From positions 1-64,000 of the forward strand of contig CAJBNH010000031.1 of NCBI GenBank assembly GCA_903955385.1: 64,000 nucleotides of DNA. Direction: 5' to 3'. The notes beneath the pieces were generated by a model that saw only the letters and a list, made by a program, of their open reading frames with translations, was not told the DNA's origin and did no database searches. The stretch's first letter is position 1, and every line of letters begins with the position of its first letter. Shown piece by piece: positions 1 through 64,000 of the stretch. The translations under genes were made by a program, and so were the position numbers. Origin of the DNA: an uncultured Myxococcales bacterium. Lineage in GTDB: Bacteria > Myxococcota_A > UBA9042.

Positions 1-1
1 C

Positions 2-643
2 ACCGGCACCGACACCGACGTGGGCAAGACCGTGCTCTCGGCGCTCCTGATGGCCGGCGCCGGACCGTCGACCGTGTACTGGAAGCCGGTGCAGACCGGG
101 CTGGACGACGACGCGGGCGACACCCTCACCGTACGGCGACTCGCCCGCTTGTCGGACGAGCGCGTGCTGGACGAGGGCCCCCGGTTTGGTCCGCCCGTCT
201 CGCCACACCACGCCGCCGCGCTGGCCGGACAGCCGATCTCCATGGCAACACTGGTGAGCATCGCCGCCCGTCACGACGGCCCCACCCGTCGCTTCGTCGT
301 CGAGGGTGCAGGCGGACTGCTGGTGCCGCTGGGACCGGGGTTGCTGACCTGCGATCTGGTGCGCGCGCTGGGTTTGCCGGTGCTGGTCGCGGCCTCCACG
401 CGGCTGGGCACGATCAACCACACGCTGCTGACGCTGCGCCACCTGGCGACGTTGGGGCTGCCGACGCTGGGCGTGGTGCTGCTGGGTCGTCCGGACGCCT
501 CGGCGCTGACGGCGCTGGCAGAACATGCCCCGGGTGTGGTGCTGGCCCAAGTTCCGTGGCTGGACCCGCTCGATGCCGAGACGGTCGCTGATTGGGGCCG
601 TCAGCTGCTGCAAGTCCCTGAGCTGCAAGAGGTCCTGTCGTGA
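2..643 (+). CDS. bioD: Dethiobiotin synthetase BioD, 5'-truncated by window edge
   Basis: This is the ATP-dependent synthetase that closes the ureido ring of dethiobiotin from 7,8-diaminopelargonate and CO2, the step before biotin synthase. The frame is open from base 2 and begins inside the P-loop (GTGTDTDVGKT type; TGTDTDVGKT is visible), so only the first few residues are missing. A second family motif, VEGAGGLLVPL, lies near residue 100. The stop overlaps the bioA start by four bases (GTGA), showing translational coupling in a biotin operon. The GTG at 20 lies inside the P-loop and cannot be the true start. Confidence 0.93.
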   Translation, partial: TGTDTDVGKTVLSALLMAGAGPSTVYWKPVQTGLDDDAGDTLTVRRLARLSDERVLDEGPRFGPPVSPHHAAALAGQPISMATLVSIAARHDGPTRRFVVEGAGGLLVPLGPGLLTCDLVRALGLPVLVAASTRLGTINHTLLTLRHLATLGLPTLGVVLLGRPDASALTALAEHAPGVVLAQVPWLDPLDAETVADWGRQLLQVPELQEVLS

Positions 644-1950
644 CTTCCGCCACCCTCGCCCAACGCGACCGCGCTGCCATCTGGCACCCGTTCACCCAAG
701 CCGCGACCGCGCCAGAGCCGCTTGCCGTCGTCGCCGCGCACGGTGCGTATCTCGAGCTCGCCGACGGTCGCCGGGTGCTGGACGGCATTTCGAGCTGGTG
801 GACCAACCTGCATGGCCACGGCCACCCCCGCATCGCCCAAGCGGTTGCGCGCCAAGTCGAAACCTTGGACCACGTGATCTTCGCAGGTTGCACGCATCCG
901 CCGGCGGTCGAGCTGGCCGAGCGCCTGCTGCAGCGCCTGCCCGACTTCGGCCCAGAGCGCCTGACACGGGTCTTCTACTCCGACGACGGCTCGACCGCGG
1001 TCGAGGTCGCGCTGAAGATCGCCTTTCAGTATCAGGCGCAGCGCGGCAAGCCCGACAAGCGCGGCTTCGTCGCCTTCCAGCACGGCTACCACGGCGACAC
1101 GGTCGGCGCGATGGCACTGGGCGACCCGGAGGAATACGCCAGTCCGTTCGCCCCCTTGCTGTTCCCCGTGGCCCGCGTGCCCACCGACGACCTGCAGCCG
1201 CTGCGCGACCTGCTGTGGAAGGATGCCGACCGGATCGCTGCCGTGGTGCTGGAGCCGATGGTGCAGGGCGCGGGCGGCATGCGCTTCCAGACGCCCGAAT
1301 TCGTTCGAGGTGTCGCGGACCTGTGCCGTGCCCACGACGTGCTGTTCGTCGCCGACGAGGTGATGACGGGCTTTGGGCGCACCGGCAAGCTGTTCGCCTG
1401 CGAGCACGCAGGCGTCACGCCCGATCTGATGTGTCTGGCCAAGGGCCTGACCGGGGGCACGCTGCCGCTGGCCGCCACCGTCGCAACCGAGAAGATCTAC
1501 GAAGCTTTCTTGGGTCCGTCAGCCCACACCGCGTTCCTGCATGGCCACAGCTTCACCGCCAACCCGGTGGCCTGCGCGGCTGGACTCGCCAGCCTCGACA
1601 TCTTCGACCACGAGGGCGTTCTGGAACGGATCGCCGCGCTGCAGCAGACACATGCCGCGGAATTGACCGCACTTTCGTCGCATCCCCAGGTGGCCTCGGT
1701 GCGCTGGCTGGGTTCCATCGGCGTGCTCGAGCTGCGCGAGGAAGCGAGCGGCTATTTCGCCGTCGAGCGCGGCCGCAAGTTGGCTCGCGCGTTGCTGGAT
1801 CGCGGCATCCTGTTGCGACCGCTGGGGCCCGTGGTGTACGCGCTGCCGCCTTACGCCACGACGCCCGACGAGGTCACGCGACTGTGGCGAACGGTGGGCG
1901 ACCTGCTGGACGACGGTCCATCCCGCACGGCCCAAGGACCGCAACAATAG
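640..1950 (+). CDS. bioA: Adenosylmethionine-8-amino-7-oxononanoate aminotransferase BioA
   Basis: This PLP-dependent class III aminotransferase makes 7,8-diaminopelargonate from KAPA using S-adenosylmethionine as amino donor, just upstream of BioD in the pathway. The 436 aa length is normal for the family. Visible motifs are the N-terminal WWTNLHGHGHP segment, the PLP-ring Asp in DEVMTGFGRTG, and the Schiff-base lysine in LAKGLTGG (about K268). The GTG start overlaps the bioD stop (GTGA), which fixes the start and implies coupled translation. No other biotin gene follows, so bioB and bioF must lie elsewhere or before the window. Confidence 0.95.
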   Translation: MTSATLAQRDRAAIWHPFTQAATAPEPLAVVAAHGAYLELADGRRVLDGISSWWTNLHGHGHPRIAQAVARQVETLDHVIFAGCTHPPAVELAERLLQRLPDFGPERLTRVFYSDDGSTAVEVALKIAFQYQAQRGKPDKRGFVAFQHGYHGDTVGAMALGDPEEYASPFAPLLFPVARVPTDDLQPLRDLLWKDADRIAAVVLEPMVQGAGGMRFQTPEFVRGVADLCRAHDVLFVADEVMTGFGRTGKLFACEHAGVTPDLMCLAKGLTGGTLPLAATVATEKIYEAFLGPSAHTAFLHGHSFTANPVACAAGLASLDIFDHEGVLERIAALQQTHAAELTALSSHPQVASVRWLGSIGVLELREEASGYFAVERGRKLARALLDRGILLRPLGPVVYALPPYATTPDEVTRLWRTVGDLLDDGPSRTAQGPQQ

Positions 1951-1973
1951 CGACAGCTTGGCGATTTTGAATC

Positions 1974-2001
1974 TTGACACGCCCCGACGGGCTCCTACCT
2001 T
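1974..2001 (+). promoter_or_regulatory. Sigma70-like promoter for the zinc-ribbon gene
   Basis: A perfect -35 TTGACA (1974-1979) is followed after 16 bp by TACCTT (1996-2001), in the 93-bp gap between bioA and the small zinc-ribbon gene. The predicted start near 2008 leaves a short leader with AGGTGA ahead of the ATG at 2044. It was read by eye and is not experimentally supported. Confidence 0.5.
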
Positions 2002-2043
2002 TCGCGGCTCACGTCCCCGCGCCCGAACCCAGGTGAACCGACC

Positions 2044-2319
2044 ATGCCTGCCTATGACTACCGTTGCCAGTCCTGCGGCCACACGTTCGAGAAGACCCAA
2101 CGCATCACCGCTGCCGCGGGCGCCACGTGCCCCAGCTGCTCCAGCGAAGACTGCACGCGCCTGATCACCGGCGGCACCTTCCACCTCAAGGGCAGCGGCT
2201 GGTACCAGTCGGACTACGGCAAGAGCGGCGGCGCCAACACGACCAAGCCGTCCGAACCCGCAGCGTGCGGTGCGGCGGGTGGGTGCTCGTCCGGTACGTG
2301 TCCGATGGCCGAGGCCTAA
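2044..2319 (+). CDS. FmdB-family zinc-ribbon protein
   Basis: This small (91 aa) protein opens with MPAYDYRCQSCGHTFE, the hallmark of the FmdB/CxxC_CXXC_SSSS family, followed by a second CPSC pair, so the N-terminal 40 residues should bind one zinc ion. The conserved GGTFHLKGSGWYQSDY segment follows. The Ser/Gly/Cys-rich C-terminal tail (CGAAGGCSSGTC) may hold another metal. The family is called regulatory after FmdB of Methylophilus, but its biochemical role is unknown. The ATG is preceded by AGGTGA and by a good promoter, so it is probably monocistronic. Its stop is one base from the stop of the convergent dus gene. Confidence 0.85.
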   Translation: MPAYDYRCQSCGHTFEKTQRITAAAGATCPSCSSEDCTRLITGGTFHLKGSGWYQSDYGKSGGANTTKPSEPAACGAAGGCSSGTCPMAEA

Positions 2320-2320
2320 G

Positions 2321-3475
2321 CTACCCGATCGCCGTCAGGCAACTGTCCGTATCCTCAGCGGTGGCCTGAACTTCCGCCGCTTGGGGTTCTCGCCCCGCCC
2401 ACCGCTCCAGTTCCCCGGCATCGTCGGCGGCAAAGAAGCTGCCGATCCAGGCGAACATCTCCGCAGTCGTTCTGGCTCGCATCGCCCGCTCGCGCAGCAG
2501 TGCGCCGTGGTGAAAGCCCTTGGTCATGCGCGCCAGCAGCTGCTTGATCCGCCCCGGAATCGCGTGCTCTGGCATCTTCTCTGCCATCAGGTCGCGAAAC
2601 CGCTCCAGCAGCGCCATCCGGTCGGCGTTCGACGGCTGATGCACAGGTCGACCCGCCACCAGGTCATCGATCTGTCCGAAAATCCAAGGGTTCATGATCG
2701 CCGCTCGGCCGATCATCACGCCTGCGACGCCCGGAGTCCGCAAGCGCCACAGCGCCTCTTCCGCCGTCGACACGTCGCCCGACCCGACCACCGGCACGTT
2801 GACCGCCGCAGCCACCGCCTCGACCACGCCCCAATCGGCCACCCCGGTGTAAAGCTGCACCCGCGTCCGCCCGTGGACGGTCACCATCTGCGCTCCGGCA
2901 TCGACTACTTTCTTTGCGATCTCAACGGCATTCAGCGAGTCGCTGTTCCACCCGCTGCGGATCTTCACCGTCACCGGCACGTCCACGGCCTTCACCGTCG
3001 ACTCGACCAGGCGCGCCAGATGGTCCTCCTGCCGCATCAGCTCGGCCCCCCCGCCGCGCTTGACGACCTTGGGCGCCGGGCAGCCGCAGTTGATGTCGAC
3101 CGTCGCCGCGCCCGCCCCTGCGACCAAGCGCGCGGCGTTGACCATGCGGTCGATGTCGGCGCCGAAGATCTGCACACTCAGCGGCTGCTCTTCGTTCGGG
3201 TCGAAGGCCATGCGAAACAGGGACTTGACGTTCTTGCGCGTCATCCCCTCGACGGAAATGAATTCGGTGACCAGCAGACCGACCGACCCGTGCCCGGCCC
3301 ACTGGACCATGCGGCGAAACGGGCTGTCGGTCACGCCGGACATGGGCGCCAGGATGAACGGCCGCTCGATCGCGACCTTGCCGCCAATCGTGAAGCCGCG
3401 GACCCAAGACTGCGGACCGGGGGGAAGGTTGTGCTCTGGTCGGTGCGAAGGGACCACATCAGGGGCGTTCGACAT
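2321..3475 (-). CDS. dusB: tRNA-dihydrouridine synthase, DusB-like
   Basis: This FMN-dependent TIM-barrel enzyme reduces specific uridines in tRNA D-loops to dihydrouridine. The N-terminal LAPMSGVTDSPFR motif binds FMN. NCGCPAPKVVKRGGGAELM carries the catalytic cysteine, followed by VTVKIRSGW, VHGRTR and the phosphate-binding GVMIGRAAIMNPWIF. The order and spacing fit the DusB subfamily. At 384 aa it is longer than the usual 320-340 because of about 30 extra N-terminal residues, so the true start may be slightly downstream. It is transcribed last after two cyclic-nucleotide-binding genes on the same strand, only six bases after the nearer one. In some proteobacteria dusB precedes fis, but no fis is here. 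Confidence 0.88.
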   Translation of the reverse strand: MSNAPDVVPSHRPEHNLPPGPQSWVRGFTIGGKVAIERPFILAPMSGVTDSPFRRMVQWAGHGSVGLLVTEFISVEGMTRKNVKSLFRMAFDPNEEQPLSVQIFGADIDRMVNAARLVAGAGAATVDINCGCPAPKVVKRGGGAELMRQEDHLARLVESTVKAVDVPVTVKIRSGWNSDSLNAVEIAKKVVDAGAQMVTVHGRTRVQLYTGVADWGVVEAVAAAVNVPVVGSGDVSTAEEALWRLRTPGVAGVMIGRAAIMNPWIFGQIDDLVAGRPVHQPSNADRMALLERFRDLMAEKMPEHAIPGRIKQLLARMTKGFHHGALLRERAMRARTTAEMFAWIGSFFAADDAGELERWAGREPQAAEVQATAEDTDSCLTAIG

Positions 3476-3481
3476 GCGGTG

Positions 3482-4072
3482 TCACGGGTTGCGAGAGGGG
3501 GCGCCGCTGTTGGCAGGCGCGGGGTCTTGGACAGGTGTGGCGGGGTCGACGTCCCAGTCGGTCAGCGAAGCCTGCAGCGTCATCCACTGGGACCGCTGGC
3601 GCTCCGTCGGTCCGGACGGCTGGATCGGCTGGGTGCGCAGCTGCACCAAACGCTTGGTGGCGATGCGCAGCTGGCGGATGCCGGCGATGGCGATCTGCTC
3701 TTGAAAACGCAACGCAAGTGGCGAGCTGGCCCGCAGCTGCTGCTCGAACACCTCGCGCGTCAGCTCCAGCGCGACCGTCGGCTCTACAGCCACGACCGAG
3801 GCGGTGCGCGGGGCGTGATCGATCAGCGCCATTTGCCCGACGATCGCCCCTGCGTCCAGCGTGGCCAACACCCGCGAGCCTTCCGGCGTCGTGCAAGTCA
3901 CCGCAACCCGACCGATCGCGATCAGGAAGGCCGACGAGCCGAACTCGCCCTCGCGGCACAGATGGTCGCCCGTGCGGAACGGACGCGCCGGGGCCACCGA
4001 AGCCAGCAGCTTCAGTTCGGGATTCGTGTAGTCCTTCAGCGAGTGAAGTGTCCGCAGGTTGATCTGCTGCAT
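3482..4072 (-). CDS. Single cyclic-nucleotide-binding-domain protein (first of a tandem pair)
   Basis: This 196 aa protein has one CRP/CAP-like cNMP-binding domain (about residues 15-135) and no helix-turn-helix, so it is not a typical CRP transcription factor. The phosphate-binding cassette reads GQMALIDHAPRTAS. The conserved arginine is present, but the usual glutamate is glutamine (GQM in place of GEM), which may weaken or change cNMP binding. The C-terminal region is predicted helical and then Pro-rich, with no recognisable effector domain. It lies between a related CNBD gene and dusB, both on the same strand. Its partner is unknown. Confidence 0.75.
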   Translation of the reverse strand: MQQINLRTLHSLKDYTNPELKLLASVAPARPFRTGDHLCREGEFGSSAFLIAIGRVAVTCTTPEGSRVLATLDAGAIVGQMALIDHAPRTASVVAVEPTVALELTREVFEQQLRASSPLALRFQEQIAIAGIRQLRIATKRLVQLRTQPIQPSGPTERQRSQWMTLQASLTDWDVDPATPVQDPAPANSGAPSRNP

Positions 4073-4108
4073 GGATCTCCGGCTGCACGCGGGCGTTTCG
4101 TTGCGGGG

Positions 4109-4648
4109 CTACTCGCCGGCCAAGCGCGCCCACAGGCGGGTGAACGTCGACGTCACGGGGCGGTTGGACCGCGGCGGTGCCCGGCGGCTCGGGTCGGGTT
4201 CGAGTTCTTGGGTGATGCGTTCATCCATCTGCCGCAGCCGCGCGGTCACGATGCGGATGACCTCGCCCACCAGCACGGTCGAGGCCGCGGGGCACGTCGC
4301 GCGCAGCCGATGCAGGCCGATCCGCCCAAGCTCGAACACCAGCGAGTCGTGGGCGGCCATCACCGTTGCCGCCCTCGGCTCGGGGTCCAGCAGCGCCATT
4401 TCGCCGGCCATAGCGCCGATGCCCAGGGTTCCCAGCTCAGTCCGGACGCCGGCATCCACTCGCGACACTTCGAGCAACCCGCGCCCGACCAGCACCAGGG
4501 TATCGCCCTGATCGCCTTGGTGAAACAGGACCTCGCCTGCGACGAGCTCCCGTGGCCGCAGGACGGCAAGCAGTGCGGCCCGGTCGGCCTCCGCCAGTTC
4601 ATGAGCCAGCGGTAAGGTTCCCAGCAAAGCGAGGTGAGCGACGGACAT
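4109..4648 (-). CDS. Single cyclic-nucleotide-binding-domain protein (second of the pair)
   Basis: This protein has one cNMP-binding domain with a complete cassette, GEMALLDPEPRAAT, keeping both the glutamate and the arginine that contact the ribose-phosphate. No DNA-binding domain follows. The C-terminus is basic and disordered, with many Pro, Arg and Ser residues. I chose the ATG at 4648, which has GGGGAA seven bases upstream; the frame is open to 4693 but that segment is not domain-like. The 179 aa product is similar in layout to its downstream neighbour, suggesting duplication followed by divergence. It faces the lipoprotein gene at 4794 across a 145-bp divergent promoter region that holds a TGCTATCGT extended -10-like element on this strand. 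Confidence 0.75.
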   Translation of the reverse strand: MSVAHLALLGTLPLAHELAEADRAALLAVLRPRELVAGEVLFHQGDQGDTLVLVGRGLLEVSRVDAGVRTELGTLGIGAMAGEMALLDPEPRAATVMAAHDSLVFELGRIGLHRLRATCPAASTVLVGEVIRIVTARLRQMDERITQELEPDPSRRAPPRSNRPVTSTFTRLWARLAGE

Positions 4649-4793
4649 GCAGATTCCCCGGGGTGCGATGCGCAGTCTCAAACGATAGCACACGCCTCAC
4701 GGCCTTGCACGGGAACGGCGCCGCTCGAACGCAACGAACCCAAGCAGGTGGCCCAACTTGCGCCGGGCTGGGGGGTCGCGCATTCTGTGTGCC

Positions 4794-6107
4794 ATGCGTT
4801 CGTCCCCCGACTGCCCCGCACTCCCCCTCACACGCTCCTGCGCCACTTGGTCGTGGACGGTCGTCGCGGCGTGCGTGGGGCTCATCGCGTGCGTCACGGC
4901 CTGCGAGAAGGACTTCCGTTCGTGCGAAGCGGGGTTATGCCCCAGCGGCACCTCCTGCAACACGGCCACCGGGCTGTGCGAGGCCCCGACCGGCCCTCGA
5001 CCCGACCCAGTTGGACTGTTCGGCCGCATCTCGCTCGTGCAGCTCAGCGACGGCAAGCTCGGTGTCGCAGGTCTGGCTCCAGCGCACCAAAGCTTGGCCT
5101 TTCTCAGCGGTCAGGCCGCAGAGTGGCAAACGACCTTCGTGGCGGGACCCGCCGCCGCTGCTGAGGCTCCGTCCTCAGGTCATGTGTCCGCTGCCGTCGT
5201 CGGTCCCGATGGGGTCGTCCACTTGGCTTGGGCGCGCGCCACCGACGCCAGCCTGTGGTACGCGTCGGGCGGCCCAAGCGGCTGGCACACCGAAGCCGTC
5301 GCCGCAGCGACCGCCGGCACGGTCGGCGATGAGGTCGCGGTTGGCTTGTGGCAGGGGCGCCCTGTGGTCGCCTGGCGCGCCGGCGCGGCGCCGTGGGTGC
5401 GGGTTGCCCGTCGCCAAGCCGACGGCAATTGGGCTGGCGAAAACGTCCCGTCCCCTCCGCCTCCCGTCGGTGACGCCCCGCAAGAGGCAGAGCTGGGCAG
5501 CTCGCTGACGATGGCCATTCTGCCGTCTGGGCCTGCACTTGCGTATCACGATGACACGCACGGCGACCTTGTGCTGGCCGTCAACGCGCCGCAGGGGTGG
5601 AGCGTCTCTCGCATCGCCGGGAGCGATCCGACCACCGGCGCGGACACCGGCGACGTTGGCCGGCCCGTCGCCACCGCAGTCGGTCAGCAGGGAGGGCTCG
5701 CCGTCGCCTATCTCGACCGGACACGGGGCCAAGTGTGGGTGGCGCGGTCCTCGGCAGGGCTGCTGACGCATCAGGTCGTAGCCGATGGTGGGTTCGACGA
5801 CCCAAGCTCTGGGGCGCGACGCGTCGCCCTTCTGGGCACCGCACTGTCGGTTGTGGTGCTTCCAAGTGACCGTGTCGCCGTCGCAATGCTCGATGCAAGT
5901 CGCCTGCGCCTGCGCGTCGCTGTCGAGAAGGTGTCGGGCGGTTTCGTGCTCTACGACGTACCCGGGACCCGTCCCCAGCTGTGGCCGTCCCTACTGGTGC
6001 CGACTGCCGGAGGCTTGAAGCTGGGCTACGTCGAGTTGGACGCTCCGCGCGGTCCTGCCGCCAGCGCCGTGTCCGTCTGGTCCGTGCCGGTGGGAGGAAC
6101 CCCGTGA
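4794..6107 (+). CDS. Lipoprotein, probable beta-propeller-like, function unknown
   Basis: The predicted export signal ends in a lipobox (VTAC, Cys about 37), followed by a short Cys-rich segment (CEAGLCPSGTSC) of the kind common in myxobacterial surface lipoproteins. The rest of the 437 aa chain is Gly/Ala/Val-rich, with recurring blocks such as HLAWARATDASLWYASGG and LAVAYLDRTRGQVWVA at intervals of about 50-60 residues, which looks like a propeller fold. No catalytic motif was found. A TTG at 4758 with AGGTGG upstream is an alternative start, but the ATG gives a better signal peptide. The stop overlaps the next lipoprotein start (GTGA), so the two are coupled. Confidence 0.6.
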   Translation: MRSSPDCPALPLTRSCATWSWTVVAACVGLIACVTACEKDFRSCEAGLCPSGTSCNTATGLCEAPTGPRPDPVGLFGRISLVQLSDGKLGVAGLAPAHQSLAFLSGQAAEWQTTFVAGPAAAAEAPSSGHVSAAVVGPDGVVHLAWARATDASLWYASGGPSGWHTEAVAAATAGTVGDEVAVGLWQGRPVVAWRAGAAPWVRVARRQADGNWAGENVPSPPPPVGDAPQEAELGSSLTMAILPSGPALAYHDDTHGDLVLAVNAPQGWSVSRIAGSDPTTGADTGDVGRPVATAVGQQGGLAVAYLDRTRGQVWVARSSAGLLTHQVVADGGFDDPSSGARRVALLGTALSVVVLPSDRVAVAMLDASRLRLRVAVEKVSGGFVLYDVPGTRPQLWPSLLVPTAGGLKLGYVELDAPRGPAASAVSVWSVPVGGTP

Positions 6108-7621
6108 CCCACCTCCGCGCCATGTGGATGGCCGCCGCGCTGGCCGCTGCCTCCTGCAGCCAGCCGACCCAACCGCTCGACCAGCCCCTGCCTCCCAGCC
6201 ACGTGACCGCGGGCGGCGTGCATCTGGTGGTTCTGGACGCCGACCTGCCTCAGGTTGCTGAAACGATTCGTCTTTCCATCGGCAAGTCGATCGAGGTCGC
6301 CAGCGCGCCGTGGCCCATGGACGACTCCGACGGCCACGTGCTGGGCGCGTTATCTGCCATCGTTGACCTCGCACCGGGCAAAGCGTCGTGGACCGCCAAC
6401 AACCGACTGCAGCTGACGTGGCCGGTGCCCGACCTGACGCTGAGCCTGTCGGTGGCGGCCCCCGGGGACATCGCGTGCGCGCTGCACTTTCTCGTGACGG
6501 GCGGGCAAGTCCGCGCCGATCTCGACGTGCGTCGGTCGGCGATCGGTACGGTTGCAGGGGGTCTTGCGGAAGAGCCCGAGTTCTCGTGGAAAGACGCCTC
6601 CTTGCAGGGTCCGGATGCCTGTCTGTCGGGGCTCGAACCGGCCGGCGTGCAAGCGTTGGCGGACCACTTGAGCGCGACGCTGCGGGGCTCAGTCCTGCCT
6701 CGGGTGTCGGCCGGTGCGAATCAGGCGGCCCGCACGCTGTTTCCCAGTTCCCTCGAACAGGCCGTCCGGTGGCCGACCACGACCCGCTGGGGCGACGTCG
6801 GCGAGTTGCGTCTATCGACAACGTATCTGCCATGGTCCCCGCAAGATGCCGCGCTCGTCGCCGGACATGAGGCCCCTCGCGCCTATGCCTCGCTCGCGGT
6901 CGGTGTCGACGTGGATCGCGCGGGCTGCGTGCCCGACCTGCCGCCTCCCGCGATTGCCCCGACCCCGTTGGCCGGGCAACCTCCTGCTCCGCCTCAGGGA
7001 AGCTCCTTTCTGCGCCGGGCACTCGTGATCGACCGAGCCTCGCTCTCCCGCATCGCTTGGGCGCTGCACCGATCCGGCGCCCTGTGCCAGGACACCACCG
7101 AGCGTGTGCGCGACGCCAGTCCGTCGTGGGCACCGACAGCCTTGCCGTCGCTGGCGGACTGGGTCGAAGGTGCGCCGCTGGCCGCGCGATTCTGGCCCGG
7201 CGCGGCGCCGATCGTCTCGGTCGCAAGCGACAGCGTCGGCCCGGTGGTCGACTGGCGACTGACGGGAGCGACGCTGGAGTTGACCGGTCTCGTCGGGGGA
7301 ACCGAGCTCGTCGTGCTGTCGGTTTCCGGCGAATTCCGCGTACGCCTGCGTCTCACGGTCGTCGACGGCGCGAATCTGGGCCTGCAAGTGGTGTCAGCCA
7401 AACGGGACAGTTCGCTCGTGTCGAGCCCGCTCTTCGGCGGTAACCTGCCCGCCTCAGGACCCGCCTTGGACGCCGTCGTCGATGCCGCCGTCGCGGGAAT
7501 CTTCTCGACGCTGCCCGTGTTGCCGCTGGGCATCGCGCTACCGTCCGGAACGATGGCCACCGGGACCTCGCGCGCAGGCGACTCGCTGTGGCTTTGGCTC
7601 GATAGCGCTCCGGGCGGCTGA
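6104..7621 (+). CDS. Lipoprotein of unknown function
   Basis: This is a 505 aa exported protein. The GTG start at 6104 overlaps the previous stop and has GGGAGGA upstream. Its signal peptide ends in the lipobox AASC (Cys 18). The mature part has no motif I recognise. It alternates hydrophobic strands and loops, contains a few Cys (CALHF, CLSG, CVPDL, LCQD) that could form disulfides, and carries a Pro-rich stretch around residues 280-305. Coupled translation with the upstream beta-propeller-like lipoprotein suggests they act together at the outer membrane. Confidence 0.55.
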   Translation: MTHLRAMWMAAALAAASCSQPTQPLDQPLPPSHVTAGGVHLVVLDADLPQVAETIRLSIGKSIEVASAPWPMDDSDGHVLGALSAIVDLAPGKASWTANNRLQLTWPVPDLTLSLSVAAPGDIACALHFLVTGGQVRADLDVRRSAIGTVAGGLAEEPEFSWKDASLQGPDACLSGLEPAGVQALADHLSATLRGSVLPRVSAGANQAARTLFPSSLEQAVRWPTTTRWGDVGELRLSTTYLPWSPQDAALVAGHEAPRAYASLAVGVDVDRAGCVPDLPPPAIAPTPLAGQPPAPPQGSSFLRRALVIDRASLSRIAWALHRSGALCQDTTERVRDASPSWAPTALPSLADWVEGAPLAARFWPGAAPIVSVASDSVGPVVDWRLTGATLELTGLVGGTELVVLSVSGEFRVRLRLTVVDGANLGLQVVSAKRDSSLVSSPLFGGNLPASGPALDAVVDAAVAGIFSTLPVLPLGIALPSGTMATGTSRAGDSLWLWLDSAPGG

Positions 7622-7626
7622 CCCGG

Positions 7627-7655
7627 TTGCCGTTCAGGCTCGCAGTTGCTAGGGT
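7627..7655 (+). promoter_or_regulatory. Possible promoter for the 7705 gene
   Basis: TTGCCG (7627-7632) and TAGGGT (7650-7655) are separated by 17 bp in the 83-bp gap after the lipoprotein gene. The spacing is ideal but the -10 is weak, so this is a tentative call. Confidence 0.3.
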
Positions 7656-7704
7656 TTGCGCCCTTGAAACGCCCGGCCAAAGTGCCAGGCGAGGGACCAA
7701 CGAC

Positions 7705-8442
7705 ATGCTTTTCCGCTCTCGATTCCGCCTCCCACACCTCCTTGCCGTCTGGACGCTCGGTGCCTGCGTGACCGTCACGTCGGTCGCTCCGGAAGCCGCG
7801 CAAGCCGCTCCTGTGGCCACCGGCGAGAAGCGAACCGTGCTCAAGTGGGACAGCGCCCTGAAGGACGAGGACAACAAGCCGGTGTCGGGTCTGTTCCCCA
7901 TGCAGTTCCAGCTGCGCAAGCCCAAGCAGAAGAAGGCGTTCTGGAAGGAGACCCACTGGGTCGCCGTCGACAACGGCCGCTACGCCCTCGAGTTGGGTCG
8001 GGTCACCGCACTGCCCAAGAACCTGGACCCCAAGACCTCGATCCTCACCGTCAACATCCCCGGCGTCGGCGAGATCATCACCGAAGCGCTGGACGGCAGC
8101 GACGCCTCGCTCGCCGAAGAGGCCGACCTGGGCATGGGCAGCCACCGCATCGTGCAATACGCTGAAAAGGCTGGATTTGCCTACGAGGCTGAGCGCTCCG
8201 GCATCGCCGACCGCTTGGGCGACTTCACTGCCGAGAAACTGCGCGAGGCGCTCGATGCCCTCGAGAAGCGCAAGGTCAAGGTGCGCGTCGGCCGCAATCA
8301 GGTCAACCTGCAGAGCGTGGGCGGCGCGGGCGGCACCCCCTACGAGGCGGTCTGCCCTCCCGGCATGGTGGTCGTCGGCATTCGCGGTGGTTCCGGCATC
8401 TACATCGACAACTTCCAGGTGGTTTGCGGGCCGCTCGAGTAG
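7705..8442 (+). CDS. Secreted protein with C-terminal Cys-bounded CPPGMVVVGIRGGSG motif
   Basis: This 245 aa exported protein starts at the ATG at 7705 (GAGGGACC upstream). The signal region includes LGAC, which could be a lipobox, or it may be cleaved after AQA. The next 100 residues are probably a beta-rich domain (VLKWDSALKDEDN, ending in VNIPGVGE), followed by a helical stretch (ADRLGDFTAEKLREALDALE). The last 35 residues (CPPGMVVVGIRGGSG, IDNFQVVC) match a short repeat seen at the ends of secreted bacterial proteins, where two Cys bracket a hydrophobic strand pair. The role is unknown. Confidence 0.55.
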   Translation: MLFRSRFRLPHLLAVWTLGACVTVTSVAPEAAQAAPVATGEKRTVLKWDSALKDEDNKPVSGLFPMQFQLRKPKQKKAFWKETHWVAVDNGRYALELGRVTALPKNLDPKTSILTVNIPGVGEIITEALDGSDASLAEEADLGMGSHRIVQYAEKAGFAYEAERSGIADRLGDFTAEKLREALDALEKRKVKVRVGRNQVNLQSVGGAGGTPYEAVCPPGMVVVGIRGGSGIYIDNFQVVCGPLE

Positions 8443-8445
8443 ACA

Positions 8446-8476
8446 CTCGCCGGTCGTGCGGTGCTGAGCCGGCGAG
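8446..8476 (+). other. Inverted repeat covering the Nudix ribosome binding site
   Basis: A perfect 8-bp stem, CTCGCCGG (8446-8453) and CCGGCGAG (8469-8476), is separated by a 15-nt loop. There is no T-tract, so it is not a classic intrinsic terminator. The right arm contains the GCGAG part of the Shine-Dalgarno region of the Nudix gene, so it could mask initiation or mark a transcript end. Confidence 0.35.
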
Positions 8477-8482
8477 GTGACC

Positions 8483-8914
8483 ATGAGCCATGCGCCTGGG
8501 CCTGGGTTGACGGTGGACCTGATCGTCGAACGCCCTTTGGTCGACGGCCGACGCGCGGTGCTGTTGGTGGAACGCCGCTTTCCCCCCTACGGCTGGGCGT
8601 TGCCCGGTGGCTTTGTCGACGCCGGAGAGTGTTGTGAAGACGCAGCCTTGCGCGAACTGGCCGAGGAGACTGCGCTGCGGGGACGGCTGCTGTACCAACT
8701 GCACACCTACTCAGACCCCCTCCGCGATCCGCGGCGACCAACCGCCAGCGTGGTGTTCGTGGCGGAGTCCGACGGAGAGCCCGTTGCCGGCGACGACGCG
8801 GGTGCCCTGCGGTTCTGGCCGCTCGACGACCTGCCGCACCTTTGTTTCGACCATGCGCGTGTCATCGACGACTACCGCACGGATCGCTATCGGCCGGTCA
8901 CGCCGCGCCTGTGA
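8483..8914 (+). CDS. Nudix hydrolase, ADP-ribose pyrophosphatase-like
   Basis: This 143 aa single-domain Nudix protein hydrolyses a nucleoside diphosphate linked to another moiety. The Nudix box runs from about residue 43 (GFVDAGE) to RELAEETAL at 57-65. The metal-binding REUxEE core is intact, while the usual Gly of EExGU is Ala. WALPGGFVDAGE and a terminal WFxLDDLP-like segment (FWPLDDLPHLCFDH) recall ADP-ribose and NAD-related members more than MutT, but the substrate cannot be told from sequence alone. The ATG at 8483 follows GAGGTG; a GTG at 8477 is the alternative. Confidence 0.85.
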   Translation: MSHAPGPGLTVDLIVERPLVDGRRAVLLVERRFPPYGWALPGGFVDAGECCEDAALRELAEETALRGRLLYQLHTYSDPLRDPRRPTASVVFVAESDGEPVAGDDAGALRFWPLDDLPHLCFDHARVIDDYRTDRYRPVTPRL

Positions 8915-8948
8915 TAACCGCGCCAGCCGCGCCCACTTCGAGCCTTGC

Positions 8949-9557
8949 ATGCGTCGTCTGCCCCCCCATCGCCGACGTCTCTTCCCGGTCCGGGCAGCGG
9001 CCATCGGTCTGGCGTGCGCGCTTGCGACGATCCTGGGGTGCTCCACTAGCCGCGAGGTCGACGGCCTGTGGCGGGCGCAGCTGGAGCCGCACGGGGCCGA
9101 CAACGCCTTGATCTTCGGGTTGGAAGGTGCGGCGCTGGGCCTCGAACTGGTCGTCGGCCAGTACGGCCCTGACCTCAGTGGTCTGGTGCGGTACTACACA
9201 TCGCCGGATTTTGAGCGTGCGAGGGTGGCCGAAGCACCGGACAACCAGTGCGAGTGCGGCTGGCTGCATCAGGGCCGCATCGACCCGGTGACGAACAAGG
9301 TCTCGTTCACCCTCAAAAGCTGCGTGCCCGGCAGCTCGCCCCAAGCGGTCCTGCGTTTGCGCGGTCAATTCGAGTTGGGCACCGACGAGAGACTCGCTGG
9401 TACGTTGCGCGTGGATGATCCGACGTCACCTCTGAACGGAACGGCCCTGCAGGTCACGTTCGACCGCATCGGCGCACCGGGAGAAACGGACGCAAGCCAG
9501 CTCGTCTGCCGTCAGCCCGCCGATGCCGCCAACGGCAACGTCTTTTCGGGGCGGTGA
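8949..9557 (+). CDS. Small lipoprotein, function unknown
   Basis: This is a 202 aa predicted lipoprotein. The Arg-rich n-region and hydrophobic core lead to a lipobox (ILGC, Cys 31) followed by Ser-Thr-Ser, which favours outer-membrane sorting. The mature part is a probable beta-sandwich or lipocalin-like domain (DGLWRAQL, GLELVVGQYGPDLSGLVRYY, SFTLKSC, VLRLRGQF), with four Cys that could pair. It resembles the calycin-style lipoproteins that report on ligand binding, but no family signature is certain. The ribosome binding site is weak. It is followed three bases later by the 9561 gene. Confidence 0.5.
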   Translation: MRRLPPHRRRLFPVRAAAIGLACALATILGCSTSREVDGLWRAQLEPHGADNALIFGLEGAALGLELVVGQYGPDLSGLVRYYTSPDFERARVAEAPDNQCECGWLHQGRIDPVTNKVSFTLKSCVPGSSPQAVLRLRGQFELGTDERLAGTLRVDDPTSPLNGTALQVTFDRIGAPGETDASQLVCRQPADAANGNVFSGR

Positions 9558-9560
9558 AGG

Positions 9561-11045
9561 ATGGCCCCGCAGCACCCCACCCGGCTCGCCGCCAGTCTGC
9601 TGTTCGCCGGATTGCTGCTTTCACGCGCAGGCCTGCCACAGCCGGTCGCTGAGCCTCCAGCCCCGACGCCACTTGTGACCAGCGATGTCGCCGACGCGCA
9701 GAAACGCCCGCGAACGCTTGCGATCCTGCCGTTCAAGGACCATCTGGTCACGCCGTCGGACTTGTTCGCACCGCAAGGCCAGGTCTCCAGAGACAACTAC
9801 GCCGCCAGCCTCGAGTCCGTCGTGCTCCGCAGTCTGGAGGCGACGCCCTACGTCACCGTCAAGCCCCCGGCCCGCGTCCGCGAGGAACTCTCCGACGACA
9901 GCGCCCTTCAAGCTGTGGGCCGCGCCGCTCAGGCCCGCTACCGTCTGGGTCTGGACCTGTACCTCGGCATGGCGGCCGCTCGTGCCCAAGAGAACCTGAA
10001 AGAATCCGCAGAGATGTACCGCAGCATCTTTCAGGACGTGTCAGACCCGAAGCCATACGCCGATGCCCAGTTCATGCTCGGTGTCAGTCTGGTCGATCTG
10101 GGACGCGTGGCAGAGGGGCACATCGCGCTGAAGGACGCCTTCCAGATCCAAGCCGATCGGCGCTTTCGCCCCAACTTCTTCCCGCCGCAGGTGAACACCG
10201 CGCTGGCCAACGCCCTCGTCGACCACCTCTCCACCGCCGACCCGCTGCATCCATACGGCGACAACCGGCGGATGCACGATCTGGCCACTCGGCTGGGCGT
10301 GTCCGCTCTGGTGACGGGCACGGTGCGCGGCAGCCCCGACGGCCCGGTGCTGCACCTCGCGATCTTCGGCGTGCAACGTCGCATCATCGAGGCGGAAATC
10401 CGGGTTTCCGCACTCGACTCGTCCGACCGCATCGACGCCTTTCTGTCCCGCTGGCTCGCCTGCGCCCCCATCGGACAGGCCGTCGCCTCGTCACGCTCCT
10501 CCGGCAAGTGGCGCATGGACACCTCGGGGTCCTACGCGCTCTACGCCCGCCAACCCACGCGTCAGGATTTCCACAGCGTCGGCTTCGCTGCGGGCGTGTC
10601 CTACGACTTGCGTCCGGGGTTCGAGTGGTTCGGCCGCGTGAACATGTACACGAGCCTGTCGGACCCGTACCGCGACCTGCTGCACTCGTTCAACTCGGTG
10701 CGAGTGCTGGGTGGTGTCGGTTTCACCCTGCGCCGCGGGCCCTTGCGTCTGTTTGTCCGGCCGGGCATCGACCTGCACGTGCTCGGCTCGTTTGTCGCGA
10801 GCACCGATGCCGACTGCAAATTCCTGGGTCTGGACCACCCCTTGTGCGACGCATCGACCGTGTCGAACCTGGATCAGGACTTGCTGGCAGGCCTGAACCT
10901 CGCGTTGGGCGGTCAGGTGCACATCGGGCGCGACTTCTTTCTGGCGTTGCAGGGTTCGGCCTCGTCCTACTTCCTGCCCTTCTCGGGCACCGACCGCTTG
11001 AACTACCCCCTGTCCGCTGAGATTGGCCTCGGCTATCGCTTGTAG
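9561..11045 (+). CDS. Exported protein with GNA1162/CsgG-like N-terminal half and OM-barrel-like C-terminus
   Basis: This 494 aa protein has a signal peptide (residues 1-30). The first half begins with RTLAILPFKDHL, typical of the small-barrel lead strand in CsgG/TolB-N-like periplasmic domains, and includes a helical repeat stretch (residues 120-210) like tetratricopeptides. A second alpha/beta part contains ALVTGTVRGSPDGPVLHLAIF. The last 170 residues alternate strands with many Tyr, Phe and Arg and end in SAEIGLGYRL, which fits an outer-membrane barrel although the last residue is Leu rather than Phe. I infer an outer-membrane protein with a periplasmic half. The biological role is unknown. 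Confidence 0.5.
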   Translation: MAPQHPTRLAASLLFAGLLLSRAGLPQPVAEPPAPTPLVTSDVADAQKRPRTLAILPFKDHLVTPSDLFAPQGQVSRDNYAASLESVVLRSLEATPYVTVKPPARVREELSDDSALQAVGRAAQARYRLGLDLYLGMAAARAQENLKESAEMYRSIFQDVSDPKPYADAQFMLGVSLVDLGRVAEGHIALKDAFQIQADRRFRPNFFPPQVNTALANALVDHLSTADPLHPYGDNRRMHDLATRLGVSALVTGTVRGSPDGPVLHLAIFGVQRRIIEAEIRVSALDSSDRIDAFLSRWLACAPIGQAVASSRSSGKWRMDTSGSYALYARQPTRQDFHSVGFAAGVSYDLRPGFEWFGRVNMYTSLSDPYRDLLHSFNSVRVLGGVGFTLRRGPLRLFVRPGIDLHVLGSFVASTDADCKFLGLDHPLCDASTVSNLDQDLLAGLNLALGGQVHIGRDFFLALQGSASSYFLPFSGTDRLNYPLSAEIGLGYRL

Positions 11046-11087
11046 TACGCCCCGGGATTTCCCCCGGAGGCTCCGCTTCCACCGGAT

Positions 11088-11107
11088 GCGCCATCCCCCC
11101 AAGGCGC
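11088..11107 (+). terminator. Weak hairpin after the 9561 gene
   Basis: GCGCC (11088-11092) and GGCGC (11103-11107) can pair across a 10-nt loop and are followed by GTTTCCC. The stem is short and the T-run poor, so this is only a candidate transcript end upstream of gpmI. Confidence 0.2.
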
Positions 11108-11158
11108 GTTTCCCATCCCGGCTCCTCCCCCCAACCCACGAGCCGTCCAGAGGTCCCC

Positions 11159-12835
11159 ATGTCTGTCGAGATCCTGCGCCGCCACCCTGACTTGCCTCGC
11201 CCCACCGGTCCCGTGATCCTCGCCATTCTGGACGGCGTCGGCTGGGGTCCCGGCGACGATGGCGACGCGGTCGCCAAGGCCAACAAGCCCAACCTGGACC
11301 GCCTGTGGCAGTCGCAGCCCACCCGCACGCTGCAAGCGCACGGCCTTGCGGTCGGCCTTCCTTCCGATGCCGACATGGGCAACTCAGAGGTTGGGCACAA
11401 TGCGCTCGGCGCCGGCCGGGTGTTTCGTCAGGGTGCCGCGCTGGTCAACGACGCCATCGCCAGCGGTCGGCTGTTTCAGGGCGAAGCTTGGCAGTGGCTG
11501 GTCGAGCCGCTCGTCGGCCCGAACGCCTTGCCCCACGCGGCGTTGCACCTCTGCGGCTTGCTGTCCGACGGCAACGTCCACTCCCACATCGATCAGGTGT
11601 TCGCCCTCATCCGCGGTGCCGACCGTGCGGGCGTGCAGCACCTGCGGATGCACCCGCTGGCCGACGGCCGTGACGTGGAAGACCCCTCGTTCGACCGATT
11701 CGTCGCCCAGCTTCAAGCCGAGCTCGACGCCCACAACGCCCGCGGACGCGACTACTGCGTCGCATCCGGCGGCGGACGCATGGGCGTGACGATGGACCGC
11801 TACGAGGCAGACTGGTCGATCGTCGAGCGCGGGTGGCACGCTCATGTGCTGGGCGAGGCCCCCGGCTTCCCCGACGTCGGCACCGCCATCGCCGCACTTC
11901 GCAAGCAACCGGGCGGAGAAAGCGACCAGAAGCTCGGACCCTTCGTCATCCTCGGCGCCGACGGCCAGCCCGTGGGCGCGGTACGCGACGGCGACAGTTT
12001 CGCCTTCTGGAATTTCCGCGGCGACCGCGCCATCGAGCTCACACGGGCCTTTGAAGACGGTCCTGACTTCAAGGCTTTCGACCGCAAGCGCGTCCCTGCC
12101 GCCCGCTACGCCGGCATGATGCAGTACGACGGAGACCTGCACCTGCCCCGCAAGTTTCTCGTCGAGCCGCCCGTGATCGAGCGCACCTCCGGCGAGTTTC
12201 TGGCCGCTTTGGGGCTGCGCACCTTCGCCGTCAGCGAGACGCAGAAGTACGGTCACGTCACCTACTTCTGGAACGGCAACCGATCTGGCGTGCTGGCCCC
12301 GGGGCTCGAGGAGTATGCAGAGGTCCCCTCAGACCGCATCTCGTTCGACCAACGCCCCGAAATGCGCGCGCAGGAGATCACCGACCTGGTCGAACGGGCG
12401 CTTTCCCACCAGCCCCGGCCCGACTTCGTGCGCCTGAACTTCCCCAACGGCGACATGGTCGGCCACACCGGCGACTTCGCGGCGACCGTGCGGGCGGTCG
12501 AATGCGTCGACGCGCAGGTGGGCCGGCTGATCGCGCTGACCGAACAGCTGGGCGGCGTGCTCATCGTGACCGCCGACCACGGCAACGCCGATGACATGTG
12601 GATGCGCGACGGCAAGGGCCGGCCGGTCATCGTCAACGGCGCACCTCAGCCCAAGACCAGCCATACGCTGTCACCAGTGCCCGTGACGATCCTCGACACG
12701 CGCAACGGCACCGCTTGGAAGCTGCGCGAAGACCTGCCACGCGCGGGCTTGGCCAACGTCGCGGCAACGCTTTTCAACTTGATGGGTTACGAGGCTCCGT
12801 CGGACTACGAGCCCTCATTCGTCACGCCGGCCTGA
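11159..12835 (+). CDS. gpmI: 2,3-bisphosphoglycerate-independent phosphoglycerate mutase
   Basis: This glycolytic enzyme interconverts 3- and 2-phosphoglycerate without cofactor, using two Mn ions and a phosphoserine intermediate. The 558 aa length fits the long GpmI class. Motifs include ILAILDGVGWG at the N-terminus (metal Asp), DADMGNSEVGH with the nucleophilic serine (about Ser 76), HPLADGRDV in the transferase domain, FPNGDMVGHTGD, and VTADHGNADDM near the end. The ATG is preceded by AGAGGTC. It converges with nrdJ with only eight bases between the stops, so no terminator fits there. Confidence 0.96.
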   Translation: MSVEILRRHPDLPRPTGPVILAILDGVGWGPGDDGDAVAKANKPNLDRLWQSQPTRTLQAHGLAVGLPSDADMGNSEVGHNALGAGRVFRQGAALVNDAIASGRLFQGEAWQWLVEPLVGPNALPHAALHLCGLLSDGNVHSHIDQVFALIRGADRAGVQHLRMHPLADGRDVEDPSFDRFVAQLQAELDAHNARGRDYCVASGGGRMGVTMDRYEADWSIVERGWHAHVLGEAPGFPDVGTAIAALRKQPGGESDQKLGPFVILGADGQPVGAVRDGDSFAFWNFRGDRAIELTRAFEDGPDFKAFDRKRVPAARYAGMMQYDGDLHLPRKFLVEPPVIERTSGEFLAALGLRTFAVSETQKYGHVTYFWNGNRSGVLAPGLEEYAEVPSDRISFDQRPEMRAQEITDLVERALSHQPRPDFVRLNFPNGDMVGHTGDFAATVRAVECVDAQVGRLIALTEQLGGVLIVTADHGNADDMWMRDGKGRPVIVNGAPQPKTSHTLSPVPVTILDTRNGTAWKLREDLPRAGLANVAATLFNLMGYEAPSDYEPSFVTPA

Positions 12836-12843
12836 TGCCCTCG

Positions 12844-15750
12844 TTAGGAGCAGCCGCCTGACGTCGCGCCGCAGTCGCAGCGATAGCACGCCCCGGACGG
12901 GAACATCATGCGTCCGCAGCTGGGGCACAGCGGGCTGTCCAGGTGGGCCTTGAACAGCACGCCGTTGCCCGCTTGGGTGCGGACGGCATCGGCCGACGCG
13001 CCGGTTGCCTTCTCGCCTGCGCTTCCAGTCGCCGCTTCGACGGCCGGGACCGCTTCCGCCTCGACGGCCGGGCCCTTGTTCAGGAACTTCAGCGCCAGCC
13101 AGCGGAACAGGTAGTCCGTGATCGACTTGGCGATCGGGATGTCGCGGTTGCCGGTAAAGCCGCTGGGCTCAAAGCGGGTCGCCGTGAACTTGTCGCACAG
13201 CACCGGCAGGGGCACTCCGTATTGCAGCGCCATCGAGATCGCCGTGGCGAAGGCATCCAGCAGACCCGACAGCGTCGAGCCCTCCTTCGCCATCACGATA
13301 AACACTTCTCCCAGAGTCCCGTCCTCGTACATGCCGGCCGTGATGTAGCCCTCGTGTCCGGCAATCGAGAACTTGTGCGTGATCGCCTGCCGCTCGTCAG
13401 GCAGCTTGCGGCGGTCCCGGCGCGCAGCGGGGGCGACGGCGAGAACGGCTTCGACCGCAGCAGCCGGCGCTTCCAGCGCGTGCTTGGTGTCGGTCGTCTT
13501 GCGAGTCGTCAAGGGTTGGGCGCGCTTGCAGCCGTCGCGATAGATGGCGACCGCCTTGATGCCCTGCCGCCAGGCCTCCATGTACGTCCGCGTCACGTCC
13601 TCAATCGTGGCCTCGTTCGGCAGGTTGACGGTCTTCGAAATGGCACCGGACAGGAACGGCTGCACCGCCCCCATCATGTTCAGGTGCCCCATGTAATGGA
13701 TCGACCGCGTGCCGTTGGCGGGCTTGAAAGCGCAGTCGAACACGGACAGGTGCGCGTCCTGCAGGTTCGGCGCGCCCTCGATCGTGTCGCTCTGGTCGAT
13801 GTACAGCGTGATGTCTGCGATCTGGTCGGGCGAGTATCCGAGCTTGCGCAGCGCCGCAGGCACGGCCTGATTCACGATCTTCAGCGTGCCGCCGCCGACC
13901 AGCTTCTTGTACTTGACCAGTGCGATGTCGGGCTCGATGCCGGTCGTGTCGCAGTCCATCATGAAGGCAATCGTGCCGGTCGGCGCCAGCACGGTCACTT
14001 GAGCGTTGCGATAGCCGTGACGCGCCCCTTCCTGCACCGTCTGGTCCCACACCTGCCGCACTGCGCCCATCAGCGGCGCGGGGACGGCCGACGCGTCGAT
14101 GGCGCCCACCGCCGCGCGATGCCGCAGCATCACGTTGTGCATGGCGCTGCGATTGGGCTCGAACTTCGGGAAGGCGCCGATCTGCTCTGCCAGCCGCGCC
14201 GACTGCAGGTTGGCCTCGCCGTGCATCAGCGCCGTGATCGCCGCCGCATACGCCCGTCCCTGCGGCGAGTCGTAGGCCAGCCCACGGGTCATCAGCAGCG
14301 CGCCCAGGTTGGCGTAGCCCAGACCAAGCGGCCGGAAGTCCACGCTGTTCTTGCCAATTCGCTCCGTCGGATAGGCAGCGAAGTCGACCAGAATTTCTTG
14401 GGCGGTCAGCGTCAGTGCCACCGCGTGCCGAAACGCTTCGACGTCCAGCTCGCCGTCCGCGCCCACGAACCGCATCAGGTTCAGGCTGGCCAGATTGCAA
14501 GCCGAGTCGTCCAGAAACATGTACTCGCTGCACGGATTCGAGGCGTTGATCCGACCTGATTCCGGGCAGGTGTGCCAGTTGTTGATGGTCGTGTCGAACT
14601 GCATGCCGGGGTCGCCACACGCCCAAGTCGCCTTGGCCACTTCCTCCATCAGCTCGCGAGCCTTCCACGTGTCCATCGGCCGGCCGTCCTTGACGGCCCG
14701 GGTCGTCCACTCCCCGTCGTCCTGAACGGCGCGCATGAAGTTGTCGGTCGTGCGCACGCTGTTGTTCGAATTCTGAAAGAAGACGGAACCATACGCCTCG
14801 CCGTCGATGCGGCCGTCATAGCCCGCCTCGATCAGCGCCCAAGCCTTCTTCTCCTCCGAAGCTTTGCAGCGGATGAAGGCGGCGATGTCGGGGTGGGTAA
14901 CGTCCAGGATCACCATCTTGGCGGCCCGACGCGTCTTGCCGCCGCTCTTGATCACGCCGGCGAAGGCGTCGAAACCCTTCATGAAGCTCACCGGGCCCGA
15001 CGCCTCGCCACCGCCCGTCAGCTGCTCGCGCGACGACCGGATCGGCGACAGGTTCGAGCCCGTGCCAGAGCCGAACTTGAACAACATGCCCTCGGTCTTT
15101 GCCAGCGACAGGATCGACTCCATCGTGTCCTCGACGCTGTTGATGAAACAGGCCGAGCACTGCGGGCGCGCCTCGAAGCCGACGTTGAACCACACCGGCG
15201 AGTTGAACGCCATGCGCTGGTTCACCAGCAGCCAGGTCAGCTCGTCCTCGAAGATGCGGGCATCACTTTCCGTTGCAAAGTAGCGGCCTTCCCTTCCCCA
15301 CTGGCCGATGGTGCCGACGACTCGGCCGATCAACTGACGCACGCTGGACTCGCGCTCCGGCGTGTCGAGGGTGCCGCGAAAGTACTTCGACACCACCACG
15401 GCGGTGGCGGTCTGCGACCAACTGGCGGGGAACTCAACGCCCTTCTGCTCGAAGATGGTCTCGCCACGCGTGTTGGTGATGGCGGCGGTGCGGCGTTCCC
15501 ACGTGGTCTCGTCGAACGGGTGCACACCGGGGCGGGTGTGGTGTCGGCGCATGGTCAGACCCGCGCCGCGGTCCAGCTTCTGTGACGGCAGGGGAGCAAA
15601 CGCCAGCGGCGCGGCATCAACCGTCGCGATGTCGATGGCCGACACCTCCCGGTCGGTAGCATCGGACTCCTGCGACAGCGTGCCGGAGACCGCGAGCGAA
15701 GGCTCGGTCGCCAGTGCGTCGTCCTGCAGGATCCTCAATTGCAAACTCAT
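12844..15750 (-). CDS. nrdJ: Adenosylcobalamin-dependent ribonucleotide reductase, class II
   Basis: This enzyme makes deoxyribonucleotides from ribonucleotides, generating a thiyl radical with adenosylcobalamin, so it works with or without oxygen. The radical site is NPCSEYMFLDDSACNLASL (the Cys is about residue 405 of 968). The substrate-reducing partner is in QCSACFINSVEDTM, and the C-terminal tail (CPSCG, CYRCDCG, CS) holds the thiol-shuttle cysteines and a possible zinc site. The ATG at 15750 has GAGGGGGGACG before it. The frame stays open to 15915 but that region is not conserved-looking. Two NrdR boxes lie upstream. No class I or III reductase genes are in the window. Confidence 0.94.
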   Translation of the reverse strand: MSLQLRILQDDALATEPSLAVSGTLSQESDATDREVSAIDIATVDAAPLAFAPLPSQKLDRGAGLTMRRHHTRPGVHPFDETTWERRTAAITNTRGETIFEQKGVEFPASWSQTATAVVVSKYFRGTLDTPERESSVRQLIGRVVGTIGQWGREGRYFATESDARIFEDELTWLLVNQRMAFNSPVWFNVGFEARPQCSACFINSVEDTMESILSLAKTEGMLFKFGSGTGSNLSPIRSSREQLTGGGEASGPVSFMKGFDAFAGVIKSGGKTRRAAKMVILDVTHPDIAAFIRCKASEEKKAWALIEAGYDGRIDGEAYGSVFFQNSNNSVRTTDNFMRAVQDDGEWTTRAVKDGRPMDTWKARELMEEVAKATWACGDPGMQFDTTINNWHTCPESGRINASNPCSEYMFLDDSACNLASLNLMRFVGADGELDVEAFRHAVALTLTAQEILVDFAAYPTERIGKNSVDFRPLGLGYANLGALLMTRGLAYDSPQGRAYAAAITALMHGEANLQSARLAEQIGAFPKFEPNRSAMHNVMLRHRAAVGAIDASAVPAPLMGAVRQVWDQTVQEGARHGYRNAQVTVLAPTGTIAFMMDCDTTGIEPDIALVKYKKLVGGGTLKIVNQAVPAALRKLGYSPDQIADITLYIDQSDTIEGAPNLQDAHLSVFDCAFKPANGTRSIHYMGHLNMMGAVQPFLSGAISKTVNLPNEATIEDVTRTYMEAWRQGIKAVAIYRDGCKRAQPLTTRKTTDTKHALEAPAAAVEAVLAVAPAARRDRRKLPDERQAITHKFSIAGHEGYITAGMYEDGTLGEVFIVMAKEGSTLSGLLDAFATAISMALQYGVPLPVLCDKFTATRFEPSGFTGNRDIPIAKSITDYLFRWLALKFLNKGPAVEAEAVPAVEAATGSAGEKATGASADAVRTQAGNGVLFKAHLDSPLCPSCGRMMFPSGACYRCDCGATSGGCS

Positions 15751-15918
15751 CGTCCCCCCCTCGTCCCCATACGCCACCCGCCGAGCACCCGAACACCGAC
15801 GCACCGCAGCGATCCTGGCCATGCCTCGCGCCTCCGAAGCCGGACGTCCCTGAGCGGAACCGTTTGGGCCGGTGCCGCCGCTGCGTAGGGAGACCGGCTC
15901 CTTCTTGCGCAGCACCGG

Positions 15919-15948
15919 AAGCTAGCCGCCGGTTTGGGCCGTGGTCAA
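15919..15948 (-). promoter_or_regulatory. Candidate nrdJ promoter
   Basis: On the minus strand, TTGACC (15948-15943) and TAGCTT (15924-15919) are 18 bp apart, directly downstream of the NrdR boxes. The predicted transcript would start near 15912 and have a leader of about 160 nt before the ATG at 15750. Confidence 0.45.
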
Positions 15949-15957
15949 ATTTCTCGA

Positions 15958-16005
15958 CCACAACATGTTGTGCACGGAGCGGCGATCGACCACTACATCT
16001 GGTGG
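15958..16005 (-). promoter_or_regulatory. Pair of NrdR boxes upstream of nrdJ
   Basis: Two 16-bp palindromic elements lie at 15958-15973 (core CACAACATGTTGTG, a perfect 14-bp palindrome) and 15990-16005 (CACTACATCTGGTG, imperfect). Their centres are exactly 32 bp apart, about three helical turns. Each keeps the CAC...GTG ends and central AT of the NrdR consensus. NrdR represses ribonucleotide reductase genes by binding such paired boxes. They sit just upstream of the candidate nrdJ promoter. The nrdR gene is not in this window. Confidence 0.75.
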
Positions 16006-16007
16006 TC

Positions 16008-16418
16008 CGAGGGCGATCTGCCCCCCGCTTTCCGCAGCGAATCCGCCTGCCTGGATCGCGATATGCACACCGACAAGCGCCGGGCGGCGAGCCTGTGGAC
16101 AACCTCGGCATTGCCGGCGCAACCTGTTGATACATTCTCGCAACCAGTTCTCTATCTTAACGTTTCCAGCAAGGCCCGCCTGTGAACGCGTTGGCAAGGT
16201 CCTTGGCCGCCATCGCCTGATCACGCGCGTCGTCCGGTAGCCGACCCTTCACGGAACCGAGCGAAACCACGATCGAACGCTGCAACCCTTCGACAGTACG
16301 CGCTTTCAGGGTGGTGCCTCGGCGAGCCGTTTGAAAGTGCGCCCCGTGTCGCGTACAAGCCCCGCGCGTCGGCCGTCGGCGCCGCGCCCAAGCCGTCGGC
16401 CCCAGGGAGAGTGCATCC
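16008..16418. other. Intergenic region between nrdJ regulatory sites and obgE
   Basis: About 410 bp with no convincing gene. It contains a local AT-rich patch at 16127-16160 (TTGATA followed 20 bp later by TATCTT) that may hold an obgE promoter, though the spacing is too long for confidence. A minus-strand frame from 16420 to 16157 is open but lacks a good ribosome binding site and has weak codon bias, so I do not call it. No riboswitch or tRNA structure was recognised. Confidence 0.4.
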
Positions 16419-17447
16419 ATGCAGTTCATCGACGAAGCCACCGTGGTGGCCGCCTCAGGCGCGGGGGGCAACGGCAGCCGAAGCTTTCGCCGCGAGAAGC
16501 ACGTGCCGCGCGGAGGACCCGACGGTGGCGACGGTGGCAAGGGCGGCGACGTCGTCCTGGTGGCCGACCCCAGGTCGCGGTCCCTGCTCGACTACCACTA
16601 CGGTCGCACGTATTCGGCCGAGGACGGCAAGGCGGGCTCAGGCGCGCGCAAGTCCGGACGCGACGGCGAAGATCTCGTCCTGGCCGTACCGCCCGGGACC
16701 CAGGTCTTCGACGCAAACAGCGGGGAACTGCTGGCTGACCTGGTCTCTGAAGGCCACCGCCTGGTGATCCTGCGCGGCGGCAACGGCGGCTGGGGCAACA
16801 TCCACTTCGCCACCGCCACCCGTCAGGTGCCCGACTTCGCCAATCCCGGGCAGCCCGCCGTCGTCCGATCCCTGCGGTTCGAGCTCAAGCTGCTGGCCGA
16901 TGTCGCCCTGGTCGGCTACCCCAACGTTGGGAAATCCAGCCTCATTCGCGCGATTTCCGCCTCGCAGGCACGCGTCGCCGACTACCCCTTCACCACGCTT
17001 GTCCCCAATCTGGGCGTCGTGCGCCATCAAAGCCGGGTGTTCACGGTCGCCGATATTCCCGGCCTGATCGAGGGCGCGGCACAGGGCGCGGGACTCGGGA
17101 CACGCTTCCTGAAGCACGTCGAGCGCTGCCGAACCCTCGTGTTTCTGCTCTCGCCGGTCGAAAGTGAGTCCCCGGCGCAGCAGCTCGCCGTCCTGCAGCG
17201 AGAGCTCGCTTCCCACGACCGAGACCTGCCGCAGCGGCCGTCCATGGTGGTTCTGGCAAAGGCAGACTTGCTCGGTCCGGACGTCGACGACGTCGTCCGC
17301 GAGCTGGCCGAGGAGTTGGGACGCCCCGTGCTGGCGGTTTCGCCGATTACCAAGGTGGGTGTGCCCCGGTTTCTGGACGAGCTCGCCTCCCGCTTTGCCC
17401 AAGAGCCCCGTCAAGCGCCAGCGACCTACGACCCCATGGCGGACTGA
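16419..17447 (+). CDS. obgE: GTPase Obg
   Basis: This ribosome-associated GTPase is involved in 50S assembly and stress response. The Obg glycine-rich fold covers residues 1-157 (GAGGNGSRSFRREKHVPRGG, GGDGGKGGDV, GGNGGWGN). It is followed by the GTPase domain with G1 GYPNVGKSS, the G2/switch Thr in YPFTTLVPNLG, G3 DIPGLIEGA, and AKADLL as G4. The 342 aa length is typical, with no long C-terminal acidic tail. GGGAG is found upstream of the ATG. The usual upstream rplU-rpmA genes are absent, which is a local rearrangement. Confidence 0.95.
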   Translation: MQFIDEATVVAASGAGGNGSRSFRREKHVPRGGPDGGDGGKGGDVVLVADPRSRSLLDYHYGRTYSAEDGKAGSGARKSGRDGEDLVLAVPPGTQVFDANSGELLADLVSEGHRLVILRGGNGGWGNIHFATATRQVPDFANPGQPAVVRSLRFELKLLADVALVGYPNVGKSSLIRAISASQARVADYPFTTLVPNLGVVRHQSRVFTVADIPGLIEGAAQGAGLGTRFLKHVERCRTLVFLLSPVESESPAQQLAVLQRELASHDRDLPQRPSMVVLAKADLLGPDVDDVVRELAEELGRPVLAVSPITKVGVPRFLDELASRFAQEPRQAPATYDPMAD

Positions 17448-17576
17448 CCCTCGGGGCGGAGTCGGCAATGCCCCTACAGTTGCCACACTCGCCATGGGTC
17501 GCGAAATGGCACTGTGCCCAAACGGCACCAAGCCAGATCCCTTGCAATTACAGCAACTCTCCAGATAGGCCTCGAT

Positions 17577-17605
17577 TTGACGGTCTACAGGGGCCTGCCT
17601 ATACT
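17577..17605 (+). promoter_or_regulatory. Strong sigma70-like promoter for the TPR envelope operon
   Basis: TTGACG (17577-17582), a 17-bp spacer and TATACT (17600-17605) make one of the best -35/-10 pairs in the window. Transcription would begin near 17612 and run into the operon that starts at 17944. Confidence 0.6.
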
Positions 17606-17862
17606 TCAAGGCCCCGGCACCGGCGAAGTTTGCGCAACTGCGGTGCCACGATTGACCATTGTCTGGAGGAGCTCGGCCCGCCGGCAAAGGCAGCACGCAA
17701 GATTGCGGCGTACGCGTGACAGCGGACGCTGCTTGGTGGCATGCTGTTTCGCTACGTCCCTTGCAGGGCGTGGTTTCGATCTCTCTCGTCAAGGACCTTC
17801 TAGCGATGCAAGTCAGGTCGTCCGCCCCGAACAGGCAGCCACGCGCCGCACACCCGCTGCCG

Positions 17863-17927
17863 GAACGGCCGGATTTGGCGCTGCCGCAACGGCCGGATTT
17901 GGCAGTACGGGAACGGCCGGACTTGGC
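17863..17927 (+). repeat. Three 24-bp direct repeats upstream of the operon
   Basis: Three copies of a 17-bp core (ACGGCCGGATTTGGC with minor changes) begin at 17863, 17887 and 17911, an exact 24-bp period. The GGCCGG in each is itself palindromic. They end 17 bp before the start codon at 17944. They may be binding sites or a translated repeat from an unused upstream start. Confidence 0.6.
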
Positions 17928-17943
17928 CCGCAAGAGAGGCAAA

Positions 17944-18792
17944 ATGTCTCCTGAATTTAGACGTGTGGCTGCGCTGATTGCGGTCGGCACGGTGCTGGCC
18001 GCGACGGCTTGGGCCCAACCCGAGCCAACGGCCGAACCTGCTCCGGCCGCAGCCTCAGAGCCCGCGGCCCCGGCCATTGCGCCCGCGGCCCCTGCCTTTG
18101 CGCCCGCGGCCCCTGCCATTGCGCCCGCCGCCCCAGCCACTACGCCCGCCGCCCCGGTCGCTGCACCCGCAGCCCCAGCCGCTGCGCCCGCGGCGGCGCC
18201 CGCTGCCGGGGCCACGGCCCCGCTGCCCGCCACCGGCGACGCTCAGTACGAGGCCCGACTTCGCCAGATCGAAGAACGCGTGGTCGGCATCAAGGAACGT
18301 ATCTTCCAGACCAAAACCAAGCTGCTGCTGCTCAAGGAGCAAATCCTCGACAACGTGATCGCAGAGTCGCGCGCCATCCTCGTGCACCGCAACGAAATGG
18401 GGTCGTTCTTCGAGCTCGTCAGCGTCCTGTACTACCTCGACGGCAAGAAGATCTACTACCAGGACAACTCCAACGGCCTGCTGAACGACCGCAAGGAGTT
18501 CGAGATCTACAACGGCTCCGTGATTCCCGGGAACCACGCCCTGTCGGTGGAACTGGTGTACCGCGGCAACTCGAGCCTGTTCAGCTACTTGCAGGGCTAC
18601 CAGTTCAAGCTGAAGTCTTCCTACACCTTCTATGCTGCCCGCGGCCGAGTCACCGAAGTTGCGGTTGTCGGCTATGAGCGGGGAGGCGTCGGCACCGATC
18701 TCGAAGACAAGCCGTACGTCAAGTACGAGGTCAAGCAGATCCAGAACAAGACAGCCAAGCCCACGGGCGAAGCGGAGCCCGCAGGAAAGTGA
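17944..18792 (+). CDS. Exported Ala/Pro-rich coiled-coil protein, first gene of the TPR envelope operon
   Basis: This 282 aa exported protein has a signal peptide ending AWA-Q at about residue 25. An Ala/Pro linker of about 60 residues follows, with a 21-nt (7-aa) repeat (AAPAIAP and variants). A helical, probably coiled-coil segment follows (YEARLRQIEERVVGIKERIF), then a beta-rich domain (residues 140-265: YYLDGKKIYYQDN, FEIYNGSVIPGNHALSVELVYRG). Such proteins are often misnamed dihydrolipoamide acetyltransferase because of the Ala/Pro linker; no lipoyl or catalytic domain is visible here. GAGAGG precedes the ATG. The stop overlaps the next start. I infer an envelope scaffold role. Confidence 0.6.
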   Translation: MSPEFRRVAALIAVGTVLAATAWAQPEPTAEPAPAAASEPAAPAIAPAAPAFAPAAPAIAPAAPATTPAAPVAAPAAPAAAPAAAPAAGATAPLPATGDAQYEARLRQIEERVVGIKERIFQTKTKLLLLKEQILDNVIAESRAILVHRNEMGSFFELVSVLYYLDGKKIYYQDNSNGLLNDRKEFEIYNGSVIPGNHALSVELVYRGNSSLFSYLQGYQFKLKSSYTFYAARGRVTEVAVVGYERGGVGTDLEDKPYVKYEVKQIQNKTAKPTGEAEPAGK

Positions 18793-21236
18793 TGCTGCCC
18801 ACGGTCGCTCCAGCGCACATCGGTTCGGCCGGTCGCGGCCCCGCGCAGCAGCTCTGCGCGGGTTCTGCGTGGGTTCGCCTGTGCTTGCGCGCGACCCTGC
18901 CCGGCCTGTGCGCGACTGTGGCGCTGCTGACCGCTGTCGTCGGCCCGTCCACCTCTGCCCTCGCCCAGAGCAGCGACCCCGTCCGCGGCATCGAGAACGA
19001 TGTCGAGAACGTCCGGACCTCGGCGCTGCTCATCGACAACGACCTGCGGACCGCGATGGCCCGCGAACGCAAGTACCCGCTGGACCGACGCTTCATCGAA
19101 GCCACGCTCGCCTACGAGCGCGGCAATCTGTCGACAGCATCCGTCCTGCTGACCGACCTCGTCAGCGACGCCGAGTTCCAGAAGATGCGCGACTACGGCG
19201 ACGCCCTGTACATGCTGGGAGACAGCATGTACCGGATGCGCAACTACTTGGGCGCCAAGCGGTATCTGGACCTGATCCTGCGCCAGACCGGCAGCCCCCA
19301 CTACCAGCCCGCCCTGCAAGCGCTGGCCGACATCGCCGTGCGTCTGCGCCGCATGGAGGAAGTCGAGGACTACGCCAAGCGGTTGACCAACGTTCCCGCC
19401 GGCCAGCGGAAGTCTGAGCTGCTGTACCAGTTCGGTCGGTCGTTCTTCTCAGCCGGGTCCTACGACCGTGCAGTCAGCTTCCTCGAGCAAATCGCTGTCG
19501 GCGAAGTCCGCTGGCCGCACGCGCACTTCTACATCGGTGCAGCCCACGTCGCGAAGAACCGAATCCCGGACGCTACGCGAGAGTTCCTTGCGGTCGTCGC
19601 CAACGGCAAGAACATCGACGAGGCCCGCAAGACCCCTCAGGAAGTGCTGGACTTCGCCAACATCGCGTTGGGACGCCTGTACTTGCAGGACAAGCAGTAC
19701 GACGACGCCGCGCTGCACTATCAGGCCGTGGACCGCAACTCGCCGGTGTATGAGGAGTCGCTGTTCGAGCTCGCCGCCACCTACGTCGCCGCGAAGAAGG
19801 CCGACAAAGCGCTTGAGACACTGGATGTTCTGTTGTTGACCGTCAGCGACGACAACGTGGCAGTACAGGCCGCCGTGCTGCGTGGCCGCATCAACATGCT
19901 CAACAAGTCGTACGACGCAGCTGACGCTTCGTACCAGGACGTGGTCGACCGCTACAGCGCGATCACGGGCGAGCTCACGCGATTCGCCTCCAGCGACAAG
20001 AACCTGGAGCAATTCTTCACCTGGCTCCTGAACCGCGGCAGCGACGAGTACTCGGTGGTACGGCCGGTCTCGGACCGCGTCGCCCGCTACATCGAGAACG
20101 ACGAGGACATCCAGCGCGTAGTCACGCTCTTTGACGAGATGTCGGCCGAACGCGCAGAGGTCAAAGAGGCGTCCCGCTTGGCCGCGACCATCGAAGCCGC
20201 CCTGAAAGAGAGCAGCCGCCTCGACATGTTCCCGGAGCTCAAGGACGGCTGGATGCGGGTGGTCGAGAACCAGAACCGCTCCGTGGACACGGGCCGGCGT
20301 ATCGTCGAGCTGCTGCGCACCTACGCCGAACCGCGCATGACGGCAGAGGAACGCATCCGCGCCGACGCCCTACGCGCGGAACGCAAGCGCCTGGAAGAAG
20401 CCTTCGCAAAAGTACCTGCCACCAAGGGCGATTACATCGAGCGCCAGCGCCGCGTCGACTCAGGATTTGCCAATCTGGCGGCCGACGTGGGCATCCTGAA
20501 GACGCAACTGGCCGGCGTGAAAGATCAGGTTCTTGCGGTCGAGAAGATGCTGAATGAACGCGTCTTTGGTGAGCAGGGCCTCGTTCTGCCCAAGGACCGC
20601 GAGAACGAGATCCGCACTGAGCTACAGGCCGCGAAGGACGAAGTGCGCCGCATCTTCCGGGATATCGAGGCCCTGACTCAGGATGTCGAGGTGTATGCTC
20701 AGGGCGTAGGTGCCGGCGACAAGGTCAGCCGCGACGAGAGCACCGTTCGGGTGGCCCTGCTCGCGACCCAGCGAGCTGAGCAGATGCTGTATGCGACCAT
20801 CCTCGAGCGCACAGGCGAGCGTTCCAACGAGGTCGTGCGCCTGCGTGTTGCCCGCACCCAGCTTGAGCAAATTGGCGTCGGCATGGAAGGTTCGCTGGCG
20901 GTCATCTCCTCACGGGCGGGCGAGCGTTTGGCCGGCATCGCCAAGATCCTGACCGTCGAGAAGCGCAACATCGCCGAGTATCAGGTCACCGTTCGCGCCT
21001 ACGAAGACAACGCCCGCTCGCTGTCGCGCGACGTCGGCTTCGGCATGATCCGCAACGCACAGCGTCGATTGGCCGACATCTTGCTGGAAGCTGACTTGGG
21101 CTTGGTCGATGTCGCATGGCAACGCAAGCAGGAAAAGACGAGCGCTATCCGCGAGCTGCAAGAGGAACGCACCCAGCGCATCCGCACGCTTGGCGAGATC
21201 CTCGACAACCTGACCAACGACGGAGGTGCCGAGTGA
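18792..21236 (+). CDS. Large periplasmic TPR/coiled-coil protein
   Basis: This 814 aa protein has a long signal sequence (hydrophobic region about residues 35-58, SALAQ cleavage). TPR-like repeats run over residues 80-360 (DALYMLGDSMYRMRNYLGAKRYL, ALGRLYLQDKQYDDAALHY, LFELAATYVAAKKADKALE). The C-terminal half is long helical coiled coil rich in Glu, Arg and Lys (RAERKRLEEAFAKV, ELQAAKDEVRRIFRDIEAL). I chose the ATG at 18792, which overlaps the previous stop; a GTG lies one codon earlier. Translational overlaps tie it to the next two TPR genes, so I infer one periplasmic complex. Confidence 0.65.
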   Translation: MLPTVAPAHIGSAGRGPAQQLCAGSAWVRLCLRATLPGLCATVALLTAVVGPSTSALAQSSDPVRGIENDVENVRTSALLIDNDLRTAMARERKYPLDRRFIEATLAYERGNLSTASVLLTDLVSDAEFQKMRDYGDALYMLGDSMYRMRNYLGAKRYLDLILRQTGSPHYQPALQALADIAVRLRRMEEVEDYAKRLTNVPAGQRKSELLYQFGRSFFSAGSYDRAVSFLEQIAVGEVRWPHAHFYIGAAHVAKNRIPDATREFLAVVANGKNIDEARKTPQEVLDFANIALGRLYLQDKQYDDAALHYQAVDRNSPVYEESLFELAATYVAAKKADKALETLDVLLLTVSDDNVAVQAAVLRGRINMLNKSYDAADASYQDVVDRYSAITGELTRFASSDKNLEQFFTWLLNRGSDEYSVVRPVSDRVARYIENDEDIQRVVTLFDEMSAERAEVKEASRLAATIEAALKESSRLDMFPELKDGWMRVVENQNRSVDTGRRIVELLRTYAEPRMTAEERIRADALRAERKRLEEAFAKVPATKGDYIERQRRVDSGFANLAADVGILKTQLAGVKDQVLAVEKMLNERVFGEQGLVLPKDRENEIRTELQAAKDEVRRIFRDIEALTQDVEVYAQGVGAGDKVSRDESTVRVALLATQRAEQMLYATILERTGERSNEVVRLRVARTQLEQIGVGMEGSLAVISSRAGERLAGIAKILTVEKRNIAEYQVTVRAYEDNARSLSRDVGFGMIRNAQRRLADILLEADLGLVDVAWQRKQEKTSAIRELQEERTQRIRTLGEILDNLTNDGGAE

Positions 21237-24200
21237 TGCGCACCCCGCTTCGCCTTTGGGTCATTCTGGCGACCTTGGTCACGCTGTTCGCGGTGTCCGC
21301 GGGCGCTGAGCAGCCCGTGCGGACCATGCCGAAGTATCGGGTTCGCGGCGACGTCGTCGACGACCCGGTGCAGCTCAACGTCGAGCGCAAGGCTTTCCAG
21401 GCAGCGTTCGAGGCCTACAAGCTCGCCGCCAAGGAGTTCCGCGACGAGGTTCGCGAGTTCATCGCCCGCGAGGTCTCGAGTCGGCAGAAGAGCGTTTCCA
21501 GCGGCTACCAGTCGCAGATCGACGCCTTGGACAAGCAGCAGTTCGACCTGCGGCGTGAGGCGATTGCCCGTCTCGAGTCGTTCATCTTCCGCCACCGCGA
21601 TCACGAGCAGTACACCCCGGACACGATGTTCCGGCTGGCCGAGCTGTACTACGAGGACACGATCGCGTCGTACAACCGCTCGCAGGACGACTTCAACCGC
21701 GAGATGGGCCTGTACAACCGCGGCAAGTTGCTGGACCCGCCGACGGAGAGCGAGCGCGACTTCTCCCGCTCGATCGCCATCTACAAGTACCTGCACTGGG
21801 TGCCTGAGGGTACGCAGATGTCGCCGCTGGCGGGCAAGCTGCAGGGCGTCGTGCTCGAGGCGCGCTGGCCGAACTACAAGTTCGCCGACGCCGCGATGTA
21901 CCTGCAAGGCTACTGTGAGTTCGAGGGTGGCGAGGTCGAGCGCGCGATCGCTTCGCTGTCGAAGATCGAACAGTTCTATCCGAACTCGCAGTACGTTGCT
22001 GAGGCTTGGTTGCGCGTCGGCGAAATGTACTTCGACGACAGCAACTTCGAAGCCGCCGCCGACGCCTATGGCAGAGCCGCCAAGCGTGCCGAACAGACCG
22101 GCGACCACAAGAACTACAGCCTCGCGCTCTACAAGTTGGGCTGGTCAAACTTCCAGCTCTACCGGTACCCGGAAGCCGTGCGCTGGTTCCAGAAGCTGAT
22201 TGAATTCGAGGACAACCTTGCGGCCAAGGCGACCAAGGGCAAGGACCAGCTCGACCTCCGCAAGGAAGCGATCGAGTACTTGGCCAAGTCCCTTGCGGAA
22301 CCGAGTTGGGATGAAGACGGCTGCGACGACTTCGGCAACGAGGACGCCAAGAGCGCGTGCCTGACGCTGGACCCGCGCTTGCGCCCGCGGCTCTACGTCG
22401 CGTCGGTACTTGCTCCGGACTTCACGGACTTCCCGAACTGGCAGTCGGTGGCGCAAGGCGACGTGCTGACCCGCCTGCAAGCGAACTTCAACGCCCGTCA
22501 GGCCGTCCGCAAGGACTTGATCAACGGCAAGCCGTACATCTACGACATCCTGCTGACCTACGGTAACACGTTGCTTGAGCAGGCTTTGGACGACTACTAC
22601 CGCCAAGGCATCCTGGTGCTGGGCTACGTCGTCGACCATTGGCCGCAGGCCCGCGAGTCCCAGGCTTCGCAGCGCAAGATCATCCGCGCCGTCGACATCT
22701 TGGCCGGCGCCGCACTGAACTATCAGGCCCTGCTTGCCAAGGGTGGCTTGAGCGCCGCCGAGCAGAACACCGCCAAGCTGGGTCTGGAAATGGCGATGGC
22801 CGACCAGGAACGGCAGGTCGTCGAGCGCCGCAAGTACCTGAGCTTGTTCGCCAAGGGAACGCCCTGGTACGAGAAGTGGGGCGGAGACAAGGACCTGGCC
22901 GCACAGGTGGACGACACCATCAACAAGGTCCGCCTCGACTTCGCCCGCCTGATGCACCAGCAAGCGCAAACGCTGCGTGCCGCGGGTGAAGAAGACGCGG
23001 CGTTGGCCAAGTACATCGAGGCCTCGAAGGAATACGAGGTCTTGTTGCTCAACGACCTTGAAGCCCCCGGAGCCTACGAGCTGGCGTGGACGGTCGCGGA
23101 GACCCAGTACTTCGCTGGCAAGCGCTGCGACGCCCTGCGCACCAAGGAAAACGAGCTGCTGACCGACCCGAAGTCCGGCGCCCTGATTCCGTACCCGGTG
23201 GAGGCGGTTCCGGCGCTGAAGGGCTCTTGCGAGCAGATGCGCAAGTCGATCAAGTACTACACGATGGTCCGCGACTGGAAGGGTCAGAAGGGCAAGGGAG
23301 AGGACGGCAAGCCTCTGGACTACACGGAAGAGGCCGGCTTTACCGCCATCCTGTCGTCCAGCCAGGTGCTGAACGCGCGTGCGGCGCTGCCCGTCAACGA
23401 CCCGGAGTACCTCGAGTCCCGCATGATCCCTGAGCTGCGCCCCAGCAACGCGCAGGACGACGCGGACATCGAGGCGATGAAGGACGCGATTGCTGTCCAG
23501 CGCGTGCCGCGGCAGACGATCGACCCCGTCGCGACCGAGTGGCTGCTTGCCGTGGATGGCTACATCGCCGCGGGCCAGTTCAACCGCGAGGATCCGGAGC
23601 GCGCCCAGCGCTTGGCCCTGCAGGCGGCGGAATTGCTCTACAAGAACCGCAACTACGACCCGTGGCCTCAGGGTGTGACACCGCGAACCACGGCCGGATT
23701 CTGGTCCGCCCGCGAGCGTTTCTGGTGGATCATCGAGAAGTTCCCGGTGTCCAAGCAGGCGATCTCGTCCATCCAGAACCTGTTGACCTCCTTCGCGGTC
23801 GAGAACGACATCGAGGGCCTGCAGATGGTCACCAAGTACATGGAGGAGCACCCGCGCCTCGGTGACCCGACCAAGATCGACGAGACGAAGAAGAAGGTCG
23901 CGTTGTTCAAGCTCGGCGTGTTGGCTCGCGACGCAGAGAACTTGTACGGCGAAGCGGAAAAGCGCCGCAAGGCCGCAGAAGCAAGCACGAATCCTGACGA
24001 AGCAGGCAAGCAGTTCGCCGACGCTCGCGAGTACTACGACAAAGCTGGCGACAAGTACCGCAACCTGCGCGCGGACGCCAAGGACACCAAGACCAAGCTG
24101 GGCGCTCTGATGTGGGGCATGGAGTCGTTCCGGCAGGCAGAGAAGTGGGACAAGTGCTTCGACGTGCTGAAGGAAGCCGAAGAGATGATCCGCAGCGTCA

Positions 24201-25333
24201 AGGACGCTGACGAGGCCGAGCGCAAGGAGAACCTCAAGCGCTTGGACCAGATTGTCACCACGCGCGCCAAGCTGAACTACCGCTTCTTCCGCATCCCCGA
24301 GGCCATCGCGGACTACCGTCTGCTGTACGAAACCGATCCGAACGGACAGTACGCTGCCGAATACCTGAAGTCTGCCGCCGACTTGGCGTCGTACAACAGC
24401 AACTGGGATCTCGCCGTCCAGCTCGACAAGGAATACATCGCCCGCTACAGCGGCGACGTGAAGAAGCGCGACACGGTGCGGACCACGGCGTGGCGCATTC
24501 AGCAGTCGTGGCAGAAGAAGGGCGACATCGATCGGCAGGTCGAGGCACTCGAAGAGTTCATCGCCCGCTACACCACCGACAAGCTGGCGTCGAACCGCGT
24601 GTTCCAGGCCTACTCGATGATCGGCGAGATCTACGAGAGCCGCGGCGACGAGAAGAACGCCGACAAGATCTGGCGCCGCATCATCGATGCGTTCAACACG
24701 GGCGGTTACGCCAAGAACGGCGGTCCGGAAGCGACGTCGGCCGCGCAGGCGACGTTCAAGCTGATGGTGCCCCGCTACCAGCGGTTCATGGCGACCAAGA
24801 TTGTGGCCAACCCGAAGCTGTCGGCGCTCAAGCAGGCGCAGGATCTGCAGAATCAGGTCAAGGCGATGATGGACATCGTGGCCGGGCCGGAGAAGAAGAC
24901 CAAGAAGCCAGACGGCACCGTCGAGACCAGTCGCGGTGGCGGCATGTTCGACGAGTACAAGGACGCGGTCGCCGGTTACGGTTCGCGAGACTGGTCGTAC
25001 GCTGCGTACCTGTATCGTGGCCAGATGCTGGTGTTCTTCGCCAAGTCGATCTACGGCGCGCCGACACCTGAGAACATGTCCCCCGACGAAGAAGAAGAAT
25101 ACCTGAACGCTTTGGAGCAGTTCGGCAAGCCCATCGAAGATCAGGCCCTGCGTTCGTTCGTGTCCGCGTTGAGCGATGCCGAGTCCAAGGGCGTCGTGAA
25201 CCAGTGGGTCACCGAGCTGCGCAAGGCGGTCAACCGGTACAAGCCCAAGGAATACCCGCTGCTCAAGGACGAGAAGCGTCTCGTCGCCGATCCGGCAGGC
25301 ACGTTGCTGCAGCCGGACAGGGAGCTGCGATGA
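21236..25333 (+). CDS. Very large periplasmic TPR protein, GltD/AgmU-like
   Basis: This 1365 aa exported protein has a signal peptide ending AGA-E at about residue 25 and many degenerate TPRs along its length (MFRLAELYYEDTIASYNRSQDDF, AMYLQGYCEFEGGEVERAIASL, AWLRVGEMYFDDSNFEAAADAY, ALYKLGWSNFQLYRYPEAVRWF). The family arrangement of big TPR protein, TPR lipoprotein and small exported protein recalls GltD-GltE-GltF (AgmU-AglT-PglI) of the myxobacterial envelope-spanning gliding machinery. Whether the machinery is motility-related here cannot be told. GGAGG lies 10 bases before the ATG, which overlaps the previous TGA. The next gene overlaps the stop by four bases. Confidence 0.6.
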   Translation: MRTPLRLWVILATLVTLFAVSAGAEQPVRTMPKYRVRGDVVDDPVQLNVERKAFQAAFEAYKLAAKEFRDEVREFIAREVSSRQKSVSSGYQSQIDALDKQQFDLRREAIARLESFIFRHRDHEQYTPDTMFRLAELYYEDTIASYNRSQDDFNREMGLYNRGKLLDPPTESERDFSRSIAIYKYLHWVPEGTQMSPLAGKLQGVVLEARWPNYKFADAAMYLQGYCEFEGGEVERAIASLSKIEQFYPNSQYVAEAWLRVGEMYFDDSNFEAAADAYGRAAKRAEQTGDHKNYSLALYKLGWSNFQLYRYPEAVRWFQKLIEFEDNLAAKATKGKDQLDLRKEAIEYLAKSLAEPSWDEDGCDDFGNEDAKSACLTLDPRLRPRLYVASVLAPDFTDFPNWQSVAQGDVLTRLQANFNARQAVRKDLINGKPYIYDILLTYGNTLLEQALDDYYRQGILVLGYVVDHWPQARESQASQRKIIRAVDILAGAALNYQALLAKGGLSAAEQNTAKLGLEMAMADQERQVVERRKYLSLFAKGTPWYEKWGGDKDLAAQVDDTINKVRLDFARLMHQQAQTLRAAGEEDAALAKYIEASKEYEVLLLNDLEAPGAYELAWTVAETQYFAGKRCDALRTKENELLTDPKSGALIPYPVEAVPALKGSCEQMRKSIKYYTMVRDWKGQKGKGEDGKPLDYTEEAGFTAILSSSQVLNARAALPVNDPEYLESRMIPELRPSNAQDDADIEAMKDAIAVQRVPRQTIDPVATEWLLAVDGYIAAGQFNREDPERAQRLALQAAELLYKNRNYDPWPQGVTPRTTAGFWSARERFWWIIEKFPVSKQAISSIQNLLTSFAVENDIEGLQMVTKYMEEHPRLGDPTKIDETKKKVALFKLGVLARDAENLYGEAEKRRKAAEASTNPDEAGKQFADAREYYDKAGDKYRNLRADAKDTKTKLGALMWGMESFRQAEKWDKCFDVLKEAEEMIRSVKDADEAERKENLKRLDQIVTTRAKLNYRFFRIPEAIADYRLLYETDPNGQYAAEYLKSAADLASYNSNWDLAVQLDKEYIARYSGDVKKRDTVRTTAWRIQQSWQKKGDIDRQVEALEEFIARYTTDKLASNRVFQAYSMIGEIYESRGDEKNADKIWRRIIDAFNTGGYAKNGGPEATSAAQATFKLMVPRYQRFMATKIVANPKLSALKQAQDLQNQVKAMMDIVAGPEKKTKKPDGTVETSRGGGMFDEYKDAVAGYGSRDWSYAAYLYRGQMLVFFAKSIYGAPTPENMSPDEEEEYLNALEQFGKPIEDQALRSFVSALSDAESKGVVNQWVTELRKAVNRYKPKEYPLLKDEKRLVADPAGTLLQPDRELR

Positions 25334-27642
25334 ACGCCTTGCGCTTCCAGCTGCGCCTTGGCGCACCGCGATGGCTGCTCGCTTGCGTGGCTGTCCTGGC
25401 CACGTCGGCATGGCTGACGGCTTGCGGTGCTCCCGAGGTTGTCGAGCCGCCGCCGCCGCCGCCCGTCGAGACGCCGGTTGATCCGGTCGAGCCGCCGCCC
25501 GCGATCGATGAGGCGCCGCCCGTCGAGACCCCCGCGGAACCGACGCCCGTCGCTGCAGAGCCGGCGGCCGAGCCGACGCCCACTGCGGCCGAACCGGCCA
25601 AGGCTCCTGAGGAAGTCACTGACATCCGGCGCGATTCCTCGCCGGCGGAAGACATGATCAAGGAAGGCGTCACCCTGCTGCGCGACAACAACCTGTTTGA
25701 CGCCCGGCAGCGCTTGCAGGCGGCCACGCAGCAGGACCCGAAGTCGGCGACGGCCTGGTACAACCTCGCGCTTGTGCAGCACCGCATGGGCAACACGGAG
25801 GATGCGCTCGCGTCGGCGGGCAAGGCCCTCGAACTGAATCCGACCTATTCGCGTGCCGCCGTCCTCTCTTCGGTCATTCACCTGCGACGCAACGAGCCGG
25901 GCATGGCCGAGAAGGTCTTGGACGGCATGCTGGCCTCCCGTCCCGCAGACGTGATGCTGCTGGGCGCACGGGCGCGCGTGTTCGTCGAAGAGAAGGAGTA
26001 CGGCAAGGCGCTGGAAACCTGCGTGCGAGCCCTGCGGCTCGACCACGACAACCCCGAGGCGTTGCGGTACATGGCCGAGGCCTACTTGGCGATGGGGCGC
26101 GACGGTCTGGCCAAGCTGGCACTCGACCGCGCGTTCTCGATCTACTCCGGCGACTATGAGGTCGAGGGTCAAGCAGCCGCGGTCACCGATCCCAATGCGC
26201 CCGTCGAGGCTCCACGCAAGGCGTATGATGTCCGTATTGCCAAGGGCGGCGGCAGCATGCGCGGCACACGGGCGGAGGCGCTGGACCGCGACGCCGGCAT
26301 CGCGCACATCTACTACCTGTACGGCCGCATGGCGATGAAGACGGATCAGGTCTCGGAGGCGCGCGAGCACTTCCTGCAAGCCACCCGACTTCGCCCAGAC
26401 TACGCCGAAGCTTGGAACAATCTGGGCGTGTGCTGGGTCACCGCCAAGAAGGGCGAAGAGGCCATTGAGGCGCTGACCAAGGCGCTTGAGATCGAGCCCA
26501 CCATGCTCGAAGCCCGGGTGAACCTGGGCAGCGCCTACCGAATCAGCAAGGATCCGGAGCGCGCAGTGAAGGCCAAGGCACAGTACGAGAAGGCGATCAC
26601 GCAGGACTCGCGGCTGCCGGCGCCCTACTTCAATCTCGGCATCCTCTACCTCGAAAGCGAGATGCCGGACGTCTCGAACAACGAGCAGCGGTACCAGAAG
26701 GCCATCGACTACTTCGCAGCTTACCGCGACAAACGGGGCCCCGTACGCGGCAAGGATAAGGACCCGCTGGAGGACTACGTCGCCGAGGCCGTGAACCTGC
26801 GCAAGATCGCCGCCGACGCCCGCAAGGCGCAGGAACAGGCCGCACAGGAACAGGAGATCGAGAAGAAACGGCTGGAAGAAGAGAAGATCCAGAAGGAAGC
26901 GGAAGAGAAGAAGAAGGCCGAGGAAGATCGCATCAAGGCTGAAGAAGAGGCCAGCAAGAAGGCTGCTGCGGAAGACGCCCTACGGCTGAAGGCCGAGGAC
27001 GATGCCCGCAAGGCCGCCGAAGCGGACGCCCAGAAGACGGCTGAGGAAGCCCGCAAGGCCGAAGAAGCCCAGCGCGCCGCCGAAGAGGAAGCCCGCAAGA
27101 AGGCTGAGGAAGAGGCCAAGCGACAGCTGCCGCCGGTCGATGAGACTCCCCTGCCGCCGACCCCGCCGCCTCCGCCCGACGACTCCGCCCCCGTTCCGGC
27201 GCCGCCCCCGGAGCCCGCGCCTGAGCCCGCCCCGGCACCTGAGCCCGCGCCTGCCCCTGAGCCCGCGCCTGCCCCCGAGCCCGCGCCTGCCCCCGAGCCC
27301 GCGCCTGCCCCTGAGCCCGCGCCTGCCCCCGAGCCCGCGCCTGCCCCCGAGCCCGCGCCTGCCCCTGAGCCCGCTCCTGCCCCTGAGCCGCCGCCTGCCC
27401 CTGAGCTGCCGCCTGCCCCTGAGCCGCCGCCTGCGCCTGAGCTGCCGCCTGCGCCCGAGCCTGCGCCCGCTCCTGAGCCGCCGCCTGCCCCAGAGCCGGC
27501 ACCTGCTCCTGAGCCGCCGCCTGCCCCAGAGCCGGCACCTGCTCCTGAGCCGCCGCCTGCTGAGGAACCGGCTCCCCCGCCGCCTGCGCCTCCCACCGAC
27601 GAGGAACCGCCGCCGCCCCCGCCCCCGCCTCCTGAAGGCTGA
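25330..27642 (+). CDS. TPR lipoprotein with coiled coil and Pro-rich C-terminal tail, GltE/AglT-like
   Basis: This 770 aa protein has a lipobox LTAC (Cys 32), a Pro/Glu linker to about residue 95, then TPRs (AWYNLALVQHRMGNTEDALASAGKALELNP near 139; EAWNNLGVCWVTAKKGEEAIEAL near 359). From about residue 496 a charged helix of Glu, Lys and Ala follows (possible periplasm-spanning rod). The last 145 residues are low-complexity EPAPAP repeats. The architecture matches TPR lipoproteins such as AglT/GltE, with an unusually long tail. The ATG overlaps the previous stop by four bases (ATGA), with GGGAG upstream. The repeats may vary in number between strains. Confidence 0.65.
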   Translation: MNALRFQLRLGAPRWLLACVAVLATSAWLTACGAPEVVEPPPPPPVETPVDPVEPPPAIDEAPPVETPAEPTPVAAEPAAEPTPTAAEPAKAPEEVTDIRRDSSPAEDMIKEGVTLLRDNNLFDARQRLQAATQQDPKSATAWYNLALVQHRMGNTEDALASAGKALELNPTYSRAAVLSSVIHLRRNEPGMAEKVLDGMLASRPADVMLLGARARVFVEEKEYGKALETCVRALRLDHDNPEALRYMAEAYLAMGRDGLAKLALDRAFSIYSGDYEVEGQAAAVTDPNAPVEAPRKAYDVRIAKGGGSMRGTRAEALDRDAGIAHIYYLYGRMAMKTDQVSEAREHFLQATRLRPDYAEAWNNLGVCWVTAKKGEEAIEALTKALEIEPTMLEARVNLGSAYRISKDPERAVKAKAQYEKAITQDSRLPAPYFNLGILYLESEMPDVSNNEQRYQKAIDYFAAYRDKRGPVRGKDKDPLEDYVAEAVNLRKIAADARKAQEQAAQEQEIEKKRLEEEKIQKEAEEKKKAEEDRIKAEEEASKKAAAEDALRLKAEDDARKAAEADAQKTAEEARKAEEAQRAAEEEARKKAEEEAKRQLPPVDETPLPPTPPPPPDDSAPVPAPPPEPAPEPAPAPEPAPAPEPAPAPEPAPAPEPAPAPEPAPAPEPAPAPEPAPAPEPAPAPEPPPAPELPPAPEPPPAPELPPAPEPAPAPEPPPAPEPAPAPEPPPAPEPAPAPEPPPAEEPAPPPPAPPTDEEPPPPPPPPPEG
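27222..27560 (+). repeat. 18-bp tandem repeat coding EPAPAP
   Basis: Imperfect 18-bp units (GAGCCCGCGCCTGCCCCC and variants) recur across the 3' end of the TPR lipoprotein gene, encoding Glu-Pro-Ala-Pro-Ala-Pro and later Glu-Pro-Pro-Pro-Ala-Pro forms. Such tracts can vary in copy number by slippage without breaking the frame. Confidence 0.8.
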
Positions 27643-27769
27643 GTCGGGACAAACGCGACACCGCGAGGTGAAGTGCAAGAGTTCTTGACCTGACGAGGTC
27701 GAGGCGTGAACCTTGGAACGAGGATGCGCGTCCAAAGGACTGCGGACACGCGACTGGCAAGGAGAACCG

Positions 27770-28093
27770 ATGCGAAACGTACGACGAAACGCTGGATGGC
27801 TGGCCGCACTCGTGGCCTTGCTTGTCGTTGCGTTCGCCTCCGTTCCCGCGGACGCCTTCGCTCAGGCCAAGGGCAGCAAGATCAAGGGCAAAGGCGACGG
27901 CCAGATCCGTGTGAATGATGCAGACCGCGGCAGCGGCGCGGTGGACCTTGGCGTGATCGACATCGACGGCCGCATCTACAAGCCTTCGGTGTTCTACGTG
28001 CTCGCTCGCGGCGACATCCGCTACAGCGGCATCGAGTTCCGCCAGAACTTCCTGGACCGCATCGTGAAGGGTGCACAGAAGCGGCCCTTCTGA
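27770..28093 (+). CDS. Small exported protein, last gene of the TPR operon, GltF-like position
   Basis: This 107 aa exported protein has a clear signal peptide (WLAALVALLVVAFASVPADAFA, cleaved near residue 32) and a short mature domain with the strands QIRVNDADRGSGAVDLGVIDIDGRI and a helical end (FRQNFLDRIVKGAQK). AAGGAGA lies before the ATG at 27770. It is separated from the TPR lipoprotein by 127 bp that hold a short GACCTgacgAGGTC hairpin. No family is recognised with confidence. Its place and size match small third components of Glt-like clusters, but this is positional inference. Confidence 0.5.
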   Translation: MRNVRRNAGWLAALVALLVVAFASVPADAFAQAKGSKIKGKGDGQIRVNDADRGSGAVDLGVIDIDGRIYKPSVFYVLARGDIRYSGIEFRQNFLDRIVKGAQKRPF

Positions 28094-28168
28094 GTCTCGG
28101 CCGTTCCAAGTCTCGACCTTCCGGCCCGATTCTCTCCTGAACAGCTTCGCCTGCCCGCGTTGCTCCGG

Positions 28169-28696
28169 TCACCCGGCGGTGCGCTCCTGCGCGTGCTTCT
28201 CTTGCAGCGCTCGGAACACCTGGGGCGGCACCAAGGGGCTGACGTCGCCGCCAAGGCTCGCCACCTCGCGCACCAGCTTGGACGAAATGAAGAAGTGGCC
28301 CTTCTCGGTCATCATGAAGATGGTCTCGAGTTGAGGTGCCAACAGGTTGTTCATCGTCGACATCTGGAACTCGTACTCGAAATCTGCGACGCCGCGCACG
28401 CCGCGCAGTACGACCGAAGCTCCGCTCAACCGCGCAGCTTCGACCATCAGGCCGTCGAAGACGAGAACGGTGACGCGCGGGTCGTGGCAAAAACACTCCT
28501 CGATCAAAGACTTGCGCTCAGCCAGCGTAAACATCGGCTGCTTCTCGACGTTGCGAGCAAGCGCCACGATCACGCGGTCGAACACGCGCAGACCGCGCTC
28601 GATGATGTTCATGTGACCGATCGTCAGCGGGTCGAAGGATCCCGGGTAGAACGCAACGGTCGGAGCGCGCCCGGCGGGCACGGGGGAGTCGGACAC
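28169..28696 (-). CDS. coaD: Pantetheine-phosphate adenylyltransferase
   Basis: This enzyme transfers AMP from ATP to 4'-phosphopantetheine, the fourth step of coenzyme A biosynthesis. The 175 aa product has the nucleotidyltransferase motif FYPGSFDPLTIGHMNI and the second signature FISSKLVREVA (ISSxxxR). GVRGVADFEYEFQM is the conserved substrate loop. The GTG start at 28696 has GGAGG seven bases upstream and gives the usual N-terminus; a longer frame to 28843 lies over the amidase gene and is rejected. It follows the amidase gene by 13 bp, so it is probably the last gene of the minus-strand operon. Confidence 0.93.
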   Translation of the reverse strand: MSDSPVPAGRAPTVAFYPGSFDPLTIGHMNIIERGLRVFDRVIVALARNVEKQPMFTLAERKSLIEECFCHDPRVTVLVFDGLMVEAARLSGASVVLRGVRGVADFEYEFQMSTMNNLLAPQLETIFMMTEKGHFFISSKLVREVASLGGDVSPLVPPQVFRALQEKHAQERTAG

Positions 28697-28709
28697 AGGA
28701 AACCTCCGT

Positions 28710-31181
28710 CTAATCGGCCGCGCCTTCCATGCGCCGCCATTCGCCAGGCTGGGTGGGGACGGACCACAGCTCGGCCAGAACCTCGGTCGGGTCGGCCACA
28801 TCATCCATCGGCCCCAGCTCGACCTCACCGCCGTGGTCGTCATCCTCGGGGAAATCGCCTCGCATCCTGCGATCTTCCTCTGCTTTCTGTTCCTTGGCGC
28901 GCAGTTTCAACAGCTGCTTCTTGTCCATCCCCTTGGCCAGCACGCGTAGCCGCGTGTTGGTGTGGAAGGTCAGCCACATCACGAAGTGGACAGGATGGAA
29001 GTGGTACAGCAGGCCGTCCCACGCCGCGCCCGTGTCGAGGCCGATGAACTTGGCGACGTCTGCCGTCAGCCACATGAAGGGCAGTTGCCGCTGAATCTGC
29101 TGAGCGAACAGCGTGTTGCGCCACATGCCTCGCTCGTCCTGCAACAGCTTCGTCAGCTCCTCGACGCGCTCGTTCCACCCTTGGGCGACCGCCATCGACT
29201 TGAACCAGTCGACCTGGTCGCTCCACTCGGACACATGTCGCGTGATGGAGCGGCGCAGGCGATTGCGGACCACGCCCTCGTCGCTGTCGTCGGCGGCGGA
29301 GTAGAAGGCCTGCACGTCGTCGGGCGCAACCTTGCGAGACGACAGGATGAAGTCGTCCTGCTTGCGCTTGGAACCGGTGCCGGCGGCTTCCGGCAGGATC
29401 ATGCGGGTCAGGTCCTCGGTATCGACCATCAGGTTGTCGTCGGTGTCGGCCTCGAGCTCGAACCAGAACTCACTGTGAATGCCCAGCAAGTCGACGATCT
29501 GGCGCCAGCGACCGTCGGCGATGATCTCGACGTGCAGGACGCCGTCCTCACCCTGCTCGTCGCCGAAGTTGCCCACGCGGCCGATGACCTTGCCCGCCGG
29601 TACGCGCGTCTGGTCGGTGCCGTCGATGGCAAACAGGGCTACGTCGCCCCGCTTCAGTGCGGCCAAGTGCTCGCCGTGGTCGAGGAACGGCTTGTACTCC
29701 GGGTCCGCCCCCTCACCGTCGGCGACAGGGTCCTCTTCCTCCGGCTCGTCACCTTCCGCGAGCGGCTTGGCCGGCTTCGGCGCGACCTTTGACCCGGTTG
29801 GCTTGGGGGCGGTCGGGGCGGCTTCTGCATCAGCGCCTTCCTCGCCCTCGGCCGGCTTGCCAGTGTTGCCGCGTCGGGCGTTCGACACCCACTCGGGTGC
29901 CATCGTCATCAACGCCGCGTCATCCTGCACCTTGGCCTTGTAAGCGGCGTCGGACTTGTCCTGTTCAGCGTCGAAGGCGAGCAGGTGCATGTACAGAGAA
30001 TAGAAGACGAACACGCGCTTGGGGTCCGCCGGGTCGAAGGGGACCTCATGGCGCACCAGCACGAAGTTGTTCGAGCCCAGCCGAGCACTGGGACCGTTGC
30101 GTGCGGCGACGACGGTGCCGTCGATCATCGCCCGGACCTCGGTGCCACGCGGCGCGTGCAAATGGACGCCGCCGTGCCACTGACCGCCCAGCCCCATGGG
30201 ATAGAAGCCACCGAGTTCATTGGCTTCCGTGTTCTTGTAGTAGTGCGCCGCAAGCTGCAGCACCTTCTGCTCGGTCAACAGGCTCGCGATGCTGACGCCT
30301 GCCACGAGCTCGAGCGGGAAGTCGTTGTGCTCTTTCGCAAGGCCCTGCAGCAGGCGCGCCCAGTCGAAGCCCGGCCCCGGGTCGAACTTCTGCGCCGTCA
30401 TGTGGAAGTGCCCGTAGATACCCATCTTTTCGGTGTCGATGGCTTCCGGGACTTGCCAAATGATCTCGCCCCGCTCATCGACGGGCGCGGCCAGCTTGAT
30501 CTTGGGGAAATGGACGTTGAGCTCACGCAAGAGCTTGATCAGCGCGTCGTATTGCGCGTCGGTGTAGCCCCAGCTCTTCCAGGGCACGCCGTTGATCTCG
30601 ATGACCTCGCTCATCCGCCGCACGCCGCCCGATGCCATCTGGCCCGCGAGACCCGCCTTGGCCGGGTCGACTTCGCCCGTCGAGCGCGCGTAGTTCATCT
30701 GCAGGCAGTTGACGTCGATGCCGATGGCGAAGTTGTTCAGGTTGGGGCGCAGATCTGAAGCCGCGTGGATGGCCATCGCGACGGGATCGGCCGACTGGTA
30801 GATCGTGCCGTCCCAATCGACCATGAAGTGCGTCGAAAAGCCGCGCATCTTCAGGATCCGAAAGCAGTCCTTGGAGTTCGCCGTGATGTCGGCGTGCAGC
30901 ACCACGCAGTCGACCACGCCCTGCGCCGTCGGCAAGTCCGTGATGTGCAGGCCTTTGTCGGTCCGTCTGGGCCACAGGTACTTGCGGTTGGCGTCGGGGT
31001 GGATCAACCGAGAGAAGTCCATCGCGGGGTCGTCCAGATACGTCACGATGCGGGCGTCGGCGACGGTGCGCTTTTCTCCAGCCACGACGATGTAGTCGCG
31101 CGCGTTGGCCGGCCCCTGCTCCTGCAGCGTGTTGCGCGGAGTGGCGAGGTTCAGCTGGGCGACTTGCACGGACGACGACAT
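28710..31181 (-). CDS. N-acetylmuramoyl-L-alanine amidase fused to degenerate LytM (M23) domain
   Basis: This is an 823 aa protein. An Amidase_2/AmpD-like domain (about residues 88-280) has a complete zinc site by eye: His96 (VLHADI), His258 (GHFH) and Asp267 (KFDPGP). A LytM fold follows (WHGGVHLHAPRGTEV, VVAARNG, LYMHL), then a 110-residue acidic Ala/Pro linker and GKVIGRVGNFG with VLHVEI. In the LytM part the zinc Asp is His340 and the HxH is Val-Leu-His550, so it looks catalytically dead, like EnvC or NlpD. No signal peptide or lipobox is visible. The C-terminal 230 residues are unassigned. It is five bases downstream of the VWA gene. Confidence 0.7.
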   Translation of the reverse strand: MSSSVQVAQLNLATPRNTLQEQGPANARDYIVVAGEKRTVADARIVTYLDDPAMDFSRLIHPDANRKYLWPRRTDKGLHITDLPTAQGVVDCVVLHADITANSKDCFRILKMRGFSTHFMVDWDGTIYQSADPVAMAIHAASDLRPNLNNFAIGIDVNCLQMNYARSTGEVDPAKAGLAGQMASGGVRRMSEVIEINGVPWKSWGYTDAQYDALIKLLRELNVHFPKIKLAAPVDERGEIIWQVPEAIDTEKMGIYGHFHMTAQKFDPGPGFDWARLLQGLAKEHNDFPLELVAGVSIASLLTEQKVLQLAAHYYKNTEANELGGFYPMGLGGQWHGGVHLHAPRGTEVRAMIDGTVVAARNGPSARLGSNNFVLVRHEVPFDPADPKRVFVFYSLYMHLLAFDAEQDKSDAAYKAKVQDDAALMTMAPEWVSNARRGNTGKPAEGEEGADAEAAPTAPKPTGSKVAPKPAKPLAEGDEPEEEDPVADGEGADPEYKPFLDHGEHLAALKRGDVALFAIDGTDQTRVPAGKVIGRVGNFGDEQGEDGVLHVEIIADGRWRQIVDLLGIHSEFWFELEADTDDNLMVDTEDLTRMILPEAAGTGSKRKQDDFILSSRKVAPDDVQAFYSAADDSDEGVVRNRLRRSITRHVSEWSDQVDWFKSMAVAQGWNERVEELTKLLQDERGMWRNTLFAQQIQRQLPFMWLTADVAKFIGLDTGAAWDGLLYHFHPVHFVMWLTFHTNTRLRVLAKGMDKKQLLKLRAKEQKAEEDRRMRGDFPEDDDHGGEVELGPMDDVADPTEVLAELWSVPTQPGEWRRMEGAAD

Positions 31182-31185
31182 CGGT

Positions 31186-32940
31186 TCAGCCCTTGGCCTT
31201 GCGGAAGATGCGACGGACGATCAGGAACAGAATCAGCAGGAACACCAGCGACACAAGCACCAGGATCGCCACACCGACGACCACGTAGAGCGTGTACCCG
31301 AGCACGCCCTGCGCCGTGGCGGCCGCGCCGCGCAGCGACTTCTCGACGCGCGCGGTCCAGCCGAGCTTGGGCTCGATCACGGCCGTCACGCCGACGGAGC
31401 CCAGCTTGGTCACGTCGCCTCGCACCATCGAGGGGTCCAACTCAACCGCCAGCCTCAGGTTCAGGGTCCCTTCGACCTCGTCCGGCGTCTGATGCACGAA
31501 CTCGATGGTCCACTGGCCCAACACTTCAGACATCGTGGCATTCAGCTCGGTCGCAAGGTTCTCTTCCTTCTCGACCTCGCGGTAGGTGCCACCGGTGCGC
31601 TCTGCCAGCAGTCGCAGCCGCTCCAGCTCGTAGGGCTCGCCCAACATCCCCAACCCGACGGCGAAGATGCGGATGCCGGCTGCGCGCGCCGTGCCAATCC
31701 AGAAAGCGGCGCGGCTGCGAAAGTCGACCTGCTGGGCGATCAGGCGCTGGTTGAGGAATTGGCGAATGCAGTCCTGCTGCTTGACGGCATCATCGGCCAG
31801 CGCGCGGCAGCTTTCCGGCGGGTTCTCCTGGCACAGTTCGAGGTCGCGGAAATAGCCATCCTTGCCGTCGCCGACGAGGATCAGCACCTTCTGCTCGCCC
31901 TGTCTGGAGTCCCGCAGCAGCAGCTTGAGCGCCTCGTCCATCGCCGAGGTTTCGTAGTCCAGCGCCTCACCCTTCAGCTGACGCGCCGCGCGGGCGTCAG
32001 TCTGCACTTTCGCGTTCTCTGGCGTGAATTCCCCGTACTTCTGCAGCGCTTCCCGGGGGGGCTTGCAGTACCTTCGGTAGTCGTAGAACGGCGCACCCAA
32101 GTTGAACGGCCGAGGAAAGTAGCCCTCGAATGCCGTCTGCTGACCTTTCAACAGGGTGATGATGGGCTTGGGGTCGGTGGCCAGACCGCACAAGTCGGTC
32201 CCCGCGGCTGGCGACGGCGCTTCCTCTGTCGCCGGACCAGCGCCTGTGATCGGTCCACCGGTAAGCGCCTCGAACCGGGCGTCGGCACAGACTTTTCGCG
32301 TCTCCTCGACATCCGCGAGCTCGCCCGTGCGTCCCTTGAGGCCCACGAAGCGATACAGGCGGTCATTGGCCCAGATCAGGTTGATGCGGTCGGTCTTGGC
32401 CAGCGGCTTGAAGGCGGACGCGAGCGCTTCCTTCAACCGACGACCCAGGCTTCCGTTGCGCAGCGCGGGTGCCTGATAGCCTGAGGCGACGATCACCAAG
32501 GCTGTCGGCACCCCGGCCTTGTCCATCGGGATCAGGTTGCCATCCTTGCGACCGTCCAGCGGCTGGCCCGCCTGGAAGGCGATGTAGGGCGGCCGGCTCT
32601 TCTGCTTGGCGTCGACCACGGACAGCTTCTTCACTGCCTTCAGCGCCACCGGTCGGCCGTTGCGGTCCAACACGGTGCCGAAGACGCGAACCTTGGGGAA
32701 TTCCGACACATCGATGCGCTGAATGCGGGCTTGCGGCAAGTCGAGGGGCGGCACGGTCGGCTCAAGCGCGATCGGTTCGATCGGACCGTGGTTGTGTCCA
32801 TCGTCCTGACCGACCGCGCTGCGGGCCCCGCCGACCGTGCCCGCGGCAAATGCGAGCAGCACGAGACCGCGCGCGACGACGACGGCAGACCGCCGCCGGT
32901 CGCGGAGCGCACCGCCCGAGACTGAAGAACGCAAGGTCAT
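31186..32940 (-). CDS. Membrane-anchored VWA-like protein with degenerate MIDAS
   Basis: This 584 aa type I membrane protein has an n-region rich in Arg, a signal segment to about residue 44, a von Willebrand factor A-like domain (about residues 143-480), and a C-terminal transmembrane segment (about 550-575) ending in a basic tail (RRIFRKAKG). In canonical MIDAS the first strand ends DxSxS, but here it reads VIVASGYQ, so the metal site lacks the Asp. The later strand VLILVGDGKDG keeps the second Asp. It is translationally coupled (ATGA) with the small Tat-like gene before it. The function may be protein contact rather than metal-dependent adhesion. Confidence 0.65.
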   Translation of the reverse strand: MTLRSSVSGGALRDRRRSAVVVARGLVLLAFAAGTVGGARSAVGQDDGHNHGPIEPIALEPTVPPLDLPQARIQRIDVSEFPKVRVFGTVLDRNGRPVALKAVKKLSVVDAKQKSRPPYIAFQAGQPLDGRKDGNLIPMDKAGVPTALVIVASGYQAPALRNGSLGRRLKEALASAFKPLAKTDRINLIWANDRLYRFVGLKGRTGELADVEETRKVCADARFEALTGGPITGAGPATEEAPSPAAGTDLCGLATDPKPIITLLKGQQTAFEGYFPRPFNLGAPFYDYRRYCKPPREALQKYGEFTPENAKVQTDARAARQLKGEALDYETSAMDEALKLLLRDSRQGEQKVLILVGDGKDGYFRDLELCQENPPESCRALADDAVKQQDCIRQFLNQRLIAQQVDFRSRAAFWIGTARAAGIRIFAVGLGMLGEPYELERLRLLAERTGGTYREVEKEENLATELNATMSEVLGQWTIEFVHQTPDEVEGTLNLRLAVELDPSMVRGDVTKLGSVGVTAVIEPKLGWTARVEKSLRGAAATAQGVLGYTLYVVVGVAILVLVSLVFLLILFLIVRRIFRKAKG

Positions 32941-33326
32941 GCGCTGAACCGATGCGGCAGCAGGCGATAGCCACCGACCACGCGGCGCTCCAAAACGGCG
33001 CCGTTGCGGGACACGAGCTCGAGTTCGACGGCATATGCGCCGGGTACGAGGTCGTCGAAGGGGTAGGGGGTCTCGAATTCGAGGCGACGGTTGGGCTGTG
33101 CTGTGTACACGCCGTGCTGGAACCTTCCGTGTTCACAGGAGATAGCGACACGGACGCTGGCACCGGGCGGGACCGCGTCGCTCAAGTCCACCCGCAGCGG
33201 CGCTCCCGGAAACAGGGCCTCGCCTGCCACCGTCCAAGCAGGGTCGACGTGAAACAGCGCCCTGTGGCCGACGGCGGCCGCGACGGTGGCGGTGGAGCAC
33301 GTCATCAGGAAGGCGCGTCGATCCAT
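32937..33326 (-). CDS. Small exported protein with Tat-like signal
   Basis: This 129 aa protein begins MDRRAFLMTCSTATVAAAVGH, which fits a twin-arginine signal (RRxFL) better than a Sec signal. The mature domain is beta-rich (LRVDLSDAVPPGASVRVAISC, RRLEFETPYPFDDLVPGAYAVELELVSRNGA), reminiscent of an Ig-like or carbohydrate-binding sandwich. The stop overlaps the start of the VWA gene by four bases. A much longer open frame extends upstream to 34181 but runs over thiL in the wrong frame and is rejected. No function is known. Confidence 0.55.
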   Translation of the reverse strand: MDRRAFLMTCSTATVAAAVGHRALFHVDPAWTVAGEALFPGAPLRVDLSDAVPPGASVRVAISCEHGRFQHGVYTAQPNRRLEFETPYPFDDLVPGAYAVELELVSRNGAVLERRVVGGYRLLPHRFSA

Positions 33327-33390
33327 GGTCAGGCAATCTAGCAAGGGGATCCGGCCGGGACAAGCACGCATCGTCGCAGAACCGTCCAAC

Positions 33391-34416
33391 TCAGCGCAGT
33401 CGGCCCACTCGGCCGCGGCCGTGCAGCCATCCCCCACCGGGCACCTCGCGGCCGCCGACGCAAAGGCGCACGCCCCCGGGCTGTCCCGCAACAGCGCGAC
33501 CGATCGGCCGCACGGCGGCGAGCTCGTGACCGACGGCGGAAAACAGCAACGACAGGTCCACGCCGGGCGGTGCTGAGACGAGCAGAGCGTAGTCGTCACC
33601 TCCGCTTGCACACGCCACCCGCCAGTCCAGCCCCTGCAGCTCCAGACCGTTCTCAACCTCTGGCGCCAACCAATGCGGCGCGGGCAAATCCAGCTCGAGG
33701 CAAAGCCCGCTGGCCAACGCCAGCCGTGCCGCATCCAGCCCCAGCCCGTCCGACAGGTCGATGGCGGCCAGGTCCTCGCCAAGTGCCTGCAACAGTAGTC
33801 CTTCCGACACGAGGGGTTGCGGAAACAGGTGAGCACGCACGCACGCGTGCACCCACGGCTGTTCGCCAAAGCCCGCGCCCTGTCGACGCAGCAGCTCGAG
33901 ACCCAGTCCCGCGAGACCGACCTGCCCCACCAGCCACACGATGTCTCCCGGCCGTGCCGCGTCGCGCCGCAACGGTCGACCCGTGACTTCTCCCAGCGCT
34001 GTGACGCACCAACGCTGTGGGCCTGAAGCCAGACCGAAGTCTCCTCCGACAACGGCGGTGCCGAAGCGGTCAGCCAGATCGGCAAGACCACGTGCAGACT
34101 CGAGCACTTGCGCGACCTTGGCGCTGGGTGGCAGCTCGACCGCCAGCAGCAGACCCGTGGGACGGGCACCCATGGCGGCAAGGTCGGACAAGTTGACGGC
34201 CGCGGCTCGGTGACCGATGGCGACAGCTGGGGTCAACGCGGAAAGCCAATCGACCCCTTCGACGATGGCGTCCACTGTCGCGACGACGTGGCCTTCGCAC
34301 CGCAACACGGCAGCGTCATCGCCGTTGGGCACGACCAGGTGCGGCAGGGGTCGGTCAAACACCTCCCGCAGCGCCCGAATCAGCCCGACTTCGCCCAGCT
34401 TGCCGACGGTGGACAT
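33391..34416 (-). CDS. thiL: Thiamine-monophosphate kinase
   Basis: This PurM-like ATPase phosphorylates thiamine monophosphate to the active diphosphate cofactor. The 341 aa product carries the metal-binding NGDDAAVL and a TVDAIVEGVDW segment, NLSDLAAMGA, VGGDFGLASGP, GDIVWLVGQVG (compare GDxxxVTGxxG), and AIDLSDGLGLDA. The start at 34416 has GAGGAA upstream and is normal for ThiL. It is 10 bases after the DnaJ-family stop, so the two genes probably share a transcript with the Tat/VWA/amidase operon further down (64 bp gap). Confidence 0.92.
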   Translation of the reverse strand: MSTVGKLGEVGLIRALREVFDRPLPHLVVPNGDDAAVLRCEGHVVATVDAIVEGVDWLSALTPAVAIGHRAAAVNLSDLAAMGARPTGLLLAVELPPSAKVAQVLESARGLADLADRFGTAVVGGDFGLASGPQRWCVTALGEVTGRPLRRDAARPGDIVWLVGQVGLAGLGLELLRRQGAGFGEQPWVHACVRAHLFPQPLVSEGLLLQALGEDLAAIDLSDGLGLDAARLALASGLCLELDLPAPHWLAPEVENGLELQGLDWRVACASGGDDYALLVSAPPGVDLSLLFSAVGHELAAVRPIGRAVAGQPGGVRLCVGGREVPGGGWLHGRGRVGRLR

Positions 34417-34426
34417 GGCCAGTTCC

Positions 34427-35590
34427 TCACGAGGGTGTTGGCGAGCCCTGCGCACGGTCCGGGTCGGGCGTGCCCGGCCGGGTCGCCTCTACAGCGCGTG
34501 CGAAGGCGGTCGCTTGAGCGAAACCCGTGGGTCCCATGCGGGCTTCCTGTTCACGCAGGGCCTCGACGACAGCGGCGGGCGCGTGCTCTGGAACGTCGAG
34601 CGTCACCCGGATGCGCAGGTCGCCGCGCCGCACGGGCTTCCCCGGCTCCGGCCGCGCACCGGCGACCGGGGCGCCGCGTCCAGCAATCCGAAACTCGCGC
34701 CCGACTGGCGTTCCGGGGAGAATCCTCAAGGTCTCGGGGCCTTCCATGGTCGGCACCGCAACGCGCGCGCCACCCGTCGCTTGAGCAAACGTCAGCGGCA
34801 GCGTGCAAGTCAGGTCGTCGCCCTCCAGCCGCAGCAGGGGATGGCGCCTCACCGTGGTAACGACCACGAGGTCGCCCGCCGGCCCTCCCAGCGTCGCCCT
34901 CTCGCCGGCACCGCGCACGCGCAGGTGCGTGCCATCGCGGGTGCGAGGCGGAACCGCGACCAGAACCTGCTGCCGATACGGGACCTTGCCTTCCCCACGA
35001 CAGCTCTGACAGGGCGCGAGCAGCACAGCCCCGCGTCCCTGGCAGAAGCCGCAGGTCATCTCTTGCCGTCGCAAGCCGACCCGCAATCGCCCCAGTCCTT
35101 GGCAAACGTGGCACACGGGATTGCGCTCCGGCTCACAGGTCCCTTCCCCCGCGCACGCCGAACAGGCCGTGTCGTACGCCGCCTCGACCCGAATCTCGCC
35201 CCCCATCAGCGCGCGTGTGAAGTCGAGGTCATGCTGCACCCGCAGATCGCGTCCCTGCTCCAGACCTAGCAGTTCTGGCGACTTGCGGCGAAACCGGGTG
35301 ACCACCAGATCCAGCACGTCCAACGCGCGGGCCGCCCGAGGGTCGTCCACCATGCGGAGCGGATCTTTCAACAGCATCGCGCGGTCATAGCGGGCGCGCT
35401 TCTGCTCGTCGGACAGCTCTGCGTAGGCTTGGGAGATCTGCTTGAAACAGTCTGTCGCCCGCTCCGAACCCTGCTGGCGATCGGGGTGAAAGACCCTGGA
35501 AAGCTTGCGATAGCTCGCCTTGATCTCGTCGGCCCCAGCCCGTACCGAGACACCGAGCAGCCGATAGTGGTCGGGCAGGTAGGCTTGCAT
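34427..35590 (-). CDS. dnaJ: DnaJ-family Hsp40 co-chaperone
   Basis: This is a 387 aa type I-like J protein. The J domain (residues 1-72) has an intact HPD (35-37), although the opening YRLLGVSVRAGADEIKASYRKL differs from YYEvLGV. Four zinc motifs are present: CSACAGEG, CHVCQGLG, CGFCQGRG and CQSCRGEG. The Gly/Phe linker is missing, replaced by a helical, charged stretch (residues 72-120). The C-terminal substrate domains follow (VAVPPRTRDGTHLRVRGAGE, LPLTFAQATGG, LRILPGTPVG). No dnaK or grpE is near, so it is probably a paralogue that serves a local client. Whether it is the housekeeping DnaJ is uncertain. Confidence 0.85.
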   Translation of the reverse strand: MQAYLPDHYRLLGVSVRAGADEIKASYRKLSRVFHPDRQQGSERATDCFKQISQAYAELSDEQKRARYDRAMLLKDPLRMVDDPRAARALDVLDLVVTRFRRKSPELLGLEQGRDLRVQHDLDFTRALMGGEIRVEAAYDTACSACAGEGTCEPERNPVCHVCQGLGRLRVGLRRQEMTCGFCQGRGAVLLAPCQSCRGEGKVPYRQQVLVAVPPRTRDGTHLRVRGAGERATLGGPAGDLVVVTTVRRHPLLRLEGDDLTCTLPLTFAQATGGARVAVPTMEGPETLRILPGTPVGREFRIAGRGAPVAGARPEPGKPVRRGDLRIRVTLDVPEHAPAAVVEALREQEARMGPTGFAQATAFARAVEATRPGTPDPDRAQGSPTPS

Positions 35591-35610
35591 CCTTCAGCCC
35601 TGCTGCGCCA

Positions 35611-37911
35611 TCAGGCGTCGTCGTCCGGAGGGGACGGAGGCGCGGCCGGGCGCCCAGCGGCAGCCTTCAGGGCGGCAACGTGCCTCGGATCGGGGTCGGT
35701 GGCGTAGCGGTAGCGGTAGGCAACGCCCCGACGATAGCCCTTGCCGTAGTAGTAGCCGTACCCTGCGCCCCGCGTCGCCGTCCGTGAGAGCACGACACCC
35801 AGCAGCTGCGCATTGACGCTCTGCAGTGCGTGGATCGTCGATCTCATGGACTCGCGCTTGCTCCGCTCAGAGTGGCCCACCAGCACAACGCCATCGACGA
35901 GAGAGGCGATCACCAGCGCATCGCTGACGATCTCGACGGGCGGCGAGTCGAACACGACGGTGTCGTACTTGGCCATCAGCTCGGTGACCAGCTGACGGAA
36001 CCGCTCTGTGTGCAGAATTTCCGACGGGTTGGGCGGCACTGGACCGCAGGCCATCAGCGACAGTCCGGGCACGTCGGTCTTCTTGATGAACTTCTCGACC
36101 GAATCCTGACTGAGAATATAGCTGGTCACACCGACATCGCCGGGAACGCCGAACACGTGATGCAATCGCGGCTTGCGCAAGTCGGTGTCCACCACGACGC
36201 AGTTGCCGGTCGACGCCGCCAAGGTAATGGCGAGCGTGGTCGAGGTCGACGTCTTGCCCTCGCGCGGGTGGGCGCTGGTGATCAGGAGGGTATGCAGCGG
36301 CTTGTCCGGCCGCATGAACAGCAGGTTGGTGCGAACGCTTCGGGCAGCCTCTGCGACCCGAGAATTGGGTCTGAAGTGCGCGTAGAGGTCCAAGCGTCCA
36401 TCAGGGATCGGCAGGCCCTCGTTCAGTTCTGCCGGAGAAAACGTCGGAATGGCGCCGAGATAGGGAACGCCAAGCACGCCTTCGACATCCAGGCGGTTCT
36501 TGACCGTGTTGTCGAGCAGGTCGACCAGCAACGCAACGCCAATGCCGATCAGCAGCGACAGCACCAACCCGATGGCGAAGTTCAGGCGCTTGTTCGGCCG
36601 ACTCGGGGACTGCGGGGTGATCGCGCGATCCAAGATGCTGACGTTGTTGACGCCGATCTTTTTGGTCAGGTCGGCCTCTGCGAGGCGCTTGGCCACCTTT
36701 TCGTAGAACATCTTGTCTTCGTCGGCCTGCGCAATCAGCTGGTCATGCGTGATCTTGGTCAGCCGGATCACGGCATCCTCGTTCCTTGCGGCCTGGATCT
36801 GGGTCTGCAGGTCGGCTTCCTGTGCTTGCGCCCCGGCCAGAGACTGCGACGCTGACTCGTACATTGCGCTGACGTGCTTGCTGCCCAAAGAGACGAGCTG
36901 TTCCATCTGCTGCTGGATGCTCTCTACCTTCGGGTGCCGCTCCAGATAGGTGGCGTCAAGCTCCTGCTTGCGAATCGCAAGCTCGAGGTAGCGCTCCTTC
37001 AACTGCCCGACCAAGCCGTCTCGCATCACCGCGGGAGCCGACGCGGAGAAGATGTCCCGGCTGCCTCGGAACTTCTTTAGCTGAGCGACCTCCTGCTGGG
37101 CGCGAATGCGAACGGAGTGCACATCGCGCAGGTCGCGGTTCAGGGCCAACAGTCGCTCGTTGACGACTTGGCTACGGTTGGCGCTCAGGTCATTCAGCTT
37201 CTCGAAGTCAGACAGCAACGTCTGCGATGCGAGTCTCTGCTTCTCAAGCTGTCCGTGAATCGTGCGGAGGTCTTTGGTCGCCTCGTCGAGCGTGCTCTGC
37301 TTCTGCTGAACGTTGCGCTTCTTGTAGGCCTCCGCCACGGCATTGACGAGTTCCTTTGCAAATTCAGGGTCTCTATCCTCGATGGAGACAGTGGCGATCA
37401 TCGTGTCTTCGCCCATCTCGACCAACACGCGCGATGCAAGCAGACCGACTGGGTCGGCTATGGCGATCTGCGCCTCGCGCGCCGCCTTCGGCAGCTTTTT
37501 GTCAATGCCAAGAAACTGCTCGTCGCGCGCCAAGCGTAACAAGGTGACCACTTCGGCCGCCACGGAGCGCGACTGGAGAATCCGCTGCTGGGCTTGGTAG
37601 TAGATGCGCGAGCCGAAATAGCCGCTGGACCCCAGCGTGACGACCTCGTTGACCTCGCTCAACACCTTCGGCGGCGTAGTGTCGATGGTGATCGTGCTGG
37701 TGGCCTTGTACCAGAGCTCCTGACCGCTCGTCCAAACGATTGAGCCGCTGAGCACGATGACCGCGGAGAAGAGGAACCACCAGCGGCGCTTGAGGAAGAC
37801 CTCGGCGCCGCGGCGAAACAACTCTTCCACGGCGAACGCGTCTACTTCGTCGCGTTTGCCGGGATTGTCGCGCTGGATGGGTCGGTCGTTCTGGCTCACG
37901 GCTCGCTTCAC
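35611..37911 (-). CDS. Polysaccharide tyrosine autokinase (Wzc/BY-kinase type)
   Basis: This 766 aa polysaccharide co-polymerase controls chain length and export and phosphorylates itself on tyrosine. The N-terminal Wzz domain has a transmembrane segment (about residues 44-65) and long periplasmic coiled coils, with a second membrane helix near 455-475. The cytoplasmic BY-kinase part has the Walker A AHPREGKTSTS (about 545-555), A' VVVDTDLRKPRLH and B VVFDSPP. The C-terminal tail is a cluster of eight tyrosines (718-736, GYGYYYGKGYRRGVAYRYRY), the sites of autophosphorylation. The GTG at 37911 is the longest start; another GTG lies four codons on. It follows the OPX gene by 24 bp. Confidence 0.9.
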   Translation of the reverse strand: MKRAVSQNDRPIQRDNPGKRDEVDAFAVEELFRRGAEVFLKRRWWFLFSAVIVLSGSIVWTSGQELWYKATSTITIDTTPPKVLSEVNEVVTLGSSGYFGSRIYYQAQQRILQSRSVAAEVVTLLRLARDEQFLGIDKKLPKAAREAQIAIADPVGLLASRVLVEMGEDTMIATVSIEDRDPEFAKELVNAVAEAYKKRNVQQKQSTLDEATKDLRTIHGQLEKQRLASQTLLSDFEKLNDLSANRSQVVNERLLALNRDLRDVHSVRIRAQQEVAQLKKFRGSRDIFSASAPAVMRDGLVGQLKERYLELAIRKQELDATYLERHPKVESIQQQMEQLVSLGSKHVSAMYESASQSLAGAQAQEADLQTQIQAARNEDAVIRLTKITHDQLIAQADEDKMFYEKVAKRLAEADLTKKIGVNNVSILDRAITPQSPSRPNKRLNFAIGLVLSLLIGIGVALLVDLLDNTVKNRLDVEGVLGVPYLGAIPTFSPAELNEGLPIPDGRLDLYAHFRPNSRVAEAARSVRTNLLFMRPDKPLHTLLITSAHPREGKTSTSTTLAITLAASTGNCVVVDTDLRKPRLHHVFGVPGDVGVTSYILSQDSVEKFIKKTDVPGLSLMACGPVPPNPSEILHTERFRQLVTELMAKYDTVVFDSPPVEIVSDALVIASLVDGVVLVGHSERSKRESMRSTIHALQSVNAQLLGVVLSRTATRGAGYGYYYGKGYRRGVAYRYRYATDPDPRHVAALKAAAGRPAAPPSPPDDDA

Positions 37912-37934
37912 ACGGTCGGCTGGAGGTGGGTCGA

Positions 37935-38570
37935 CTACAGGATGGTCTCAGGCACGTAGATGATGTCGCCAGGCTGTAAAAGGAAGTTCGCAGCCAGGCC
38001 CTGCATGATCTTCTCGACCGGAACTGGAATGCGCCGCTCGCCCGAAGCGTCCAGGCGCGTCACGATGGCGTAGTTCTTCTCTGCGAGTGGACCGAAGCCG
38101 CCCGCAAGCGTCACGGCCTCGACAATGCTCATCGCGTCAGAGAACTGGAAGCGTCCCGGAGCCTTCACGGCGCCGAGCACGAATACCTTCTTGGAGCTCA
38201 GGGTCTTGACCTGCACCGTGACGTAGGGATTGCGCAGGAAGCCTTGGCTGAGTCTCTGCCGAAGCAGGCTGGCGACCTGCGAGCCGACCAGCCCCTCGAC
38301 CGTCACCGTTCCGACCAGCGGAAAGTCGATCTGCCCTGTGGGTGACACGATGTAGAGACCTGACAGCCCGGCTTCCTCGTAGACGCGCACCTCGAACTCG
38401 TCGCCCGGTCCAAGGCTCGCCGCCTGAATCGCCGACCGAACGTCGGCGCGGAAGTCGGTGTACTCCGACGTTGCTGTAGTCGAGCAGCCGGTCACCCCCC
38501 AGACGACGAGCAACAACCGGGCCCAAACGGCACCGGTCAGCTTCGACGGGAAGGGAGCTTCGACCCGCAC
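37935..38570 (-). CDS. Short polysaccharide export lipoprotein (Wza/OPX family)
   Basis: This 211 aa lipoprotein has the lipobox VTGC (Cys 29). It has the Poly_export domain (LGPGDEFEVRVYEEAGLSGLYIVSPTG) and one SLBB-like domain (VFVLGAVKAPGRFQF). It is far shorter than E. coli Wza (about 380 aa) and lacks the C-terminal amphipathic helix that makes the outer-membrane pore, so it probably cannot cross the membrane alone. The GTG at 38570 has GAGAGG eight bases upstream. The outer-membrane barrel gene just upstream could provide the missing pore, as in the Wzp barrel pairing described for Myxococcus. Confidence 0.88.
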   Translation of the reverse strand: MRVEAPFPSKLTGAVWARLLLVVWGVTGCSTTATSEYTDFRADVRSAIQAASLGPGDEFEVRVYEEAGLSGLYIVSPTGQIDFPLVGTVTVEGLVGSQVASLLRQRLSQGFLRNPYVTVQVKTLSSKKVFVLGAVKAPGRFQFSDAMSIVEAVTLAGGFGPLAEKNYAIVTRLDASGERRIPVPVEKIMQGLAANFLLQPGDIIYVPETIL

Positions 38571-38681
38571 CAGTGCACCTCTCGGATCCGGATTCGCGTG
38601 CCTCTTTCAGGTGTAATGCACCCGAAGTCCGTGCGCGCCTTGCGATGGTCGGGGTCGACAGAGTTCAGGGGCTGAGCCGGG

Positions 38682-40058
38682 TCAGTACCTGAGGGTGATG
38701 CCGGCGTACAACTCGTGCGCGAGAAACGCTCCCGAGTCGATGAGACGCTTGTTGGCGCCGAGCGCCGTCACCTTGTAGTCCGTGGCAACCGAGCGCAGCT
38801 GGTAGCCGATGTCCATGCCGACGAGTCGGGTGACGTCGAACGCCGCGGACAGACCGCCATCCATCGCGATGTCCTTTCGGTTCTTCTGGGTGATCAGCAC
38901 GGGGATCGTGGGCGAATAGGCTCCGTAGATGCCGTAGCTCACCCCGAAGTTGGCCTTCAGGTCGACGATCTGCCCAAACCGCTGGCGCAGCGCGAGCGAA
39001 CCGCGGTGGAAGTCCACGAAGTTGCCATAGTAAGCGTCGCGAAAGTCGTGCGTGTAGTTCAGCAGCAGTCGGGTCGATTCCGAGGCACGCAGTCCCAGAG
39101 ATGCGCTGGCCAAGAAGCTGTTGAACGTGTCTCCCGACTTGTGCATCGACATGCCCCAACCACCCAAGGCCTCGAGGCTGATGCGACGGGTCAGGGCGCC
39201 TGCGACGCCTGCGCGAGCGCGGAACGGCTTGGAGTTGGACGCGAGCGCGTCCTTCAACAGGAGGCTTGTGTTGGCGTAGTTCCGGAAGTCCCAACCCGCA
39301 TCAATGATGGCGGCGGTCTTCGGCAGGAAGCGCCAGGAAGCGCTGAACCGCGAGCGGAAGGTGTCGGTGTTGCCGTCGCCAAAGTCATCGAAGCGGTCGA
39401 GGGCGTACGAACCCATCAGGGCGATGTTGAACGGCCGACGCTCTGGGATGTCGCCGGGGTGGAACTCGATACGTGCGCCCACGTCGTTGCTGGTGCGGTT
39501 CAGGTTATAGGTTGTCCCCCAGTCGTTAGCGCGGAGGGCTCGGGTGAAGTAGTCGAACACCGAGAAGGCAAGAGCCCGTCGGGCGCCGAACGCGACGTCC
39601 ACGCTGGCCGTGCCACCAACGTCGTCCTGCTCGGAGATCGCCGTGTCTTCGGTCACGTAGATGCGCGCCTCGCCTGCAGAGTTGAAGGTGAAGCTGACGT
39701 CGCTGTTGGCTTCGTTCGCGAGCGAAAGCCGCGGCTGGATGCGGATGGAGGTAGCGCCGCGGATCGGGTTACCTGCTGCGGCCTCTTCGGCCGAGCCGTT
39801 GAAGAAGTTCGTGTCGTGGTGGCCCTGAACGGTGATGCTGGGGTGCAGCGTGAAGTCGCCGCTCCGCAGGCCTCGGTCCATGTTCACCGAGTTGGGCAGC
39901 TGCATCTCCGCCGTCTGCGCGTGAACCAGGGCCGGAAAGGCCCCGAGCGCTAGCATCACGAAGGTGACCCCGAGGCACTTTCGCCGCACGGTGGACGCAC
40001 CCAGTGCGCCCGTCGCGGCGTCGCTGAGTGCTCCTCTTTGTGGTGTCGTCATGTGCAC
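38682..40058 (-). CDS. Outer-membrane beta-barrel protein of the polysaccharide export set (Wzp-like)
   Basis: This 458 aa protein has a signal peptide cleaved after VHAQ (about residue 48). The remainder is a string of amphipathic strands with aromatic ends (VSFTFNSAGEARIYV, RLLLNYTHDFRDAYYG, LKANFGVSYGIYGAY), ending in YAGITLRY, whose terminal Tyr is a classic BAM signal. Transporter or porin motifs are absent. It is 111 bp upstream of the OPX gene and in the same direction. By analogy with the 18-strand WzpX-type barrels of Myxococcus, I infer it is the exit pore for the polysaccharide. The GTG at 40058 has GAAGG nine bases upstream; an ATG lies two codons on. Confidence 0.75.
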   Translation of the reverse strand: MHMTTPQRGALSDAATGALGASTVRRKCLGVTFVMLALGAFPALVHAQTAEMQLPNSVNMDRGLRSGDFTLHPSITVQGHHDTNFFNGSAEEAAAGNPIRGATSIRIQPRLSLANEANSDVSFTFNSAGEARIYVTEDTAISEQDDVGGTASVDVAFGARRALAFSVFDYFTRALRANDWGTTYNLNRTSNDVGARIEFHPGDIPERRPFNIALMGSYALDRFDDFGDGNTDTFRSRFSASWRFLPKTAAIIDAGWDFRNYANTSLLLKDALASNSKPFRARAGVAGALTRRISLEALGGWGMSMHKSGDTFNSFLASASLGLRASESTRLLLNYTHDFRDAYYGNFVDFHRGSLALRQRFGQIVDLKANFGVSYGIYGAYSPTIPVLITQKNRKDIAMDGGLSAAFDVTRLVGMDIGYQLRSVATDYKVTALGANKRLIDSGAFLAHELYAGITLRY

Positions 40059-40232
40059 TGCTACTTACCTTCGCCTGCCCCGTACTGCATTCTCGTTGCG
40101 GTTCTGCCCGTCGGGGGGCGGCATCGCGGACTCTCTATGCGCTCCGTCGGGCCGTCGATGCCGTCGGGTGCTGGCTGCCGTATGCGGAACCTGAGATACG
40201 CCCCGGGGACGAGGCAGTGGCTTCGTTCGGGG

Positions 40233-40787
40233 TCAATCGTGTACGTAGAACGGGCTGGCCGACGGCGGGTTCTCCAGCTTGGGAGCCAGATCGGTCAGGC
40301 CGGCGGTCGGGTCGATGTCTGGTACGTTCTCGATCTGCTTCTCGATCATCGGCCGACCGTCGATTGCGCTGTCGATCGAGGGACCGCCGCAACCTTTGAG
40401 CTGGCCTTCCAGCTCCTCAGCCTTGTTGAACGCAATCGAGATCTTCACGTACTCATGTTCGGTGCAGGCGGCGTCCTTGCGCGAGGAGCACTCCTGCATG
40501 GCCAAGAAGTTACTCTCGGCGAGCTTCACCAGCCCCTTCATCGTGGTCAGGGCTTCGTTTACGCAGTTCACGCGGCTGATGTTCTGGGACTTCCGCGCGT
40601 CCTCGAGTTCGTTGAAACCGGCGGTGAGCATCTTGTGCAGGCGGTCGACGTACGCGCGGCCTTGGTCGACCTGACGCTCAATGTTGGCCGGATCGACGGG
40701 CGGCGTGGCGCCTTCCTCAGCGCTGACAGCTGCCGCGACGATAAGGCACAGGGCCCCGACGGTCATGGCGATGTATTGGCGAAGCAT
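40233..40787 (-). CDS. Helical periplasmic protein upstream of the polysaccharide set
   Basis: This 184 aa exported protein has a signal peptide (IAMTVGALCLIVAAAVSAEE). The mature part is mostly alpha-helical with Cys residues (VNCVNEAL, QECSSRKDAAC, LKGCGG) that probably form disulfides, ending in a Pro-rich tail. No family was recognised. AGGA precedes the ATG at 40787; a GTG at 40802 is the alternative start. It lies 175 bp upstream of the barrel gene on the same strand and may be linked to polysaccharide export only by position. Confidence 0.55.
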   Translation of the reverse strand: MLRQYIAMTVGALCLIVAAAVSAEEGATPPVDPANIERQVDQGRAYVDRLHKMLTAGFNELEDARKSQNISRVNCVNEALTTMKGLVKLAESNFLAMQECSSRKDAACTEHEYVKISIAFNKAEELEGQLKGCGGPSIDSAIDGRPMIEKQIENVPDIDPTAGLTDLAPKLENPPSASPFYVHD

Positions 40788-40802
40788 GATCCTGACTCCC
40801 AC

Positions 40803-41158
40803 CTGGACGCTACGACGGGTCGCACGCTATCGAAAGGGTCCCGTTTCGGACACAAACCTGCGCGTTCGACTCCACCAAAGAAGCCCAAGTCGTCGTACTT
40901 TAGGCCGCGGCACGTGATGCTGTCAACTGTTTCGCTCCCCCCGTCCGGGTTCGCGCGTCGCGTTTTCCCCCCTTCGATCACGGCCCGGTGCGAGGGTCCG
41001 GGTAGTCTTCGGAGGTGCTGAGAAGACAGCGACGATGGATAGGTTGCGGATGCCGCCCTTCAGGATCAAAATTTCTTCCGGCTCCCCCCCCCTGCCGCAA
41101 GCGCGACGGCACTGGTAGGTTGGGCCCTTCGCGCCATGCGCAAGCCAAGGAGAATCGG
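40803..41158. other. Divergent intergenic region
   Basis: A 356-bp region between two divergent genes. No coding frame is convincing. A plus-strand candidate promoter lies at 41044-41072 (TTGCGG, 17 bp, CAAAAT), and AAGGAGA precedes the start at 41159. The minus-strand gene has no clear promoter. No structured RNA or repeat was seen. Confidence 0.5.
41044..41072 (+). promoter_or_regulatory. Candidate promoter for the 41159 gene
   Basis: TTGCGG (41044-41049) and CAAAAT (41067-41072) are 17 bp apart in an otherwise GC-rich gap. The -10 matches the consensus in only four positions. Confidence 0.3.
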
Positions 41159-41839
41159 ATGTCCAAGAAGGGCCGGTCGATGCGAGAGAAGAGCCCTAGC
41201 CCCCCGCCGCAGTTGGCTGCTGAGGAGACGGAGGAGGCGTTCGGACACGACGAGCCGGAGGGGACCATCACGGCCAAGGGGAACTACGAGGTGTTGGTAC
41301 GCCTGTTCGCCGAAGCGAGCCCGCTGACCATGAGCCACTGGAACCCCATGACGGGAGAGGTATTTTGGCTACCCCACGGACAGGCGAATCGCAAGGCCAC
41401 CGCCGAGGCGTTCGAGAACCGACTGTTTCGCGAGCAGGGGTGGTTCGAGGTGCCCTACCTGGAGAGCGATGAAGCGTTCGGGCTTGCCGGATCATTCGCT
41501 GCCTCCTTGACGGCAGGGCGTGGCAAGGCCGAGGTGATGCTGGCGCTGGAGGGCCCCAAGCCGTTCCGGGCGTTGCGGACCGTGCTTGCCGGGGCTCCCG
41601 GGCTGGACCGACGCCACAAGCGATTCGTGGAAGCGGAGGCCGAGCTGCGACTGGCGACCTTCTGCGCGAGTCAGGGGCTTGAACTGGATGACCCTCGGTT
41701 TGCCATCGCGCTGGGTCACGCGGCGGAGACGTGGGGCGACGACGAGGAGGACCTGTTCGAGGAGGAGCCGCAAGCTGCGGAGAAGCGGCCGATCGGTCAG
41801 CTGTCGATCGGGCGACGGCGAGACGAGGGCCGTTCGTGA
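41159..41839 (+). CDS. UPF0158-like protein
   Basis: This 226 aa soluble protein has a disordered, charged N-terminus, then a domain that fits the UPF0158 family: an HWNPMTGEVFWLP start, then FEVPYLESDEAFGLAGSFAASL, and the KPFRALRTVLAGAPGLDRRHKRFVEAEAELRLATF block. The acidic tail (DDEEDLFEEEPQ) is common in the family. Its function is unknown. AAGGAGA lies before the ATG. The stop overlaps the next start by four bases (GTGA), so it is coupled with the zincin-like lipoprotein. Confidence 0.5.
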   Translation: MSKKGRSMREKSPSPPPQLAAEETEEAFGHDEPEGTITAKGNYEVLVRLFAEASPLTMSHWNPMTGEVFWLPHGQANRKATAEAFENRLFREQGWFEVPYLESDEAFGLAGSFAASLTAGRGKAEVMLALEGPKPFRALRTVLAGAPGLDRRHKRFVEAEAELRLATFCASQGLELDDPRFAIALGHAAETWGDDEEDLFEEEPQAAEKRPIGQLSIGRRRDEGRS

Positions 41840-43644
41840 CGACAAGCCGGGCGAACGATACCGCGCTGCACGCGCGGCAACGCCCGAATCTTGTGCGGTT
41901 TCTGGCCATGATCGCAATGACAGCAGTTGCGACGACGACCTGCGGTGGGGACCCGACGCGGTCCTTTCCGGCGCTGACCCGGGTGGTGGTGCCGGTGCCC
42001 CTCAGGGCGGGTAGCCCGGTGAGCGTGCATGGATTTGGCCTTGCGGGTGCGACGTTGCGACTCGAGGGGGGCTCCGACCCGGTCGCGATCGAGCTGTCGC
42101 TGACGGCGGTGGGGGCCGATGGCGTAGAGGTCGCGGGAGGGACTGTTCCCGCTGACGTCGGCTGGACTGAGGGTCGTGTGGTCGATCGGGCCTGTCTGGC
42201 GGAGGCGGGAGCACTGGCTCCGTGCCTGCCGGTCGCGACGAGTTGGACGCGCGAGGTGCCGGCCGTCGCCGTGCTGTGGGGCGGGGGCAAGGTGCAGTTC
42301 GGCGACCCGATCACCCTCGCGTCGGACGGCCTGCTGCTGCCCGGCGAGGGTACGGTCACGCTGCAATCGGTGCCGACGTCAGGCGGGGCCGTTTCGGAAC
42401 CCTGCGTGGCGACGACGGATCTGCAAACCGGGCGCAGTGTGGCGCGAGTGGAAGCGGTCCCCGCGTGGTTGGGGCTGACGCCGGGTGCGCGGTCGTTGCG
42501 GCTGCGACTGGTGCAAACGACGGTGACCGAGAGCCGAGTCGGACCGTGGTCGGAACCGGTGGCGGTCGAGGTCGTCGCGGCCCAGCTGACGGCCGACGTC
42601 CACGGGGAACTGCGGCGTGGTTGGCTGGCGCCGCTGACCGTTCATGGCGTGCCGAGTGGCGGCTGGCAGGTGCGCCTGACCGGAACGTGGCAGGCGGACG
42701 GAAAGGAACCGGCGACCTGGACCGACACGGCGGCGCGGTTGCTGGACGGCCAGACTTGGGCGGGCCAGCCAGCGGTGTGGTGGGGCAGTCCGTGGTTCCT
42801 GAATCAGATCCAACCACTGCTGGGAGCGACGTCTTCGACCGCCACGTTGCAGGGAGAAGCCCGTTTGGTCGTGCGGAGCGGTCAGGACTCCTGGTGGGGA
42901 CCCGCGGTGCCGGTGCTGTGGCCGGTGCGCCCGACCGTGCAAGTGATCGAAGTCGAGCTGGGTGACGCGTTTGCGGTGGGTCTGGGGCGACTGGGGCTTG
43001 GCAACCACGTCGCGGAGGTGCGCCAACGCGTGATCGCGCGTTTGACCGGCCATTTCGCGGGCCTGTCGGTGGTCGTCGCGGCGCAGAGGCCGGCTGGTGC
43101 CGTCGAGGTGCTGCAGCTCGCCGTGCTGGACCGGGACCCCAATGGCTTCGACCTGTTGGGCAGCGACAATTCGGTGGGCAAGGACGTGGGCAACACGACG
43201 TTGGACGAGCGGCTGACGGGTTACGGCGCTGCAGCGGCGGTCGCAGGCCAAACCGCTTACGGCGGGGTGTTCCTGAACGGTCTGTTCCTGTTCTCTGCCC
43301 AGCTGCATCCCGGCGAGGGTCAGGCAACAGATCAATTCGACGCGATTTTTGGTCCGTGGTCGCCCCGACTGGGTGGCACGCCGGCCCCACTTGGACAGGT
43401 CCCTGAGCTGGCCGTCGAGACCGCCGCTCGCCTGATCGCGCACACCGCCGCCCACGAGATCGGGCACGCGTTGGGCTTGCCGGCCGGTACCGATGCCTAC
43501 CACCACCCCGGCGACCATCCCGGCTGGATCATGGATGAGGGTACAGCGCGACCGTTTGCCGAACGTGCCGGGCTGCCCGGTGCCGCGCCTGTCGTCTGGG
43601 GGCCCGTCGACGACGCCTATCTGCAAGCCATCCTGCCGCCTTGA
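41836..43644 (+). CDS. Exported zincin-like protein
   Basis: This 602 aa protein has an N-terminal hydrophobic segment (FLAMIAMTAVATTTC) that could be a lipoprotein signal, although TTTC is a poor lipobox. Several Ig-like beta domains follow. Near the C-terminus, HEIGHALGLPAGTDAYHH (first His about 540) is a zincin HExxH with a downstream His, followed by WIMDEG, which resembles a metzincin Met-turn. The exact spacing HExxHxxGxxH is not met, so the third ligand must be one of the later His. I infer a surface metalloprotease that may act on neighbouring substrates. Confidence 0.6.
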   Translation: MTTSRANDTALHARQRPNLVRFLAMIAMTAVATTTCGGDPTRSFPALTRVVVPVPLRAGSPVSVHGFGLAGATLRLEGGSDPVAIELSLTAVGADGVEVAGGTVPADVGWTEGRVVDRACLAEAGALAPCLPVATSWTREVPAVAVLWGGGKVQFGDPITLASDGLLLPGEGTVTLQSVPTSGGAVSEPCVATTDLQTGRSVARVEAVPAWLGLTPGARSLRLRLVQTTVTESRVGPWSEPVAVEVVAAQLTADVHGELRRGWLAPLTVHGVPSGGWQVRLTGTWQADGKEPATWTDTAARLLDGQTWAGQPAVWWGSPWFLNQIQPLLGATSSTATLQGEARLVVRSGQDSWWGPAVPVLWPVRPTVQVIEVELGDAFAVGLGRLGLGNHVAEVRQRVIARLTGHFAGLSVVVAAQRPAGAVEVLQLAVLDRDPNGFDLLGSDNSVGKDVGNTTLDERLTGYGAAAAVAGQTAYGGVFLNGLFLFSAQLHPGEGQATDQFDAIFGPWSPRLGGTPAPLGQVPELAVETAARLIAHTAAHEIGHALGLPAGTDAYHHPGDHPGWIMDEGTARPFAERAGLPGAAPVVWGPVDDAYLQAILPP

Positions 43645-43718
43645 GCTTGGGCTTGTGGGCGGAGCCGTGCCGACCCACAATCCGGGCCTTCCGGGACCCT
43701 TTCTCTGGAGCGCGCCGC

Positions 43719-44294
43719 ATGCGACTGACCGCCGTTACCGCCTTGCTGTTGACCGTTGGCGCCGCGATACCCTGCTGCAGTCGCTCGAGCGTGCCCAGCC
43801 CGGTCGATCCACCTGTGGCGCGGGCGCCCGAGCCAGAAGCGGCCTCTCAACCTCGCATCATTCCTCACTTTCCCGGTCGCGGCCGCGTGCGCGTGAGCGG
43901 GCGCGCCGAGCTTGCTCCCTTTGAGGTCGAGGTCGCGCGAACCGAGGGGGAACTCTCGCAAGGTCTGATGTTCCGAAAGGAGCTGCCCGACCACCACGGC
44001 ATGGTCTTCGAGATGGGCTACGACCGCGACTGGTCGTTCTACATGCGCAACACCTATGTGCGCCTGGACATGATCTTCATCGACGCGGACTGGCGCGTGG
44101 TCGGCGTGGTCGAGAACGTGCCGCCGTTGACGGAGGACTCTCGGTCGGTCGGCGCGCCGTCGCGGTTCGTGCTGGAGCTTGCGGCGCACGAGGCCCGACG
44201 CGCCGGCATTCAGGCGGGAACGCAGCTTGCGTTCGAGAAGCTGGCCGACGCGCCCGCCCCCGCACAGGACGCTGCAACCAGGAGCCGCCGGTGA
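43719..44294 (+). CDS. DUF192 family exported protein
   Basis: This 191 aa exported protein has a short signal region with a possible lipobox (IPCC), a linker, then a complete DUF192 domain (FEVEVARTEGELSQGLMFRKELPDHHGMVFEM, FYMRNTYVRLDMIFID, SRFVLELAAHEA). DUF192 proteins are small beta-barrels of unknown function. TGGAG lies ten bases before the ATG at 43719. The stop overlaps the next start by four bases (GTGA), so the pair is coupled. Confidence 0.8.
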   Translation: MRLTAVTALLLTVGAAIPCCSRSSVPSPVDPPVARAPEPEAASQPRIIPHFPGRGRVRVSGRAELAPFEVEVARTEGELSQGLMFRKELPDHHGMVFEMGYDRDWSFYMRNTYVRLDMIFIDADWRVVGVVENVPPLTEDSRSVGAPSRFVLELAAHEARRAGIQAGTQLAFEKLADAPAPAQDAATRSRR

Positions 44295-44869
44295 CCGACG
44301 CTCGCCGCGAGTGGTTCGAGGTCCTGGACCAGGACGCCCGCGCGGTGGCGACGCTGCTGCGCTCGCCTGCGGCCCCGAAAACGGCCCGGCAGTCGGCGCG
44401 GGCCTGCTTGGGTCGCGCGGCGCAACTGCTGGAGACGCAATCGGAACATTTGGATGGTGACGGGGGCGAACCGGCGAGCGACGAGGTCACAGCCGGGCAC
44501 GTCGAGGTCAGCGACGCAGACGTGCTTGCCTTGGTGTTGGCGCTGGCTGACCACCGTCGCAGCTTGGGCGACCATCGCGCCGGACTGCGTCCGTTGCGAG
44601 AGGTGTGGCGGCGGTCGCCCCTGCCCGAACGTCTGCAGCTGCCCTTGGGTGCGAGCCGGGTGTTGGCGCTGGTCGTCGCCATCGACGGCAGGTTCAACGC
44701 CACGATGGCGCTGAGTGCTGAGCGGTTGGGGTGGTTCGAGAAGCGATGCAGCGAGCCCGATCCGACCCGGGTCGCCAAGGTGCGGCCGCCCGATGCCGAG
44801 GCTTCGAGCCGGCTGGATGGCAGCGAGCTGGAGCTGCTGGTGAAGGCCGGCCGCTCGCGATTCTCGTAG
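44291..44869 (+). CDS. Hypothetical soluble protein
   Basis: This 192 aa protein has no signal peptide, membrane helix or recognised domain. It is rich in Arg, Ala, Leu and Asp and mostly predicted helical (DVLALVLALADHRRSLG, PLREVWRRSPLPERL, NATMALSAERLGWFEKRC). The GTG start overlaps the stop of the DUF192 gene, so they are translationally coupled and probably functionally linked. Confidence 0.5.
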   Translation: MTDARREWFEVLDQDARAVATLLRSPAAPKTARQSARACLGRAAQLLETQSEHLDGDGGEPASDEVTAGHVEVSDADVLALVLALADHRRSLGDHRAGLRPLREVWRRSPLPERLQLPLGASRVLALVVAIDGRFNATMALSAERLGWFEKRCSEPDPTRVAKVRPPDAEASSRLDGSELELLVKAGRSRFS

Positions 44870-44908
44870 GCCATAGCGCAGGAAAAACGGCTTGGAAAAC
44901 AGCGTGGT

Positions 44909-44933
44909 GACCCGCGAGACGTGCGTGCGGGTC
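44909..44933 (+). other. Hairpin after the 44291 gene
   Basis: A perfect 7-bp stem, GACCCGC (44909-44915) and GCGGGTC (44927-44933), has an 11-nt loop. It lies 40 bp beyond the stop codon and lacks a T-tract, so it may stabilise the transcript end rather than terminate. Confidence 0.3.
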
Positions 44934-44947
44934 GGTGCGGGCTTGCG

Positions 44948-44977
44948 TTGTGGCGCGGCACGGTTTGCGGCTATGCT
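44948..44977 (+). promoter_or_regulatory. Candidate promoter for the 45056 lipoprotein gene
   Basis: TTGTGG (44948-44953) and TATGCT (44972-44977) are 18 bp apart. The -10 is good and the -35 fair. The start would be near 44984, giving a leader of about 70 nt. Confidence 0.35.
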
Positions 44978-45055
44978 GCGCCGCTCTGCGCCCAAGAGCG
45001 TCCGGGGGGGCGAAGCGGGCGAACAATTGCACGACGGGCGACCACGGAGGCAGCG

Positions 45056-47266
45056 GTGAACATGCGCAAATTCGTTCGAATTGGCTGGGGCTTGGCTGCT
45101 TGCGTGGGCATGGCGCTGGCAGCGGGTTGCAGCGGGGGCGAGGAAACGGTTGAGGTTGCCGCCACTTGCGGCGGACAGCCTTCGTGCCTCAACGACAAGG
45201 GCCAGGAGAACCTCGGCCTGTGCCCTGCACCGCAGTCGGAGTGGTCCTGCATCCAAGGCTGCTGCGTCGAGAAGATGCTGTGCAAGTCGAACGCCGAGTG
45301 CGCAGTCAGGCTGGGCACCGATGCGTGCCCGGACGGCAGGTTCACCTGCGGCTGCGATGTGGAATCGGGTGCGTGCATCCAGACGATGTGCGCCAACGAC
45401 TCGGGCTGCGCCGACGGCCAGCAGTGCCACCAGGGCGGTTGCCGGGCACCACTGACGACGACCGACCTGTCTGCACGGCTGCTGCGGCCGGTGTGGATCG
45501 GTGCGCCGGGTGCGGTCTTCGACGCCGCAATCGCGCTGGGAGCCCAAGCGGTTGACGGTCAGGGCAACGTGGAGCCCAAGGCTGCGTTTGTCTGGCAGCT
45601 GGCGACCAGCGATGCATTTACCTTGGCCGACGGCAAGTTGACCGCCACCGGCAAGCCTGGCCACGCGACGATCACGGCGACCGTCGTCGGCGCGTCGAAG
45701 GCGGCGTCCGCCCCCGCCGACCTGTGGAATCTCGGCCCCTTGCCGCAAGGCCAGAACCTGCGCGTCACCGTGGTCGACGACGTGAAGCTGACGCAGCTGA
45801 CGGGCCACGTCGTGGTCATCGGGTTGTCGGGCGAGGCCACCCCCGTGCAGGCCCCGCTCGCAGACGGTCAGGCGGCGTTCGCGGGTGTTCAATTCCCCTG
45901 CGACATCCACTTCTTCAACGATGACCACGCGCCGGTGTCGGTGTTGGGTTATGACCCCGCTGGCGGTCCTGCCGACGTCGTGCTTCCGTCGCCGCTGCAC
46001 CACTTTGCGGAGATCGCCTTCGATGCCGACGACAAGCTGGACATGTCGAAGACCACGTTGGTGAACGCCGACCTGCTGGGTGGCACCCACGACTATCCGG
46101 GAACGGGCGAGGCCGCACTGGGGCTGACTTCGCTGGCGTTCGGGCCCTCGCTGCTCAACTTCAGCGTCGACTCGATCCTCGGGCCGACCGTGCAGCGGCC
46201 GTTCGACAAGGACGCGCCCAGCTTCGTGAATCCCGACCCAAGCAAGCCGCAGGAGGTGCCGGGCGGCATCACCTTCGTCCTGGGCAAGCCGGTGGTGACC
46301 AGCTATGTGCTCGCAGGCCCCCCGGGCAACAGCATCCTGTGGACGCTGGCAGGCCGACTGAGCCTGACCGAATTGCTGGGCGAGATCAGCAAGATCTTCG
46401 ACGCGGTGGATGGCGGACTGGACGTGGGCAAGGTCGTCAGCGTGCTGCTGCCGCATCTGGCCGGGTTCCAGTCGCAGGTCGTCACGGAGCTGGCGTTTGC
46501 AAGTGAATTCGCGCCGCCCATGAAGCAGCTGAATCTGGCGCCGACGTTCCCTCTCGGGCTGCGAACCCAGATCAAGCTGCCGACGCTGCCCAAGGTCGGC
46601 GAAGGCTGGGCGGACCTCGCTTTCGTGGTCGGCGGAGCGCTGCTGCCGTCGGGCGACATCGTGCCGCTGGGCCTGACTGCGGGCTCGGACTCGATCGACA
46701 AGGAAGACATCGCGGACGGCAAGATCGACGGTGACGCGGTCGAGCCAGGGACCCAGCCGCTGCCGTTGAGCGTCGCGCCCCTGCACAGTGGCTTGCGCGT
46801 CGGTGAGGCGAACCATGTGCTGGTGACGGCGGCGATCATTCTGGGCGGTAACGGCAAGAAGGAGGGAGGTTCGATCCTGATCGGTGCCCCCGGCGCCATC
46901 ACCGCAACCGTCAACCTTCCGGACTTCCTTGCGTTCCCTGCCGGCTCCAGTTGGAACGCGGCCACGCGCGAGGTCCTTGCGGCTGCGGTTGACGGCTCGC
47001 AGTTCTATCGCGTGACCCTGATCGGTCCGCAGAACCGTCAGTGGCTGGTCGTGGCACCTGGCAATCTTGCTGGCAAAACCCTGAAGCTGCCGGACCTGAC
47101 CCTGTTCGGTGCCAAGAGTGACCCGACGACCGAGGTCAAGCGCGCGCTGGTCGCCGCCTTCGAGCTCGCGGTGCCGACGTCGTTCCCGGCTTTGGTCGGA
47201 CCCGGTGGCCTGACCGACCTGGTGCGGCAGGTGCGGCGGACGGCGTTTCTGGACGCCACGCCTTAG
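45056..47266 (+). CDS. Large Cys-rich lipoprotein
   Basis: This 736 aa lipoprotein has a lipobox AAGC (Cys 25). Residues 33-145 are Cys-rich (CGGQPSCLND, CIQGCCVEKMLCKSNAEC, CGCDVESGACIQTMCANDSGCADGQQC) and look like linked EGF- or DICKKOPF-like disulfide modules found in myxobacterial and bradymonad surface proteins. The remaining part is Ig-like beta structure (about residues 150-230 resemble bacterial Ig-like domains) with long, hydrophobic unassigned stretches. GGAGG lies five bases before the GTG at 45056; an ATG lies two codons on. The role is unknown. Confidence 0.6.
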   Translation: MNMRKFVRIGWGLAACVGMALAAGCSGGEETVEVAATCGGQPSCLNDKGQENLGLCPAPQSEWSCIQGCCVEKMLCKSNAECAVRLGTDACPDGRFTCGCDVESGACIQTMCANDSGCADGQQCHQGGCRAPLTTTDLSARLLRPVWIGAPGAVFDAAIALGAQAVDGQGNVEPKAAFVWQLATSDAFTLADGKLTATGKPGHATITATVVGASKAASAPADLWNLGPLPQGQNLRVTVVDDVKLTQLTGHVVVIGLSGEATPVQAPLADGQAAFAGVQFPCDIHFFNDDHAPVSVLGYDPAGGPADVVLPSPLHHFAEIAFDADDKLDMSKTTLVNADLLGGTHDYPGTGEAALGLTSLAFGPSLLNFSVDSILGPTVQRPFDKDAPSFVNPDPSKPQEVPGGITFVLGKPVVTSYVLAGPPGNSILWTLAGRLSLTELLGEISKIFDAVDGGLDVGKVVSVLLPHLAGFQSQVVTELAFASEFAPPMKQLNLAPTFPLGLRTQIKLPTLPKVGEGWADLAFVVGGALLPSGDIVPLGLTAGSDSIDKEDIADGKIDGDAVEPGTQPLPLSVAPLHSGLRVGEANHVLVTAAIILGGNGKKEGGSILIGAPGAITATVNLPDFLAFPAGSSWNAATREVLAAAVDGSQFYRVTLIGPQNRQWLVVAPGNLAGKTLKLPDLTLFGAKSDPTTEVKRALVAAFELAVPTSFPALVGPGGLTDLVRQVRRTAFLDATP

Positions 47267-47308
47267 CCGACTCGTCCCCACAAGCTTGGAATCCGGACCT
47301 TTCGCGGG

Positions 47309-48211
47309 TCAGCCCTGTGGCTGCATCCGGCCGTCGCGCCACACGAATCGCTGGACGTCAGGCTCGTGGCGCTCCCGGTGCACGCGCACGGCTTCGCGCC
47401 ACGCTTCGGCCTGCGGGTGCTGCGGGTCGCTGGGCAACAGCACGGCCGGCCCCTGTCCCGATTCTGCAATGCGGAACGGCTCGTAGCGCGGCCCGACGCC
47501 GCCGTCGCCGAGTTGCCGCAGGACGTCTTGGGGTCGCGTCCCCAGACCGCCCAGTCGCGCCAGGGTGTGCCAGGTAGGCGGCGGCAGAAGAATCGGCCCG
47601 TTGCAGGCGTGCGAGGCCATCGCGTCGGCCGGCGTGAGCCACTGGACTTCGGTCGACTCGTGCCCGTCGGTTTGGGCGTGCTGGCCCTTGGGCAGCAGGG
47701 CGGCGAAGAACCACGCGTCGAAGCGCACCGGCTCGGCCGCGGGAGTCAGCCAGCGGGCAAACGGCACCAGCAGGTCCAAAGCCAGCGTCAGCCCCGCCGC
47801 CGTGAGGACGCGATGGTGGTCGGCCGCTTCCAGGCGGTGCCCTCGATGCAATGACCTGAGTTCGCTGTGGATCTCGGTCAGCTGATCGGCAGTGGGCCAG
47901 CGCCCGTCGGCCGTGCGGGCGAGCAGAACCAGCGCCTCCTCGTCCAGCTCGCGCAACCCTGACACGAAGGCCGCGCGCGCCAGTTGCAGGTCGTCGATCC
48001 CTAACAGATTCGCGCACTCTCGGTCAGAGCGTCCCTGCGCGGGCGCGTCGAAGTCTGCGGGGTCCAGCTTGCCGCCGGGAAAGACCGTCGCGCCGCCCAT
48101 GAAGCTGCTGGCCTGGTGGCGACGCATCACCAGCGACTCGCAAGCACCCGTGGGGCCCTCGCGCAGCAGCACGACGGTGGCGGCAAACGTCGGCGGCTGG
48201 GGACCGGACAT
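47309..48211 (-). CDS. Nudix hydrolase, NUDT7/NUDT19-like
   Basis: This 300 aa protein starts with a hydrolase core in which TVFPGGKLDPADFD and GLRELDEEALVL form a Nudix box with an insert of about 35 residues between the Gly and RExxEE parts. That split and the long C-terminal segment recall NUDT19 and related CoA or acyl-CoA diphosphatases. The metal ligands RELDEE are intact. The substrate is not proved. The gene converges with the large lipoprotein across 42 bp and is nine bases downstream of the 48220 gene on the same strand. Confidence 0.75.
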   Translation of the reverse strand: MSGPQPPTFAATVVLLREGPTGACESLVMRRHQASSFMGGATVFPGGKLDPADFDAPAQGRSDRECANLLGIDDLQLARAAFVSGLRELDEEALVLLARTADGRWPTADQLTEIHSELRSLHRGHRLEAADHHRVLTAAGLTLALDLLVPFARWLTPAAEPVRFDAWFFAALLPKGQHAQTDGHESTEVQWLTPADAMASHACNGPILLPPPTWHTLARLGGLGTRPQDVLRQLGDGGVGPRYEPFRIAESGQGPAVLLPSDPQHPQAEAWREAVRVHRERHEPDVQRFVWRDGRMQPQG

Positions 48212-48219
48212 GACGTGGG

Positions 48220-49491
48220 CTAGCCCTTGCAGTTCGGGAACTTGGCGGGGTCGAGCAGCCTCGTCAGATAGCCCGGCAGGACCATCGTGAAGAGCTCTTC
48301 GGGCGTGACCTCGTCGTAGTCCGCTCCGGCATAGGGAGCCGGCGCCATGCCGTTACCGTAGTCGCCCTCCAGCCAGCAGTGCTGCCCTTGGGCCTCCAGC
48401 GCAGCACACGTCTCCTCGTCTACCGCTGCCTGGCACTCCGGCATGTTGTTCAGCGCAAAGAACTTCGCCTCAGACGACGCGACCTTCTCGATGGCGATGC
48501 GGCTGGCCCAGTGGCTGGGCAGGCGGTGGTCGTACTTGAACTGCAGCCGCTGGTAGCGCTGGAACACCTTCTTGAGGTAGGTCGACGGCTCGCGGACCAT
48601 CCACCACGAGTTGTCGCTGCACTTCTGACCCGTCAGCGTGATCGGCCAAGCGCCCTCAGCACACACGATGCTGGCCGACTTGCCGTTCTGGGCAGGGGGA
48701 TACTGGGCCGACTGCGGCGCAGCGTTGAAGTTGCAGGCGGTGGGAGAGACGCCCGGGCCGTCGCTGGGGCCGATGCTCAGCTGCGAGTTCTCCGACGCCT
48801 CACTGATCGAGCAACGGTCAAGCGGCCCCTCGACGTCGAGCAGGAAGGCCGTCAGCTTCAGGGCCCCCGTGTTGTAGACCGTGATCGCGCGGGTCACCGG
48901 GATCAGGCCCGCACCGATGGTGATGAAGCCCACCTGCTTCTTGTCGACCGACTCGCGCGACGACTGGATGAGCACCATCTCCTTGACCGCCGCCTCGGCA
49001 TAGATGCCGCCGACGTCGTTGGCCGGCCCCTCGGACTTGTAGGACCCCTGGCCCAGCCCGGGAAGGTTGAAGACGACGACGTTGATCCCCAAACACCCGG
49101 CCATCTTGCTGGCGGGCTCGACGTAGTTTGGATACGCCTGCGGGTCGTCTGCGAGGCCGGAGCGCAGGTCCGACACGATGATCGCCAGCGGACACGTAGC
49201 CCCCACCTGACAGTTGGCAGGCTGCAGGAACGTGCCCTTGACCTTTGCGGTGATCATCTGGCCGTCTTCGCCAGGAACCTTGATCGGGGTGGAGAACGGT
49301 GTCGGCATCACCTGCTGGCACTCGGGGACGACCGGGGTGTCCTCAGCCGTGTCCTCGACGGTGGTGTCCGTTCCGCCCGCAGTGTCGGTCGTAGAAGTGC
49401 CGTCGGTACCGCAGCCACCCGCCAGCATCAGCACGGTCGCACACGTCGCCATCGCCACTGCTGCCTTCGCGTTCCAGAAACGTTGCCGCAT
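48220..49491 (-). CDS. Lipoprotein with degenerate alpha/beta-hydrolase-like core
   Basis: This 423 aa lipoprotein has the lipobox AGGC (Cys 27) and a Thr/Asp-rich linker. The core has an alpha/beta hydrolase look: CPLAIIVSDLRSG and VVVFNLPGLGQGSYKSEG correspond to the oxyanion strand and loop, but the expected GxSxG elbow reads GFITIGAGL with no serine, so it may be a non-catalytic relative. Cys pairs in the C-terminal half (CSISE, CNFNAAP, CAEGAW, CSDNSW, CWLEGDY) suggest disulfides. GGAGGATG lies before the ATG at 49491. Function unknown. Confidence 0.5.
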   Translation of the reverse strand: MRQRFWNAKAAVAMATCATVLMLAGGCGTDGTSTTDTAGGTDTTVEDTAEDTPVVPECQQVMPTPFSTPIKVPGEDGQMITAKVKGTFLQPANCQVGATCPLAIIVSDLRSGLADDPQAYPNYVEPASKMAGCLGINVVVFNLPGLGQGSYKSEGPANDVGGIYAEAAVKEMVLIQSSRESVDKKQVGFITIGAGLIPVTRAITVYNTGALKLTAFLLDVEGPLDRCSISEASENSQLSIGPSDGPGVSPTACNFNAAPQSAQYPPAQNGKSASIVCAEGAWPITLTGQKCSDNSWWMVREPSTYLKKVFQRYQRLQFKYDHRLPSHWASRIAIEKVASSEAKFFALNNMPECQAAVDEETCAALEAQGQHCWLEGDYGNGMAPAPYAGADYDEVTPEELFTMVLPGYLTRLLDPAKFPNCKG

Positions 49492-49868
49492 CGCATCCTC
49501 CGGTCGCCGACAGGGCCGCAGAGACCGTCTGCGGGCGCCGGGATTGTACCCGCACGGGCGTCGCCCACAACCTCTGCGGAGACACCGCGAGGTCGAATCG
49601 AGCACTGGCGCGGCCCTGAAGAAAATTCCCTTTCATTTGCAGGTGATTATCGTCAACGCCCCGGATCGTCGGACGATGGCGATCGCTGGGGTTCCAGACC
49701 GACGCGAGCCGGGCATCTGCGGCCGCGCAGCCTTGCGAAAGCGAGCGATCGAGAGACGCGGAGGGATCGCCTTCTCCGGAGCTCGCGCGGGGGTTCCCGC
49801 GGGGATGGTTGGGGGGGCCAAGGGAGCCCTGACCATGGACAACCTCCCGACCCGGCAGGCCTTCACGG

Positions 49869-49898
49869 TTGACACTGCGAGGCCTCCGTTCCTATCCT
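49869..49898 (+). promoter_or_regulatory. dcw (mra) promoter
   Basis: A perfect -35 TTGACA (49869-49874) is followed 18 bp later by TATCCT (49893-49898). Transcription should start near 49905, exactly where the MraZ repeats begin, which is what an autorepressor site requires. Confidence 0.7.
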
Positions 49899-49905
49899 CG
49901 CCAAG

Positions 49906-49950
49906 TGGGAGAAAGTGGATCGCAGCGGGTAGTTGTGGATCACACTGGAG
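49906..49950 (+). promoter_or_regulatory. MraZ operator, five TGGGN-like repeats
   Basis: Five 5-bp units lie at an exact 10-bp spacing: TGGGA (49906), TGGAT (49916), CGGGT (49926), TGGAT (49936) and TGGAG (49946), each followed by a 5-bp spacer. MraZ is known to bind direct TGGGN repeats with this spacing upstream of its own operon. Only the first unit matches TGGGN exactly; the others each carry one change. Five rather than three units would allow higher-order binding. Confidence 0.75.
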
Positions 49951-50049
49951 ACTCCCCGGCACCTTCGGATTCCCCGACAGCATCGCAGGATGCAAGACCC
50001 TGACTCTCTTGTTGTTTCTGACGGCGATCGAGCCGTGGGCAGGCGACAC

Positions 50050-50511
50050 GTGACGGTTCGTTTCCGAGGCGAGTACCAGCAGAGGGTCGACGACAAGTGT
50101 CGTCTGAGCATCCCTGCGGGTTACCGCCAGGCTCTGGAGCAGCACGGAGACCCGCGTTTGATCGTGGTCCGTGCCGTCTCGGGCCCCTGCCTGCAGGTCT
50201 ACACGGCCAAGGAGTGGGAGGCGGTCGAGGACAGGATCCGCGCGCTGCCGCAGAGCGACCCGACCGTGATCAAGCTGATGCGCTTTCAGGTCGCGGGCAA
50301 CCAGCTGCTGGAGCCGGACAGCCACGGTCGCGTGGTCCTGCCGCCGACGCTGCGCGCGCACGCGGGCATCGGCCCGAGCACTGAGGTCGTGATCGCAAGC
50401 CAAATCTTCAAGTTCGAGATCTGGGCCAAGGACCGCTGGGAGGCAGAGCTCGTGCGCTGCACCGACGATCTGCCCAACTGGGCCCCGGACCTGGCGCGCC
50501 TGGGTCTGTAA
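50050..50511 (+). CDS. mraZ: Transcriptional regulator MraZ
   Basis: MraZ is the AbrB-like DNA-binding protein that controls the dcw cluster. The 153 aa product holds two swapped-hairpin halves: FRGEYQQRVDDKCRLSIPAGYR and NQLLEPDSHGRVVLPPTLRAHAGI. The DKxRLSIP core is present with Cys in place of Gly (DKCRL). I chose the GTG at 50050, which gives the common N-terminal VTVRFRGEY; an ATG at 49990 would add 20 residues. Its operator lies 100-145 bases upstream. It starts the dcw operon. Confidence 0.93.
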   Translation: MTVRFRGEYQQRVDDKCRLSIPAGYRQALEQHGDPRLIVVRAVSGPCLQVYTAKEWEAVEDRIRALPQSDPTVIKLMRFQVAGNQLLEPDSHGRVVLPPTLRAHAGIGPSTEVVIASQIFKFEIWAKDRWEAELVRCTDDLPNWAPDLARLGL

Positions 50512-50525
50512 GAAGGGGAGGTTCT

Positions 50526-51509
50526 TTGACAACCCTGCCCACCGAACCCACGGCCGCCTCGGCCGGATTCGCACACGTCTCCGTCATGGGCGACGAGGTG
50601 ATCGAGGCCCTGCGCCCCGTCCCTGCGGGCTGGGTGGTCGACGGCACCCTCGGCGGCGGCGGCCACAGCGAGCGAATCCTTCGGGAGCTTCCGCACTTGT
50701 CGGTGCTGGGCCTGGACCGGGACCCTGCGGCGTTGCAGGCGGCCTCGGCACGTCTGGCACCCTTCGGCGACCGCTTCGCCGCCGAGCACAGCCGCTTCAG
50801 CGAGCTGGCCCAGGTCTGCGAACGACGCGGATTTCCTTTTCTTTCCGGTGTATTGGCCGATGTCGGGGTGTCTTCCCACCAGATCGACACGGCCGAGCGC
50901 GGTTTCTCGTTCCGCCAGGATGGCCCCCTGGACATGCGGATGGACCCTACCCGCGGTGAGACGCTGGAGGACATGCTGTCCGAGGTCACGGTCGAGGACC
51001 TGGCCAACGTCCTGTATGAATTCGGCGACATCCGTCGGTCCATCGGCACCGCGCGCATGGTGCTCGAGGCCTTCCAGCAAGGCGCGCATACCACAAGCGC
51101 GCTGGCCAACCGCCTGGCGGCCCGCCTGCCGCGCAACCGCTCGATCCACCCGGCCACCATGGTGTTTCAGGCGCTGCGGATCTGGGTCAACGCAGAGCTG
51201 GACGAACTGCAGTCGCTGCTGGACGCCGCTCCGCCGCTGCTGCAACCCGGCGGTCGAATGGCCGTGATCGCCTTTCACTCCGGCGAGGACCGGCTGGTCA
51301 AGCAGTCGTTCCGCGAGCGAGCGCCCGGCCGCTACGGCGAGTACGTGCGCATCACGCGCAAGCCTTGGATTCCAAAGGGCAGGGAGCAGGAAGAGAACCC
51401 CCGGTCGCGCAGCGCGCGGTTGCGGGTACTCGAGCGGGCGGTACCCGGAAGCATGGGTCGCTACGGCGGCTTCGACGGAGACGACAACGACGAAGGGGAC
51501 GAGGGCTAG
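50526..51509 (+). CDS. rsmH: 16S rRNA (cytosine1402-N4)-methyltransferase RsmH
   Basis: RsmH (MraW) methylates C1402 in the 16S rRNA decoding centre with SAM. Motifs are HVSVMGDEVIEAL at the N-terminus, DGTLGGGGHSERIL (SAM loop), VLADVGVSSHQID (DLGxSS type) and the C-terminal MAVIAFHSGEDRLVKQSF (the usual SLEDR is Gly-Glu-Asp-Arg). The start is TTG at 50526 with AAGGGGAGG upstream. Length of 327 aa is typical. Confidence 0.95.
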   Translation: MTTLPTEPTAASAGFAHVSVMGDEVIEALRPVPAGWVVDGTLGGGGHSERILRELPHLSVLGLDRDPAALQAASARLAPFGDRFAAEHSRFSELAQVCERRGFPFLSGVLADVGVSSHQIDTAERGFSFRQDGPLDMRMDPTRGETLEDMLSEVTVEDLANVLYEFGDIRRSIGTARMVLEAFQQGAHTTSALANRLAARLPRNRSIHPATMVFQALRIWVNAELDELQSLLDAAPPLLQPGGRMAVIAFHSGEDRLVKQSFRERAPGRYGEYVRITRKPWIPKGREQEENPRSRSARLRVLERAVPGSMGRYGGFDGDDNDEGDEG

Positions 51510-51536
51510 GACCACACTGCAAGGCGAGGGGCACCT

Positions 51537-51884
51537 GTGAGCCGTTGGAGCAACCTATTGCAACGTTGGGCGAAACCGGCGACGGAAGTCGATCGGGCGC
51601 TGCAGTCCGAGCGGTTCTTCTGGTGGCGCGTGCTTGCGGTCCTGTCTGTCGCCGGACTGGTCGGACTGTTGGGCATCGCGCAGGTGCGCCGCAGCTCTGA
51701 GGGCATTCGCACCGCGTACGAAGTCTCACGGGCCGACGACACGTTGCGCGAGTTGATCGAGGCCAACCGTCACGCGGAAGCCCGCCTGACCGGCATGAAG
51801 AACCCCAACACCCTGCGACGTGAGGCGGTCGAAGTCCACGGCATGCACCTGCCTGGGCCTGACCAGCAGATTGAGGTCGACTGA
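51537..51884 (+). CDS. ftsL: Cell-division protein FtsL
   Basis: FtsL is a small bitopic divisome protein that bridges FtsQ/FtsB and FtsI/FtsW. This 115 aa protein has a basic N-terminus, one transmembrane helix (about residues 28-49, WWRVLAVLSVAGLVGLLGIAQV) and a periplasmic coiled coil (DDTLRELIEANRHAEARL). Sequence similarity in the family is low; position between rsmH and ftsI plus topology support the call. The GTG start has GAGGGG upstream. Two bases separate the stop from the upstream GTG of the next gene. Confidence 0.8.
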   Translation: MSRWSNLLQRWAKPATEVDRALQSERFFWWRVLAVLSVAGLVGLLGIAQVRRSSEGIRTAYEVSRADDTLRELIEANRHAEARLTGMKNPNTLRREAVEVHGMHLPGPDQQIEVD

Positions 51885-51888
51885 CGTG

Positions 51889-52746
51889 ATGCAGACCTGT
51901 GCCCAGCTGCAGCCCCCGGCCCGTCGCGCCCCCGTGCGCGCGCGGACGGGACGGGTGTGCGCGGGAGCGGTCGCGTCGATGATCGCGCTGACGGCGCTGG
52001 CGTGCGCAGGCGGGCAGACTGCTGACGAGCAACGCGCTGAGCAGGCTGACCTGCACTTCCGTTTGGCAACCGGCTACTTTCACGAGGGGCAGGTCGACTT
52101 GACGGTGCGCGAGCTGACCCAGGCGCTCGAGGCGCAACCGAACCACGCCGACGCGCACTACCTGTTCGGCTTCGTGCTGTTCGGTCGCAAGGAGTTCGAG
52201 CTTGCTGCGGACCACTTCCGGCTGGCCCTGAAGGCACGACCTTCCTTCTTTGCCGCTCGCAACCATCTGGGCGCCACGCTGATCGAGCTGGAACGGTGGC
52301 GGGATGCCATCACCGTCCTTGAACCGCTGCTGCGCGAGCCGACTTACACGACGCCTTATCTGGTCCACAACAACCTGGGCTGGGCGTGGCTGAAGCTGGG
52401 GGGACTCGCCAAGGCCGACGAGCACCTGAGGATGGCGGTCTTCCTGAACCCGGAGTTCTGCAACGGGCACCGCAACTTGGGATTGCTCGCCCTGCAGCGT
52501 CGCGACCCAGCGGCTGCTGTCGAGCACATGACCGAGGCGACCCGGCGCTGCCCGCAGTTCGCAGAGCTTCACCTGCAGCGTGCCGAGGCCTTGCAGGCGG
52601 CAGGTCGGTTGGACGACGCCCACGCCGCCCTGCGCAAGTGCGCTGAGTTGGCTGGGGATTCGCAGCTCGGTCGCAGGTGCCGGACCCGTCTGGGCCCCGC
52701 CGCGACCGCCAAGGAAGGAGGGGACCATGCGCGCCTTCTTCCGTAA
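51889..52746 (+). CDS. PilW/Tgl-like TPR lipoprotein inside the dcw cluster
   Basis: This 285 aa lipoprotein has a lipobox ending ALAC (Cys 39), then about five TPRs. The repeats and the LLREPTYTTPYLVHNNLGWAWLKLGGLAKADEHL segment resemble PilF/PilW/Tgl, the pilotin that assembles the type IV pilus secretin (compare the DPLYPTP signature in PilW). Here it sits between ftsL and ftsI, with the last 20 bases overlapping the ftsI start, so it is made with division proteins. No pilus genes are in view, so it could also be a division-linked TPR lipoprotein. The ATG at 51889 follows a GTG. Confidence 0.65.
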   Translation: MQTCAQLQPPARRAPVRARTGRVCAGAVASMIALTALACAGGQTADEQRAEQADLHFRLATGYFHEGQVDLTVRELTQALEAQPNHADAHYLFGFVLFGRKEFELAADHFRLALKARPSFFAARNHLGATLIELERWRDAITVLEPLLREPTYTTPYLVHNNLGWAWLKLGGLAKADEHLRMAVFLNPEFCNGHRNLGLLALQRRDPAAAVEHMTEATRRCPQFAELHLQRAEALQAAGRLDDAHAALRKCAELAGDSQLGRRCRTRLGPAATAKEGGDHARLLP

Positions 52747-54970
52747 AGAACGCCCCGCCAACGACCGGGCGCCGATGACGGCGGCCGCACGACTGGCCCG
52801 CGGTCAGGCGCGGCTGAAGTGGATCATCCGGGTGATGAGCATCTGGCTGGTGTTCACGTTCGGTGCGGCGGTGTGGCATGTCACGCACGTCGAGACTTGG
52901 CGCAAGGACGCTGAGGGCAACATCACGTCGGTGACGCGCATTGAGACGCGCCGCGGCGACATCGTGGACCGCAACGGCGTAACTCTGGCGACCAGCCTGC
53001 GCGCCGACTCGGTGTCCGCGAACCCGTTGCGCGTGCTGCCCCGCAAGGTGAACCCGCACACGAAACCCGAGGCCACCAAGGAAGAAAACGCGGCCATGTG
53101 GCACGAGGTCTTCTCGCGTCCTGAGGTGGTCAAGATCCGCCATGAGGTCGCGGCGCGGATTGCGACCATCGTCGGCCTGCCGGAAAACGAGATCCGCGGC
53201 CGCCTGGATTCGGAATCGAGCTTCGTCTACTTGGCGCGCCATCTGGACGAGAAGACCTCGAAGGACCTGAGGGTGGCGCAGGCGAAGGGTCTGCTGCCGG
53301 GCGTGACCATCGAACCGGAGTTCGTGCGCTATTACCCGAACAACGCGCTGGCCGGCGCGCTGGTGGGACGCCCGACGCAGACCGGCAGCATCGAGGCCTC
53401 GTTCGACTATCTGCTGCGTGGCCAACAGGTCGAGCTGCGGACGTACAAGGACTCGACCTCGGCTGTGCTGCACGTGGACGGCGCTCCGGAGCCGGGGCTG
53501 TACCGCGGCCACAGTCTGGTGCTGACGATCGACGAGAAGATTCAGGCCGTTGCCGAGCACCACTTGGAAGCGGCGGTGCAGGAGTTCCAAGCCGAGTTCG
53601 CCGTGGCCGCCGTGATGGACGTGAACACGTCGGAAGTGCTCGCGCTTGCGGTCGCCCCGGGGGTGAACCCCAACGACTCGAAGAACAAGCCGAAGTACGG
53701 CTGGCACAACATCGCGATTGAGAATCAGTACGAGCCGGGCAGTACCTTCAAGGTCTTCACGCTCGCGTCGGCGCTGGAGGAGAAGGCCGTCACGCTCGAA
53801 GAGGTCATCCCAACCGGCGCGGGCTTTGTCGTGGGCAACAAGCTGATCAAGGACGACCACCCACACGGTCAGGTCACCGGTCTGCAGGCGCTGCAGGTCT
53901 CGTCCAACATCGCGATGGCCAAGATGGTCTTCCGCATGCCCAAGGAGAGGTTCCACGACTATCTCGTCAAGCTGGGGTTTGGTCGTCGCGTGGACCTGGG
54001 CATCCTGGGCGAGGGCGCCGGCCAGCTTGCGCAACCTGGCACTTGGCCGCGCATTCAGCACGCCAACATCGCGTTCGGCCAAGGCATTGCCGTGACGCCC
54101 CTGCAGATGGCAGCGGCCTACGCCGCACTCGCCAACGGCGGCACCTTCCGCCGACCGCGCATCATTCGCGACGAACTGAGCCCGGACCGCACCCACGATC
54201 GGCTGTTCCAGGTCGAGGCGGGTCGCCGGGTGTTCTCCCCCGAGACCTCGCGCAAGATGCTGTTGGCCATGGCCTCTGTGTGCGAGCCGCGCCACGGCGA
54301 GGGGACCCTGGGCGGCACCGGCACGCAAGCACGGGTTCCCAATCACCGCATGGGTGGCAAGACCGGCACGGCGCAGCAGGCGGCTCCCGGCGGCGGCTAC
54401 TCGGAAACGCACTGGATCTCGACGTTTGTCGGCGTCGTGCCGATCGAGAAGCCGCGGCTCGTCATCGTCGCACTCGTCGACACACCCAAGGCGACTTATC
54501 CCGGGTCGACCAAGGTGATGCGGTACGGCGGCTTGGTCGCTGCGCCGATCGCCCGTGAGATCGCTCGGTTCGCTCTGCCGTATCTGGGTGTGCCGCCCAG
54601 CCCCGGCGCGCCCTATCTCGACCGCAACGACCCCGACAAGGCCCGCCGCGAGGACGAGCAACGCAAGGTCATGGCGGACAAGGCTGCGGAGCCGCTGCTC
54701 GGAGTCGTCGCTGCTCGCGCGGCCGAGCCGACGGACGCGCTGCGCCCCGGTGAGGTCCGCGTCCCCGACGTGCGACGGCTGCCGATGCGTGTGGCGCGGG
54801 AGAAGCTGGCCACCGCCGGTCTGAAGCTCGAAGCCCGTGGCAGCGGCGTCGGTGCGACACAGGGGCCGCCGCCTGGCGCCGTGGTGCGTGCAGGATCGCT
54901 GATCCACGTGACTTTCCGCCGCCTCAGCGAGCAGGCCGACGTCCCCGGTCAGGAGGTCCAGGCGCTGTGA
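52727..54970 (+). CDS. ftsI: Division-specific transpeptidase FtsI (PBP3) with C-terminal PASTA domain
   Basis: This class B penicillin-binding protein crosslinks septal peptidoglycan. The 747 aa chain has one transmembrane helix (about residues 34-54), a pedestal domain beginning at RIETRRGDIVDRNG, and a transpeptidase domain with the serine in GSTFK (Ser339), SSN (392-394) and KTG (545-547). A PASTA domain follows (VRVPDVRRLPMRVAREKLATAG) near residues 680-740. PASTA in FtsI is usual in Gram-positives but also in deltaproteobacteria. AAGGAGGGG lies before the ATG at 52727. The stop overlaps murE-murF. Confidence 0.94.
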   Translation: MRAFFRKERPANDRAPMTAAARLARGQARLKWIIRVMSIWLVFTFGAAVWHVTHVETWRKDAEGNITSVTRIETRRGDIVDRNGVTLATSLRADSVSANPLRVLPRKVNPHTKPEATKEENAAMWHEVFSRPEVVKIRHEVAARIATIVGLPENEIRGRLDSESSFVYLARHLDEKTSKDLRVAQAKGLLPGVTIEPEFVRYYPNNALAGALVGRPTQTGSIEASFDYLLRGQQVELRTYKDSTSAVLHVDGAPEPGLYRGHSLVLTIDEKIQAVAEHHLEAAVQEFQAEFAVAAVMDVNTSEVLALAVAPGVNPNDSKNKPKYGWHNIAIENQYEPGSTFKVFTLASALEEKAVTLEEVIPTGAGFVVGNKLIKDDHPHGQVTGLQALQVSSNIAMAKMVFRMPKERFHDYLVKLGFGRRVDLGILGEGAGQLAQPGTWPRIQHANIAFGQGIAVTPLQMAAAYAALANGGTFRRPRIIRDELSPDRTHDRLFQVEAGRRVFSPETSRKMLLAMASVCEPRHGEGTLGGTGTQARVPNHRMGGKTGTAQQAAPGGGYSETHWISTFVGVVPIEKPRLVIVALVDTPKATYPGSTKVMRYGGLVAAPIAREIARFALPYLGVPPSPGAPYLDRNDPDKARREDEQRKVMADKAAEPLLGVVAARAAEPTDALRPGEVRVPDVRRLPMRVAREKLATAGLKLEARGSGVGATQGPPPGAVVRAGSLIHVTFRRLSEQADVPGQEVQAL

Positions 54971-57954
54971 TGCGACTCGACACGCTCATGCAGCAAGCCG
55001 GCGTGCGCGCCACGGCCTTGGAAGGTCGGTGGGCCGACGTCGAGGTTCGCGCCGTGGTCGCAGACTCGCGAAAGGTCGGCCCCGGCGCGTTGTTCGTCGC
55101 GTGCAGCGGTGCCCGCAGTCGCGGAGTCTCGTTTGCGGATCAAGCTGTTGCCGCGGGTGCCGTCGCACTGGTCGTCGATGAGCCGTTCTCGCACCCCCTC
55201 GTGCCGGTCCTGCAGGTGTCGGACGCCCGCGCGACGGTGGGACCGCTGGCCGCCGCGCTGTTGGGCCACCCCAGCCGCCACATGAAGGTCATCGGCGTGA
55301 CGGGAACCAACGGAAAGACAACGACTTCGGTGTTGATCGCGCAGCTGCTGACCGACGCGGGTCTGCGGGCCGCTGCGATTGGAACGCTGGGCGTCTGGAC
55401 CCCGGAAGGCACGCGGCCGGGCGCCCTGACCACGCCGGAGGCCCCGGACCTGCAGCGCCTGTTTGCCGAGCTGTTGGCTGAGGGCTTCACGCACGTCGCG
55501 ATGGAGGTCAGCTCGCACGCCGTCGACCAACACCGGGTCGCGGGTGTGCGGTTCGCGACGGCCGCGTGGACCAACCTGAGCCGCGACCACCTTGACTACC
55601 ACGGCACGATGCAGGCGTATGCGGCGGCCAAGGCGCGGCTGTTCACCGACCTGCTGCCGCCCGACGCGCTGGGATTCGTGAATGCCGACGACCCCTTCAG
55701 CCGCGCCGTCCACGAGTCGGGACATGCGCTGGGCTGGACGTTTGCCGACGCCCCCGGCGCCGAGATTCGGGTCGAGTTGCTGCGCAGCGATGCCGACGGC
55801 ATTGGGCTGCGGATCCACGGCGCCGACGGTGCGTTCGAGCTGCACGCGCCGCTGGTCGGTCGCCACAACGCCGAGAATCTGGTGGCCGCCGCGCTGACCT
55901 GTCGCGCACTGGGCCTCGACGAGACCGTGATTGCCAAGGCCTGTCGAACGTTGCGGGCTCCGCGCGGTCGGCTCGAGCCCGTGCCGAACGGTCTGGGCGC
56001 CTTGGTGGTGGTCGACTATGCCCACACGCCCGACGCGCTGGAGAAGGCGTTCGCGGCGCTGCGGCCACTTGTGGCGAAGAACCGCAAGCTTGTCGCGGTG
56101 TTCGGATGCGGCGGTGATCGAGACCAGGGCAAGCGGCCCCTGATGGGCGAGGTGTCTGCGCGACTGGCCGACCTGAGCATCGCGACGTCCGATAATCCTC
56201 GGTCGGAGCAACCGCTGGCGATTCTAGGCGAGATCGAGCGGGGACTGGTCGATGCGGGTGCCGTGAAGCTGCAACGGCTGGTGCCGTCGGCGCTGGCGGC
56301 CCTGAACGGACGCGCCGGCTACGCCATCGAAGCGGACCGCGACTTGGCGATCCAACGCGCCGTCGGCGTCTTGCAGATGGGGGACGTTCTGGTGATTGCG
56401 GGCAAGGGACACGAGGTCACGCAGACGATGGGGAGCGAAGTGCGGCCGTTCGACGACGCTGCGGTCGCCGCGGGCTGGCTGGCGCAGCGCAGGACGCAGT
56501 CCACGACGGCGTCGACGTCCACGGGCTTCGCGTTCACCGGACCGAGCGCCCACGCGGCGACGGGAGGCGCGCTTCGCGTCGCCGGCCGACGAACCACGCA
56601 CGTGCTGTGCACCGACAGTCGACTGTTGGAGGACGGCGCGCTGTTCGTGGCCCTGCCCGGCGAACGCTTTGATGGCGCGGACTTCCTGGCCGAGGCGGTG
56701 ACGCGCGGCGCAGCAGGCCTGGTGTGCGCGCAGGGCCGCGGAGACGCGGTGGCCGCCGACGCCGAGACGGCCGGGGCCTTCCTGATCGAGGTCGCGGATC
56801 CCCTGTTGGCGCTTGGCGATCTGGCCCGCGCTCACCGCCTTCGCTTCGAGCCTCTGGTCGTCGGCGTGACCGGGTCGAACGGCAAGACCACCACCAAGGA
56901 ACTGACCGCACTTGCGCTCGCGTCCTTGGGTCCCGTGCTGGCCACTCGCGGCAACTTCAACAATCGAATTGGTGTGCCGCTGACGCTCGCGGGCCTTGCG
57001 CCGCAGCATCGCGCTGCCGTGGTCGAGATGGGCATGAGCGAACCCGGCGAGATCGCCGAGCTTTGCCGTCAGGCGCGGCCGCAGTTGGGCATCGTCACCA
57101 GCGTTGCCGAGGCGCATCTGGGCGGTCTGGGCTCGATCGAGCACATCGCCGACGAGAAGGCAGCGCTGCTGCGGTCACTGCCGGCTGATGGCGTCGCGAT
57201 TGTGCCCGCCGACGAGCCGCTGCTCCTATCGCACGCGGCCGGTCTGTCGTGTCGCGTGATCCGCTTCGGCCAGACCGCGGACGCCGATGTGCGGCCGGAT
57301 GGCGTGGTGACGGTCGACGGCCTGTCGCAGCGGTTCACGGCCAACGTGGCTGGCACGCGGGTCGAAGTGGTCCTGCCCGGTCTGGGCGTGCACCTTGCAC
57401 ACAACGCGTTGGGGGCACTTGCGGTCGCCCTCGCGGCGGGCGCTGACCTGCACGCGGCGGCCCAAGCGCTGTCCCGCTATGTCCCCGTCGGCCAACGCAT
57501 GTTGCCGTCTCGCATTGGGAATTGGCTGGTGCTCGAGGATTGCTACAACGCCAATCCGCGTTCCACCGAGGTCGCGCTCGACACCTTGGCGACGCTGCCC
57601 GGTCCGCGTGTTGCGGTGCTGGGGTCGATGCTTGAGCTGGGTCCGACCGGTCCTGCGCTGCACACACGCGTCGGGGCGCACGCAGGCCGCATCGTCGATC
57701 TGCTTGTAATCCTGGGTGATTTCTCTGCCGCCTATGCCTCTGGCGCCCGTTCGACCGGGCTGGATGCAGCCTCTGTCGCGGTCGTCGCGGACCCAGCCGC
57801 CGCCGCCCAAGCCATCGCCGCCCGCTTTCCGGGCACGGCAACCCTGCTGGTCAAGGGCTCTCGCGGCGCGCGCATGGAACGCGTCGTCGCCGAGCTGCGC
57901 GCCCTCGCCCCCGCCCCCATCCCCGGCCCCGAGGCCGAACCCGGGAGGTCCTAG
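54970..57954 (+). CDS. murE-murF: Fused MurE-MurF ligase
   Basis: This one 994 aa frame carries two Mur ligases. The MurE part (about residues 1-510) has DSRKVGPGALFVA, the P-loop VTGTNGKTTT (110-119), the lysine-containing YAAAKARLF, and DNPRSEQP (from residue 408), where DNPR is typical for meso-diaminopimelate addition. The MurF part (about 530-994) has DSRLLEDGALFVALPGERFDG, a second P-loop VTGSNGKTTTK (about 633-643), and NFNNRIGVPLTL. The join is a 40-residue Ser/Thr/Ala linker. No frameshift is visible. MurE-MurF fusions are known in Bordetella. The ATG at 54970 overlaps the ftsI stop. Confidence 0.93.
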   Translation: MRLDTLMQQAGVRATALEGRWADVEVRAVVADSRKVGPGALFVACSGARSRGVSFADQAVAAGAVALVVDEPFSHPLVPVLQVSDARATVGPLAAALLGHPSRHMKVIGVTGTNGKTTTSVLIAQLLTDAGLRAAAIGTLGVWTPEGTRPGALTTPEAPDLQRLFAELLAEGFTHVAMEVSSHAVDQHRVAGVRFATAAWTNLSRDHLDYHGTMQAYAAAKARLFTDLLPPDALGFVNADDPFSRAVHESGHALGWTFADAPGAEIRVELLRSDADGIGLRIHGADGAFELHAPLVGRHNAENLVAAALTCRALGLDETVIAKACRTLRAPRGRLEPVPNGLGALVVVDYAHTPDALEKAFAALRPLVAKNRKLVAVFGCGGDRDQGKRPLMGEVSARLADLSIATSDNPRSEQPLAILGEIERGLVDAGAVKLQRLVPSALAALNGRAGYAIEADRDLAIQRAVGVLQMGDVLVIAGKGHEVTQTMGSEVRPFDDAAVAAGWLAQRRTQSTTASTSTGFAFTGPSAHAATGGALRVAGRRTTHVLCTDSRLLEDGALFVALPGERFDGADFLAEAVTRGAAGLVCAQGRGDAVAADAETAGAFLIEVADPLLALGDLARAHRLRFEPLVVGVTGSNGKTTTKELTALALASLGPVLATRGNFNNRIGVPLTLAGLAPQHRAAVVEMGMSEPGEIAELCRQARPQLGIVTSVAEAHLGGLGSIEHIADEKAALLRSLPADGVAIVPADEPLLLSHAAGLSCRVIRFGQTADADVRPDGVVTVDGLSQRFTANVAGTRVEVVLPGLGVHLAHNALGALAVALAAGADLHAAAQALSRYVPVGQRMLPSRIGNWLVLEDCYNANPRSTEVALDTLATLPGPRVAVLGSMLELGPTGPALHTRVGAHAGRIVDLLVILGDFSAAYASGARSTGLDAASVAVVADPAAAAQAIAARFPGTATLLVKGSRGARMERVVAELRALAPAPIPGPEAEPGRS

Positions 57955-59064
57955 GTGTTTCTTTGGCTATCCGAGCTGCTGCGGGCCGATTTCGGTCCCC
58001 TCAATGTCTTCCGCTATGTCACCTTCCGTTCGATCGGAGCGATGGCGACCTCCCTTTTGATCGCGATGGCGCTGTTCCCGTGGTTCATTCGGCTGCTGCA
58101 GCAGAAGCAGATCGGCCAGGTGGTTCGCGCCGATGGCCCGCAGTCGCACTTCTCCAAGGCCGGCACCCCCACCATGGGCGGCGTCCTGCTGCTGGTGGCG
58201 ATGGGGCTGTCGACGCTGCTTTGGGCGGATCTGCACAACCCCTTCATCTGGCTGACGCTCGGCATCACGCTGATCTACGGTATCTTGGGCTTTCTGGACG
58301 ACTGGCTGAAGATCCGCGACCGCAGCTCCAAGGGCGTGACCGGCAAGCAGAAGCTGGCCGTTCAGTTCGGCGCGGCCCTGCTGTTCTTCGGCCTGCTGTA
58401 CGGCGGCTTTCTGGGCACGAGCCTGGCCGACACGCGGCTGTATCTGCCGTTTGCCAGCGCACAGGTCATCCACATCACGATTCCGTGGTGGGTGTACGCC
58501 GTGTTTGCCTCGGTGGTCGTTGTCGGCACGTCGAACACGGTGAACCTGACGGACGGTTTGGACGGTTTGGCGATCGGCCCCGTCATCATTTCCGCCCTGA
58601 CGCTGGCGGCACTGTGCTACTTGGGTGGTGCGAAGTTCGGCGAGTTCGAAGTCGCAAAGTACCTGTTGATCCCGGCAGTTCCCGGCGCTCAGGAGCTTGC
58701 GGTCCTGGGCGCTGCCATCATCGGCGCCGGCATCGGCTTCCTTTGGTACAACACCTATCCCGCACTCGTCTTCATGGGCGATGTGGGCGCTTTGGCCCTG
58801 GGCGGCGCGCTGGGCATGGTCGCCGTCTTCAGCAAGAACGAGCTGTTGTCCGTCGTGATCAACGGCCTGTTCGTCGTCGAAGGCGTCAGCGTCATCGCGC
58901 AAACGACGTCCTTCAAGCTCACGGGCAAGCGTGTGTTGCGCATGGCCCCCGTCCACCACCACTTCGAGAAGCTCGGCTGGCCCGAACCCCGGGTCACGGT
59001 TCGCTTTTGGATCATCTCCATCATGTTGGCATTGGTCGCTTTGGCCAGCCTGAAGTTGAGGTAG
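57955..59064 (+). CDS. mraY: Phospho-MurNAc-pentapeptide translocase MraY
   Basis: MraY makes lipid I by moving phospho-MurNAc-pentapeptide onto undecaprenyl phosphate. This 369 aa polytopic protein has the expected ten membrane segments and the motifs DDWLKIRDRSSKGVTGKQK, NTVNLTDGLDGLAIG, FMGDVGALALGG and MAPVHHHFEKLGW. The GTG start directly follows the murF stop (TAG|GTG) with GGGAGG upstream. It is followed six bases after its stop by ftsW; murD, which usually lies between them, is missing. Confidence 0.95.
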   Translation: MFLWLSELLRADFGPLNVFRYVTFRSIGAMATSLLIAMALFPWFIRLLQQKQIGQVVRADGPQSHFSKAGTPTMGGVLLLVAMGLSTLLWADLHNPFIWLTLGITLIYGILGFLDDWLKIRDRSSKGVTGKQKLAVQFGAALLFFGLLYGGFLGTSLADTRLYLPFASAQVIHITIPWWVYAVFASVVVVGTSNTVNLTDGLDGLAIGPVIISALTLAALCYLGGAKFGEFEVAKYLLIPAVPGAQELAVLGAAIIGAGIGFLWYNTYPALVFMGDVGALALGGALGMVAVFSKNELLSVVINGLFVVEGVSVIAQTTSFKLTGKRVLRMAPVHHHFEKLGWPEPRVTVRFWIISIMLALVALASLKLR

Positions 59065-59070
59065 TCGCCC

Positions 59071-60477
59071 ATGTCGCCCGTCACGGCGCCCGGCGCCCAG
59101 GACATCGCAGACCTCGACGTGCAGACCGAGGACACCCCGCTCGACGGCGAAACGTCGGCCGAGTACGGGTCTACCCGCGTCATGCCGCCGCCGGACCTGC
59201 CCCGCAGCGACGCCGCGCCCGTGCCGGTGCCGGTCGGGATGGACTGGAGGCTGTTCGCCGCGGTGGTCGGCCTGATGACGATGGGCGTGGTGATGGCGTT
59301 CTCGGCGTCGGTGTTCGTGGCCCTGCACCAGCACAACGGCAACGAAACCTACTTCCTGACGCGGCATCTCCAACACATCAGCGTGGCGCTGGTGATGATG
59401 ATGGTGGGCGTGCATGTGCCGTATCAGTTCTGGCGCAAGGCCGCGTACCCCATTCTCGTCTTCTGCATTCTGATGCTGGTCGCGCTGATGGTGCTGCCTC
59501 AGACGCCCAACCCGATCGCCTATGCCGACACGGTGAACAAGGCCACCCGCTGGCTGGTGCTGTTCAAGGTGCGACTGCAGCCCAGCGAGCTCGTGAAGTT
59601 CGCGTTCGTGCTGTACCTGGCCAACTCGCTGACGAAGAAGGCCGCTTCGAACGCCATGGAGTCGTTCACGGTCGGGTTCCTGCCGCACCTGCTGGTGTGG
59701 GGGCTCGTGTTCCTGATGTGCATGTGGCAGCCCGACCTCGGGACCGGCATCGTGCTGGCCGTCCTCGTGTTCGCCATGACGTTCATCGCCGGGCTGAACA
59801 AGATCTACCTCGTGTCGCTGGGTGCGGTGGGGATTTCGGGTCTGATGGCCATCGTGCTGATCAGCCCAATGCGGTTCAGGCGCTTGGTCGCGTTCTTGAA
59901 CCCGGAGCTCTACCGCGACGGCGCGGGGTTCCAGCTGTTCAACGGTCGTCTCGCCATCGCCACCGGCGGCTGGTTCGGCAACGGCTTGGGGCTCTCGCGA
60001 CAGAAGCTCGGCTTCGTCCCCGAAGCGCACACCGACTTCATCCTCTCGATCATCGCGGAAGAGTTTGGCTTGGTCGGCGTCGCCCTGATCGCCCTGACGT
60101 TCCTGTACGTTCTGCGCCGCGGCGCCCGCATCGCCCTGCGCGGCCGCGATGAGTTCGGCCGATTGCTGGCGACGGGCATCACCGTGCTGCTGGGCACCCA
60201 GGCCGCGATCAACTTCGGCGTCGTCATGGGCACGCTGCCGACCAAGGGGCTGACGCTGCCGTTTGTGTCGCACGGCGGCTCGTCGCTGATGGCTTTGTCG
60301 CTCGCCGTCGGCGTGCTGCTGAACGTGGGCCGCGGCGGCAATCCCGACCATGACGTACAACTGCCACCAATGCCTCGCCTTCCTTGGCGCCGCCGCTCCC
60401 GCAGCGGCGTGCCTGCCAACGTGCGGACCGGCAACACCCGCGTGACGCGCGTCACGACGACGGGAGGGACGCCATGA
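59071..60477 (+). CDS. ftsW: Division lipid II polymerase FtsW
   Basis: FtsW is the SEDS glycosyltransferase that makes septal glycan with FtsI. The 468 aa protein has an N-terminal cytoplasmic Pro/Asp-rich extension of about 55 residues before ten membrane segments. Motifs are RLQPSELVKFAFVLY, the long loop ending in HTDFILSIIAEEFGLVG (with the conserved Glu), and GTLPTKGLTLPFVSHGGSSL. The C-terminal tail is Arg-rich. Its stop overlaps murG by four bases (ATGA), so it is coupled to lipid II synthesis. Confidence 0.95.
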   Translation: MSPVTAPGAQDIADLDVQTEDTPLDGETSAEYGSTRVMPPPDLPRSDAAPVPVPVGMDWRLFAAVVGLMTMGVVMAFSASVFVALHQHNGNETYFLTRHLQHISVALVMMMVGVHVPYQFWRKAAYPILVFCILMLVALMVLPQTPNPIAYADTVNKATRWLVLFKVRLQPSELVKFAFVLYLANSLTKKAASNAMESFTVGFLPHLLVWGLVFLMCMWQPDLGTGIVLAVLVFAMTFIAGLNKIYLVSLGAVGISGLMAIVLISPMRFRRLVAFLNPELYRDGAGFQLFNGRLAIATGGWFGNGLGLSRQKLGFVPEAHTDFILSIIAEEFGLVGVALIALTFLYVLRRGARIALRGRDEFGRLLATGITVLLGTQAAINFGVVMGTLPTKGLTLPFVSHGGSSLMALSLAVGVLLNVGRGGNPDHDVQLPPMPRLPWRRRSRSGVPANVRTGNTRVTRVTTTGGTP

Positions 60478-61586
60478 CGACGCCTCACGCTGTCCCCACC
60501 AAGATCGTGCTCGCAGGCGGCGGCACGGGCGGCCACGTCACGCCAGCACTGGCCATTGCCGACGCCATCCGTGCCCAGTATCCCGCGACGGAAATCCTGT
60601 TCGTCGGTACCCCGCAAGGTCTCGAGGCCACGCTGGTGCCGCGACGCGGCTACCGCATCGAGCTCGTCGCCGGTTCGCGGCTGGTCGGCGGCGGTCTGGG
60701 CAGCAAAGTCAAGGGGTTGCAGTCGCTTGCGGCGGGCATCCTTGCGGCCCGTCGCATCCTTGCGGCAGAGCGGCCCAACGTCGTGCTCGGCGTGGGCGGC
60801 TACGCCTCTGGCGCGGCACTGCTGGCGGCGCGGAGCTTGGGGCTGCCGACGGCCATCCACGAGTCCAACGCCGTCCCGGGCCTGACGAATCGCGTTCTGG
60901 GCGCGCTGGTCGACCGGGTGTACCTGGGCTTTGAGGCCGCCGCGCGCGACTTCCCGCAGGAGGTGTCGCTGCTGTCGGGCAACCCGGTGCGGGCCGAAAT
61001 CGCCGCGGTGGGTGCCGGTCGCCAGCTGCCGCACGACCGCCCGGTGCGTGTGCTGGTCGTGGGCGGCTCGCAAGGGTCGCAATTCCTCAACGAGCGTGTG
61101 CCGGACCTGCTGGGTCTGGTGGCCGCTGCGGGCGTGGAGCTCGAGGTCCGCCACCAGGTCGGCAAGCTCGAGGCGGCCCCGGTGGAGCAGCGGTATGCCG
61201 AAGCCGGTCTGGAGGCCACGGTTGCGGGCTTCATCGACGACATGGCGGGCGCGTATGCCTGGGCCGACTTCGCGGTGACGCGGTCGGGCTCCGGGACGGT
61301 GGCCGAGCTTGCCGCGGCCGGTCTGCCCGCCCTGCTGGTGCCGTTCCCCCACGCCGCCGGAGATCACCAGGCCGCCAACGCAAAGGCCTTTGTCGACGCC
61401 GGTGCGGGAGCTTGGGTGCGTCAGGCGAAGTGGCAGGCGCCTGACCTTGCCGAGTGGATCGTGGGCCTGTTCCGCGACCCCACGGTGTGGCAGCGCACCT
61501 CAGATTCCGCCCGTCGACTCGGTGCGCGCGACGCTGCCCGCGCGATCGCGCTGGACTGCGCCACGTGGCTGGAGGGGGGATGCTGA
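60474..61586 (+). CDS. murG: Lipid II synthase MurG
   Basis: MurG adds GlcNAc from UDP-GlcNAc to lipid I on the inner face of the membrane. The 370 aa product has the GGGTGGHVTPALAIA loop, the VLGVGGYASGAALLAA and IHESNAVPGLTNR motifs, the second domain GGSQGSQFLNERVP, and the donor-binding RSGSGTVAELAAAGLPALLVPFPHAAGDHQ. GGGAGG is upstream of the ATG at 60474, which overlaps the ftsW stop. It is followed directly by ftsQ; murC, murB and ddl, often found here, are absent. Confidence 0.96.
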   Translation: MTTPHAVPTKIVLAGGGTGGHVTPALAIADAIRAQYPATEILFVGTPQGLEATLVPRRGYRIELVAGSRLVGGGLGSKVKGLQSLAAGILAARRILAAERPNVVLGVGGYASGAALLAARSLGLPTAIHESNAVPGLTNRVLGALVDRVYLGFEAAARDFPQEVSLLSGNPVRAEIAAVGAGRQLPHDRPVRVLVVGGSQGSQFLNERVPDLLGLVAAAGVELEVRHQVGKLEAAPVEQRYAEAGLEATVAGFIDDMAGAYAWADFAVTRSGSGTVAELAAAGLPALLVPFPHAAGDHQAANAKAFVDAGAGAWVRQAKWQAPDLAEWIVGLFRDPTVWQRTSDSARRLGARDAARAIALDCATWLEGGC

Positions 61587-62923
61587 TGCTGTTCGGCCAG
61601 CGCCGCCCGCGCAACGTGCGCAAGGTGCCTCTGCGACAGCGTTTGACGCTGGCGTGGCAGGCGCTGTCGCGTACCGCCGAACCGACCGAGACGGAAGACG
61701 AAGCCGCCGAGGCTCCGGAGCCGCGCTTCCTGTGGAGCCGCATCTTCACCGTGCTGGTCGTCGTCGTGTGCCTGACGCTGGTGGTCGCCGTCCTGCTGAA
61801 CCTGGGCGACTACCTCAAGGAAAAGCCGGACACGGGCAACGTCACGACGTTCGACGTCTCAGGGGCCCACCGTGTCACGCGGGAGCAGCTGATCGCCGCC
61901 AGCGAAGTGCGCTTGGGCAGCTCGCTGGTCACGCTTGACCGCGCCGCTGTGCAACGCAACATCGAGCGGCTGCCTTGGGTTGCGCGCGCGCACGTGCAGC
62001 AGGTCCTGCCGTCCACTCTGGCCATTCAGGTCGAGGAGCACGTGCCGTTCGCCGTGGTTCTGGGCAAGAAGATGCGGATTGCCAACCGCGACGGCGAGCT
62101 GTTCAAGGAAGCCGAGGTCGGTGATGCCCCCGAGCTGCCGATCCTGACGGGCCTGCCGCCGACCGTCACAGGCGACGCCCCGCCCAACGAGACCGATGGG
62201 GCTCGCGAAGTTGGCCGTCGACACCTGCTGGACCTGCTGCGGCTGGTGGATGCCCACGCCAAGTCTTCGATCCGGGAGCGTTTTTCCCTCAGCGAGGTCC
62301 ACTGGGACCCCGTACTTGGCACCACACTGGTGTCCGCCCGTGACGGCTCGGAGATCCGGTTGGGCCGGGCGATGGTCGCGGACCCGGAGCGGGCATTCGA
62401 CCGCATCGGGCGCCTGCTGACCCGCGTCGAGGAACGTGGCGAGTGGCTCAAGTACGCCCTGATGGATGACGACCTGCGGCCAGACCGTGCCGTCGTGCGC
62501 TCAGAGCTGCTTGGCAGTGCAGAAGCCGAAGCGGCGCGAGCCGGTGGCGCAGGTCAGGCGTCCGCACCCCAGATCGAAACGGCTGCGGCCGGTCCGGGCG
62601 AGCCCGTGGCGGTCGCTGGCGACGGGACTCCTGCCAAGCTCGGCGACGACGTGGACCACCCGCTGGTAGACCTGGGCAGCCTGAAAGCCCCGCCAGAACC
62701 GGCCGCCAAGCCCGACGCCAAGGCCACCCAGAAGCCTGGCGCCAAGCTGGCAACCAAGCCGACTGCGAAGGTGGACGCCAAGGCCGCCGCCAAACCAGGG
62801 GCAAAGGCCCCCCCCAAGCCCGCCGCCGCCAAGCCGGCTGCTGCGCACACCAATTCTGCTACCAAGGCCGCCGTCAAGCCCGCGAAACCCGCGGCCAAAG
62901 ACGACGACAACCCTCAGGACTGA
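61586..62923 (+). CDS. ftsQ: Cell-division protein FtsQ with long Lys/Ala/Pro tail
   Basis: FtsQ is the bitopic scaffold of the divisome. This 445 aa protein has a cytoplasmic N-terminus with acidic patch, one membrane helix (about residues 52-73), a POTRA domain (VTTFDVSGAHRVTREQLIAAS, about 83-153) and a beta domain (about 155-300). From about residue 366 a basic tail of 80 residues made of Lys, Ala and Pro follows (KPGAKLATKPTAKVDAKAAAK), like histone H1-type tails, ending in an acidic DDDNPQD. The start at 61586 overlaps the murG stop (TGATG); an in-frame ATG at 61580 is also possible. The tail is unusual for FtsQ. Confidence 0.88.
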   Translation: MLFGQRRPRNVRKVPLRQRLTLAWQALSRTAEPTETEDEAAEAPEPRFLWSRIFTVLVVVVCLTLVVAVLLNLGDYLKEKPDTGNVTTFDVSGAHRVTREQLIAASEVRLGSSLVTLDRAAVQRNIERLPWVARAHVQQVLPSTLAIQVEEHVPFAVVLGKKMRIANRDGELFKEAEVGDAPELPILTGLPPTVTGDAPPNETDGAREVGRRHLLDLLRLVDAHAKSSIRERFSLSEVHWDPVLGTTLVSARDGSEIRLGRAMVADPERAFDRIGRLLTRVEERGEWLKYALMDDDLRPDRAVVRSELLGSAEAEAARAGGAGQASAPQIETAAAGPGEPVAVAGDGTPAKLGDDVDHPLVDLGSLKAPPEPAAKPDAKATQKPGAKLATKPTAKVDAKAAAKPGAKAPPKPAAAKPAAAHTNSATKAAVKPAKPAAKDDDNPQD

Positions 62924-62971
62924 ACCACGCCCGGGCCGGGCAAGATTGCAAGCGAACAGGGAGGAAGGACG

Positions 62972-64000
62972 ATGGCGAAGAAGGACGAGATCATCGTGGG
63001 GCTGGATGTCGGCACCCACAAGGTCGTGGCGATCGTTGGCGAGGTGAAGGCCGACAGCACGCTCGACATCATTGGCGTGGGCACCAGCCCGTCGAACGGC
63101 ATCCGCAAGGGAGTCGTCGTCAACGTGAACGAGACGATGGAGGCGATCCAACGCGCCGTGCACGAAGCCGAGCTGATGGCCGGCTGCACGGTCAACGCCG
63201 TCTACGTCAGCGTCTCGGGCGCACACCTGAAGTCCTTCAACAACCGCGGCGTGGTGGCGGTGCAGAATCGTGAGGTCACGCAGACCGATATCGACCGCGT
63301 GCTCGAGAACGCCAAGGCGGTGCAGATCCCCGCGGACCGCATGATCCTGCACACGGTGCCGCAGGAGTTCCTGGTCGATGACAACGACGGCATCAAGACG
63401 CCGATCGGCATCTCAGGCGTGCGGCTGCAGGTCAACGTCCACATCGTGACTGCTCTGAACTCGGGCGTGCAGAACGTGACCCAGTGCGCCGAGCGGGCCG
63501 GGCTGCACGTGCTCAAGACGTCGGCCGAGATGCTGGCGTCGGCGCGGGCGGTGCTCGAAGACGACGAGAAGGAGTTGGGCGTGGTGCTGGTCGACATCGG
63601 CGGCGGCACGACCGACATCTCGATCTTCCACAACGGTTTCATCGTGCATTCGGTGGTGCTGCCCGTCGGCGGCGACCACATCACGAGCGACATCGCCGTC
63701 GGCCTGCGCACCCCCAAGGCCGAGGCCGAGCGCATCAAGATTCAGCACGGCTGTGCCGTCTCCACCATGGTCGAGGACGGCGAGAACATCGAGGTCGCCT
63801 GCGTGGGTGGCCGCGAGCCCATCGTGCGCAAGCGCAAGCTGCTGTGCGACATCATCGAACCGCGCATGGAAGAGATCTATCGGCTGGTGGAGCGAGAGAT
63901 CCAGGCCTCCAACTTCGCGGACGTGCTGGGCTCAGGCGTGGTCCTGACCGGCGGCACCGCGCTGCTGCCGGGCGCTGCGGAGCTTGGCGAGGAAGTCCTG
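62972..64000 (+). CDS. ftsA: Cell-division protein FtsA, 3'-truncated by window edge
   Basis: FtsA is the actin-like ATPase that ties FtsZ to the membrane. The visible 343 residues have the phosphate-1 motif IVGLDVGTHKVVAIVGE, the SHS2/1C domain (YVSVSGAHLKSFNN, GVVAVQNREVTQTDIDRVL), the phosphate-2 motif VVLVDIGGGTTDISIF, and the adenosine motif GVVLTGGTALLPGAAEL near the right edge. GAGGAAGG precedes the ATG. The C-terminal amphipathic helix and ftsZ lie beyond the window. Confidence 0.96.
   Translation, partial: MAKKDEIIVGLDVGTHKVVAIVGEVKADSTLDIIGVGTSPSNGIRKGVVVNVNETMEAIQRAVHEAELMAGCTVNAVYVSVSGAHLKSFNNRGVVAVQNREVTQTDIDRVLENAKAVQIPADRMILHTVPQEFLVDDNDGIKTPIGISGVRLQVNVHIVTALNSGVQNVTQCAERAGLHVLKTSAEMLASARAVLEDDEKELGVVLVDIGGGTTDISIFHNGFIVHSVVLPVGGDHITSDIAVGLRTPKAEAERIKIQHGCAVSTMVEDGENIEVACVGGREPIVRKRKLLCDIIEPRMEEIYRLVEREIQASNFADVLGSGVVLTGGTALLPGAAELGEEVL

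Follow-up and report, generated by a model that had tools for sequence, protein, structure and literature searches.

A conserved operon of Myxococcota that probably encodes a peptidoglycan-cutting cargo of a contractile injection system and its membrane partner

WHIX is a bipartite export domain of the T6SS, which was named for its WHxxxH motif and is sufficient for T6SS export (PMC12135965). The domain caps the VgrG tail and loads wall-cutting cargo onto the T6SS spike (PMC12135965). It was found fused to peptidoglycan hydrolases, >98% of the WHIX-bearing genomes have a T6SS, and the genes flanking WHIX effectors mostly encode signal-peptide proteins, which are taken as immunity proteins (PMC12135965). 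So far WHIX has been described as T6SS-specific, and a search of a limited literature collection yielded no report of the domain outside the T6SS.

Other contractile injection systems (CIS) include the eCIS and cytoplasmic CIS, such as PVC, Afp, AlgoCIS and the Streptomyces CIS. CIS of Myxococcota are widespread and transcribed (PMC11937823). In Streptomyces, the membrane protein CisA, which is encoded after the baseplate genes, is required for firing (PMC12237407). Here, a Myxococcota operon is described that encodes a signal-less amidase with a WHIX-related domain. It is found in genomes without a T6SS and almost one to one with another CIS, and probably encodes a peptidoglycan-cutting cargo of this non-T6SS CIS together with its membrane partner.

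Organization and conservation of the operon

Within the window, i.e. the whole stretch of 64,000 nucleotides that was analyzed, three co-directional genes (28710-33326) were found, as in the original prediction. The predicted 4-bp overlap of the Tat-like and VWA genes is present (32937-32940), but the gap between the VWA and amidase genes comprises 4 bp (31182-31185) and not 5 bp. The features of the operon are:

33326-32937, minus strand: Tat-like small protein (129 aa, ORF)
32940-31186, minus strand: VWA-like protein (VWA; 584 aa) with a signal-like N-terminal segment, a VWA-like domain and a C-terminal TM
32476..32490, minus strand: degenerate MIDAS of VWA (VASGY, no DxSxS; aa 151-155)
31216..31266, minus strand: C-terminal TM of VWA (aa 559-575, KD mean 3.63)
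31181-28710, minus strand: putative amidase-WHIX protein (AMI; 823 aa, no signal peptide; Pfam Amidase_2 and M23)
30372..30917, minus strand: Amidase_2/AmpD-like catalytic domain of AMI (aa 89-270; Pfam E 1.8e-12; Foldseek AmpD 2y28)
29967..30254, minus strand: putative WHIX region 1, M23-like (~aa 310-405; HMM match to T6SS effectors)
30162..30179, minus strand: WHxxxH motif (aa 335-340; W335, H336, H340), as defined in PMC12135965
28872..29684, minus strand: putative WHIX region 2 (~aa 500-770) with HVE (H550), SEW (651-653), W704 and HFHP (727-730)

The operon is flanked by thiL upstream and coaD downstream. This wider order was found within the family only, whereas the pairing of VWA and AMI is retained phylum-wide. 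Relatives of AMI, mostly single copy and retained across many families, were identified in 68 of the 284 Myxococcota genomes searched, a set of species representatives with many MAGs. Neighbourhoods of 40 AMI loci were fetched, of which two were cut by a contig end and 38 were scored. VWA was located upstream of AMI on the same strand in 38/38 intact loci and was directly adjacent in 37; the sole break was observed at L039 (genome G148, 3914-11703), where two unrelated genes (362 and 728 aa) lie between VWA and AMI. L077 and L081, which are more distant loci of a different collection, contain AMI, and VWA was not detected there. The Tat-like gene was detected in 24/38 intact loci. It was found nowhere in the tested genomes of families f30, f36 and f4 and in three f2 genomes (G031, G040 and G191), all of which retain AMI and VWA, and in f38 the search gave a weak match alone, on another contig. 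The gene order is kept across the phylum beyond chance, and the view that the three genes belong together as a genuine unit with wide conservation is borne out.

The amidase domain and the M23-like part of AMI

The AmpD-type zinc residues H96, H258 and D267, which had been recognized before, are invariant in the 39 aligned AMI proteins. An AF2 model of the 823-aa protein was of modest confidence (mean pLDDT 63.6), and its best Foldseek match was AmpD (2y28, E 1.1e-4, prob 1.00). AMI thus shares the Amidase_2 fold and the zinc set (AMI numbering) with the AmpD/AmpDh amidases, but differs from them in that the amidase is one part of a multidomain, cargo-like protein. The predicted lack of a Sec or Tat signal could be confirmed by a Kyte-Doolittle scan, in which 39/39 amidases showed no N-terminal hydrophobic segment. 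A signal peptide hidden by a wrong start codon was rejected, as only ~13 extra codons are open upstream and several relatives begin at the first conserved strand. AMI was also rejected as a phage lysin: no phage match was found, and one weak viral contig matched the amidase part only. Planctomycete and verrucomicrobial matches were likewise confined to the amidase domain. At locus L085, the amidase domain occurs twice in tandem within a single ORF (209-2374).

The M23-like part is matched by Pfam Peptidase_M23 at aa 336-379 (E 2.2e-8). It had originally been described as a dead LytM domain with His340 replacing the zinc Asp and Val548-Leu-His550 replacing HxH, and both substitutions are correct in the register of lysostaphin MHYGVD. 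Among the 39 aligned AMI proteins, W335, H340 and H399 are conserved in 39/39 and H336 in 38/39, and position 550 is occupied by His (31 proteins), Asp (6) or Glu (1). Three potential metal ligands are retained in 38/39 proteins (HHH in 31, HHD in 6, HHE in 1). The residues E652, W704, H729 and P730 of the second region are nearly invariant among AMI relatives. By the alignment, the site is remodelled and not decayed, and its residues are putative metal ligands. In the f30 loci L054, L056, L057, L059, L060 and L061, His550 is replaced by Asp and His340 is kept, so that the ligand types are swapped between the positions compared to canonical M23.

Outside the phylum, the closest relatives of this part are T6SS effectors. 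In tblastn searches of AMI against plasmids, Burkholderiales and Photobacterium genes matched residues 313-429. With an HMM of the M23 region, built from AMI alone, effectors from Caballeronia, Paraburkholderia and Photobacterium were identified at E values of 7.6e-21 to 6.1e-29. A second such HMM, of the C-terminal region, matched those same effectors by itself and more weakly (E 1.6e-5 to 2.7e-3), with the regions in the same order. Neither of these two HMMs matched any of 1000 shuffled proteins, and the amidase-domain HMM gave no match among those effectors. The AMI family profile scored 27 bits for lysostaphin versus 71-97 bits for the effector relatives. These relatives contain WHxGxH, followed by a region with variably kept SEW and HFHP and by a lysozyme- or chitinase-like end. 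The effector gene L153 adjoins VgrG/PAAR, and L154 lies just downstream of a VgrG-like gene.

By motif, two-region homology and gene context, the M23-like part and the C-terminal region of AMI together are assigned to a WHIX-related domain. AMI has the WHxxxH motif, bipartite homology to VgrG/PAAR-linked effectors and a fusion to a peptidoglycan-targeting enzyme without a signal peptide. It resembles subclass II of the WHIX T6SS effectors (Fridman et al., 2025, PMC12135965), which also have WHxxxH, a two-region domain, an N-terminal peptidoglycan hydrolase, no signal peptide and signal-peptide neighbours, and Table 2 of PMC12135965 contains one AmpD-like amidase as N-terminal extension (WP_044238255.1). 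In contrast to these effectors, AMI is encoded in a genome and family without T6SS, its domain goes along with a contractile injection system other than the T6SS, it has no C-terminal toxic domain, it has a membrane VWA as operon partner and it is retained across many families.

In the original prediction, the LytM part was an EnvC/NlpD-like built-in activator of the fused amidase, docked to VWA and acting in division or remodelling. This reading draws on the M23-like region, whose site is non-canonical and which adjoins an amidase; in this respect AMI is similar to the LytM factors EnvC, NlpD and DipM. It is nevertheless highly improbable: the altered residue is invariant within WHxxxH, the ligand set is kept, and a second conserved region completes the whole putative WHIX module. 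EnvC, NlpD and DipM are separate exported activators, whereas in AMI the module is fused and signal-less, and its distribution tracks the CIS described below. EnvC and NlpD act on the AmiA/B/C enzymes (Amidase_3), but the amidase of AMI is of the Amidase_2/AmpD type.

Co-occurrence of AMI with a CIS

The VipB sheath family of the T6SS was detected in 41/284 Myxococcota genomes, and not in the genome of the window (G000) or its family f1. Across the phylum no association of AMI with VipB could be observed (10/58/31/185 for both, AMI only, VipB only and neither; p = 1.0). Therefore, AMI as a T6SS effector in its own right was rejected for the window's genome. The phage-type sheath PF04984, on the other hand, was present in 64/68 AMI-positive genomes. 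AMI was identified in 59/62 genomes with the CIS sheath1 of the window's genome versus 9/222 others (59/9/3/213, odds ratio 465, Fisher p 2.7e-47, numbers that are inflated by shared ancestry). Shared ancestry is also partly behind the association counted by family (14/3/1/36, p 2.9e-9). Inside AMI-positive groups, AMI and sheath1 are jointly absent from G133, G226, G249 and G267 of f7, from G036, G079 and G158 of f2 and from G229 of f30. Several of the exceptions are incomplete genomes; G093, G124, G148, G165, G174 and G180 are >90% complete. No sheath was detected in the AMI-positive G093 (91% complete), the amidase is absent from G180, which has a sheath of 60% identity, and another sheath match does occur in G124, G148 and G165.

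In the genome of the window, the CIS cluster is located on contig C173 with a Ser/Thr kinase gene upstream. It starts with Pvc16_N, sheath1, a 123-aa gene, sheath2, the gp19 tube, a 1329-aa gene and CIS_tube+LysM, and continues with a 384-aa gene, a gp25-like gene, baseplate J, Tail_P2_I+PASTA, a 514-aa gene, an FHA gene and finally a gene for a signal-peptide VWA-FHA membrane protein, which occupies the same cluster place in other genomes too. The cluster shares Pvc16_N, two sheaths, a gp19-type tube, CIS_tube+LysM, baseplate J and Tail_P2_I with eCIS and cytoplasmic CIS (PVC/Afp/AlgoCIS, Streptomyces CIS; Myxococcota eCIS, PMC11937823). Unlike in PVC/Afp/AlgoCIS-type systems, the amidase-WHIX operon and the spike lie away from the cluster, which ends with FHA and VWA-FHA. 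A search of a limited literature collection gave no report of a combination of CIS, FHA and VWA. The VWA-FHA gene has a place analogous to that of CisA (PMC12237407), a functional precedent and not a demonstrated homologue. The topology is reversed: CisA has a cytoplasmic N-terminus and a solute-binding-like periplasmic C-terminus, whereas here VWA is outside and FHA inside.

CIS cargo is usually, not obligatorily, encoded within the CIS cluster. AMI is encoded outside it, and no physical linkage of the operon to the CIS cluster was found in any genome examined (separate contigs or distant loci). The CIS spike (265 aa; OB domain and beta-helix-like tail) is encoded by an orphan gene adjoining hflX, a third, separate locus (L204, 7308-8105, minus strand; contig C189 of G000), and PAAR elsewhere; neither is present beside AMI. 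Near the orphan spike, a soluble protein with a CxxC zinc-ribbon start and an FHA-like look is encoded (L204, 3078-3860, minus strand), which is kept in L206 and L208. In the f30 genomes G108 and G058, seven and ten Phage_base_V spike matches were counted, respectively, compared to one or two per genome in the other seven tested.

The operon partners and the proposed role

As predicted, the MIDAS Asp is missing from VWA (VASGYQ), and DxSxS is also lost in all aligned relatives, while D358, a later Asp of the MIDAS region, is retained. Membrane anchoring is likewise supported: in the Kyte-Doolittle scan, the VWA proteins showed a hydrophobic stretch at the N-terminus and, further on, a strong TM. 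Taken by itself, the window protein matches the Pfam VWA family weakly (E 0.0078); PF00092 is matched by 6/18 members of the operon-VWA family (best 2.3e-10) and by the CIS paralogue (2.8e-6). The VWA-FHA protein of the CIS cluster matches the operon-VWA profile (E 8.6e-29), and deep-branch operon VWAs carry zinc ribbons after the TM and in some cases also FHA, the module pair that is also seen in the L204 protein. Because of this profile match, the recurrent place of VWA-FHA and the zinc-ribbon/FHA tails, the operon VWA is assigned at the sequence level to a CIS-linked family.

The Tat-like protein consists of an RRxFL helix and a 7-strand Ig-like domain. It scored 15.1 bits against TIGR01409 (TAT_signal_seq), just below the cut-off of 16.7. 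Its AF2 model was good (mean pLDDT 83.9) and contained the N-terminal helix and an Ig-like sandwich, for which Foldseek returned generic beta-sandwiches only.

The candidate route of the signal-less AMI to peptidoglycan is the co-occurring CIS. AMI would fold in the cytosol and be seated on the CIS spike via WHIX. Sheath contraction would deliver it into a target cell's periplasm or across the wall of the producer itself, and its amidase would cut the peptidoglycan there. A delivery of AMI as CIS cargo would therefore explain its missing Sec/Tat signal. VWA at the inner membrane would most likely be a docking or firing partner, or else provide immunity, and the Tat-like Ig protein may be an accessory periplasmic factor, possibly for immunity, in part of the phylum. 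Tat hitchhiking, i.e. a Tat-like partner that carries AMI, is weakened as a general route by the genomes of f30, f36, f2 and f4 in which AMI and VWA were present and the Tat-like gene was undetected.

Several findings speak against a CIS cargo: the operon is unlinked to the CIS cluster, the spike lies at a third locus, and the WHIX-capped tail is predicted only. WHIX is reported almost only from T6SS genomes (PMC12135965), the co-occurrence is partly shared ancestry with G093 and G180 as exceptions, VWA was undetected at L077 and L081, several lineages lack the Tat-like gene, and the AF2 model of AMI is modest.

Instead of serving as a weapon, AMI might open the producer's own peptidoglycan for assembly or firing of a membrane-docked CIS, with VWA as inner-membrane anchor. 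Its mostly single copy and its retention across many families, unlike fast-changing effector/immunity pairs, and the paralogy of its partner with VWA-FHA are consistent with such a role, for which TagX offers a precedent, as this peptidoglycan hydrolase is required for T6SS biogenesis in Acinetobacter (PMC5061870). The characterized WHIX relatives, however, are exported cargo (PMC12135965), and AMI has no export signal toward its own periplasm, so that this role is regarded as unlikely. A cytosolic AmpD-like function in muropeptide recycling, with VWA holding AMI at the inner membrane through its cytosolic tail, would fit AmpD as closest solved fold and the lack of signal peptides in 39 relatives, but it leaves WHIX and the CIS co-occurrence unexplained. 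In addition, the VWA of the window has only ~9 residues beyond the TM, and such a function seems very doubtful.

Compatible with AMI as CIS cargo, VWA and/or the Tat-like protein could be immunity proteins of AMI and not docking factors. VWA lies upstream of AMI in all sampled loci, and the neighbours of WHIX effectors, mostly signal-peptide proteins, are taken as immunity proteins (PMC12135965). On the other side, the CIS cluster contains a VWA paralogue with an FHA tail and no amidase beside it. Zinc-ribbon/FHA cytosolic tails like those of the deep-branch VWAs would not be expected of immunity proteins. An immunity function is possible, but the less probable of the two.

In a broader reading, whose chances appear about even, WHIX would have arisen from the M23 peptidase fold and would serve contractile machines in general, and not the T6SS alone, as a domain that docks to the spike. 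In Myxococcota, the widespread CIS with kinase, FHA and VWA-FHA membrane proteins would obtain a peptidoglycan amidase of its own through WHIX, giving an antibacterial or predation device in which a paralogous VWA pairs each amidase to the membrane. Docking of cargo on the spike would then be common to the T6SS and eCIS-type machines, and the Myxococcota CIS (PMC11937823) would have a concrete cargo that suggests the bacterial cell wall as target. An M23 fold with a remodelled zinc site could turn into a docking module that is annotated as a dead LytM domain.

Other genes of the window were observed as well. The TPR gene run at 18789-27642 is kept beside the AMI operon in same-family relatives and includes a TPR protein that has a long tail of PAPEPAP-type repeats (25204-27642, plus strand). 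A class II (B12-dependent) ribonucleotide reductase with a TSCPD domain is encoded at 12844-15915 (minus strand). In a division/cell-wall cluster, a single ORF of 995 aa (54967-57954, plus strand) contains Mur_ligase, Mur_ligase_M and Mur_ligase_C twice each and is read as a MurE-MurF fusion.
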